Part shown: piece after piece, positions 1 through 64,000 of the stretch
Layout: every line of letters begins with the position of its first letter
Position numbering within the stretch: position 1 is the stretch's first letter
Assembly (NCBI GenBank): GCA_950295325.1
Contig: OX485809.1
Span: 30,504,001 to 30,568,000, forward strand
DNA: 64,000 nt
Origin: Polytrichum commune
Lineage: Eukaryota; Streptophyta; Polytrichopsida; Polytrichales; Polytrichaceae
Direction of reading: 5' to 3'
Notes under the pieces: model-generated
What the model was told of the DNA's origin: nothing
The model's input: the letters and a program-made list of their open reading frames with translations, nothing else
The model's database searches: none
Program-made: the position numbers and the translations under genes

Positions 1-805
1 CTCAAAGTGGACATTTCATGATGCTCAATATTGCTGCACATCTGTTCAAACTTGGTGTGTGAATCATTATGAAATGTATGACGTAAAAATAGTAAAAAAC
101 CCTCACTTTCAGGAAATGAGTTGACAAATCTCCACACTACTCATCACATTTTCAGACAATTCTACCTAATCCCTGCCAGTCGTTTGATGATTCTTGCATA
201 GAACTGCAATATGCAGAGCATGGGCAGAGAACGGTATTCAAATACTACTAAGATTCTCCGAGTCAGGAGCTTTGAACTTGCTGGAGGTGTGCGTGAATTT
301 ACCTAGTTCTCAAGCAACCCTACATATGTTAAGTAATGACATTCATCGTCCTCCGATACTCCAATTCTGGCCCATTTTGGATCTTCCTCATTATCAACGG
401 TCTGCAAATGTTCTGGAAGGACGACCGATACCAGAACAAAAGTGCCGTTGGAATCAATTTAGAGACTCACTCAGGGTTGAGATATCATTGACATTCTTAA
501 TATTTGCCCTCATCGATGGCAGCAGCGGATCGACGGCGTCCATGAAGCTTCGGCAGCCCATGCGGAGCTCAATCCGTTCACCAATAAAAATAAAAATAAT
601 CTTATCCAAAACTTTTGACGAGGCTCTTATCATCCTTCCCTTCGCTTCGGGGAAGGCCTGCTTCCCTTCAGCTTTCTCTGGAAATCAAAATCCTCACCAC
701 CTACCTCCCAAAGTGTGTATGCAGATCGCACACTCGCGGCAGCTCAAGATTTCCAAGCACTACTGCGTGGCGGGTTGTGTGTTTAGCAGGTTAAGTGTAC
801 CAGCC
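1..805. other. No supported gene
   Basis: A reading frame is open from 194, but the part before the Met at 806 has no recognisable domain and its composition looks non-coding. I see nothing else that can be supported here. Confidence 0.5.
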
Positions 806-1108
806 ATGGCATCCATTGTTGCACTTCAAGCTGCATCGGTGGTCACATTGGCACTGATGTCGTTGAAGAAAGCCGCCATGCCAGGATCATTATCCTCAAA
901 GGTTTCATCTCTCAGCTTGAAGCGGAGAGTGAACGAGAAAGCTTCTCGGGGACCTAAGGTGGTGTGCGCAGTGGGAGATGTCTCCGCCGAAGGCACCAAC
1001 TACTTGATTGCAGGCGACATAGCCATCGCCTTGGTAGGGACAGCCTGACCTATCCTGTTCTCTCGCAAGGATTTGTGCCCGGAGTGCGATGGTGCAGGCT
1101 TCGTCCGC
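806..1108 (+). pseudogene. Plastid zinc-finger-like protein fragment with in-frame stop
   Basis: From the Met at 806 the frame reads like the start of a plastid-targeted protein. There is a Ser/Ala/Lys-rich leader of about 50 residues, then a hydrophobic stretch ending ALVGTA at an in-frame TGA (1046-1048). The same frame continues after the stop with PILFSRKDL and then CPECDGAGFVR, which is half of a DnaJ-type CxxCxGxG zinc-binding motif. Beyond 1108 the frame runs into GC-rich repetitive sequence and the second half of the finger is missing. I infer a truncated, probably dead gene or retrocopy. The family resembles small plant plastid proteins with a DnaJ-like finger, but I cannot name the exact member. 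The context (UXT pseudogene nearby, identical copy at 32999) fits a pseudogene-rich segment. Confidence 0.42.
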
Positions 1109-1480
1109 ACGACCGCAAGACCCTCGCTGCTGTTGGGCCTCGTTCCGCCCCCGATCGACACCAAATCGGGGCGGTCACGCGGCCGCTGGGAGCGGCAGCG
1201 CGAGGCGGGAAGGCGCATGGCGATGGTGGCGAGCGGGGCCGCCCTGCCTTCGATGATGGTGGCTGACGATGATGTGCGGTGTCGGTGACGCGCTGGCTCG
1301 CCGCGAGCGTTCGGGGAACGTGGGGAACGCAGGACGACGTGGCTGGCTATGGCCTCGAGCTATGGGGAACGTGGGGAACGCATGACGACGTGGCTGGCTA
1401 TGGCCGCGAGCTATGGGGAACGTAGGACGACGTGGCCGCTTCATAGGGCCGGCATTTCTGGACGGCACTTCAAACCTCCT
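1109..1480. other. GC-rich, CpG-rich island without a clear gene
   Basis: Unlike its AT-rich surroundings this stretch is strongly GC-rich and contains a NotI-like GCGGCCGC site near 1180. Several frames are open on both strands only because stop codons are rare in such composition. It includes the 51-bp repeat at 1313-1440. Confidence 0.6.
1313..1440. repeat. 51-bp minisatellite, about 2.5 units
   Basis: Units begin GGGGAACG at 1313, 1364 and 1415, exactly 51 bp apart, with a few substitutions and a 9-bp contraction in the third. Because 51 is divisible by three, the minus strand reads as a repeated 17-residue peptide, which explains an open frame there; I do not regard that as a gene. Confidence 0.85.
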
Positions 1481-1700
1481 CTTCAAATATTTGGGTCATT
1501 GTAAATTACATTGGTACTAGGGCGATTTTATCTAGTTGTTAAGGTTTGAGCATGGTATATACATCTAAATGGTAGCAATTTTTTTTTATATCTCTGTATC
1601 TTATTTTTATTGAAAATTAATAATATCCTCATTATAGATACCGAAACGATATCAAAAGAAGACACTATCATGCCAACATTGGTTTACACTATTATAAATT

Positions 1701-1714
1701 GGGGGGGGGGGGGG
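1701..1714 (+). repeat. Homopolymer tract of 14 G
   Basis: Uninterrupted G run in AT-rich sequence. The same length is present in the second copy at 33894-33907. Confidence 0.9.
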
Positions 1715-2200
1715 ATCAAGCTCAAATAAACTTCAAAACCATGTAGTCTTGTTAATCAAGAGCATTATTATGGAGGAGGAGTTAATGACTCAAGTTTATG
1801 GGAAGGGAATTGTATAATCCCCCACACAGTATGTTAAAATGACCATAAAGATGCATCGTGTGATCACATGACCTATCAAAATTTGAAAATCCATCATACA
1901 CATTAAGAGGAGCAAGGTATCGGCTTTGCTTCCCTCTTTCTTTACATTTAAGCTATGCATCCTCTTTCGATACTACCGTAAGTACCTTTTACCACTTCAG
2001 CACTAATTAAACTATTTGTAGGAAAACCGAAACTTTTGGAAATTGGATCTTTAAAACCTCAAAATTTAATGTGGAATAAATGTCATTTTTCATTAAAGCC
2101 ATAATTTCCGCATCTCAAAATAAAAAAACATAATAATCATTTGCCTATAAATGGTAAATAGACAAAATGGTAAAAATACTACAACATCCACTTAGAACTG

Positions 2201-2290
2201 GCTGGGGCAAACCAACCCATACATTGGTTCCTTGGATGCAAGGGTTTAAGCATCCAACAAAGAACGAGTGTATGGGTTGGTTCACCCAAA
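2201..2290. other. Imperfect foldback, miRNA-precursor-like or short MITE
   Basis: The arm around AACCAACCCATACA (about 2210-2223) is matched in inverse orientation by TGTATGGGTTGGTT (2269-2282). The inner arms TTGGATGC and GCATCCAA flank a loop of about 10 bases. The pairing covers roughly 35 bases per arm with scattered mismatches. Size and pairing are compatible with a small-RNA precursor, but an inserted MITE would look the same. Confidence 0.5.
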
Positions 2291-2539
2291 TCCTTAGAGC
2301 TTTGCCAAACGTGTGGTTGTTTAACTACTGTAGTGTGTGGTTAATTTAACAATCCCCTACAAAATTCTCTCACCTTGACATATCCACCAAATACCATCAA
2401 TTTTTGACACCCTCGGATAGGTTCTTTGATACCTTGATTGATATTAATCAATACCATACCAAAACTCGTGCAAAACCCCTCCAAGGTATTGCTGTGGGGC
2501 TTAGGGTTTAGGAGAGCTTCAATCGGTAATGGGATTGTG

Positions 2540-3042
2540 AGAAGTGAGAGACTGGGCAATGTGGTCGATGCTGGAATCGAAAGGGCGGAACGGCGCAGAG
2601 AAGGCCGATCAGAGGAGGAGGCACGGGCGAAAGTAGAGCAGTGTGAGAAATTTGTGGACAAAAGGCTCAAACCTGACCTGGTGGCTGTAATTGGAGTGCT
2701 TCAGTGTTAGCGCAGCAGTAAATCTATGCCGATCTCGCAACCAACACGAAGATGCTGCAGAAGCTGAATTTGACGAAGCTGAGGATGATGATCAACATGG
2801 GGTCCGCGATGTATGAGCAAGCTGAAGTGCCGGATTCTACCAGAATCTTTGTTGACAATAGTGTTAGGGTTTCATGGCGGTGTTTACTGGGGATGAGGCC
2901 ATCTGGTTTATCATGGCCAAGGACAAGGTTCTCAGTAACCAGATAGAGCAACACACACCTCACATTTGCGAGCATTAAGGCGCAGATCAAGCTTGTCGGC
3001 GAGGGTATTCGAGAATTGATGAACATTTCTAACCAGCGATAG
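2540..3042 (+). pseudogene. UXT: Processed pseudogene of UXT (prefoldin-like chaperone subunit)
   Basis: Conceptual translation in successive frames gives an ordered series of segments that fit plant UXT, an alpha-type prefoldin-like coiled-coil protein. They are EKFVDKRLKPDLVAVIG (around 2645-2696), IYADLATNTKMLQKL (around 2720-2765), INMGSAMYEQAEVPDS (around 2793-2840), FTGDEAIWFIMAKDKV (2883-2930) and SIKAQIKLVGEGIREL (2971-3018). The series ends at a TAG at 3040-3042. At least three frame changes and an in-frame TAA after VLAQQ disrupt it. No introns separate the segments, which suggests a retrocopy, although I see no poly-A tail. The product would not be functional. An identical copy lies at 34733-35235. 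Confidence 0.72.
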
Positions 3043-4067
3043 CACGACTCATGCGAACAATCTAAATTTCTCTCTCAACAATGAGTTTGGCCCTCAATGA
3101 ACCGAAATGAAATAGGTTGCTCATAATTCGCATTCAAACACTACCAACTACCTCCGAGGATTCACCACAAGTGGAAAGAAATTATTGATAGTGTACGCAA
3201 AACAAACAATTGGAAAATTCATAGGGGACTAACTCCCAACGAAGAATTCCATTGACTTGAAAACGAGAACTCTAATCTCTATTAGTTCAATCTGCTCCAA
3301 TTAAAAAAGGTGAGTAAGAAGAGAAATCTCATTTTCTGGCTTCGGAGCTGGATACCCAAATATCATCAACATGCCCACATGCAGATCGCTCATTCTTTTG
3401 CAGCGCAATCACATGTCAAAATTATGAGCTTCTATCTTGGATCTCCCGACTTCGTGGTTTTAAGCCCTCCAGTGAAGTGGGAGCTTGTTATTGGGTTCTG
3501 TAGCAGTTGGATTACTCAGTTGAAGTTATAAATTTCAAGCTGGGGAGGATGGCAGGTGGTAGAATGATTCTGGTCATCCCCCTCTATAGCTTGCTCATTT
3601 GTTAATTATCAACATATTGAACCCACATTTCGTGTTGTGATTTTAGGTTCAGTAACTTAAGACAAAGAAAAAAACGTCTCTCTAGATAAGACTTATCAAT
3701 GCTTTCACCTCAATTTGTAATGTATTGATACTCTCAGACGTGCCCACTTGTGGAATTCATTATTAACATCAGTTATGAAAGGGTTGGAATCATTTCTAAT
3801 TTCTGAATCACTCACTGCTTATGATGCCAATCAATTTTTGCAAGATCGTATACAATATGTTATTTCCACATACAGCTGGCTGCTATGATGATATACGAAC
3901 ATTAGCTTGTCCGTATATTGTACACATGATGTAACCCAGTTTTCTTTATAATGTCGCCCCTCCACTTGTGCAGACACACACTTCTTCCTCTGGTGTGCAA
4001 TTGGAGACCTTGTGTCAGCAATTTTGGATGTCATCGTAACGACATCTTTGCATCAGATGCAGGACAC
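3043..4067. other. Intergenic, no supported gene
   Basis: AT-rich sequence between the UXT pseudogene and the STIG1-type gene. Short open frames (for example at 3310-3531) show no recognisable domain. Confidence 0.5.
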
Positions 4068-4076
4068 CTATAAGAG
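4068..4076 (+). promoter_or_regulatory. Putative TATA box of the STIG1-type gene
   Basis: CTATAAGAG lies 102 bp upstream of the start codon at 4178, a spacing that would give a 5' leader of about 70-80 bases. Confidence 0.45.
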
Positions 4077-4177
4077 CTTGCAGCTCCCTCACAATGCTCC
4101 AGTAAAGGATTGAGGGACTGCCCCAAGGGCTGAGAAAGACACATTTTAGAGCTAAGATTTCTGACTGGATTGATAAG

Positions 4178-4876
4178 ATGGAGAAAAGGTGTTTACAAGT
4201 CTCAACAGTAGTCATCCTGTTGGTGTCTGTTGTGTGCTTAAAGGTCGCATTTGGTGAAGATGAATCCATCCCATCTGTAGCAGCAAGGGATGCACCATCG
4301 AGGTTCACTTTGAGCCGCTACATGCTAACTCAGCGAAAGCAGGCAAAGAGCGACTCTTCGTGCGATTCTCGCAGCGACTGCAAGTATTTGGGATTCACCA
4401 AGCCCAGGTGTTGCAACGGCCAGTGTGTGAACGCAGCCACAGATGACAACCACTGCGGCAGTTGCAACAACAAATGTAAGAAATCTGGAGCTAAGTGCTG
4501 CAAGGGCAAGTGCAAATTGCTCTCTGGTAGTGATCGATCAAATTGTGGTAGATGTGGCACCAAGTGCAAGTCTGGCTATGATTGTTGCCAAGGTATGTGC
4601 AGATTCGTGGCGGGAGGTGACCGGTTGAACTGTGGGGAGTGCGGTCGGAAGTGCAAGAAAGGCCACATGTGTTGCAAAGGGCACTGTAAGAACACGAGTG
4701 GCAATGACCGCTTTAACTGCGGTGGATGTGGGAAATTGTGCAGTTTTGGTGCAGATTGCTGCAAAGGAGCGTGCAAAAGTGTCCATGGAAGTGATTCTTC
4801 CAACTGTGGCGGGTGTGGGAAGAAGTGCAAAGCAAGGTCGCAATGCCACCTCGGCATTTGTGGTTACAATGACTAA
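4178..4876 (+). CDS. Secreted STIG1-type cysteine-rich protein (232 aa)
   Basis: Single-exon gene for a secreted protein of the STIG1 (stigma-specific) family, cysteine-rich apoplastic proteins known in plants. Residues 1-26 form a signal peptide (basic start, hydrophobic VVILLVSVVCL, cleavage near AFG). A linker follows to about residue 60. From residue 78 there are five consecutive modules of the form CCxGxC, then a spacer with a conserved Asp, then CGxCxxxC. Their CC pairs fall at residues 78, 107, 136, 165 and 194, a constant 29-residue period. A short C-terminal cap ends CGYND. The start codon is the first Met, directly before the signal peptide, and a TATA-like element sits 102 bp upstream. 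It faces away from the left-hand pseudogenes and converges on the peroxidase gene. Family placement is firm; the ligand or target is unknown. A duplicate lies at 36371. Confidence 0.88.
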   Translation: MEKRCLQVSTVVILLVSVVCLKVAFGEDESIPSVAARDAPSRFTLSRYMLTQRKQAKSDSSCDSRSDCKYLGFTKPRCCNGQCVNAATDDNHCGSCNNKCKKSGAKCCKGKCKLLSGSDRSNCGRCGTKCKSGYDCCQGMCRFVAGGDRLNCGECGRKCKKGHMCCKGHCKNTSGNDRFNCGGCGKLCSFGADCCKGACKSVHGSDSSNCGGCGKKCKARSQCHLGICGYND

Positions 4877-5580
4877 TTTAATACTCATTCGATCCAAATC
4901 CTCAAGCTCAAGGTTTGTAATGCTTAGATTACGGCATCCATTGAAGTAGAAAAGGTAGCTATTAATAATAAAAGAGGAACTACATATGAGGGTACATCAA
5001 CTCAAAACCTGGTCGTTTACTTCTGCATGGAGGGAACGACGGTCACGAATTCTAGTCGGCCAGCCGGCGTTATTTGTTTCTTCTTTCTTTTCGGCAATTA
5101 GCGAGTTGCCGCATGCCACAGTGCAGAGCATTATTTGTATTGTTTAGTTTGTTCAAAAGTAGTAAAGCTACGATCAATACTGCACTGAGGAAATGACCTG
5201 AACAATCGCTGATTTTCCAACTGAATACTTTGGAGCGTGCTCAATGTAAACCACCATCAGTCCGAATGGGAATACCAGCGAAACTAGAGTGTCAGACTCA
5301 TATTGCTTAATTTCCAGTACATTATTTCTGTACATATGTTACAAGCTGTGGGTTTGCAATTAGTAGCTCCAATGTCGATGAACCAACGCGATTTCATCAA
5401 ATCTCGTTGTTGATGTCCGAGACTGAACCTTCCCTCTTATTGTCACGACATGGTGACATGGAAGTAACCATCTAGATTGGTCAGTGTCGTCATGCCGAGC
5501 TGATGGGATAATAACCCTGATATCATTGATTTGCTCATACAGAATATACACAAAGCGTACAGGATGAAGACTAAGTTAAG
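4877..5580. other. Convergent 3' flanks of STIG1-type and peroxidase genes
   Basis: About 700 bp between two stop codons facing each other. It should hold both 3' UTRs. AATAATAAAAG near 4963-4973 could serve as a polyadenylation signal for the upstream gene. No further gene is supported. Confidence 0.5.
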
Positions 5581-8230
5581 TTAGTTAATTCTACTGCAAA
5601 CCTTGCGAATCTCTCCTTGCTGTCCTGTAAGAACTGAAAGGGTTCCCATCTTCACAATTGCGGGCCCAAAGGCGGCTGTGAAGTTCTTCGGTGGCGATCC
5701 GGGAGCGAGTGCATAGGACTTCACCAATGAGGACGTTAAGTTGTCGTCCGCCATGTTTTGGTCGATTCTGAAGATTCCGTGGTGAAGAAGGATTTGCTTG
5801 TAATAGCTGTTGTCGAATTTCGCTATGGTGCCTTGGTCCAGTCCGGTGGTGTTTCCGAACCGTGAAGGGTTCGCCGCTTGGGGGCAGATCTTTCTCAATT
5901 GCACAACAAGTTTCAGATCCATAGAGGGATCAGGCTTTCCCGTGCCCAGAAAGTTCCATAGACGATCACTAAAAAGTACACAGTGTCCAACTCCCACAGT
6001 GTGTGCGCCTGCATCGAAGCAACAAACTCAGATTCACTAGTCTTTTTTATGAATACTTTTGCACTCAACTTTGTCTAAGAATCCTCAATAACATCGTCAA
6101 TCTTTATAAGAAGAGTGTTGAACGTGTGACCCGGATTCAAAAGCACATCAAAAGCCATAAAAAGAGAACACTCTGAAATTTTATACCTTAATCTGAGAAT
6201 ATGTGAAAAATTTGCGTCTCAAGGTAGGCTTTATCATAATCGCTTAAAAATTAATAGAAGTTTCCAATTGCCACTCTAGAAACGAAGACCCTGATCCTGG
6301 AAGAATTATTTATTGATTTTAAAAGGAAAGGAAGTGACATCACAAGGCTTAAGAATGTTAGGCTGCAGATTGGAAATGGAGATTTCGATTTCTGACATAG
6401 TATTTCAATCTAACCTTCCTTTTTCGGAAGGTGTGCCTTTTCAGGAAGGTTGTTGTCAAAAGAAATTGTGAAAATTAATAGGAGGGGAGTACGAGAGAGC
6501 CAATTACCAAGAAGAGTGACCATCTCTTCGAGAGAAAATCCCATCGTCTTGAAAATGATGAAGAGAGGCTTCATAGCCGAGGAAGGATTCGGCAACACCA
6601 CATTGATTTCCTCAGACACACGCCCATCCCTGCGTCCTGTTGGCACGTCATAATATAATCCACCGGCCTGCAATTATCCAACTCAAGCAAAATTTAGGAT
6701 CAGCTATACTCATGTGACGATTAGGATCATCAATACTCATCTGACGATAAAACAAATCGCTATCCACTTACTTAGCCCGATTTTGGGATGTGCAAATCAT
6801 CTTGGACTTAATCAATCTGAATTCCAGACAGATGGGGATAATGACCTACAATTACAACGGCGTCGCGAGTGGCAAGAGTAATGATGTCTGCACAAGACAC
6901 AACTCCTGGACACACTTTCTCCAGAGTAATCTTGGCGAGGTCGATCAAGTCGAGGCCGTGCAGTGTGAGATTTGGTATGGAGTCCATCTCCGCCGTGTTG
7001 TTCTTGGTGCTGTCGATCAGTATTGATGCATCACACCCCTGCATCATGCCACCCCCGAAAACCCAATTGTTTACACACAATTTCACTTATGCTGAGAAAC
7101 AATTACAGGTACTGCCTATCTAGGTTGATTCCGTCAACAATCTCCCAAAACCTATGTACTCATTCTCGTAATTCGGTCTCAAATGCAATTCTATGTGCTG
7201 GTCCATCGAATGTGGAGCCTTTTGACAAACAAATTGGTGATCCACAAATTGACAGAAACATATTAGTAGATGAAATTAGACATGTCCTAGTGAGAAATGG
7301 TCTAAAATTCTAGCTATTGTAATGGAGTCGTACAGATGCATCACACCCCTGCAAGCCACCTCGAAAGGAAAGTGTTGACACACAGTTTCACTTAAATATG
7401 ATAAGAAGTAATCATAAGTACTGCCTATGTAGGTTGATTCCGTCAATAACCCCCCAAAACGCATGACCTGATTCTCGTGATTCGGTAAAAACGCAATTCT
7501 GTGTGGTGGTCCGTTCGAAACTCTCCAGACTTTTGATAGACAAATCGATGATCCCAAAATCGACAGAAACATATTAGTCGGTGAAATTAGACAAGATCTA
7601 ATGCGAAATGGTTTGAGACTCGCGCTATTGACAAGAAGACTGTTTTCACAAAAAAGTCAGTTATGAGAAGCAATTACAAGAACTGCCTGGTAGGTTGATT
7701 CCCTCAAGAATCTCTTTACTCGCATGTATAGGATTTTGGCAATTCGCTCACAAAGGAAATTCTGTGTGGTGATCCGTCGAAATTCTCCAGCCTTTTGATA
7801 GAAAAAAGTGATGATCCACAAATTGACAGAAACGTTTTAGTTGGTGAAATTAGGCAAGTCTTGATGAGAAATGGTTTGAGACTCTAGCTGTTGATTCCCT
7901 ATTGACTATCCTTATAATTGAGTTGTAGGTCACCAAAAATCATGAAGTGTGCTCCGAAGATACACGTGTGTGGTGGTCTCTCACCGTTACAAAGCAGTCG
8001 TGGAAATGCAATCGCAAAAGACCCGGAACGATGGTCTTGTCCGCGGCAAATTTCTTGGAAGTGGCGTCTCTCACAATGTCCTCTGCTGCCGGACAAGAAG
8101 ATTTATAGAACCCCACCTTCAAACCAGTACTATTCACTCTCGGAAACTGGAATGCTTTCGCCCTACTAGTTCCATAGATTACCAACCACACCAAAACCAA
8201 CCCGGTTGCTGCAGCTCTGACCTGCCCCAT
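5581..8230 (-). CDS. Class III (secretory) peroxidase, four exons, 340 aa
   Basis: Haem peroxidase of the plant secretory class, oxidising phenolics with hydrogen peroxide in the wall or vacuole. Exons (minus strand): 8230-7985, 7038-6850, 6667-6508 and 6008-5581, totalling 1023 bp with all junctions in frame and GT-AG. This three-intron layout is the classic one for the family. The Met at 8230 was chosen over the upstream one at 8314 because it directly precedes a signal peptide ([10 protein letters not shown], cleavage near RAKA). Visible motifs are RLHFHDCF with distal Arg73 and His77, [21 protein letters not shown] and GAHTVG with proximal His201. The end is KVCSRIN. The cysteine pattern looks complete. 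Intron 1 is enlarged by tandem repeats carrying a decoy acceptor. The duplication breakpoint at 8342 is only 112 bp upstream of the start codon, so this copy and the one at 37774-40423 have different distal promoters. Confidence 0.93.
7025..7880. repeat. Three decayed tandem repeats in peroxidase intron 1
   Basis: TAGGTTGATT recurs at 7121, 7430 and 7691 within longer similar blocks of about 260-310 bp. Unit 1 starts inside exon 2: the 19 bases at 7025-7043, spanning the exon 2 acceptor, are repeated exactly at 7335-7353. The third unit lacks that part. Divergence between units shows the tandem expansion is much older than the 8.3 kb duplication. Confidence 0.82.
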
Positions 8231-8342
8231 GCTTCCTGCCCCAATCTGCAACTCAAGGCAGAGAGCTCCACAACACCACTCACTTCTGAAATGCTCAAAA
8301 GTGGGAATCCTCACTCAACCCTCACTCCACCCATGCATCGCC

Positions 8343-9106
8343 TAGCTAGTTGCATCATTCATTACCAGTCCACAGTGCACGCCGTCGGTTTGTAGGAATC
8401 AACATGGTGTGGTGAAAACTTACTTACAGTGGCCTCTCTCACCAGCGCCTCATGGATTTACCTACCCTCCTTCTCAGAGTGTCTGTCTGCGTGTTGGATG
8501 CAGTAACATCACAACAACATTGTAACAACTCATTAAATTACTTCGAAGTAAACTCATCAGGGTGCATTGTAAATGGAGTAATAAAATAATATAGATTAAC
8601 CTGTAAATTGCAAGATCGTGATGTGACTTTGAACTCTAGCCATGGCCGGCGACTTACACCATGCCGCCAATGATACTCCACCTCATGAAGAATGTACTAC
8701 TGCATCTTGCAGGAACATTTTCTCCTGCCCATTTCTTGAATGGTCAGTCGATGATCATTATGTATCAGATTGTTAATCAAAGCCGCACACAAAGCAGACC
8801 GCCACCGTGATGATTAACTAAAGTCCCAAATCGGTGCCACAACCAAACAATGTCAGGGATCACTTACGTACTCACTTCGTTGATGTACTTGACTGCGTCA
8901 TGCTTGCAACTTGTAAAGAAATTACCTAGTAACACTCTTATTGTAGTGTTCATGAGAAACCAGTTGCAGTACAAGAGCATTACCAAATAATATTATGATA
9001 CAGTTCTTGTGAGCTGGTGATCAGTACAATGCCTCATAACACAGATTCAGTAACCCAAATCAGCATCCGGGTTCTACCCAAGAGCCCCGAGCGATCTCCA
9101 GATTTG
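8343..9106. other. Intergenic, unique to the right flank of copy A
   Basis: Sequence here is not shared with copy B. It includes the distal promoter of peroxidase copy A. No gene or clear repeat is seen. Confidence 0.5.
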
Positions 9107-9114
9107 TATATAAG
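9107..9114 (+). promoter_or_regulatory. Putative TATA box of the S-protein homologue gene
   Basis: TATATAAG in a typical context (GATTTGTATATAAGTAGGC), about 440 bp upstream of the start codon at 9554. This implies a long leader, possibly with an intron between about 9140 and 9550. Confidence 0.5.
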
Positions 9115-9553
9115 TAGGCAAACCAACAAGCCCTCCACACTTCATTCATCTTCCATCACTCCTGGATCTTCATGTGCTCTAGACTAGTTTCTTGTAGCAC
9201 AACTCTTCACACCGACCCTCAGCATAGTTACTTATTACCCAGGTGTTCATCAGATTCTGCTAGCTGCAAGGTCTTAGTACCCAACTTGTATTGCTGAGCA
9301 GTTGGAATCGTTCTGACCCTCGCGGTGGTCTCCAACAAAAATTGTTAGTTTGTCAGGCTCGTGATTCCTCACAAGGTATTTGTTTCGTTGATGGAATTTC
9401 AGGTTGCTGCATTATTGCTGGACTATCTGAAGATATGGAAATCTCTCCTCTTGCAGGTGGAAATGTTGTAGTTCGAGGCTAATTAGGTGGGATGTGATAA
9501 TTAACGGTTGTGTGGGATTCTTGGGGCTGCAGATCAGAAGAAATTTTTGCAAC

Positions 9554-9988
9554 ATGGGAATTATCAAGATAGTGGCATTCGTGGTGATGGTTGCTGTGTC
9601 GGTGCAAGCTCAAGCTTCTGTGGATCTCATCAACCTGGTCGGTGACCCCATCACGGCCAGCTGCGTGGCCGACAATGCCAACAGCCGTGGCTTAGTGACC
9701 ATCGGCCCAAATCAAATCGACTCTTGGGCCTTCAACGGCGATCTTCTCTCCCTGGGATGGACGTGTCATTTCGAATGGGCCGATTCCAGCGACTGTGCTT
9801 CCGGCACTTGCACTTTGCACACACAGGATGTCAAAGTGTGGCAAGGCGTCATGGGATCCCGGAAACTGCATGTCACCTCCATCTCTCTCACCCCCTGTGT
9901 CAATTGTGTCTGGCAAATCAAGTACGATGGGTTCCATCGAGCTGACAAGAAGGATCTTGTGTACACATTCATTGCAGGCTGGAAATAA
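9554..9988 (+). CDS. S-protein homologue (plant self-incompatibility S1 family), 144 aa
   Basis: Small secreted protein resembling the S-protein homologue (SPH) family, named after the poppy stigmatic self-incompatibility determinant but widespread in plants. Residues 1-21 are a signal peptide (MGIIKIVAFVVMVAVSVQAQ). The mature part begins VDLINLVGD, followed by the family's Cys (37), a central GPNQIDSWAF-type strand, a WTCHFEW block (69-75) and the C-terminal CVWQIKYDGFH signature (118-128). Length matches the family. Met at 9554 was preferred to the in-frame codon at 9494 because only the former starts directly with the signal peptide. No intron interrupts the coding part. Extra cysteines at 81, 86 and 115 may form additional disulphides. 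Role here is unknown. Confidence 0.72.
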   Translation: MGIIKIVAFVVMVAVSVQAQASVDLINLVGDPITASCVADNANSRGLVTIGPNQIDSWAFNGDLLSLGWTCHFEWADSSDCASGTCTLHTQDVKVWQGVMGSRKLHVTSISLTPCVNCVWQIKYDGFHRADKKDLVYTFIAGWK

Positions 9989-11868
9989 TTGTGTCGAAAT
10001 TGCTCCAGACAATCAAGTCAATTATTCCAACATGCTCTGCAACAAATTTGTGATGACAAGTACGTGGACCCATCCACAACAAGACATCCCCCATACCTTC
10101 ATCCGGAACTTTTTTGGTGGCATGGCAAGGATTAAATCTCAAATTCTAATGGGGAACCGCGAAGCTGTACTCCAGGGGATTGAGATGATATATCCGATCG
10201 TCAAGCTACTCTCGAAGGAGAGATATTGCTGCGCATTTCTTTTTTGACACTAGAAGGCCGGCGAAATTGAAGAATCGCTGTAGGATGTAAACTTTGTAGT
10301 CGATTCAGTGTGCAGCACAGAAATTTTTGCCACTAGTTAGAGGAAGATGTTCCGCGTAGAGTCGTGGGCAATCCAGGTTTTCAGAACAGGAGCAGATCAG
10401 TTTGGCGATTTCTGCATAGCGTAAAATTCATGATCTCAACTTTTTATGAGCATGATTTGATCTTGTATTTTCCAACAATCTTTTGCGCTTTGAATATTAA
10501 GCTGCTCCTCCTTTCAAAAGTGTCCACGTTTGAAGGTGAAATATGTGTTTCTCTGAAATTGAACTTCACCCTGTTCAACCCTAGAATGATAATTCAAGTA
10601 TTTTCTCTCAATGATGTTTATGTGGTTTGATGCCTAACATACGACTGGTTTTGAAGGACGAGCTGCACGAGCTGCAGCTGTTGCTGACTAATGTGTTTGG
10701 GCGTCACGTGCTCTTCTTAATCGAACGCCTAATTTGAGTGGTCTACGGCAAGGCTAGTTGTTAAGAACGGCCAACGTGCTCAAAAGAGACAACATTTTAG
10801 TTGCAATTCTGAACAATAATACGGAGGGCCTATCTGATCTATTACTTGGAAAGAGTATGAGAATCTTTACTTGGACTTTTGCAACTCTCATACTCAAATT
10901 TTGAAACTTGAACAGATACTCTTTGGGATACGCGATTTCTTATCAGATGACACTTCAAGTCCTAATTCGATTCATCAGTCGAGTTAATTATGGAGTTAAT
11001 TATTGTAGTCTACCTTATAGCATGCCAAGGTGGGGAGGATATATGTTTTAATCCCTATCTCTAGAATGGTACAGGTAAAGAGTGGAGATACTTCGAAATT
11101 CAGTTGAGATTGAATCAGCTTAATTTGCCTATTGGGGCATAATATGGAAAATGGAAAGAAATGTAACAATTTGTTACCACTGGCCAACTCGAAAATTCGG
11201 TGGACTTTCAAAATGAACCGCCTTCAGGAAGTTTATACCCTCATAAGCTTATACCAACTCCGCATCTCAGTTTACAACTTTGCACTCACAAGTGAATTGC
11301 ATAGTGATAAACACGGAAATCAATACACATGTATCTGTGTGAGATATTGCTTCTCTGATTCAATGAAAATTTTACTTCTACATTACTTGCTTATACATCT
11401 TACGGAATCCCTTCTACTGTATTCCTACGCCTGATGTAGATCTACTTGTATCTATACATTGTTGTATTCACTAGAACTAACTTGTTCTCTCTCTGTCTAC
11501 CAACACATGCATACAAAAGATAATCTCCATCTGATGACCGGTAGCGATATCAACTCTCCTCCCGGAGTCGACTAGAAGAATCCTTTCTAGAATGTTCTCA
11601 CAGGTGAACAGAATTCATTCACTCTAATGACTGGATGAACGTAAATAAAAGTCATCCATCACTCCCACTCGTTCATCTGGTCATGAAGATGCCCTAGCCC
11701 TAAACCTAAATTTAGCAACTAAGGTCAATGATTGCCCTAATCTATTCCTAACCCTAACCCTAGGATTCATGAGTCCTTTGTACATCGTCTTTTGCAAGTT
11801 GTCTCGTCAGTTGATCTTCCTGATCTAATCAGATCACCTTTTATCCTCCTCAGGTGATGATTAAAAAA
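9989..11868. other. Intergenic, no supported gene
   Basis: AT-rich. Short open frames lack domains. Near 11695-11765 there are a few interstitial telomere-like CCCTAA units, too few and too scattered for a telomere relic. Confidence 0.5.
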
Positions 11869-14318
11869 TACCCTTGCTGGTATATACATAAAATATACCC
11901 TTGCTGGTATATTTTATGTATATCATGTATCTTGTATATCAGAGGAGGTTATGGGCCCACCGTAAGAGATATTAGCATTTACATTGAAGTTTTATCTGTC
12001 TACATACAATGGATAAGAGAGAATCTGAGATTCGAGTGTTTGATGGAACTAAGTTTCCAGTCTGGAAGTTCTATATGGAACTCTGCTTTTCCACCAGAGA
12101 AGTGATGCCAATTGTCGATGGCACCATACCGCAACCAGGTGAAGATGCTTCAGAAATTGAGAAAGCAGCGTGGATAAAGGGAGATAATCTGGCCAAACAA
12201 TTAATAGGAGCGTCAGTAACTCTATCTGTACTAGAGAACCTTATCAATTGCACAACCGCAGCCTCTATGTGGTCTGCATTGTGTGCATTCTACCAACATA
12301 GATCAAAAGAAAACATCTATATGGTTCAGAATAGCTTCTATGAGTACAAAATGAACATAGGAGATTCCATCAATACTCATGTTAACAAGGTTATTAGCAT
12401 GGGAAATCTTTTGAAAGATCTGGGCAAACCAGTTGATGAGGACAGTATTATTACTAAGATAATATGTAGCTTACCTCCTAGCTACAATAGTATTGTCACT
12501 GCCTGGACTAACCTCCCTGCCGAGCAACAGACAGTTGCAAATCTTAAGGTTCGACTGCTACAACTGGAGAATCTCTTGGCGCTACAAGGCGGAGACCTCG
12601 CAGAAGACTCAGCATTCTTCACTCGCTCCAGCAAGATGCACTCACAGAACAAGAAGACAAATCATGAACCAAACAAGGAGTATATCAAGAATCTGAAGAG
12701 TCGCACTCGATGCTACAACTGTGGAGAACACGATCATTGGACAGCTGAATGTCCGCATCCGCGACGTGACAAAGATAAGTTCTCAAATCAAAAGAAGAAT
12801 AGACTTGATCGTAAACAAAAGTTTACAAGAGATAAACGGAGCAATGCATGTGCTGCTACATCTGAGCAAACTAATTCTGGCTCAAGTAACTCTGCATCAG
12901 AATCTGAACATGACGATTGTGCACTCATGGCACTAAGTGGATTGTCACACGCATTGAACGTCAATTTTGATAAACAAGCTTGGTATGCTGATTCAGGTGC
13001 TACTGAGCACATGACAGAACACCGTGACTGGTTTTCTACTTTTAAAGCCATACCATCAGGCACATGGCCCGTTGCCATTGCAGATGATAGCAATCTATGG
13101 GTGAGAGGCGTAGGCGACATCAACATTACAAGACTAATTGATGGTGTACACAAGAAGGGTGTTCTGAAGAAAGTGTTATTTGTACCTGACCTACGACGAA
13201 ATTTATTCTCAATCGGCCTTGCATCCAGAGCTGGATTCTCCTTTCAGACTATCAGGACGAAATGCGCTCTCTATGATGATTTTGGAGAAGGTCCAAAAGT
13301 ATTGGAAGGAGACTTAGTCGGAACATTGTACAAGTTATCCATCAGCCCTGTTCCTCCTGCATCAACAATGGACACTCAACCTGCAGATAGCCATCCATCT
13401 ACAGCTCTTGCTGTCACAACCCCACGTGACACAGAGTTAGTGCTATGGCATAACAGAATGGGACATGTCAACATTCATACTATTAAGAATATGAGTGCAC
13501 ATGACAGCGTCAAGGATCTTCCAATTCTTTCTCACAGCAAAATAATTCAAGTCTGTCCCGGCTGTGCTTTGGGAAAACAACATAAGTCGACATACTCTTC
13601 AAATCCACAGAAAGAACGATCGAAAATACCTGGAGAATTGTTGCACGCTGACTTATGCGGGAAGATGTCCATTCCTTCCTTAGGGGGTGCTCATTATTAC
13701 GTCTTAATCAAGGACGACTGCACCTCTTTCAGATTCGTTGCTTTTCTTAAAGCCAAGGGAGATACTATCAGGTTTTTCCTTAAGATCTTACGCTCTATTG
13801 AGCGCATAACAGGGAATTCAGTCAAGACTCTTCGAACAGACCGCGGCAAGGAATTTTGCAACACTGAATTTGATTTACTTCTTGAGAAAGAAGGCATCCT
13901 ACGAGAGACCAGCACATCCTATACTCCACAACAGAACGGGTATATTGAACGAGACAATCGCACCATATGTGAAGCAGCCAGATGCATGTTACATCTACAC
14001 AATATACCTCTGAAACTCTGGGCAGAAGCTGTTCACACTGCAGTCTACATTCTCAACCGAACAATCAACACTCAGGTAGGTTTCGTGACTCCTTATGAAC
14101 TATGGTTCAACACGAAACCTAGTGTTTCTCATTTCAAAACGTTTGGTACTCTTGCTTATATCTTTATTGATAAATCAAAGCGTACTAAATTTCAACCGAA
14201 AGGAAAGCGGGTTATATTTGTTGGCTACAGTGATACCAGCAAGGGTATATTTTATGTAAGCAAAATATACCAGCAAGGGTATATACCAGCAAGGGTATAT
14301 TTTATGATAGTAGGGTAG
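11869..14318 (+). mobile_element. Truncated Ty1/copia retroelement with inverted terminal motif clusters
   Basis: The element carries gag, protease and integrase but stops before reverse transcriptase and RNase H. No LTR pair is visible. Instead both ends carry copies of a 16-bp motif: TACCCTTGCTGGTATA at 11869 and 11896 on the left, and its reverse complement at 14234, 14268 and 14284 on the right. The 14234 copy is part of the coding sequence (SDTSKG of integrase). At 11935-11945 the bases TATCAGAGG resemble part of an initiator-tRNA-Met primer-binding site, a possible relic of the 5' region. Boundaries are inferred from the motif clusters, with the right end set at the stop codon. Confidence 0.8.
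12009..14318 (+). CDS. Copia gag-protease-integrase polyprotein, truncated (769 aa)
   Basis: Open over 2.3 kb without a frameshift. A copia-type gag region comes first, then a CCHC zinc knuckle at residues 235-248 (CYNCGEHDHWTAEC). The aspartic protease site DSGA follows at 328-331 and the GAG-pre-integrase HHCC element at His481/His486 and Cys516/Cys519. The integrase core has Asp548, Asp611 and Glu647 (D-x35-E spacing between the last two). The normal copia order would continue into reverse transcriptase, but the frame runs into the repeated AGCAAGGGTAT cluster after the conserved GYSDTSKG and ends at 14318. The element therefore cannot copy itself alone. The intact frame suggests recent origin or trans-mobilisation. 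Confidence 0.93.
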   Translation: MDKRESEIRVFDGTKFPVWKFYMELCFSTREVMPIVDGTIPQPGEDASEIEKAAWIKGDNLAKQLIGASVTLSVLENLINCTTAASMWSALCAFYQHRSKENIYMVQNSFYEYKMNIGDSINTHVNKVISMGNLLKDLGKPVDEDSIITKIICSLPPSYNSIVTAWTNLPAEQQTVANLKVRLLQLENLLALQGGDLAEDSAFFTRSSKMHSQNKKTNHEPNKEYIKNLKSRTRCYNCGEHDHWTAECPHPRRDKDKFSNQKKNRLDRKQKFTRDKRSNACAATSEQTNSGSSNSASESEHDDCALMALSGLSHALNVNFDKQAWYADSGATEHMTEHRDWFSTFKAIPSGTWPVAIADDSNLWVRGVGDINITRLIDGVHKKGVLKKVLFVPDLRRNLFSIGLASRAGFSFQTIRTKCALYDDFGEGPKVLEGDLVGTLYKLSISPVPPASTMDTQPADSHPSTALAVTTPRDTELVLWHNRMGHVNIHTIKNMSAHDSVKDLPILSHSKIIQVCPGCALGKQHKSTYSSNPQKERSKIPGELLHADLCGKMSIPSLGGAHYYVLIKDDCTSFRFVAFLKAKGDTIRFFLKILRSIERITGNSVKTLRTDRGKEFCNTEFDLLLEKEGILRETSTSYTPQQNGYIERDNRTICEAARCMLHLHNIPLKLWAEAVHTAVYILNRTINTQVGFVTPYELWFNTKPSVSHFKTFGTLAYIFIDKSKRTKFQPKGKRVIFVGYSDTSKGIFYVSKIYQQGYIPARVYFMIVG

Positions 14319-15188
14319 ACGGGCCCAATTCCAACATCTTCAATTCGCCTTTTTGGCTCCCGGACTTCATATCAACTTTATTTCATTCCATTTCACATAG
14401 CACAAATTTAGACACCTATATATGAGTGGTATGTCGTGAACTGTGGATCTGAGAGCAACCATCAAAAAGAAATTGCACTATTTGGAGGAATCTCCATTTG
14501 TGTGTATTTTTTAGCACAAAACTGCAAGTTTTTACATTTGACACGCAGAAACTTGCACCAAAGAGGATGTGGACATCAATTGACGCTCACAATTTAAAAT
14601 TCAAGTAGTGTGACTTGTGAATTCTGTTCCCATCACTCCTACACAAACTGCACATTGCAATTGAACTGAAACTGAATGAAGTGGCGGAATAGACATCTTC
14701 TTTGGAAAATGACAACCGCTGTCTTTACACCTGATTGCGAAAATTGGATATGACTTGACATACACTTTATAATCAATGCATATCAAGTACAACTTCTGTA
14801 GGAAATGGGTCCAACTCCAGCAGTGCATATCACCAACACTCCCATAAAACTGTCAAGAGAAGATCACATACATCGTAAATCGAATCAAACAAGACCCATA
14901 CATTAAGTACAATGGTGATGCCTAATGACACAATTGTCTGTAAATATACACAATAACATTTAATTGACACAAAAATTGTTTGTATCCCGCCTCTATATTA
15001 AAACGAAACAAGCATCCCACAGTTCATCAGAGTAACTCAACTCTTCCCACAGCCTTCAACCGGCGCTCAAACTTTTCAAAAAATCTCAACCGAGTATTCT
15101 TCTTGTTTAGGCAAGAGAACATGCCCTGGGGAGCTCAAACCAATATTAATCACAATGCCTTAAGCACCACTACAAGGAGGTACCATCC
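14319..15188. other. Intergenic, 3' flank of EF-2
   Basis: No gene supported. The part adjoining 15188 should contain the EF-2 3' UTR (read leftwards). Confidence 0.5.
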
Positions 15189-18100
15189 TTACAGCTTGTC
15201 CTCGTACTCTGACAAGGGTGTGATCTGGTCCTTGAGACCCTTTCGTTTCCTGATCTCAGTCACAAGGGTCCCGGACTGGGTGGTGCTGTCATAGGGATCG
15301 CTGTTCAACATCTCCCAATGATCAAACACACACTGGGGGAATGCTTGTCCGGAGGTTGCTGCACGAAGTGTGCCTGAGAAACCAAAAGACTCGATGACTG
15401 GCAAGTACGCCTTGATGTTGTACAGAGGAGTTCCTGGCCTTTGGACTTCCTCAAACACATGCCCACGCTTCTGGTTCAGCACTCCGTAGATACCTCCAAG
15501 AGCACCCTCTGGAGCCTGAATCTCCACAAGGTACACTGGCTCCAACAAACGTGGCTTGGCAGTCAACATAGCTGCGTACATCACACGCCTTGCTGTGGGG
15601 ATAACCTGTCCACCTCCACGATGGATGGCATCAGCGTGGAGAACCACGTCACAGACCTCAAAGGCAATACCTCTCATGTTCTCCTCCGCCAAGGCACCCT
15701 CCTTGGTGGCCCACTGGAATGCGGCAACCACAGAATCCTTGATTTCGTTCAGGTACTGCACTCCCTTACACATATCAACCACCATGTTGGGTCCAGTGGT
15801 CTCAGGTCCGAAACACCAAATCTTCTTGGCTAGGTCTTTGTCCCATCCGAACTCCTCTGCCAAGATCTTGCTCCTCACCTTGGGGTCGTCACGGGGGCCA
15901 ATGCGACCATCGTCAATGGCCTCGGGCAGACCTTCCTCCAATGGCCTAGCCTCAAAGTACAGCCTGTTGTGCTTATTGGGGGACTTGCTCATCACTGTCC
16001 TGCATGATTTCTCCAACACTGTCTCGCGGAAAGACACCACTGGGTCAGAAACCACGATCTCAGCACCTCCCATGAAGTCGTCCTGAAGATCCTTCAGACA
16101 GATTTCCAAATGCAACTCTCCTGCTCCAGCGATGATGTGCTCTCCGCTTTCCTCGATCGAACAGATAACCATAGGGTCAGACTTGGCCAAACGCTTCAAT
16201 CCTTCCACCAGCTTGGGCAAATCTGATGCCACCTTGCACTGGACTGCGACACGCACCACAGGAGACACTGAGAACTTCATGGCACGAATGGGATGAGCGT
16301 CCACCTCCTTCTCATTCGTCAAAGTTGCATTCTTCGTAATGAATTGATCAAGTCCCACCATGGCCACTGTGTTACCGCAAGGCACATCCTCCACTGATTC
16401 TTGACGCCTTCCCATCCAGATGACGGTCCTCTGGACACTCTTGGTGTACAGATCCTTCTTTCCTCCGGGCACGTAGTTGGGTCCCATGATCCTGACCTTC
16501 AATCCGGTGGAGACCTTTCCAGCGAACACACGTCCAAAAGCAAAGAACCGACCCTTGTCGGGAGCGGGAATCATCTTCGACACATACAACATCAGAGGAC
16601 CATCGGGGTCACAGTTCCTGATGGCGTTCGCATACTGGTCATCCAAAGGACCCTCGTACAAGTTCTCAACCCTGTACCTCTGGGCAGTTGCCGGAGAGGG
16701 CAGGTGAAAGATCATCATCTCCAACAAAGCGCTAGAGGCAGGAAGCCATGTCTGCATGACTCTCTTCATCAAAGCCTTTCCAACCAAGTCCTTTTCCTCT
16801 CCCTTAAGGGAGCAGTTCAACTTTGCCATCATGGGCCACAGTTTGTCCTTCTGGTCATTCATGCAGATGTTGATCACCTGCTTGATGGGGTTGTACACGA
16901 ACTGAACAAAACCACGCTGGCAAGTGGGAGAACCAGTATTCTTTGATGTCCACTTCTTCGTGGCAGGGTCAAAGTAATTCTCACCCCACAGCCTTTCCAT
17001 CATCTTCTTCTCATCCACACCAAACTTGCCTGCGTACATCTTTGCGAAGTTCGTCAGGGTGAATGCCCATCCGTGCAGACCGGCGGAGAAAGCAACAGTT
17101 CCCTTCTCTGGGTACACTTGCACATCTCCCAAAAGTGCATCCTCGTAAGTGGCCATGATAACGTTGGCGTTCTCGATCACACGCTGGAATGTCTGGTAAG
17201 CCTCCTCACCCTCCACTTGCAGCTCGAGGAAACACCTGTCCATCTTATTCACGGTAAGCACCGGCCTAATCCTCTCTCCCAAAGCTTGTCGAAGCACGGT
17301 CTCTGTCTGGACACAGACACCCTCCACACAGTCGACCACCACCAACGCACCATCGGTAATACGCAGAGCTGCTGTCACCTCCGAAGAGAAATCGACGTGC
17401 CCGGGTGAATCGATCAAGTTGATCAGGTAGTCATGGCCGTCCTTCTGACCATGGTAATCCTTCAAAGACTCCACAGTCATCTCGTAATACAGCGAGATAC
17501 CGGTAGATTTGATGGTAATACCACGCTCGGCTTCATCGGCACGAGTGTCAGTAAGACGGACATCTCCGGCGACCTCTTGGGCAATGATACCCGCAGCAGC
17601 CACGAGAGAGTCAGTCAAAGTAGACTTACCTGAAACAGCAGGGGCAAACGAGTTAAAATATGGTTCATTCCACCATCATGAGCACACAGTCAGCATACAT
17701 TACGTAATTGGCCATAAATTCTAGTTACAACTCATAAATTACAATCTTACGAAAGTCCTCACAAAAATTCAACGTTGTTATTAGCACTTCAAGATAGAGA
17801 ACATATGCTCCACACCAACCGTAGAAAAATCCATTAGAAATTAGATACAATAGTTGACTAGGTTCAGTGCTATTTCTTCACTGCAAATGATTTATTCCTT
17901 AACACCTACAGAGTACACACATTCAGCGGACACTTAATGCTGGGACTTTCAGGGAGAAACAAAAACTGGGAACCTCTGTTTTCCCCTTCTTTAATTACAC
18001 TGAACCACCCCCTTGCTAGAACAGATCTAGTATCTTCTCAAAGCCTACGAGCAACACAGGCTCGTGGCTCTTGGAAAAGACATCAAAGAGAAATTTAGTG

Positions 18101-18894
18101 ATTTACCACATATTCTTAAAAATCCCACAATCTAAAATATCGTAAATGTAACACTTGCACAGAACGATTCTAGCTAAATTCATGGACAACATTAGAACAC
18201 AAGAGAATTGATTTCTTCCGTTTCAATAGTTTCTCTAGGATACAGAACAAAGCGCATCTACATGTGTGATTACAGCATTTGGTAAGGATTCAGGAGTTCT
18301 GGAATGTGAAAAGAGATTGAGAATGTCAACATACCGTGATCAACGTGAGCAATAACGGACATATTCCTGATATTATGCTTCTTGTCCATAATCCGACGCA
18401 ACTCGTCGGCTGTGAACTTCACCTGCAAAACATAAAATGCCCATCCAAGTAAGTAACCAAATCAAAAACACACTACCTAATGTCCGATATGCATCCCAAG
18501 AGCTAAATATACATGACAGAACAAGCTCATGCAGCCGCAGATCCACCCCAACTAACAAACATCACAACTTGCTACATCTCAAAAACACGTAAGTCACCAC
18601 CAACTGAAAACAGGTAAAACTCAGTTACCATGACGCCGTCCCAAGGAGACGACAAATAACCTAGGGATTCAGAACTCCAAAACCCTAGGTGTCGACTAAC
18701 AGGACACCCTTCATAACAGCCACGCACATCCAACAACAAAGAAACACAAAAACGATCCCCTAACCAAGCTAACGGGTTACAAAGCAACAACAGAACCCAA
18801 CCATCGGAAACAGAGGGTATTGGAAAACACATGCAATTCTCAACCAGACAAATTTCTGTAAAAACGAAAGATCAGGATATTGCGAGCTTACCAT
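15189..18894 (-). CDS. EF2: Elongation factor 2, 843 aa, three coding exons
   Basis: Cytosolic translational GTPase that moves the ribosome along mRNA after peptide bond formation. Coding exons (minus strand): 18894-18892 (only the ATG), 18422-18335 and 17629-15189. They sum to 2532 bp, exactly the 843-residue length usual in plants. The G1 loop AHVDHGKST spans the exon 2/3 junction. [12 protein letters not shown] (G3) and NKMDR (G4) follow, then domains [15 protein letters not shown], around residue 700, contains the His modified to diphthamide. The protein ends EYEDKL. All residues expected for activity appear present. Intron 1 begins immediately after the start codon (ATG then GTAAGC), and a telo-box-like AAACCCTA lies in that intron at 18680-18687. 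Flanks are GC-rich up to about 19140, consistent with a strong housekeeping promoter. Confidence 0.97.
18680..18687. promoter_or_regulatory. Telo-box-like AAACCCTA in EF-2 intron 1
   Basis: AAACCCTA motifs in leaders and first introns are typical of plant translation-factor genes. A second permuted copy, TTAGGGTT, is upstream at 19113-19120. Function is inferred from family knowledge only. Confidence 0.4.
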
Positions 18895-19321
18895 CTTGGC
18901 GGCTGTGGAGTAATCCGCCCAGCGGGCAACAGAAGAGAGGGAAGGAGGAGTAACGTAAGAGAAAGGGGAGGAGCGGAAGAGAGCTGCAAGTGCTCTCGCG
19001 AAAGGGCCCTGTGCGAGCTGTGCTCAAGAGGATATGCCCCGCGGGTGCCCTAGGTCCACCGACGGCTGAGATGGGACCTTTGGGGATCTCACGGTGGAGG
19101 AGGGCGGGGGAGTTAGGGTTCCAGGGGTGACTTGGGGCTTTGCATTTATGGCAGTGCTTCAGTCACTTGGCTGACTCAAGACCCTAGATAGATTAGTTAG
19201 GTTTTTGTTCCTCGATTAGTGATAGTTTTCTTAATTGAGAGGCAAAATAGAGTCATAGACTTCTATCAGTCGTGCTGCTTATTTATTTTGCACGCTCCAT
19301 AACATTATTTAGCATCATGGT

Positions 19322-19570
19322 TGAGTTCCAATCTATGTCCGGGAAGAACCGGCGGTTAGTTACATATGAACCTGTTGAGTTTGAGAAATAACCGGTTGAA
19401 GTTGGAGACTTCAGGAAAATTACCGATCATTTTAGAGGAATCTAGAGAATATACCTCAAATGAATAAAACAAAACCGAAAGATGTCAACATGTAACCGGT
19501 TGGATTTAGAATCACCGGGATCTTGACCGACTATGCCCAAAAACTTCCTAGGCATTGGTGTGAGGCCAAA
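19322..19570 (+). repeat. Single-arm copy of the foldback repeat found at 41509-41945
   Basis: The central string AAAGATGTCAACATGTAACC, the preceding GTTGAGTTTGAGAAAT and the following GCCCAAAA block occur in the same order at about 41748-41930. The two copies are clearly diverged. Confidence 0.7.
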
Positions 19571-20157
19571 TCCACCACCCTTTAGCATCCTAGTCCGGGT
19601 GATGACTTTGAGAATCACATGTGTCTATTACAACATTGAACCGTGTGCAAGGTAATTTTCATGTTCAAATGAACCCATATTGTCTCACTCATTGTGCTTC
19701 ATTAATATTAGCCTCTTGGCTTGTGGTAGAATGGTCTTTATCAAGAGTCCAACCCGCGGCTTTAGCCACGCATGCCCTTAAGGATACTCCCCTCACTCTT
19801 TTAATCTTTACTTCCATCTTCTTGCTATTGCAAGAATCCTCCACCTTCTCCATTACTGTGCACCTAATTTATGGGGACTTGAGAGTGTGCAAGTGTTGAA
19901 AAACACTTTACTCCATAGTCAAAGTTACATTTACTCACATGTGACCTCCACACACACACCTCCTATCCTATTGAGCTCAACACTTATCTAAGGACTATTT
20001 TAATCCATGATTGGCATAACACCCTCACGGCTAGTTTAGTGGCACCCTCCACACAATCTCAACCTTAACTTGCTAAACCTACCAACTGTCTAATTAACCT
20101 GTTGGTACGACTCTGGCCTGGTTACCGGCGGTCCCTTGGTTACCCGAGTCCCAACCG

Positions 20158-20365
20158 CATAATCCCACACGGTCCAGCAGTCTCGGCTGCCAAGCCTAAT
20201 CCCACACGGCCCAACAGTCTCGGCTGCCAAGCCTAATCCCACAAGGCCCAACAGTCTCGGCTGCCAAGCCTAATCCCACACAGTTCAGCAGTCTCGGCTG
20301 CCAAGCCTAATACCACACAGTCCAGCAGTCGGCTGCCAAGCCTAAGCCCACACAGTCCAGCAGTC
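20158..20365. repeat. 37-bp minisatellite, about six units
   Basis: Units TAATCCCACACGG followed by TCCAGCAGTCTCGG and CTGCCAAGCC start at about 20160, 20197, 20234, 20271 and 20308, exactly 37 bp apart. The next spacing is 35 because two bases are lost. There are no unique spacers, so this is not a CRISPR-like array. Confidence 0.93.
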
Positions 20366-20696
20366 CGTGGTAAACCCAGCTACTAGCTGCCCTCAATACA
20401 AGCCCTTTCACCCATTAATCAAATGTTTCCTAGGTCTTTCCTTCTTTTCTTTTCCTTGCCCTAAGTCATGAACTAATCTAACACACTACTTTCACTAACT
20501 ACTACCTAATCACCACATGCAATCCTAAGCTCTAAGAGCTCACTCCCTTGAGAGGCCTTGAGAGAGGGATCTTAACTAACTAACTTCACTAAAAACTAAT
20601 AACCCACACACGTGGCTCAAGCTCTTAAGAGCTTGCTCCCTTGAGAGAGCTTGATGGAGAGAGAGGAAAATGAGAGAGAAAACACCTTAAGTAGCA

Positions 20697-20738
20697 AAGA
20701 GGGAGAGAGGGAGAGAGGGAGAGAGGGAGAGAGAGGTG
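20697..20738. repeat. (GAGAGAGG)n microsatellite
   Basis: Repeated GGGAGAGA units, preceded by GA-rich sequence. Confidence 0.85.
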
Positions 20739-23700
20739 AGGATAGGGTGAGAGGATTAGCACCTCCAATCACAATCCCTTAACCTTCACCTTCAAAGTAG
20801 GGACTAATCCCCTTCCACCAAGCTTCCTTCTTCCTAAACTACCAAGGTGGATCCAAAAGTGGGCATTTAACCCGCGGAGCTCACCTTGCTTCACCTTACC
20901 CCCTACTCACATTATCAAGGCATACTCTTATTGAATTCAACCTTGAAATAATCACACAACACATTCTAAAGCCTAAACTTAAATCCACACCACACTTCAC
21001 TCTTTTTATGTTTTGTGAATAATCATAATACATCAAAGTCAAACTAAAATTGGTTTCGAAGAGTTAATCACCACATGTGGGCACCATTTTGGGCTCACAA
21101 TTGGTTCCAATTCCAAAGAGAAATAGTGTTGTTCCCCAATTTTGTTTTCTTTCCACTGCACAAATCTTATTTTGTATTGAACATGCCTTTGAGGAGGGTC
21201 ACATTGGAATTACACATGAACTATTCCATGCATATTCCTTGGTTCATGGAACATAACGTTTTTCATACCTAGAACAGTAATTTGTGGGATCGGCAATATT
21301 TAATGGAATATTCTCCTATATTTGGACCAACTGTGACAATATTCTATGGAATATTGTCAGTCCCACATAACAATGTTATGGTACTGAATAATGTTATGAA
21401 CTTTGTGTTGAAATTGATTGTTGCTATGTCAGGCTATCATCGATTGAATATTGCATAGATAGATTGAAGGGGTTGAAATAGTGTTTTTTTGCTTCCAATT
21501 TTATGAATATCTGATTCATGTTAGTTTTAACCTCTTTGTTATGGAGTTGACCTTAGATCGAAGATGTGTTATTTGAAAGTTTGAAAGTATGGGTTGAAGA
21601 TAGAAGTAATTTGGGGTTTGCTTGCAATATAAGCTTGTTAGGGATGAACTTTAGAATACATGCATGCAATTTTTATACATTATTCTCAAAGTTCTCTTCT
21701 TTTCAAAGTTTTTCATTCCTAAAGTAGAGTATGAGTGAGAGAAGGAATTAAGCATCACATACATGAGTACCTCGAATTCATCCAAGATGAATGCCCTGAA
21801 ATGGTACGCATCCCTAGTGTTACTATTTTAAACTAGTATCAATGAACTCACAATAGTCTAGTCCAAGTCATTTGCAATGAATCAGCCATAAACATGTAGG
21901 AGGTTTGTTTCCATGATAAGTGGATGAAATGTACACTTGCATGCGATAATTCCCTTTGTCCACGTTGAGGTCAATGGATTGATAATAAATTAAAATGGTA
22001 TTCAGATTCATTTTGGGCCTCTTCTTCACACACACACACATGTGTTCAATATTAAGATTATGTTCAATATTATAACAAAATCTTCATGATGTGGAACCCT
22101 TCAATTATCAAAGGGTTTTATCATTAGTATGCAATTATCCTAATTTGGTGGTTTCCAAAATCTACACAACATCGTAGGCTTCATCCAAACAAGAAATGGT
22201 TGTGACAAATCTAGAAGAAAGAAAGAAGGATGACTTAAATGTGTGTGATTGGTATGAAAGATGATGTTGCTTCGTCTTTGAGTTGGTCTAAGTCTATATG
22301 TAATTTGAAATGGGCATCACGAGATCAATCAAAAGACCTCCAAAGACAATTGTGTCCTATCAACGATGAACACCTTGTATGTATGTGGACAAGTTGACAT
22401 GCATCTATGTGTTCCAAGTGCAAACTCCTAACTTCCTACATGCTTGGTTGAGAATATCCAATTCACCCAGACACCCAATGTGATTGGGTGGATCACGAGT
22501 AATAAGATGCACTTGAAACCAAATCCTATGAAGGTCTCCCATCCAAACCCTATTATAGGGATCTAACTTGAGGTCTTGGGTATGAGCCACCTTGACAAAA
22601 TTAATCATATGAACTCATCTCAAAATATATTGATTTCTACACATATTAATAACTATGTAGTGTATTGCAGTTAATAGAAGATAAGATTCTATTTGGTGAA
22701 AGATTGTGAGGGATTGAGTTGACACCCTTGTCTTAACCCCATGCGTTTCCATGTCAGTCAAGTGAATCCCACTCTAGTCATTTTTGGCACTTGAGCTTCA
22801 AGAACTAAATTGTTGTAATATATGTTGTAATTCAAATTGAGAGCTTCATTTGGTGCACTAACTAGCCTCAAGATGGACTATTGTCCCATTATATCATTTC
22901 ATAAACGCCAAAATTTGTAGAAATTAAAATTTAAGATAATAAAATTAAATAAGGATTCTTTGGGGGGGGGGACGTCAATTGTCAAGTTTATCAAATTCAT
23001 TTTTGGAAATAAATAAATAAAATTATTATTAGATTTGAAAACGCCCAAGTAGGATAGTGAAAACCATGAGCAAGAAGAAGAGGGCTTGCCAAGATGTAAC
23101 TAATCATTGCATATGCAATTAGGAGCCATTGGAAAAAATTCCAACCATAGTGCCACAATAATGAGCAGGAGGCATTAAAGATAAGTAGGAGCCTTAACAT
23201 GATGACCACCTAAGGAAGCCCCGTGGGGGCTCATTTGGCAGTAAAGGATTAAGGGGTTGAGATTGGACTCAAGCTTGAAGATTGGTTAACTGAACTTGGA
23301 GGAGTGTTTTCTTGAGTTGGTACTAACATGGGAAAGTCATGTCACATTAGCATCACTTCGATTTTCTCAAATTTGGGACATGGACCCTAATGTAAACTCC
23401 TTGGGTCCCAAACTAGCCACCCGGGGTTCACACCCCACTGTTGGAGGGTGGAGGAGGCCCTCGTAGAAAAGGTGGTGTTGTAATATCGTAGATCACTTGG
23501 CACATGGGCAATCTCATGCACTCTAAACTTGAAACTTGAAACCTCTAGTAGTTTGCTTACACCAAGTTGATCTAAAAGGCAACAAGAAAATGCAGGATTG
23601 AACTTTAGACCTTCCTCAATCATGATTTGCTTAATATGTATGCGAGCTCAATATCTACATGTCCATGTGCCGAAGGTGCTCATATAAATCTTAATCAAAG

Positions 23701-23979
23701 AAGTCCAAATTATCATTAAAGACCACTGAGTTGAAAGCAAAAAAAAAAAGGCAAAGATATCTTGCAAAACTCACTCACAACACTTAGGTGACATCAAGTG
23801 AAGAGAACAAAGAAGTGATTGGAAAGAAAAGAAAAGAAAAGATAACGCCTGTATTATGCATACCGGCGTGAATGTGAGCCCGTTAACCCTATATTGATCT
23901 CGGGGATCCGAGATGCAATATTGGGTGTTATGCCTCTTGTGGGAGGTGGGCTCTGGTGTAGTGCAAAATAATTTCCACC
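20739..23979. other. Long intergenic stretch without a supported gene
   Basis: AT-rich, with short CA repeats near 22027 and a run of 10 G at 22962-22971. Open frames are short and without domains. Confidence 0.5.
22962..22971 (+). repeat. Homopolymer tract of 10 G
   Basis: One of several long G/C runs in the window. Confidence 0.85.
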
Positions 23980-24231
23980 TTATGGTGGTGGGATAGGGTT
24001 TTGTTTGTTGTCAAGTTTCCTTTTATTTAAGACCAAATAGGTAAGGTATTTAATGGCATTTTGGTGTATGTTTTCCATGAGGGTTTTGATGTGGGTTTTG
24101 GGGATTTTCAGGTTGGTTAATTGTTTGATGGAGTTTTCGTGAATAGCACCTCTTACTCCTGCGGTGATAGTAACGAGGGGGTTGGTATTCCATCCGTTGG
24201 CTCTTAGTGTGATAATTAGCGGGTCATATTT
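23980..24231 (-). mobile_element. Fragment of a LINE-like (non-LTR) ORF, C-terminal end
   Basis: The minus strand is open for 84 codons ending in a TAA at 23982-23980. It reads KYDPLIITLRANGW, then LVTITAGVRGAIHENS, and later NAIKYLTYLVLNKRKL before a proline run. The GW...TAGVRG...IHxxS pattern resembles the region after the reverse transcriptase in some non-LTR retroelements. No start codon or catalytic part remains, so this would be a 5'-truncated insertion. Just beyond the stop lies a palindrome around GATCTCGGGGATCCGAGATG (about 23897-23916). Family assignment is from memory and tentative. Confidence 0.42.
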
Positions 24232-25109
24232 GTTGTGTCATCACGTGATTGGAATTCACAAAGAATCACATAAACTGGCAAATAGAAATGCGTTGTAGCT
24301 TGAATCCAATATATCTTAGGATTGAAAAAGCACATAATCCACTTCTTTCGTTTCATGTCTCTCAAGTCTCTATGAACCTTTTGCATGGCATACTAACAAC
24401 AATCACAAAAGAGAATAGTACATCAAAGATTTCGTGATAGTTGAGGTGCTTTTGATAGATCTAATTACGCTTCTAGTAAGAGGTGCTTCAAATGCAAGCA
24501 TGGTGATTCTCATTCTTCCTACTTCTTTCCTCTCAAAGTCCCCTGCTTCAAACCCTAATTCTAACCCCGTGCTTCTCCTTTAGTTTTCTTTAAAATGGAG
24601 CAACATGGACATCTTATTAAGCATACTTCATGTCAACGTGTCCATGAGTGCGCTCATGAAGTGTTCGCCATTTGTCATAATGGGCTTAACGGAATTTTGG
24701 TTGATCAAATGGGTCTTGGAAATAAGTCAAGAAAATTAGTTTGCTTGCCCATTTGAAAGGCAAGAAGATGCATCTCAAAATGTTGCTTGAGAATCAAGCG
24801 ATGAGTTTAGAGTCTAGCATAATCAATGAATTTGGGCTTACACTTAGGGCTTGTGCCCTCCACCCGCTGTCCAAAAGACGTTTAGGCAAGTGCACTTTAC
24901 AATGGACACCACTTGAAATTCACCAAATTTAAATGCGGTACATGAGAATTGATTATTCTTGTTTATAGAATGAAGGTGATTATTTTCATAATTTCATGAA
25001 ATGAAAATTATAGATGACCTACAATGGTTTTCTTTCAAATATGTATACTTCAATTTTGGATATGGACTTTTAAGTTTTAAGGTATGTAAGTTTTTTTCAT
25101 TTATATTTG

Positions 25110-25740
25110 ATTGGTGTGTATTAAGGTGAGTATCGAAGCAAACAATACAAAGACACATGTTTAAGAGAGATTGGACTATGTTTTCAACATTTATTAACTA
25201 CTATGCACTCGATAGTGAACACAATTGGAAAGACATTTTTCTTCAAATAAGGAATCAACGGACATGCACTTCCATTAACCAAAATCAAACCAAGAGTTGT
25301 TTGATTTTCACTGATTTTTGTTGATGTTTCATCATAAATTTGCTAATACAAAACAAATTTGAAGACACGAGGTCAATAGAAGACGGAGAACAAGAAAAAG
25401 TAACCGGATTACACCCACATACCTTAACTTAGATCAAGAGAGACACGCCTAATTCAATAAACTGTCTTAATCGTACACCTATGTTTGAGTGGTGTGTGAT
25501 TCGATGTGGATCCAAGAATGGACACCCATGGACATGCTTTCAACAATAGAGATTGGTTTATGTCCTCAGAACATGTTACCAAGACTCAATAGTGAATATA
25601 GTTGGGGGAACCTATATACCCATTTAATGAGCATGAGAATTTCCATTTTGATAATGAACATTCAACAACCAAAAACCACGAGGAAAGTGGCTATGGCCTC
25701 GAATTAGATTTGCTAATCATTTCATAACCCACTAATAGCG
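25110..25740. repeat. Dispersed foldback-family repeat, two partial copies
   Basis: 25110-25345 contains ACACATGTTTAAGAGAGATTGG and TAGTGAACACAATTGG. 25465-25740 contains CACCTATGTTTGAGTGG and TCAATAGTGAATATAG. The same strings recur, diverged, at 42330-42690, 49550-49870, 50845-51150 (inverse) and 62400-63120. Confidence 0.65.
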
Positions 25741-25957
25741 TGTTTCATATCCAAGGAGAAGTGGACTAGTCCCATGCGTATATCCTATTTGAGATCCTAC
25801 GATTCTCTCAGTTTTTGAGGTGGACAAAGAAGGTCCCAAAAGTTTCACCCAACCTTCAAATAGGCTCCAATACACGACGAGCTAACGAGCTTGTAATAGA
25901 ATTTTTTCTCAAAGGAGGGTCAAACCCAAGGTTTCATACCTCTTTGTACTAGGTAGC

Positions 25958-26071
25958 GGTCATCTACAGAGTGGCTACCGGGTGTAGCAGGGGAGCAGAA
26001 CCTGCCGAGTCGCGTCAGCGACGAGGGAGGTTCTGTTCACCTGCTACACCCGGTAGCCACTCTGGATGACC
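25958..26071. other. 114-bp near-perfect palindrome upstream of the recombinase gene
   Basis: Outer arms GGTCATC (25958-25964) and GATGACC (26065-26071) enclose arms of about 40 bases. The first 24 of these (from AGAGTGGCTACCGGGTG) pair without mismatch and the rest with three mismatches. The apex GTCGC-GTCA-GCGAC itself forms a small stem. The stretch is GC-rich in AT-rich flanks and ends 198 bp before the start codon at 26270. It would extrude as a cruciform or fold as a strong RNA hairpin if transcribed. No second copy was noticed in the window. Confidence 0.92.
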
Positions 26072-26269
26072 TGCTGCCATACGTAGCCGATGAAGGATCT
26101 CAAAAATAGTTACCTGCCTATCCAGTTACTAATAGGTACCTTCCTTGTTGGCGGGAGGTAGGAATTTCAAAAGTGTCACGCCGAGCTATCTCCAACACTT
26201 CTATTCTCAGTTTAGGCTTTTTGTGCTCTGTCAGTTCTGTCTTTGTTGTTTGCCAATCTTGTCGCTGTC

Positions 26270-29200
26270 ATGGAAGGTAATCAAGAGGATGGTGACGTTG
26301 AGCAACATCAGCCTATGCCGTCATTCAAGTTGTTTAGTGATGACGATGAGTTGGAGAGGCCGTTAGAAGTTGGTACTTCAAGGGGTAGAAAGAAGGGACG
26401 TTCTGGCACCAAGTTTCGTGGATCTAGATCTGGAAGGCGCAGTCGAGGTCGAGGACGAGGACAAGCTCCTGTGCATCGTGATTCACACGGTGTCGAAGAG
26501 ATCTATGTTCCATCAGAAACATCTTTGTTGAATTCATCACAGTTTGCTTGTGGTGCAGATGGCGTTTTGTTGAGTGATAGCCATAATGTTGTTTCAAGTG
26601 TGCAAACTGTTTGTATTGACGCACCTCCATCCTCAGATGTTCGTGTTGATGGTGTTGATTCGAACATTGTGAGAAGCAACACTATTCCCAATGTTTTGAA
26701 TGCACCAGTGTTTGTGAACACTACTGTGTGTGCAGATCTCACAACTGCTGCATCCGTAAATGCTACCTTCATAAATGGGACAAGAAGTGATGGCAATCCA
26801 AGCTCTAGTTCTGTACATCTTGGGGAGGTTCCAGTGCATGCTAGTGAGTTTCCACTCCAAGATAGATCTTCACAGGACCTTGTTGTGCATGTGGCACATG
26901 CGATTGTTCCATCTTCCTCGGAATTTCTGGATTTAGATCAAGAGGATTTCAATAGTGTCTAAAATGGCGATGAATCAAACAGTTACCGAAACGAGAGGTG
27001 GTGTATCAATAGATTTAATGCTTGGCGTAGGCACATGAATATCCCCACTGATATCCCCGTGGAAAAGATTCCACTACAGGAACTTGGTGTGATTCTTAGC
27101 AAGTTCTTTTTGATGGTTTGCAAGGTTGATGGCAACAAGTATCCAACCGAGTCCATCAAAAACCTCTTGATGTCTTTCAATCGCATAATTCTAAGAGAGC
27201 AGAAAACTCGTATCAATCTGACTTGGAATGAGGAGGTTGAGTTCAATATTCAGAGGCATCCGTGGTTTATTGGTGCTTGTCGCGCCGTACAAAAGGCAAT
27301 GACCAAAAGTAAGGATCTAGGGGCCAATAAACCTCGGAGGAAAGTCGATCCTCTAACTTATGAGCAGGAGAAGTTAATCTTGGCCCATCCTTTACATCAG
27401 GTTACATCTGCTCATGGGATTCACAAGAGAATGGCCTTTTACTGTTTTATTGTCTTCCTCATCAGAGGTAACACTGAATTGTGGAAGGTAATGGTCAAGG
27501 ACTTCACAATTGAAGTGGATCAACGTGGACGTGAGTTCTTGAAGTAGGTGTCCTCTCTTCAGAATCCATCAATTTTTAGAATCTACAAGTGCCTTTGTTG
27601 TTCTATATATGTGCACTAAAGTTCTGAGTATGAGCGTAATATTATTCTCATTTGAATGGCCTTTGGTCTTGAGGTTCAGAATGATGCATGACTAACAACT
27701 TCAGTAATTAGGTGTCTACGGGCCTGCTCGGAGTCTCAAACATTTTCGGTAGTTTGAGTATGATCATATTAACAATATTGATATGTTGTGCAGGTACGAT
27801 GAGCGTACTTCAAAGAACCACAAAGTTACACTCAGCAGGTTCCAAGAAGAACACTTCAGGAGGCCAGTAGTTTCTTTCGATCCTGATGTAGTAGCCACAT
27901 TTCGAGCTCTTTTGTCTCATATGCCAACCAACTCAGAGCATGGTCATCTATTTCTTGCTGCAATTGTCAATCCACGTTCTAATATTTGGTTCAGAAGTGG
28001 CATCAATGTTGGTGAGTCTGCTATGAGAAACTGGATGCGTCAGATGTGTAAGACAGTAGGTCTAGTTGGTGATTTTACTAATAAATCAGGGAGAGTGACT
28101 GCAATTTCACGCATGTCAGCAGGTATGGTCCCTAGAAAAGCAATCGCTTCAGTTACTGGTCATCGTGATGAAAAGACTCTTGAAAGGTACGATAGAACGT
28201 TGCAATTGCAACAAAACGCTGCCCAAGCTCTTTGTAGGGAACCTTACGATGAGGATGGTAATCCTCTTACATATGAAGACCATTATCGCAGGCAAATGGA
28301 GCATTACCATGCGCATGAAAATGTGCTAGAGGATAGTACATCAGAACTTCCTCCCTCTCATGGAAGTGGCATCCAACAAGGTTTTGGTGGCCGACTCCAG
28401 ATCCGATCTGCACCGGACCAGGTTGAGGAACAAAATTTTGTTTCTGAAGCTTTTGAGGAAGATGTTCATAATACGAGTGAAAATGATGATGAAATTGTTG
28501 TTTGTCCTGAAGTTCAAGAGTGTGGCCAAAATTTAGACGATCCTTCTATTCTCCCACCAACAAAGACTAGGAGATTTGATTCCACTTCGCATGTCAGATT
28601 CCAGGTTCCTCCTACTACAATTCCCCATGCAAGTGCCTTTCGTCCAAGTAATGTGCACAGTGCATTTCGTCCAGTAGTTTCTTGCCGACCTCATGTGCCG
28701 CCTCCAATATACAGACCTCAAGCAGCTCCATTGCAGAGGCAATTTTATACCCCTTCAAGGCCTTTTAATCATGTGTACAAACCATACGATATCTATCATG
28801 ATAGGGTTTTTGCTCCTCCGCCGAGGCCTATGGCTCCTTATCAACATGTTCAGTCTATTGGTCAGGCAAATCCCGGTAACATCAGGACATGTTGCGGTAA
28901 CATACCATATGTTGTGACACCTAATACATCTACCCCGGAAGCTGTGTGGTTAGAGTACGTTAAAGAATGCTGGAATTATGAATGGACATCTTTTGAGAAA
29001 GAAGATTTCAGTCATCACATCCCGGCTACTACTGTTGATGCTGTAAATTTACCGTGTGTCCAAGCTGTTTCAAGTGGTCAATGTGCAGAAACTAATGATG
29101 TTAATCAGGTCATGCAAGATGCTGAGAGGAATAACCAACAAGTTGGTGAAGGAGTTGCAGTATTGAATCCCGTGGCATTGCAACAAGTTGATGTCCCTAG

Positions 29201-29339
29201 GCAAGCTGATGTTGGTCGAATTCAGTTCCATGCTGGAGTTCACCACCACTACAATATTGTTTTAGGCGATCCCATCTCTTTGTCAAGAGTTTTGGAGAAT
29301 ATATTCCAACGAACTGGACGTGATGGTTCAGGGAATTAG
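26270..29339 (+). CDS. Crypton/DUF3504-type tyrosine recombinase, two exons, one in-frame stop
   Basis: Predicted exons are 26270-27543 and 27794-29339 (intron with GTAGGT donor and TTGTGCAG acceptor, joining FL-K-YDERTSKNHK in frame). Residues 38-64 are a basic R/G-rich tract. Codon 231 (26960-26962) is TAA, after which the same frame continues. An N-terminal SAM-like/core-binding segment follows (RWCINRFNAWRRH, then KFFLMVCKVDGNKYPTES). The catalytic domain has FLIRGNTELW with Arg399, TNKSGR with Lys522 and Arg525, TGH with His548, and the nucleophile candidate Tyr557 in ERY, nine residues after the His. This is the R-(H/K)xxR-H-Y layout of tyrosine recombinases, with Lys in place of the usual first His of box II. 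A proline-rich tail (residues about 690-790) and a hydrophilic end follow. Domain order matches Crypton transposases and animal proteins domesticated from them. Whether it is active, domesticated or newly dead is unknown. Confidence 0.82.
26960..26962 (+). other. In-frame TAA inside the recombinase reading frame
   Basis: The frame before (from 26270) and after (through 27543) is the same. The 24 codons between the stop and the next Met (27035) already contain conserved N-terminal residues such as RWCINRFNAW, so translation from 27035 would lose part of the domain. Confidence 0.85.
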
Positions 29340-29437
29340 TGCAGGAAGATTAGTGCAAACCCAGTGCAGGTATGCGATTGAATTAATTGTGTTGGCAACT
29401 TTGAGCATGGGTTGATCTGTAGCTAATTCCTCTGCCT

Positions 29438-29545
29438 GCATTAATTTGTGCAATGATCTGTAGCTGGCTGTTCATGTGCCTGCCTTACTTTGTTTTCGAT
29501 CATCCTCCTGGATATAGATTGCACCCTAGCTTGATAATTTCTGAA
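29438..29545 (-). repeat. Inverted repeat, left member (pair with 30718-30812)
   Basis: Read on the minus strand it encodes ARVQSISRRMIENKVRQA. The right member on the plus strand encodes ARVQSISRWMIVCKLTQA. At DNA level the two agree over roughly 95 bases with many substitutions. They may be fragments of a repeated gene or the arms of an element. I do not recognise the peptide. Confidence 0.65.
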
Positions 29546-30717
29546 GCTAAATGTGTTTTTGGTGTGAATGGTTAGCATATTTTGTGTTTTGTTTTGTTTC
29601 GAATAATCTGTTTTGTTCCGGAAGTCTTTTTCAGCAATGTAATGTTGAGTGGAACTTCGAATGTATTTGCAGGTGGGTACATTGTCATGGGCTCCCGCAC
29701 CTCTGGTAAGACTGAGGTGGCTACCACCCGAGCTACATGAGACCAATTTGTTCCTTAGAATACAACAACACGTCTTCAGGTGTCATTCTGGAGGTCATTC
29801 TGTGAACGAACCTCTGAATTTGAGCAGGATATGAGGTGCTTAGCTCATACTGGAAAAGAGGCCTTACCTGCCTCATGCTTTTAATCCATTTGGTAGAAAG
29901 AGGTGTTTGAATATAGTGCATTAATGCACTATTCATTTGCAAGCACCCACCCGATGGTTTTGGAAGGTCCTAGAGCTAGAATAGGCTGTCAATAGATGTT
30001 GCATTAGACCCCTAACCTGTGAGGTTGATTGGACCTTGCTCCAGTCCAAGTTCCTTGGATCAACACTAGATTCATGCAAAAGAACACATAGTAGAGGAGA
30101 TGTTTGTGCTTTATATGGCATCGATCTTGAGCATCCAAGATGTCAAATGGTGGCTTGTGCACTCTCATTGTCAATTCTGAAATCATTCATCAGATGCTCA
30201 ACAAAAATAAAAGCAGGGGGAGAAGTATGTAAGCACCCCTTGTCGTGTCTCCTGGTAAGTGTTGGGTTCTATTTGTCTCTGAATTGTCAATTGATCTGGT
30301 ATTAGTGTAGTTGTACATCACTTTTTTGGTAGTTAACCAATTTGAAAATCCATGGAATGATTCACAAGAGGTTTAGCCTATTGGCTAGCAAACTGTACCA
30401 TTGGTTTTTGTGTACCTGAGCTGTTTGATTGAGGAAAGGCATACAAAAATTCTTGCATACTGCTGTGGAACCTTAATGTGAAGAGGTCACCTTTTTGCAG
30501 CAATTCCCTATTTGATGGTGTTGGAACATGTGCAGATAAGATTTAAACCATTCTAGGTTCAATAGCTAATGCAATTGGGTAGGGTCTATATGATTGTTTA
30601 AAGTGAGAATATTTACTTCGACCCCTTATAACTTTTGCATCTCACCTTGATTCTGAAACTTGCAATGACAATCTCCAAGCTGACGGATCAATCATTCCAA
30701 CAGATTTCACCAGCTGA

Positions 30718-30812
30718 TGTGGCTAGGGTGCAATCGATCTCCAGGTGGATGATCGTATGCAAATTAACGCAAGCACTGAAACAGCTAGCTACCTACAGAT
30801 CAATACACAAAT
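30718..30812 (+). repeat. Inverted repeat, right member (pair with 29438-29545)
   Basis: See the left member. The plus-strand frame stays open to about 30890 (…SIHKFDSPGTLH…), longer than in the partner. Confidence 0.65.
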
Positions 30813-31328
30813 TCGATAGTCCCGGCACACTTCACCGCAAAAAGTTCCAAAATCAAAGGCAGGGTGCAAGACGATCTCCAGAAGCACGATGAGCTACAAC
30901 GGAGAGAAAGAGAAAAGATATTTGAAAATGGATTCCCGCCCATTTGGGGCTAATTGGTGTAATAATCTAGTCCCACATGGTGAAAAGGGTAGGTAAGTAG
31001 GTCGGAACAAGTTAGGTAGGTCGCAACACAGTAGGTCGCTATGGTCTTGGACCGTCCAGTGGAGAGCCAATGGGACTTCGCCACATCAGCTTCTATATCT
31101 CCAGAATCGGCTACGAGGGACTGTACAGATAACTATATTGTGTTAGTAAGCTTCAGATCTTTCCTCACAATCAAGGATTTATGTAGATGGGAGCTTATGT
31201 TACAGCCCATAATCGTCAAAAAATGATTATTTTCTTAGTTTAGGTAGAGCTCACAACGGTTTTACACTATTTACAATAAATTGGAACTTTTCTATGAGAT
31301 GCTGAAGTTCATCGTTAGTGTGCAGTTT

Positions 31329-31345
31329 GGGGGGGGGGGGGGGGG
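31329..31345 (+). repeat. Homopolymer tract of 17 G
   Basis: Longest G run in the window, followed by AGGGG. Confidence 0.9.
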
Positions 31346-31458
31346 AGGGGAGTTTGAGAGGCACAGTGGAGGAGATGAGGCTTGGGAATTTGGAGTGGAA
31401 GCAATTGATCTGTGTATCTTATGCAAGCACATGTTCTGTGATTGGGTGGGGATTGCAG

Positions 31459-31623
31459 GTGGCCATTGCGACAGGCAAAACAGAGGATGATGAACCAAAA
31501 TTAGAAGAGGAGGGAGACATCGATGAAGATGCTGGAGAAGAGTATGAAGATGTGCACAACTACAATGATGTGGAATTACCCACATTTGGGGCTGCGGAGG
31601 AAGAGGATTACTATGAGTATTGA
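31459..31623 (+). CDS. Possible orphan terminal exon encoding an acidic tail
   Basis: After an acceptor-like GATTGCAG the frame reads VAIATGKTEDDEPKLEE and continues with an Asp/Glu/Tyr-rich tail ending EEEDYYEY before TGA. The sharp compositional signal of an acidic tail suggests genuine coding sequence. I found no upstream exons and do not recognise the family. It could be the last exon of a gene mostly lost, or chance. Confidence 0.3.
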   Translation: MAIATGKTEDDEPKLEEEGDIDEDAGEEYEDVHNYNDVELPTFGAAEEEDYYEY

Positions 31624-32193
31624 CTTGGAATATAGATTCCCAATGCTGCTCTTGTATCAGTATCCCACTGTCTATATTCTTTTTGTTCCTGAATGTAGAG
31701 CTTACAAACAGACAGACAGCCAGGTGAGCCACCAGATGTTACACAGTAGAAATGATACATCCTTCCATCAAGGAAAACAGAGTTGTATACTATGAATCTC
31801 ATACGGCACTGCTTCCAAGAAGCAGAAATTCATTGATTGGTCAATTGGCTTGGCATTGAGATGTGTAATATGAGAGTTATACCTCTCTAGTTGGATTTTG
31901 AATTAAATTGATTAACTGGAGTCATATGAGCCCTTCTGTAAAGTCTCTAGTGGGTTGTTCCATCAGCACAATGGTACGCTCTAGTGTTGTTACTCAATGT
32001 AAGACAGTTTGCTCACATGCCACGTGCAAGTGCATTTGTTGAAGATTCAAGACAGTGAATCAGTGATGTGATTGGACAAAAATGTGATCAATGTCGTTGG
32101 CCCTGTCTTTAGTTGCTCAGGTCTGGTACCTACTTTTCTTAGATACATTTTGAAGATAACAGTGCCACTACTTGTTAATTAAAGGGTGTTCAA
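31624..32193. other. Unique sequence before duplication copy B
   Basis: No gene seen. Copy B begins at 32194 or earlier; the matching left flank of copy A lies outside the window. Confidence 0.5.
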
Positions 32194-32998
32194 CTCAAAG
32201 TGGACATTTCATGATGCTCAATATTGCTGCACATCTGTTCAAACTTGGTGTGTGAATCATTATGAAATGTATGACGTAAAAATAGTAAAAAACCCTCACT
32301 TTCAGGAAATGAGTTGACAAATCTCCACACTACTCATCACATTTTCAGACAATTCTACCTAATCCCTGCCAGTCGTTTGATGATTCTTGCATAGAACTGC
32401 AATATGCAGAGCATGGGCAGAGAACGGTATTCAAATACTACTAAGATTCTCCGAGTCAGGAGCTTTGAACTTGCTGGAGGTGTGCGTGAATTTACCTAGT
32501 TCTCAAGCAACCCTACATATGTTAAGTAATGACATTCATCGTCCTCCGATACTCCAATTCTGGCCCATTTTGGATCTTCCTCATTATCAACGGTCTGCAA
32601 ATGTTCTGGAAGGACGACCGATACCAGAACAAAAGTGCCGTTGGAATCAATTTAGAGACTCACTCAGGGTTGAGATATCATTGACATTCTTAATATTTGC
32701 CCTCATCGATGGCAGCAGCGGATCGACGGCGTCCATGAAGCTTCGGCAGCCCATGCGGAGCTCAATCCGTTCACCAATAAAAATAAAAATAATCTTATCC
32801 AAAACTTTTGACGAGGCTCTTATCATCCTTCCCTTCGCTTCGGGGAAGGCCTGCTTCCCTTCAGCTTTCTCTGGAAATCAAAATCCTCACCACCTACCTC
32901 CCAAAGTGTGTATGCAGATCGCACACTCGCGGCAGCTCAAGATTTCCAAGCACTACTGCGTGGCGGGTTGTGTGTTTAGCAGGTTAAGTGTACCAGCC

Positions 32999-33301
32999 AT
33001 GGCATCCATTGTTGCACTTCAAGCTGCATCGGTGGTCACATTGGCACTGATGTCGTTGAAGAAAGCCGCCATGCCAGGATCATTATCCTCAAAGGTTTCA
33101 TCTCTCAGCTTGAAGCGGAGAGTGAACGAGAAAGCTTCTCGGGGACCTAAGGTGGTGTGCGCAGTGGGAGATGTCTCCGCCGAAGGCACCAACTACTTGA
33201 TTGCAGGCGACATAGCCATCGCCTTGGTAGGGACAGCCTGACCTATCCTGTTCTCTCGCAAGGATTTGTGCCCGGAGTGCGATGGTGCAGGCTTCGTCCG
33301 C
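32999..33301 (+). pseudogene. Plastid zinc-finger-like fragment with in-frame stop, copy B
   Basis: Identical to 806-1108, including the in-frame TGA (33239-33241) before the CPECDGAG half-finger. The shared stop shows that the lesion predates the duplication or was copied with it. Confidence 0.42.
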
Positions 33302-33505
33302 ACGACCGCAAGACCCTCGCTGCTGTTGGGCCTCGTTCCGCCCCCGATCGACACCAAATCGGGGCGGTCACGCGGCCGCTGGGAGCGGCAGCGCGAGGCG
33401 GGAAGGCGCATGGCGATGGTGGCGAGCGGGGCCGCCCTGCCTTCGATGATGGTGGCTGACGATGATGTGCGGTGTCGGTGACGCGCTGGCTCGCCGCGAG
33501 CGTTC

Positions 33506-33633
33506 GGGGAACGTGGGGAACGCAGGACGACGTGGCTGGCTATGGCCTCGAGCTATGGGGAACGTGGGGAACGCATGACGACGTGGCTGGCTATGGCCGC
33601 GAGCTATGGGGAACGTAGGACGACGTGGCCGCT
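33506..33633. repeat. 51-bp minisatellite, copy B
   Basis: Same unit number and same internal contraction as at 1313-1440. Confidence 0.85.
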
Positions 33634-33893
33634 TCATAGGGCCGGCATTTCTGGACGGCACTTCAAACCTCCTCTTCAAATATTTGGGTCATTGTAAATT
33701 ACATTGGTACTAGGGCGATTTTATCTAGTTGTTAAGGTTTGAGCATGGTATATACATCTAAATGGTAGCAATTTTTTTTTATATCTCTGTATCTTATTTT
33801 TATTGAAAATTAATAATATCCTCATTATAGATACCGAAACGATATCAAAAGAAGACACTATCATGCCAACATTGGTTTACACTATTATAAATT

Positions 33894-33907
33894 GGGGGGG
33901 GGGGGGG
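33894..33907 (+). repeat. Homopolymer tract of 14 G, copy B
   Basis: Same length as in copy A, although such tracts normally change length quickly. Confidence 0.9.
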
Positions 33908-34393
33908 ATCAAGCTCAAATAAACTTCAAAACCATGTAGTCTTGTTAATCAAGAGCATTATTATGGAGGAGGAGTTAATGACTCAAGTTTATGGGAAGGG
34001 AATTGTATAATCCCCCACACAGTATGTTAAAATGACCATAAAGATGCATCGTGTGATCACATGACCTATCAAAATTTGAAAATCCATCATACACATTAAG
34101 AGGAGCAAGGTATCGGCTTTGCTTCCCTCTTTCTTTACATTTAAGCTATGCATCCTCTTTCGATACTACCGTAAGTACCTTTTACCACTTCAGCACTAAT
34201 TAAACTATTTGTAGGAAAACCGAAACTTTTGGAAATTGGATCTTTAAAACCTCAAAATTTAATGTGGAATAAATGTCATTTTTCATTAAAGCCATAATTT
34301 CCGCATCTCAAAATAAAAAAACATAATAATCATTTGCCTATAAATGGTAAATAGACAAAATGGTAAAAATACTACAACATCCACTTAGAACTG

Positions 34394-34483
34394 GCTGGGG
34401 CAAACCAACCCATACATTGGTTCCTTGGATGCAAGGGTTTAAGCATCCAACAAAGAACGAGTGTATGGGTTGGTTCACCCAAA
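34394..34483. other. Imperfect foldback, copy B
   Basis: Identical to 2201-2290. Confidence 0.5.
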
Positions 34484-34732
34484 TCCTTAGAGCTTTGCCA
34501 AACGTGTGGTTGTTTAACTACTGTAGTGTGTGGTTAATTTAACAATCCCCTACAAAATTCTCTCACCTTGACATATCCACCAAATACCATCAATTTTTGA
34601 CACCCTCGGATAGGTTCTTTGATACCTTGATTGATATTAATCAATACCATACCAAAACTCGTGCAAAACCCCTCCAAGGTATTGCTGTGGGGCTTAGGGT
34701 TTAGGAGAGCTTCAATCGGTAATGGGATTGTG

Positions 34733-35235
34733 AGAAGTGAGAGACTGGGCAATGTGGTCGATGCTGGAATCGAAAGGGCGGAACGGCGCAGAGAAGGCCG
34801 ATCAGAGGAGGAGGCACGGGCGAAAGTAGAGCAGTGTGAGAAATTTGTGGACAAAAGGCTCAAACCTGACCTGGTGGCTGTAATTGGAGTGCTTCAGTGT
34901 TAGCGCAGCAGTAAATCTATGCCGATCTCGCAACCAACACGAAGATGCTGCAGAAGCTGAATTTGACGAAGCTGAGGATGATGATCAACATGGGGTCCGC
35001 GATGTATGAGCAAGCTGAAGTGCCGGATTCTACCAGAATCTTTGTTGACAATAGTGTTAGGGTTTCATGGCGGTGTTTACTGGGGATGAGGCCATCTGGT
35101 TTATCATGGCCAAGGACAAGGTTCTCAGTAACCAGATAGAGCAACACACACCTCACATTTGCGAGCATTAAGGCGCAGATCAAGCTTGTCGGCGAGGGTA
35201 TTCGAGAATTGATGAACATTTCTAACCAGCGATAG
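34733..35235 (+). pseudogene. UXT: UXT processed pseudogene, copy B
   Basis: Same frame changes and in-frame TAA as at 2540-3042. Confidence 0.72.
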
Positions 35236-36260
35236 CACGACTCATGCGAACAATCTAAATTTCTCTCTCAACAATGAGTTTGGCCCTCAATGAACCGAAA
35301 TGAAATAGGTTGCTCATAATTCGCATTCAAACACTACCAACTACCTCCGAGGATTCACCACAAGTGGAAAGAAATTATTGATAGTGTACGCAAAACAAAC
35401 AATTGGAAAATTCATAGGGGACTAACTCCCAACGAAGAATTCCATTGACTTGAAAACGAGAACTCTAATCTCTATTAGTTCAATCTGCTCCAATTAAAAA
35501 AGGTGAGTAAGAAGAGAAATCTCATTTTCTGGCTTCGGAGCTGGATACCCAAATATCATCAACATGCCCACATGCAGATCGCTCATTCTTTTGCAGCGCA
35601 ATCACATGTCAAAATTATGAGCTTCTATCTTGGATCTCCCGACTTCGTGGTTTTAAGCCCTCCAGTGAAGTGGGAGCTTGTTATTGGGTTCTGTAGCAGT
35701 TGGATTACTCAGTTGAAGTTATAAATTTCAAGCTGGGGAGGATGGCAGGTGGTAGAATGATTCTGGTCATCCCCCTCTATAGCTTGCTCATTTGTTAATT
35801 ATCAACATATTGAACCCACATTTCGTGTTGTGATTTTAGGTTCAGTAACTTAAGACAAAGAAAAAAACGTCTCTCTAGATAAGACTTATCAATGCTTTCA
35901 CCTCAATTTGTAATGTATTGATACTCTCAGACGTGCCCACTTGTGGAATTCATTATTAACATCAGTTATGAAAGGGTTGGAATCATTTCTAATTTCTGAA
36001 TCACTCACTGCTTATGATGCCAATCAATTTTTGCAAGATCGTATACAATATGTTATTTCCACATACAGCTGGCTGCTATGATGATATACGAACATTAGCT
36101 TGTCCGTATATTGTACACATGATGTAACCCAGTTTTCTTTATAATGTCGCCCCTCCACTTGTGCAGACACACACTTCTTCCTCTGGTGTGCAATTGGAGA
36201 CCTTGTGTCAGCAATTTTGGATGTCATCGTAACGACATCTTTGCATCAGATGCAGGACAC

Positions 36261-36269
36261 CTATAAGAG
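36261..36269 (+). promoter_or_regulatory. Putative TATA box of STIG1-type gene, copy B
   Basis: CTATAAGAG 102 bp upstream of the start codon. The whole proximal promoter is inside the duplication, so both STIG1-type copies share it. Confidence 0.45.
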
Positions 36270-36370
36270 CTTGCAGCTCCCTCACAATGCTCCAGTAAAG
36301 GATTGAGGGACTGCCCCAAGGGCTGAGAAAGACACATTTTAGAGCTAAGATTTCTGACTGGATTGATAAG

Positions 36371-37069
36371 ATGGAGAAAAGGTGTTTACAAGTCTCAACA
36401 GTAGTCATCCTGTTGGTGTCTGTTGTGTGCTTAAAGGTCGCATTTGGTGAAGATGAATCCATCCCATCTGTAGCAGCAAGGGATGCACCATCGAGGTTCA
36501 CTTTGAGCCGCTACATGCTAACTCAGCGAAAGCAGGCAAAGAGCGACTCTTCGTGCGATTCTCGCAGCGACTGCAAGTATTTGGGATTCACCAAGCCCAG
36601 GTGTTGCAACGGCCAGTGTGTGAACGCAGCCACAGATGACAACCACTGCGGCAGTTGCAACAACAAATGTAAGAAATCTGGAGCTAAGTGCTGCAAGGGC
36701 AAGTGCAAATTGCTCTCTGGTAGTGATCGATCAAATTGTGGTAGATGTGGCACCAAGTGCAAGTCTGGCTATGATTGTTGCCAAGGTATGTGCAGATTCG
36801 TGGCGGGAGGTGACCGGTTGAACTGTGGGGAGTGCGGTCGGAAGTGCAAGAAAGGCCACATGTGTTGCAAAGGGCACTGTAAGAACACGAGTGGCAATGA
36901 CCGCTTTAACTGCGGTGGATGTGGGAAATTGTGCAGTTTTGGTGCAGATTGCTGCAAAGGAGCGTGCAAAAGTGTCCATGGAAGTGATTCTTCCAACTGT
37001 GGCGGGTGTGGGAAGAAGTGCAAAGCAAGGTCGCAATGCCACCTCGGCATTTGTGGTTACAATGACTAA
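36371..37069 (+). CDS. Secreted STIG1-type cysteine-rich protein, copy B (232 aa)
   Basis: The predicted protein is identical to that at 4178-4876: signal peptide, linker and five cysteine modules at a 29-residue period. More than 2 kb of its upstream sequence is shared with the first copy, so identical expression would be expected unless more distal sequence or chromatin differs. If the duplication is real, this is a two-gene cluster of identical STIG1-type genes. Confidence 0.87.
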   Translation: MEKRCLQVSTVVILLVSVVCLKVAFGEDESIPSVAARDAPSRFTLSRYMLTQRKQAKSDSSCDSRSDCKYLGFTKPRCCNGQCVNAATDDNHCGSCNNKCKKSGAKCCKGKCKLLSGSDRSNCGRCGTKCKSGYDCCQGMCRFVAGGDRLNCGECGRKCKKGHMCCKGHCKNTSGNDRFNCGGCGKLCSFGADCCKGACKSVHGSDSSNCGGCGKKCKARSQCHLGICGYND

Positions 37070-37773
37070 TTTAATACTCATTCGATCCAAATCCTCAAGC
37101 TCAAGGTTTGTAATGCTTAGATTACGGCATCCATTGAAGTAGAAAAGGTAGCTATTAATAATAAAAGAGGAACTACATATGAGGGTACATCAACTCAAAA
37201 CCTGGTCGTTTACTTCTGCATGGAGGGAACGACGGTCACGAATTCTAGTCGGCCAGCCGGCGTTATTTGTTTCTTCTTTCTTTTCGGCAATTAGCGAGTT
37301 GCCGCATGCCACAGTGCAGAGCATTATTTGTATTGTTTAGTTTGTTCAAAAGTAGTAAAGCTACGATCAATACTGCACTGAGGAAATGACCTGAACAATC
37401 GCTGATTTTCCAACTGAATACTTTGGAGCGTGCTCAATGTAAACCACCATCAGTCCGAATGGGAATACCAGCGAAACTAGAGTGTCAGACTCATATTGCT
37501 TAATTTCCAGTACATTATTTCTGTACATATGTTACAAGCTGTGGGTTTGCAATTAGTAGCTCCAATGTCGATGAACCAACGCGATTTCATCAAATCTCGT
37601 TGTTGATGTCCGAGACTGAACCTTCCCTCTTATTGTCACGACATGGTGACATGGAAGTAACCATCTAGATTGGTCAGTGTCGTCATGCCGAGCTGATGGG
37701 ATAATAACCCTGATATCATTGATTTGCTCATACAGAATATACACAAAGCGTACAGGATGAAGACTAAGTTAAG

Positions 37774-40423
37774 TTAGTTAATTCTACTGCAAACCTTGCG
37801 AATCTCTCCTTGCTGTCCTGTAAGAACTGAAAGGGTTCCCATCTTCACAATTGCGGGCCCAAAGGCGGCTGTGAAGTTCTTCGGTGGCGATCCGGGAGCG
37901 AGTGCATAGGACTTCACCAATGAGGACGTTAAGTTGTCGTCCGCCATGTTTTGGTCGATTCTGAAGATTCCGTGGTGAAGAAGGATTTGCTTGTAATAGC
38001 TGTTGTCGAATTTCGCTATGGTGCCTTGGTCCAGTCCGGTGGTGTTTCCGAACCGTGAAGGGTTCGCCGCTTGGGGGCAGATCTTTCTCAATTGCACAAC
38101 AAGTTTCAGATCCATAGAGGGATCAGGCTTTCCCGTGCCCAGAAAGTTCCATAGACGATCACTAAAAAGTACACAGTGTCCAACTCCCACAGTGTGTGCG
38201 CCTGCATCGAAGCAACAAACTCAGATTCACTAGTCTTTTTTATGAATACTTTTGCACTCAACTTTGTCTAAGAATCCTCAATAACATCGTCAATCTTTAT
38301 AAGAAGAGTGTTGAACGTGTGACCCGGATTCAAAAGCACATCAAAAGCCATAAAAAGAGAACACTCTGAAATTTTATACCTTAATCTGAGAATATGTGAA
38401 AAATTTGCGTCTCAAGGTAGGCTTTATCATAATCGCTTAAAAATTAATAGAAGTTTCCAATTGCCACTCTAGAAACGAAGACCCTGATCCTGGAAGAATT
38501 ATTTATTGATTTTAAAAGGAAAGGAAGTGACATCACAAGGCTTAAGAATGTTAGGCTGCAGATTGGAAATGGAGATTTCGATTTCTGACATAGTATTTCA
38601 ATCTAACCTTCCTTTTTCGGAAGGTGTGCCTTTTCAGGAAGGTTGTTGTCAAAAGAAATTGTGAAAATTAATAGGAGGGGAGTACGAGAGAGCCAATTAC
38701 CAAGAAGAGTGACCATCTCTTCGAGAGAAAATCCCATCGTCTTGAAAATGATGAAGAGAGGCTTCATAGCCGAGGAAGGATTCGGCAACACCACATTGAT
38801 TTCCTCAGACACACGCCCATCCCTGCGTCCTGTTGGCACGTCATAATATAATCCACCGGCCTGCAATTATCCAACTCAAGCAAAATTTAGGATCAGCTAT
38901 ACTCATGTGACGATTAGGATCATCAATACTCATCTGACGATAAAACAAATCGCTATCCACTTACTTAGCCCGATTTTGGGATGTGCAAATCATCTTGGAC
39001 TTAATCAATCTGAATTCCAGACAGATGGGGATAATGACCTACAATTACAACGGCGTCGCGAGTGGCAAGAGTAATGATGTCTGCACAAGACACAACTCCT
39101 GGACACACTTTCTCCAGAGTAATCTTGGCGAGGTCGATCAAGTCGAGGCCGTGCAGTGTGAGATTTGGTATGGAGTCCATCTCCGCCGTGTTGTTCTTGG
39201 TGCTGTCGATCAGTATTGATGCATCACACCCCTGCATCATGCCACCCCCGAAAACCCAATTGTTTACACACAATTTCACTTATGCTGAGAAACAATTACA
39301 GGTACTGCCTATCTAGGTTGATTCCGTCAACAATCTCCCAAAACCTATGTACTCATTCTCGTAATTCGGTCTCAAATGCAATTCTATGTGCTGGTCCATC
39401 GAATGTGGAGCCTTTTGACAAACAAATTGGTGATCCACAAATTGACAGAAACATATTAGTAGATGAAATTAGACATGTCCTAGTGAGAAATGGTCTAAAA
39501 TTCTAGCTATTGTAATGGAGTCGTACAGATGCATCACACCCCTGCAAGCCACCTCGAAAGGAAAGTGTTGACACACAGTTTCACTTAAATATGATAAGAA
39601 GTAATCATAAGTACTGCCTATGTAGGTTGATTCCGTCAATAACCCCCCAAAACGCATGACCTGATTCTCGTGATTCGGTAAAAACGCAATTCTGTGTGGT
39701 GGTCCGTTCGAAACTCTCCAGACTTTTGATAGACAAATCGATGATCCCAAAATCGACAGAAACATATTAGTCGGTGAAATTAGACAAGATCTAATGCGAA
39801 ATGGTTTGAGACTCGCGCTATTGACAAGAAGACTGTTTTCACAAAAAAGTCAGTTATGAGAAGCAATTACAAGAACTGCCTGGTAGGTTGATTCCCTCAA
39901 GAATCTCTTTACTCGCATGTATAGGATTTTGGCAATTCGCTCACAAAGGAAATTCTGTGTGGTGATCCGTCGAAATTCTCCAGCCTTTTGATAGAAAAAA
40001 GTGATGATCCACAAATTGACAGAAACGTTTTAGTTGGTGAAATTAGGCAAGTCTTGATGAGAAATGGTTTGAGACTCTAGCTGTTGATTCCCTATTGACT
40101 ATCCTTATAATTGAGTTGTAGGTCACCAAAAATCATGAAGTGTGCTCCGAAGATACACGTGTGTGGTGGTCTCTCACCGTTACAAAGCAGTCGTGGAAAT
40201 GCAATCGCAAAAGACCCGGAACGATGGTCTTGTCCGCGGCAAATTTCTTGGAAGTGGCGTCTCTCACAATGTCCTCTGCTGCCGGACAAGAAGATTTATA
40301 GAACCCCACCTTCAAACCAGTACTATTCACTCTCGGAAACTGGAATGCTTTCGCCCTACTAGTTCCATAGATTACCAACCACACCAAAACCAACCCGGTT
40401 GCTGCAGCTCTGACCTGCCCCAT
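37774..40423 (-). CDS. Class III peroxidase, copy B (340 aa)
   Basis: Exons on the minus strand are 40423-40178, 39231-39043, 38860-38701 and 38201-37774. Protein, introns and the tandem repeats in intron 1 are the same as in the gene at 5581-8230. The signal peptide, distal Arg73/His77 and proximal His201 are all present. Only 112 bp upstream of the start codon are shared between the copies. Beyond 40535 the sequence is unrelated, so distal promoter elements must differ. This makes the pair a candidate for diverging expression with an unchanged protein. Confidence 0.92.
39218..40073. repeat. Tandem repeats in peroxidase intron 1, copy B
   Basis: Same three-unit structure and decoy acceptor as at 7025-7880. 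Confidence 0.82.
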
Positions 40424-40535
40424 GCTTCCTGCCCCAATCTGCAACTCAAGGCAGAGAGCTCCACAACACCACTCACTTCTGAAATGCTCAAAAGTGGGAA
40501 TCCTCACTCAACCCTCACTCCACCCATGCATCGCC

Positions 40536-41508
40536 GTTGGACATAATAATCTCATGCACCTCGCTCAAAGGTAAAAGCTTTTTGACTGGATTTGAGCAGG
40601 CTCTCGTATCGATTGCTCACTGGCAGCTGGATAATATATCCTAAAGCCACAGAGATTGCAATGAGATTCTTCAGTATACACAGAAGATTTTGCGTCTACA
40701 GCATGAGGGAGTGGAGAGGAAGATTAAGGCCCTCGGATCCTGCCAGACTTAAGCAAGTGCGCGCAGATGCATGCCCGCCTGCCAGATATATTTCACCTGC
40801 AATGATTCGAAAACTGGATACAGACATATGCTAATGACACTGATTCTGCAACTTTGGGGGGGGGGGGTGAGAGAGAGATTCTCAACCTGCAACGAATCGA
40901 AAACTATCTCATTGGTGGACATGAGCTTTGACATTGATCAAGTAAATAGTGCTGCCTGCAGGAATTCCTTCCCTTGACCACATCCACTCTACAGGCTTGA
41001 AGTTGACCCAGGGTCACCACCACGGCAAGCAAGGAAAAAAGCCTCCAGACATACAAGATTAAGCAAGCACAACCGGGGAAGATGGGTTGATTGATTGATC
41101 GATTGCACTGTTGGCAAGGGTGAAAGAGTCTCTCTCGCGGCATGCAACCCTGTAGAGAGCCGGCTGGATGTCCGCGCATGCAATCCGTGCGCGGGTTCTG
41201 CACGCCAAAAGATTGCTTGCATACAGAAAGCAGATTTAATTATATTCATTGTACCGGCCTGCATGCATCCATCTTGCAAGATGATCATCATGTGTTGGCC
41301 AGTCGGTTAGGTGATGCTTGGGTCCTTCCTTGCTCGACCTACAGCAGCTGCTGACAAAACTCCTATTCTCATTCTTTATCTACTTACTTTCTAACCCGAC
41401 CGCGAATCTGGTGTTGACATTCCGTAACTGATCGAGCATGTTCTTTTTTCGGGAGATTCATCGTCTCCGAACTTAAATTTAGAATTATGGTGATGTGGCA
41501 CCTGACTG
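40536..41508. other. Unique right flank of copy B, no supported gene
   Basis: Contains a 12-G tract (40856-40867) and a short duplication in which ACCTGCAATGATTCGAAAAC is followed about 85 bp later by a diverged copy. Confidence 0.5.
40856..40867 (+). repeat. Homopolymer tract of 12 G
   Basis: Followed by TGAGAGAGAG. Confidence 0.9.
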
Positions 41509-41945
41509 CAGTGCCCGGCGGGACTTTGGGCAAAATGGATCGAGATTCAAGTGTAATTTCCAAGTCCAACAGGTTGATTACATGTTGATATCCTTTGGGT
41601 ATTCCTTTTCCAATTTGAGCTATTTGGTCTAGATTCCTCTAAAACGATCGGCAATTCGTCTAACGTCTTGAACTTGAACCAACTTTATCTCAAATTCCAC
41701 CGGTACCTACGAACGGGGAAGATCCAACTGCTAATTACAGATGAGCCGATTGAGTTTGAGAAATGTCCGGTTCAGGTTCAAAAGTGTGAGGCAAATTGCT
41801 GACCATTTCAGAAGAATCTGTGGAATATACCCTAAATTGATAAAAGAAAAACTGAAAGATGTCAACATGTAACCGGTTGGACTTGGAAATTACACTTGGA
41901 TCTCGAGTCTCGACCAATTTTGCCCAAAATCTCCCCGGGCACTGG
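41509..41945. repeat. Foldback element with arms of about 175 bp
   Basis: Left arm 41509-41680 and right arm 41769-41945 are inverse copies, for example GTAATTTCCAAGTCCAAC on the left against GTTGGACTTGGAAATTAC on the right. The outer ends read GCAGTGCCCGG and CCGGGCACTGG. The spacer is about 88 bp. A single-arm relative with spacer lies at 19322-19570, so this is a small repeat family rather than a one-off hairpin. Confidence 0.82.
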
Positions 41946-42329
41946 GACCCGAGATGCTAATTCTATATTTCCGAATATTTTAACTCCCTGCCAGCCACGT
42001 GGGCCGACTGCTCATCGGAACTCCAGTGCTAAGTATCCACTTTCTAGCTGGGCACACCCACCGATACGCATGATTTCCTGAAATATGTCCTCTTTTCGCA
42101 GATGATTAGCTTGCGACTCTGCACGCATTGTGACCCGTGGTCACGAAGCTTAACTCACACACATCGATGGTATCATTCTCGACATTGATATTGCTGACAC
42201 TGCACTATCCTTTCAAACTTTTCAACAAGATGCACCGAGCTTCTGTTCACGCTTGCTTGGAAAGCCAGAGATTGAGTGGGTGCCATTGACATTGACCAGG
42301 TCACATTCTGATCAGCAATATTGGTGGGT

Positions 42330-42690
42330 TCAAATATAAGGCGTGCGGGTGTTATTCGGTCACTTTTCTTAATGGAACACCCATATTTGATTGGTGCGTG
42401 TTTAGGTGAAGATGAAGAGATTGCAGTGCTTCTTGCACTTTTATTAACTGCTCCACACTCCATGGTCAACAGAATCGGGAGGGACCTATGCATTCTGTCA
42501 AAGAATCGACAAATTTGCACTTTTCATGATAACTATACCTAATTAAGTCGAGGGAGGTCCGATTACTCCTGATGCTTCATCGTAGATTTGGTAATGCATC
42601 ACGTTTCGTTGTGTCTCTAAGCGGTAGAAGTTGAAGAACATAAAAAATTAGAAAAAGGAACCGGACAACACCCACGTATATGCCTTAATG
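42330..42690. repeat. Copy of the dispersed foldback-family repeat
   Basis: Contains AACACCCATATTTGATTGG and GCTTCATCGTAGATTTGG, shared with 25110-25345 and, inverted, with 50845-51150 and 62745-63120. Confidence 0.55.
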
Positions 42691-43367
42691 TGTAACGGCA
42701 ATGGCAAAGTTTTGGGAAGCATTTCAGGATTTTTTTAATATAGAACCTAACAGCTGGCCCATTGATTCTGGAAACACTTTGCATGATTCTAGTTTCTGAT
42801 GAAAGTCAACCACCCTAATTATGAATCTTCTCAGGGCATTGATTGAGGTTATCACCGCACTCCGGTAAATCAGGACACATCATCATATGTTGAATTGACA
42901 TTGTCGTAAAATTATGTTTCCAGTTTTTCCTACAACATTATGTGCTTAATGCTTTCCAGAGAGTCTGAAACAGATTCGGTCTCTGCTTCCCCAGTTTGTT
43001 TTTGGTTCACTCGACATTAACCTATGTATGTTTAGAAGCCTAAAATTGAAAGTGTTATATCTACTAAGTTCCCAGTTTTCCTCCAGCATTATGTGCTTCA
43101 TGATTTCCAGAGATCCTGAACAGGTTGGCCCTGTTTATATTCTATTCATTCAAATAGCCAATTTTAACCCTTGTTTATTTTGGGTGTTTATTCACTCAAG
43201 AATGGTATGCTGGAGTACTCCATACGTTGCATCTTGGTGAGGCTGGTGGAATTTCATTAGTTGCAATACCAATCACAATTATTAATCCTCGCATTTTGTG
43301 ATTAATTATTGATCTTAAAATGAGTGACAATAAATCAAGGGGGATCGTTTAATCAACCACACCCTGC

Positions 43368-43546
43368 TTAAAACGACCACAATTAATATGTGAGGTGTTG
43401 ACTAGGTTTTGACTTGTCATCCAAATTGGCCAGGTTTATTAATTGTAATACAAAGTTGATACCCTGATCTTCTTCATGTGTGTGATGAAAAATTAAAATT
43501 TTCACAAGCCTTGTGACCGTGCGACACATCTTTGTGGTCGTTTTAA
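43368..43546. mobile_element. MITE candidate, 179 bp
   Basis: Perfect 15-bp terminal inverted repeats TTAAAACGACCACAA at 43368-43382 and 43532-43546. No coding capacity. A target-site duplication is not clear. Confidence 0.55.
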
Positions 43547-45613
43547 CAAACTACGTGCTCAATTTAATAATTACCTAAATCAAATCTACTAAATTATTGA
43601 TGCTTTCTATTCAAGGTAGAAATTCATGAAAGCTCGGTAGATTGCAGTGCCACTTACCCACTATGTAAATTCTTTTTTTTTTAAAGTGTGTAAGGAATTT
43701 TATTTTTTTGGAACACAAGATGTGCATGGCCACGTGGCTAGTTTTCTATCAAGTAGAGAGAATATTTCACAACTAGGAATCGAATCGCCAACCATTCCAT
43801 TTGGTTTTGGGTACCTCTCCACTATCATCTAGTAGTTTGGGGTCATATGGGATTATTGAAATGTTGTGTCTTTCACTTTAGCTATGAAGTTCTTGTTAAA
43901 TTTGATAACTCTCAATTGATGAGGAAATTTGAAATTAGCCCAGGAATATGGTGAGCTACCTTCTTAGTTGAACTTTGGGTTTAGGTCACACATGTATACT
44001 TATAGTGGTATGTTGGAGGTTGTTGATATAGCATTGAAGAGGACATTTAGCCAAAGCACATGAGCCTTAAAAGGCCCACCACGGTTGTAGCTACTGTGCA
44101 GGTGGGCCATGGTGATAAGAAACCTCATATTTTCCATCTTCAAAGTTCTGAACCTATTTGAAGACAACTCTAGGCACTACCATAGTAACACAACCTAGTA
44201 ATTTCAATAGCATTTCGCTGCGACCAGCAAATAAAGAAAAATTTACCTTGTCCACTAAGAGAGTCGTACTTGGGTGAGATTGCGTGCACCTCATGTGCCA
44301 GAACCTATTGGATGTTGAATCTCTTTCTCAACATCAACCATTGGCAACCATATAATTCACAAGCAAAGCATCACCTATTGTCAAAGTCTTTGAGAATAGA
44401 TATATTTACATCTAAATCTTTGGGTGGTTGAATAATTCTAAGAATTTATGAACTTCAAGGGAAGTTTACATAGTTCAAATTGCTATGAAACATGATTGGT
44501 CAATCGTTTTAGCACTTGCTTCATTGGGTTAAAAAAGAGAGCAAACACACTTGCATAACAACCACCTCTAGCACATTAAACTTATCCATGTGCCAAAAAG
44601 TTAGCACACAAAGTAGCCAACCCATTCCCATCCAGTTAAGCAATTTAATGTATCTACAATCTAGGTATAATGAAATAAAAATAAAAATAAAATCTAACCA
44701 TGGATGGTAAACATACTCATTTCCAATTAGTCCCCCCCCCCCCCCTCCCTCTTAATACACAGAGTCCTTTAAAGTCCTATGGATACATGAGATTTGCTTA
44801 TAGACATAAGAAGCAATTCATATATTTTCATATTGTTTTTCACAATAACCAAATTACAATGAATTTTCCATGTGGATATTTTCTTCAACCTACACTCATG
44901 ATATAGGTTACCCTATTTCCAATTGCCAATTGGTTACAAAACCAAGAACGTGCATTCTCCTAATCAATAATTATGACACCTAAATATGGTTGCAATCTAA
45001 ACCTAGGTGTCAACTTAGCCAACCTAAGTTAAATCTATAATAGAGGCACCTATTCCTGATTAGGACCCCATCGGCAATCTATAGAGTATCAAAATTTCAA
45101 TCAAGCTTCACCTGAAGAAAGAAAAAAGTTGACCGGACAAAGAGAGCAGGAATGAGCGGTTAAAATGAGCGCTTATGGCAAACTCTAGAGTTTTTGCATT
45201 CAAAAATCCACAATGTTTTCAATTTACAGAATAAAACTACCAAAAATTTACAATTCTCCTTATTTCTATCTTCCTGCACATGAAAATTTTGGCCTAAAAT
45301 CTCTTGAGTGAACTGTTATGGGTGCCTCTACTCTAGATTTCAACAATGATACGACAGCACTGACAAGAGCTGCAAAATGTGGTGGTGGTCACCTTAGTGA
45401 TCTGGACACTTGAGACATTGAAATTGAAACCATCCTCAGCAGAGATGGAGGTAACTGTCCCTCAACTTCAAAAATTAGGCAGTCAAGAAACACACACAAT
45501 GCTACTGTGGTTTCTTGAATTCACTGTCTTACATTCCAAGAAACACACAACCCCAGATTTTTGCATTCAGTATCCTAGATTCTTTTTGGCTGACATTCAC
45601 ATTCCCACCCACA
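43547..45613. other. Intergenic, no supported gene
   Basis: AT-rich, with a run of 14 C at 44732-44745 and a short hairpin GGCCCACC/GGTGGGCC near 44070-44110. 45040-45130 shares a diverged block with 52045-52150 in inverse orientation. Confidence 0.5.
44732..44745 (+). repeat. Homopolymer tract of 14 C
   Basis: Poly-G on the minus strand. Confidence 0.9.
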
Positions 45614-45958
45614 AAATAGTCCTACTAGTGTGGGTGGAAAATTAGCATGGAAATAATTAATGTGGCCACACTAATTTCTGGTCGAAGTGGATATTAACGT
45701 GGGTGTTCCCCCAAGTCCACGGCACTTCCCTCATAAAGACTTCCAACCAACACATTGAATATTTGTTATAGGACAAAAGTAGCACAAAATAAAATAATCA
45801 CTCACATTAATTTTCTAGAGAAGAATTGCTATGGTCCACACTACCTTTCTAGTGGAAATTTAGTGTGGGTTAAAAATTAATGTGGCCCACATTATTCTCA
45901 TCTGAAAATAAGCATGGACTCTAGAAGATTACTGTGGCCCACAGCAATAGGACTATTT
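45614..45958. mobile_element. MITE candidate, 345 bp
   Basis: Terminal inverted repeats AAATAGTCCTA(CTA/TTG)…GTGGG at both ends. The interior is rich in AATGTGGCC-like subrepeats. No coding capacity. Confidence 0.6.
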
Positions 45959-46179
45959 AGTGTACTTTTCATAAATCCAAGACAGAAGTTATGCCCCTTC
46001 TAAATCTTAAGGGGTGAAATGCAAAAACCAAGAGTCAAAAGTTGATGAAAACCACTTCAATGAAGTAAGAGAGTATGCACATTATTCTTGACATGGCAAG
46101 AGCATCTCATTTGATAATATTAATCTGATGACTATTCACTTTGCTACTATTTACCTTGCTGCAAATTTACAAGAGCTGA

Positions 46180-50512
<4,333 letters not shown>

Positions 50513-50589
50513 GATAGCAAGCTACCTTCCGAACCAACGCAGCGACGCAGTATCGATAGTTCGCTAGATGAATGATGATCCGGTGAAAC

Positions 50590-50597
50590 TAGGGTTT
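50590..50597 (-). promoter_or_regulatory. Telo-box (AAACCCTA on the minus strand) upstream of RPN11
   Basis: 78 bp upstream of the start codon. Telo-boxes are common near starts of plant housekeeping genes. Further AAACCCTAA copies lie in intron 1 at 50060 and 50304. Confidence 0.4.
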
Positions 50598-50844
50598 CAA
50601 GGTTTCGAAGAACAGGGGGCAGAGAATCAGTGAATGCGTTCTTCAAAGCGAAGTCAAGAATGGGAAAGATGAAGACCCTTCTTGAAAGATGAAGCCTAGA
50701 GGGGACTTGGCACGTCAAGTGGTGAGAATCTTCTAGAATATAGCATGCATGCTGATTTTAGAATACAAATCTACGATAGACGTACATTGATAGCCTTTGT
50801 AGGTTTCACATGCCTTATGAACTATGAAGTAAGGAATGTGAGTA

Positions 50845-51150
50845 TTATTTGATTCGTTGTTCATGTTCTCCGACTTCTACCAATTAATTTACACAACAAA
50901 ACTTGTGTTGCATTAGCAAATCTACAATGAAACATATGTCAAAATTGGATTGAAAATCACACTTTCCTTATTTAGTTATGGTTATCGGAAGTGTGTGTTT
51001 GTTGATCTCTTAATTGGATTATATAGATCCTCCTAATTGTTTTCATTATTGAGTGTAGAGCAAGTCTCAATATTTGGAGATGTGGTCCAGTCTCTTTTGC
51101 ACATGTGTATTTATGACATGAAGTGGATAGGGTGCCTACTGCAACCGATG
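50845..51150 (-). repeat. Dispersed foldback-family repeat upstream of RPN11
   Basis: CCAATTAATTTACACAACAA and the following block match 62808-63060 in the same orientation and 25110-25345 in the opposite one. Confidence 0.6.
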
Positions 51151-51364
51151 GCAAGGCAACATGTATCAACACATGTCGATTCCCATGTATAACGGATATG
51201 TCATGTAAAGATGTACATTATTATGGATAATAAGGTGCATTATTATATCCAATTATGATTAGACACATCTACAAATTTGTTTGGCATGGCCATTGTAGTT
51301 AAGCCACCCATAATAGAGATAAAAAATTAAACAAGAAATGAAATGAAGTGTCATTCAAACATTT

Positions 51365-51372
<8 letters not shown>

Positions 51373-51405
<33 letters not shown>
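51373..51405. repeat. (TG)n microsatellite, about 16 units
   Basis: Uninterrupted TG dinucleotides. Confidence 0.93.
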
Positions 51406-51407
<2 letters not shown>

Positions 51408-52806
51408 CCTGAAATCAAAATAACCTTGGGAGGTGAGTGTATAGTTTTGTGTTTTTTGATGGACATGCACAATATCTTTTAGTTCCACAGTCACGGTTAT
51501 TTAGTGTTTCTTGCCTTTGGCATTGGATCTCTTTGAATTTTACTTTTTTTCCATTAGCACTTTCACTTTGTATTACAACTAACAACCTACTTGTGCATAT
51601 TGAATGTGAGGTTCTACACATACAAAACCCCTAAAGTGAGGACAAGTGGTGTTCAGCCAAATAAGATTGGGTCAATAATAATTATATGTTAGTCATGGAG
51701 TTACCAAAGGGGGCCACCTCCAATAGGAGGAAATAGCACATGTCGTATAGCCATGCTCCTTAAACTCAATATGGGTTCACATAAGAGATTTTGTGCTAGA
51801 TCTAAAGAAGTATAATATTGTGCAAAAATTACACATGCAAGAAGATAAAAATCATAAGCCTAAGACTACATTTTTTTGGTAATCTTATTCCTTTAATTGA
51901 AATTATTGTGAATTTTTGAAGCCAAAAGTTGGCCCAAACATACAACCAATATCTAGAGTCCACCATAATGAGTAATTTCTCTTCACTTTAGCACTCAAAA
52001 CTAGGACATGTGTCATGGCACTATTGATTTTGACATTATCAAAATTCAGTCCCAACTTGATTGAAATTCAATCCTAGCCTAATCAATATTTTGGTACACT
52101 ATAAATTGTTGATGGGGTTCTGATCGAGAATGGGTGCCTCTACTATACATAAACAATACAATGTGAAACTCTTGACAAATTGATTAACTTCCTATAAAGG
52201 TTGGAATGTTTAGTAGGGTCTACACCAATGCTAGACACTACATTGTACTTAACCATGAGTTAACTAACCATGGTCAAGGAAGCTACCACACACTACGATG
52301 AGGGTTTCCATGACTTGGTAGCCATTCTAGTGACTGCACCTTATTAAACTAGTACTTTAACCCTAAACCCCTCCATGTGAACACTCTTTTACATGCAGGG
52401 GAGAGAGAATACTCGGCTTAGTTTATTCACCAAGGCTCAATAGATTGTGCTAAGTGTGGAAGTGTGTGGTGTTTGGTGTAGAAGAGGTTCTTACTATTAA
52501 AGAAAGTTACACCTTATGACAATGAGTAGGTTAACTCCGTATTTTTGTATTGAGTGTAAACATTTGCAACCTCTTAATGAACTTGATAGGTGAGATAAAT
52601 GTGTGACATGGATTGCAACTAAGCCTAAGTGAAGAAAATTGACACACGCCTTTCTTAATACATAATTGCATGTTTGGGTTGGCATAGGTGCAAGTGAGGC
52701 TAGCTCTTCACATTTTAAGCAACAATAGTGCATTGCATATGTTTGAATGGTATGTTACTCTTGAAATAGTACACTAGTGAAAGTTACTATGTTGTCTTGA
52801 CTACGT
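51406..52806. other. Intergenic, no supported gene
   Basis: AT-rich. 52045-52150 is the inverse partner of 45040-45130 (shared GAGGCACC and ACCCCATC strings). Confidence 0.5.
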
Positions 52807-52983
52807 TGACTTATTATTTGGAATTATGCAATGCTATATATATTTACTCTACATCTCATAGTTTACCAACAAATGTTAAAGTGGTTGTTTGGACATTATA
52901 GAACATCAAGAACTTTATTTGGTAATGAATTACATCAATAGTAAAAACATATAGCATTGTATAACTCCAAATAGTAAGTGACA
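52807..52983. mobile_element. Short foldback / MITE candidate, about 177 bp
   Basis: Arms of about 38 bp: left TTATTTGGAATTATGCAATG against right, inverted, CTATTTGGAGTTATACAATG. Confidence 0.55.
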
Positions 52984-53312
52984 CTAAACATTAGTGTAGT
53001 TTTTTGATGTAAACACAAATTCAAGAATAGTAGTTGAGACAATGTATATAAGTTTTAGCAAATAGCAAATGAGGTACTTAAGCATGCATAGCATATCATT
53101 GCTTCATTACTTGGTTGTAGCAATAAGATAGATAGAAACTCCGGTCCCTTATGGTAAGGGGCCGGTGTGAATGAAGTGTCCGTTCGTAATGCCAAGGACC
53201 TAATGTCCTTGTAGCAATAACATGTAATCATTGAACAAAATGTAGTCATGTGTTGGGAAATCTTTTAAATTAGTCGCTATAGGTGATGGATATTTTATAC
53301 CAACGCATGCAA

Positions 53313-54120
53313 TTGACATTTAAGTATATTTGGACAAAATACTTGTCCAAAAATAATAAGGGATGTGCGATTTCAGGGACAAAAACATCAAACGACAACA
53401 TCAAAAGCAACAACATAACAATCACAACTTCGAATGTTTGCATTCCATGTTCGCCACCCACCATATTTGTGTAATTATGCAATCTAGTGTACGTCATATT
53501 GGATGTTGAAATTGTCCAAAAATCATGCATAAATCCAAATATACTTAAATCCTAGTTATGTATCATAATATCACAATGCATTATTGTATACCTTTATGCT
53601 AACCCTTGCTATTAAGTTGTGACTTGAAAGCAAAGAAACATAGATAGATATCTAGTTACTTTGATAAGCATACATATTCCTTGTTGAATTAACAATCAAC
53701 TTACTAGATGCATAAAACATAGCACTCAATCCATGATTACAATATCGAATGCTATGTTTAGTGATGCAATTGACTCATGATGAAAGAAAATCCACCCGTC
53801 TACTCTTGTTTCGTTTTGATGTAAAATAGAAAGGAGAAGGCTTTTGGAAAGAGGAAGATCAAGATTGGATATCTATAACTAGGATCTAAGTATATTTGGA
53901 TTTATGCATGAGTTTTGGACAATTCCAACTGCCAATATGACGTACACTAGATTGCACAACTACACAAATATGGTGGGTGGCAAACATATAATACACACAT
54001 TCGAAGTTATGGTTGTTGTGTTGTTGCTTTTGATGTTGTCATTTGATGTTTTTGTCCCCAAAAATACATATCTCTTATTATTTTTGGAGAAGTGGTTTGT
54101 TCAAATATACCGAAATGTTA
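53313..54120. repeat. Foldback with arms of about 247 bp, both open-reading
   Basis: Left arm 53313-53559 and right arm 53875-54120 are inverse copies with roughly 85% agreement, separated by about 315 bp. Each arm, read from loop to end, keeps an open frame of 86-91 codons starting MH(D/E)FWTI. Both share MTYTRLHNYTNMVGG and LLLLMLSFDVFVP. The peptide is not recognised. Confidence 0.85.
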
Positions 54121-54289
54121 GTTCCGTTCATGAACAACAAAAGCTCAAGGTTATGAATGGAATGTTCCCTTCATCATGAATAGAAAAATAAATAAAAAAT
54201 CAAACACATGAGGGTTGTTGGAAGTGTTATCCACTTGGACAAGTGACCAATTATGCATGTATAATCAAGCACATACATAGATCTGGTAA

Positions 54290-55330
54290 TGAAGGTCCTT
54301 GTATAGGTTGTTTCACCAAAGCACAATGAGCCTAATGTACAATATTTCATCCATATCATCATCCACATCCTCAATTTTTCATCCATCCTTCAACCCAAAT
54401 GTGGCTTTGAAACACCTGTATACACTCTCTCTCCTCTCCTTCACTTCGCAAACCAACATGTCTTTGAACAACAAAAACTCAAAAAGATATGGATGGAATG
54501 ATATTTTCATGAATAGAAAAATACATGGACGTTATACTAGCGCAATTTAACATAACTTACACATAGATTTGGTAAAGTAGGTACTCATGTCGTTTGTTTT
54601 GCCAAAGCACGGTAAATTTAAGGTCACTTTAGACTACAATGAAGAAGTGCATCAGTCTGTCAAGAATCTCAGCCCAAGACAAGGTTATTTGAGGCAACAA
54701 TTGATATGGTGGAGAAGATAGAAAAGAATAAAAGAATGCCTCGAGTTTGGGTTCTCCAAAGATCAAGTTTCTTGTCCAAGGGTTTAAGGTTACATGAGAA
54801 CCTTGACCTCCAGAGAACTCCCCTAGCAAAAAGTAGTCTTGGCCATAGTGTAAACCCCGGCCGGTGAGGAACCCATTTGATAGCCAATCATTTTGCTCCA
54901 TTCCCCTAAAATTCTTGACCATCGCACTTCCTCAGCGTAGTCTAAATCGGCCCCTAGAATACAAAGTTTCATCTTAATACTCCTTGAGATTCTCAATATT
55001 CATCCATCCTCCAACTAAGATGCGACTCCATGCTCTCATCCACACTCCTCTATCCTCAATTCACAAACCGGTACGTCCACAAACAACAAAAACTCAAAGG
55101 CTTTGAAGTGATTTGTTCATGTACAGAGTACCTAACACTTGGGAATTTTTGGCAAACTAGGTACTTACTTAAGTCTTTTGTTTTGCCAAAGCACAGTGAA
55201 AAGCATTTCATCTTAACTCTCATCCAGATTCTCATCCTTCATCCATCCTTGAACCCAGATGTGGCTCCCAGGCTCTCGTCCACACTCTCTCCTCTCCCTT
55301 CGCTTCACAAATTGCGTCTCCGTGGCTTTG
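54290..55330. repeat. Diverged tandem repeats upstream of the release factor gene
   Basis: Blocks with CATCCATCCT…ACTCTCTCCTCTCC and with TTTGTTTTGCCAAAGCAC recur at about 54292-54530, 54575-55140 and 55160-55330. The last CT-rich block lies about 280 bp before the release factor start codon and may serve as leader or promoter. Confidence 0.6.
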
Positions 55331-55592
55331 GAGCGTTCGCTGTTGCCGTTCTCGAGCGACAGCCAGTTGTCCACATACACTTCCGAAGTGCCAAAAGATT
55401 GTGTGTTTTGAACCTACGCACTCATCGGCTTTTGAAGAAATTCTGGAGTTTGAAGGAGTTGAGCAATATCGAGCAATTTCTTCACTTGTTTGGGAGGAAT
55501 TCTGCAGCACCTTCAAGTGCACCGCAACTGATGGTTAGTTTTCCATAAGGCAGTCTGTGTAGGACGTGTTTGTCTAAGCGAGAGCTCTTGGA

Positions 55593-61856
<6,264 letters not shown>

Positions 61857-62399
61857 TTTAAATTGTGAAACGACTTCCCCTGCATTGCACTGCAAGGTTT
61901 GACAAGTAGTGGCACATCCATCCCTCTTACATTTGTGGAATGTGATGATATAGTTCCAAGTGCCATAGAGCAAATTTTTGAATTAGGAAAATTAATTCTT
62001 TGCAGACAGCAGGATGGAAGATTCAGTCTGCACGTTCCAATCATTGTTGCCAGTCTGCCAACTTATATTAGACAAGTAATAGCAAATTGAAATGTCCAAG
62101 AGAGAAAACCTACTTTGTGCAAAATACAGGAAGAGTGCCATTGATAACGTTGAGGCAATTGTTCAATAACTTGATATTAATAGGGCACCTATACATCTTG
62201 AGTGTCCCCATGTACATTCTAAGTTTGTGAATGCCTAACTTAGTGGATTAATTTGTATTTGGCAACAAATTAATTCAGTTAGTTAGTGGATTTTTTTGTT
62301 TTGAATTCCTGGCGATCCAATACTTCTTGTGTTTTGTATAATGGTGACACCTATGGTAAGTAAGGTAGACATGCTTAATTCCAATAATGCAATATTTTG

Positions 62400-63120
62400 G
62401 ACACCTATATTTGAGTGGTATGTGGTTAGGTGTGGATCTAAGAACAAACACCAAAACTACATGTGTTTAAAAGAGATTGGTCTAGGTTCAAAATATGCTA
62501 ATTGTTCTAGGTTCATTAGTCAACATAATTGAGGGAACCTATGACCACTTAATGAGTACAAGAATCTTCACTTTGATAATGAGTAAAATATCAGATGAGG
62601 TCGAAATTTTTGAGGCAAATGGCTACATGCACGATTTGGAGTTGCTAATCATCTTGCACTATATGCATGTTTCATATCTTACTAGAAGTGGGTGCCTCTT
62701 TTTTTGAGAACATGAAAATTGACTTCCATTTGAGCAGGAAAAAATTGATTTTCGCAAACAAATCAGTGTGGACCCCAAATTATCGGGTTTGACATTGAAT
62801 TTGTGCCAATTAGATTTACACGATGAAACTCGTGTTGCACTAGGAAATCTAGAATGAAGCACCAACAAAAATTTGTTTGAAAATCGGACCTCTCCTGATT
62901 TAATCATGGTTTTTGAAAATACATGTTTGTCAATTTCCTTAATCGAATGCACAAGTCCTCCCAATTGTGTTCACTATTGAGTGTGGAATAGTCAATGAAA
63001 CTTGTAAACATAGTCTACTCTCTTTCAAACATGTGTCTTCATGGTGTTTGTTGTTCGATCCTCATCTAACCACACAACACAATAAAACATAGGTGTTTGA
63101 TTAAGAAAGGTAACCAAATA
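62400..63120. repeat. Most complete copy of the dispersed foldback-family element
   Basis: The left end ACACCTATATTTGAGTGG and, inverted, the right end ACACCTATGTTTTATTG share further blocks (ACATGTGTTTAAAAGAGA / ACATGTTTGAAAGAGAG). This indicates terminal inverted arms of about 130 bp around a 450-bp interior. Confidence 0.6.
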
Positions 63121-64000
63121 ACACCCGTGCACCTTAACGCTAATATTCAACCATGGGTATTATGGGGCGCGGGAATTTGTGGGTCATAATTCCCACGTGA
63201 TTCTTTGGATACACCGTACGGATCTAGGTTAGTGACTCCACTCACAACTCTTATGCCACATGTTCAAACTCTTTATGGATTTTCGACGAGATAACACTCA
63301 ACCCCCATCCAATATTGTTATGCATGAAAGAGATCTCACGGAAACCCATGAAACAAACCCGCCTCGATACATGTGACGTTCGAATCCCGTGTTGTGGAAT
63401 CGCACACTAATACACACAACACACCCATTTAGCATATTCAAAGAATCCGCCTCACAACCCACGTCGCTTGATGACGTCGGTTTCACCAATGACACAAGCT
63501 ATCAATGTTGTCTTTGAAAAGTTATCGGATGGACCCACCATCGTCTAGTCCATGAAGTTGTTATGCACCGCCCAAACTTGATGTTTTGGAGCATGGTTTA
63601 GGGTGCATTTATTTATTTATACGTTTTATTTTATTGAGTTGAGTTGAGAAGCATAAACGGAATGTTGATGTGACCGTGGTACCACTTCTTACAAGTGGGT
63701 AGTGTGTTTTGGAAAGATTCGCACTTGAACTTTAGCTTTCCATTTTTATAAAACATGTGTTTCAAGGACGTGGATGGACAATCTATCCATGACTAGTATT
63801 CATGACATAGAGTCTTGATGACATCAACATTCGGTGTTTTCGCTTCTCACTAGAAATGGATCCTTAGCCCAACGACCTTTCCCAACCTTGAAGCTTGGGA
63901 GGCCCATGATTGGCCAATATAAAGCAAGAGTTCGATGCATGGTGAGATTGTGGAGTTAGTCCCATGAGCTACAAATATTCTCAAGGATACTCATTGAATT
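63121..64000. other. No supported gene at the right window edge
   Basis: Contains TGGTACCACTTCTTACAAGTGGG near 63678-63700 and other low-complexity AT sequence. An old LTR cannot be excluded, but no pair is visible. Confidence 0.4.

Follow-up and report, generated by a model that had tools for sequence, protein, structure and literature searches.

A Crypton-like plant transposon whose joined ends resemble an integron attC site

Introduction

Tyrosine recombinases act on two inverted binding sites arranged around a centre of 6–8 bp (PMC3212892; PMC2727003). Among transposons with such enzymes, Cryptons are described as having a tyrosine recombinase as their only recognised enzyme, with a proposed circular form and with non-autonomous derivatives (PMC3212892). 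The hosts listed for CryptonF, CryptonS, CryptonA and CryptonI in Table 1 of that account (Kojima & Jurka, 2011) are fungi, animals and stramenopiles, with no plants in the table. Cryptons are treated in general terms in PMC11630846, and a 2022 review of land-plant elements (PMC9033089) does not use the word Crypton and keeps DIRS elements out of land plants. DIRS-type elements, including the ALOG-related DIRS1-like element (PMC3537659), are likewise eukaryotic and carry a tyrosine recombinase, but as described they also encode a reverse transcriptase. Starships, with their DUF3435 captain (PMC12506042), are a further group of eukaryotic tyrosine-recombinase elements and are described as very large, cargo-rich, fungal and bounded by direct repeats.

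In bacterial integrons, two antiparallel cores make up the palindromic attC site of a cassette. When folded, an attC strand resembles a duplex in which the central spacer remains unpaired; recombination takes place at one core, a single strand is exchanged and the product is resolved by replication (PMC2727003).

Here, we describe an element that combines features of Cryptons with ends resembling attC. The original prediction was of a DUF3504-type Crypton tyrosine recombinase gene in a plant genome, located in a stretch of 64 000 nucleotides (the window) that lies on contig C7 of a 407.8 Mb assembly. The window also contains a STIG1-like gene (Pfam E = 1.8e-28); on the evidence of this gene and of the original prediction, the genome is probably that of a plant. 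Full-text searches for Cryptons in mosses, bryophytes, algae or land plants, or for Cryptons together with palindrome, attC or hairpin, returned no such element among the top-ranked matches; the literature searched excludes most subscription papers, Repbase and bioRxiv, and the absence from print of such a plant element is not shown by this result.

Results and discussion

The recombinase gene

Frames on the + strand are open over 26216–26962, 26963–27547 and 27753–29339 of the window, in agreement with the coordinates predicted earlier. Joining 26270–27543 to 27794–29339 gives a translation in which Arg399, Lys522, Arg525, His548 and Tyr557 fall exactly at the residue numbers originally assigned to them and in which the segment RWCINRFNAW occupies residues 243–252. 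The gene is made up as follows.

26270–27543, + strand: exon 1, encoding an R/G-rich N-terminus, a core-binding-like part and the box I arginine, Arg399
26960–26962, + strand: in-frame TAA at codon 231 of the window copy, absent from the three other copies compared
27544–27793, + strand: predicted intron of 250 bp, with donor GTAGGT and acceptor TGTGCAG↓G
27794–29339, + strand: exon 2, encoding the catalytic half (Lys522, Arg525, His548 and Tyr557) and a proline-rich C-terminus

Splicing is predicted from these signals; an equivalent intron of 251 bp is present in copies L018 and L020, and a pattern check of the copies did not find the donor pattern in copy L019. The earlier description of the gene as near-intact has to be tempered, as the window copy carries the stop at codon 231.

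The K-x-x-R, His and Tyr residues are invariant in an alignment of four sequences, one from each of the families described below, and the box I Arg is kept in 4/4. Box II begins with Lys in all four, and the replacement of its first His by Lys, noted at first as a peculiarity, is therefore a family trait. These residues, which constitute a catalytic set of the R-H-R-Y type, together with integrase profile matches identify the product as a tyrosine recombinase. Exon 2 matches the PHROG integrase profile phrog_1 with E = 2.2e-9, whereas its match to Pfam Phage_integrase (E = 0.003, 17.8 bits) lies under the curated cut-off of 27.1 bits, as do those of family III (1e-5) and family II (2.5e-5); the family IV pieces gave no Pfam match. 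Searched against PDB sequences, exon 2 alone gave only weak matches (E of 0.97–2), a profile of the four sequences reached the integrase 3nkh at E = 4.9e-4, with unrelated proteins as the next matches, and a profile of the N-terminal half gave no match. Single-sequence structure predictions for two pieces from the window were of low confidence (mean pLDDT of 48 and 39). Viral contigs yielded 67 pattern matches, none of which was a relative.

The assignment to the DUF3504 type found no support. PF12012 was unmatched in Pfam scans of nine protein pieces, and a search of the genome for this domain gave no match, but is uninformative, as the 14 control genomes gave none either. The GCR1_C domain of the CryptonF group was likewise absent from exon 2 and its C-terminal part in Pfam scans. 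For the proposed core-binding-like segment, the position of RWCINRFNAW was confirmed and the profile support is weak: the nearest animal Crypton-gene profile, QRICH1, matches this part with E = 0.02 (15.4 bits compared with a cut-off of 30.8).

Extent, copies and families of the element

Rather than standing alone as a host gene, the recombinase gene forms the core of a mobile element that is present in several copies. The boundaries of the window copy were obtained by alignment with copies at three other loci and from two ungapped empty sites.

25946–31114, + strand: whole transposable element, family I copy, 5169 bp
29587–30953, + strand: 3' segment whose scanned frames gave no recognised domain, shared with copy L018 and with other DNA in its place in copies L019 and L020

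Further family I copies are located at C7:38.12M, C6:38.46M and C6:44.09M, with protein identities of 92–100% and with flanks at the junctions that are unlike each other; partial copies are present on C1 and C2. An additional copy (L017), 32.2 kb upstream of the window copy, belongs to a regional tandem duplication and is therefore not an independent insertion. The duplication, at a spacing of 32 193 bp (window 1–8342 and 32194–40535), doubles both the element and a STIG1-like gene, and its identity is 100% for the portion that falls within the window and 99.96% for L017; it could be a recent event or an assembly artefact.

The genome contains at least four diverged families, of which families II–IV are 27–57% identical in the aligned recombinase parts. 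Family II is represented by L025 and L026, family III by L024 and L027 and family IV by L028, L029 and two more copies.

The tyrosine recombinase is the sole recognised enzyme of the element. No frame of more than 145 residues other than the recombinase reading was found in the window element or in three copies, and once the gene and intron are set aside, the remaining sequence of about 2.1 kb contains no long frame. Pfam scans of seven stretches (six 3' frames, four from the window and one each from L019 and L020, and the C-terminal part) gave only DUF5737 at E = 0.071, which is at chance level, and no reverse transcriptase, RNase H or DDE transposase was found in the frames scanned of the window element and the copies. 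This layout agrees with the Crypton-like plan originally proposed, and on its sequence features the element is best filed as Crypton-like: it has the recombinase-only plan of Cryptons, but differs from those described in PMC3212892 in its plant host, in having neither GCR1_C nor a DUF3504 match and in carrying a long split palindrome at one end in place of the 4- or 6-bp direct repeats found at both ends of fungal-type Cryptons (4–6 bp in general). Animal Cryptons have been reported without terminal repeats.

The 3' part of the window element also contains inverted arms (29443–29530 and 30722–30813; 82–85%), perhaps those of a nested element.

Structure of the ends

The terminal features of the window copy are listed below.

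25946–25952, + strand: left terminal core GTACTAG; the same or a near core is found at the left end in all four families
25952–26078, + strand: imperfect palindrome with arms 83% complementary (inner arms 25967–26013 and 26018–26064)
26083–26091, + strand: segment B, GTAGCCGAT, 9 nt in family I and complementary to the right terminus
31106–31114, + strand: right terminus, ATCGGCTAC, the reverse complement of segment B

The palindrome folds with a predicted energy of −117.2 kcal/mol, compared with −81.6 kcal/mol for the lowest of 395 random stretches of the window. All four families have the same end plan, in which the left end consists of the core GTAYTAG, a palindrome and segment B and the right end is the reverse complement of B. 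The palindrome measures 127 nt in family I and 78, 101 and 116 nt in families II, III and IV, the family III ends being those of L027 only (the ends of L024 were not found), and B is 9 nt in family I and 24–30 nt in families II–IV. In blastn comparisons the ends show no similarity between families, with the exception of one 37-nt stretch in the palindromes of families III and IV; over this stretch L027 and L028 are 81% identical in palindromes that are otherwise unlike.

With the right end placed directly in front of the left end, as on a circle, a single hairpin runs through the junction in 6/6 representatives, which cover the four families (two each for II and IV), with z scores of −7.9 to −19.7 relative to 100 dinucleotide shuffles each. 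The pairing is kept in 98.7% of pair cells in 27 distinct family II sequences, 99.4% in seven of family IV and 98.6% in four of family I, and in only 23–49% when one partner is slid by 1–3 bases, a comparison that is favoured by the derivation of the hairpin from the same sequences in which the pairs were counted. Covariation is thin, since just three pairs show two Watson–Crick types, and hairpin-templated repair could keep the arms complementary.

A different arrangement is seen at L031 (bases 201–420; C1:28596565) and L030, where a head-to-head palindromic fragment of the family I left end lies 9.3 kb from a left-end copy and one flank, in inverted orientation, is common to both. L030 was left out of the analysis, as no right end was found for it.

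Target site and junctions

The host sequence at the junctions of the window copy is as follows.

25943–25945, + strand: TTT of the host next to the left end (target consensus TAT↓G)
31115, + strand: host G at the right junction

Junctions were compared in 46 non-duplicate insertions with both junctions available. Four copies were left out of this set: L060, L068 and L073, which are without 1–3 nt at the left end, and L064, a tandem duplicate of L063. L017 (as a tandem duplicate), the family IV copy at C2:64.88M (left end located), L080 and L081 were also outside the analysis. The last three bases of the left flank are T (36/46), A (40/46) and T (38/46), and the right flank starts with G in 45/46 insertions, followed by T in 28/46. 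The complete target TATG is present in 27/46, against a background of 0.0045 (0.45%) on both strands of the window. At the junctions, only TA-G is common to target and right end.

Empty counterparts of the insertion sites were found for several copies. For the window copy, the joined flanks align ungapped with two copies of a repeat, over 137 and 132 bases (93 and 92% identity), and a third candidate, 80% alike, is also ungapped at the junction. Five more insertions have diverged empty counterparts, of which those of L056, L065 and L072 are ungapped at the junction, that of L079 has a five-base gap a few bases to the left of the junction and that of L046 has a one-base gap at the junction. The gap-free sites imply that insertion takes place without target duplication and, in the close cases, without loss. 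The host repeat hit by the window copy (25876–25945 and 31115–31184) has 429 related candidates at a first look, 40 of which were scored.

The core is found on one side of the insertions. It is complete at 45/45 left junctions scored, a count that holds partly by construction, as left ends were located by the core motif and the three copies 1–3 nt short were set aside. None of the 40 family II matches that were scored lacks the whole core, since on the left they begin at base 1–4 of the query, within the core. On the other side, 0/46 right junctions carry the core after the right end. In the 35 insertions where a target T can be distinguished from an element C, all have T at the left and C at the right, with none showing the reverse. 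A wider search for the right end followed by the core, allowing up to three mismatches, found 57 places and no exact match; the sole place among them with an intact core is the left end of a second copy directly behind a first copy.

Two minor features of the junctions may be mentioned. The right terminus of L069 and L070 is TTAT and not TTAC, which gives the impression that the element took target bases with it, and at C2:9663870–9663895 a family II left end directly follows the right end of another copy, in the manner of a cassette array.

Short copies

Most of the family II copies examined are far shorter than the window element. Scoring of 40 of its 223 candidates gave 34 copies of 267–279 bp, five of 299–358 bp and L026; the sequences of 30 of the 34 short copies and of all five middle-length copies were taken for family II. 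In family IV, a search with both ends found five elements of 255–265 bp that hold both ends. Pattern counts for family II, which cover short and long copies alike, gave 163 left ends that carry the core, along with 212 palindrome–B stretches, and none in reversed-pattern controls. Family II ends are thus present at about 160–210 places, and nearly all of those examined are short copies without the recombinase. The median difference of 26 short copies from their majority sequence is 1.5%. These copies are too short for the recombinase gene and have therefore probably moved in trans, by means of the enzyme of the long copies.

Proposed mechanism of integration

The joined ends of all four families, as they would meet in a circle, show the anatomy of an attC site: a palindrome with two antiparallel cores and a crossover at one of them. 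According to the account of integrons in PMC2727003, the palindrome is split by the crossover, the cores are antiparallel, one core is used and the spacers are non-complementary; the spacers here are GTAYTAG and, in family II, CGGAC. The elements differ from integron cassettes as described there in that they carry their own recombinase, insert at many genomic TAT↓G sites and have the palindrome at their left end. The boundary triplets are TAC/GTA in families I–III, unlike the AAC/GTT of cassettes, which occurs here in family IV only. We prefer a folded single-strand model on the basis of this correspondence (one arm from the right end with B, unlike spacers, a second arm at the base of the palindrome and a crossover where arm and spacer meet).

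We infer the following route. The tyrosine recombinase would cut out or copy out the element as a circle, in which the right end would meet the left end and, being the reverse complement of B, would rebuild one long palindrome split at the crossover point. One strand would then fold into an attC-like hairpin of two paired arms with the GTAYTAG spacer unpaired between them. The recombinase would exchange only this folded strand with a TAT↓G target, at the boundary between arm and spacer, and replication would complete the insertion of the circle without target duplication.

These observations are best explained, with a probability of about 0.5, by a Crypton-like plant transposon in which a folded, attC-like site undergoes recombination on one of its strands. 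The enzyme family, the structure of the ends, the preferred target, the seamless and one-sided junctions, the multiple copies and the short derivatives are well documented by the sequences, from which the circle, the folded strand and its exchange are deduced. The broader proposition, that a lineage of eukaryotic transposons moves in the manner of integron cassettes, is the first such and has amplified well over 100 short copies in a plant, is put forward tentatively and with slightly more reserve. Should single-strand folding be used, a eukaryotic transposon would, unusually, share a mechanism known from bacterial integrons. In this plant, Crypton-like elements are both recent and abundant, and the rule by which they insert is apparent from 46 sites, several of which have an empty counterpart, so that Crypton-like integration becomes directly testable.

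The main rival, which we regard as possible although on balance doubtful, is an ordinary Crypton whose double-stranded circle undergoes two-strand exchange with TAT↓G, the one-sided core being produced by biased mismatch repair and the palindrome serving only as a set of binding sites for the recombinase or as a hairpin with a regulatory role. Target and right end do have TA-G in common, and the 7-nt spacer of families I–III lies between inverted arms, as would suit standard sites with centres of 6–8 bp (PMC3212892). The short arms beside the spacer agree at 6/7 positions in family I, 7/7 in family II and 5/7 in family III, but only at 1/7 in family IV, so that the arms required by this explanation are good in two families, fair in one and absent in the fourth; nor does it need pairing that continues through the crossover. 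Two-strand exchange between unlike centres would create a heteroduplex, from which both junction classes are expected with an overlap of 6–8 bp; the distinguishable insertions all belong to one class, and the core is absent from every right junction. This count bears on left ends recognised by their core, and the 49 palindrome–B stretches beyond the 163 cored left ends could include copies without one. A very short overlap, instead of a single-strand step, could also give a one-sided core.

A copy-out process biased to one strand, of the kind seen in bacterial SE elements, is an unlikely explanation. One strand would be circularised while the donor stayed intact, and the palindrome would serve replication of the circle and not recognition. 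One-strand circle formation has been described for a Vibrio element with a tyrosine recombinase (PMC9345347), and this process would also account for the one-sided junctions and the high copy number, but the att sites at the ends of SE-6945, as reported in the same source, showed no attC-like inverted repeats.

The resolution of the joined palindrome into hairpin ends by a protelomerase-like enzyme is highly improbable: protelomerase does act on palindromic junctions (PMC3558466), but the insertions are seamless, have one preferred target and show no sign of hairpin ends. A domesticated host gene descended from an old Crypton, as the intron and the extra N- and C-terminal parts might suggest, can be dismissed almost entirely, and is rejected for the window copy, in view of copies of 92–100% identity with defined ends at several loci with unlike flanks and of the in-frame stop. 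Two other candidates were rejected, a DIRS-type retroelement because no reverse transcriptase was found and a Helitron because the ends and the target are wrong for such an element.

Other coding regions of the window

Apart from the element and the STIG1-like gene, the window contains a Copia-type gag-pol frame and an elongation factor G/2-type frame (11988–14318 and 15189–17675, respectively).
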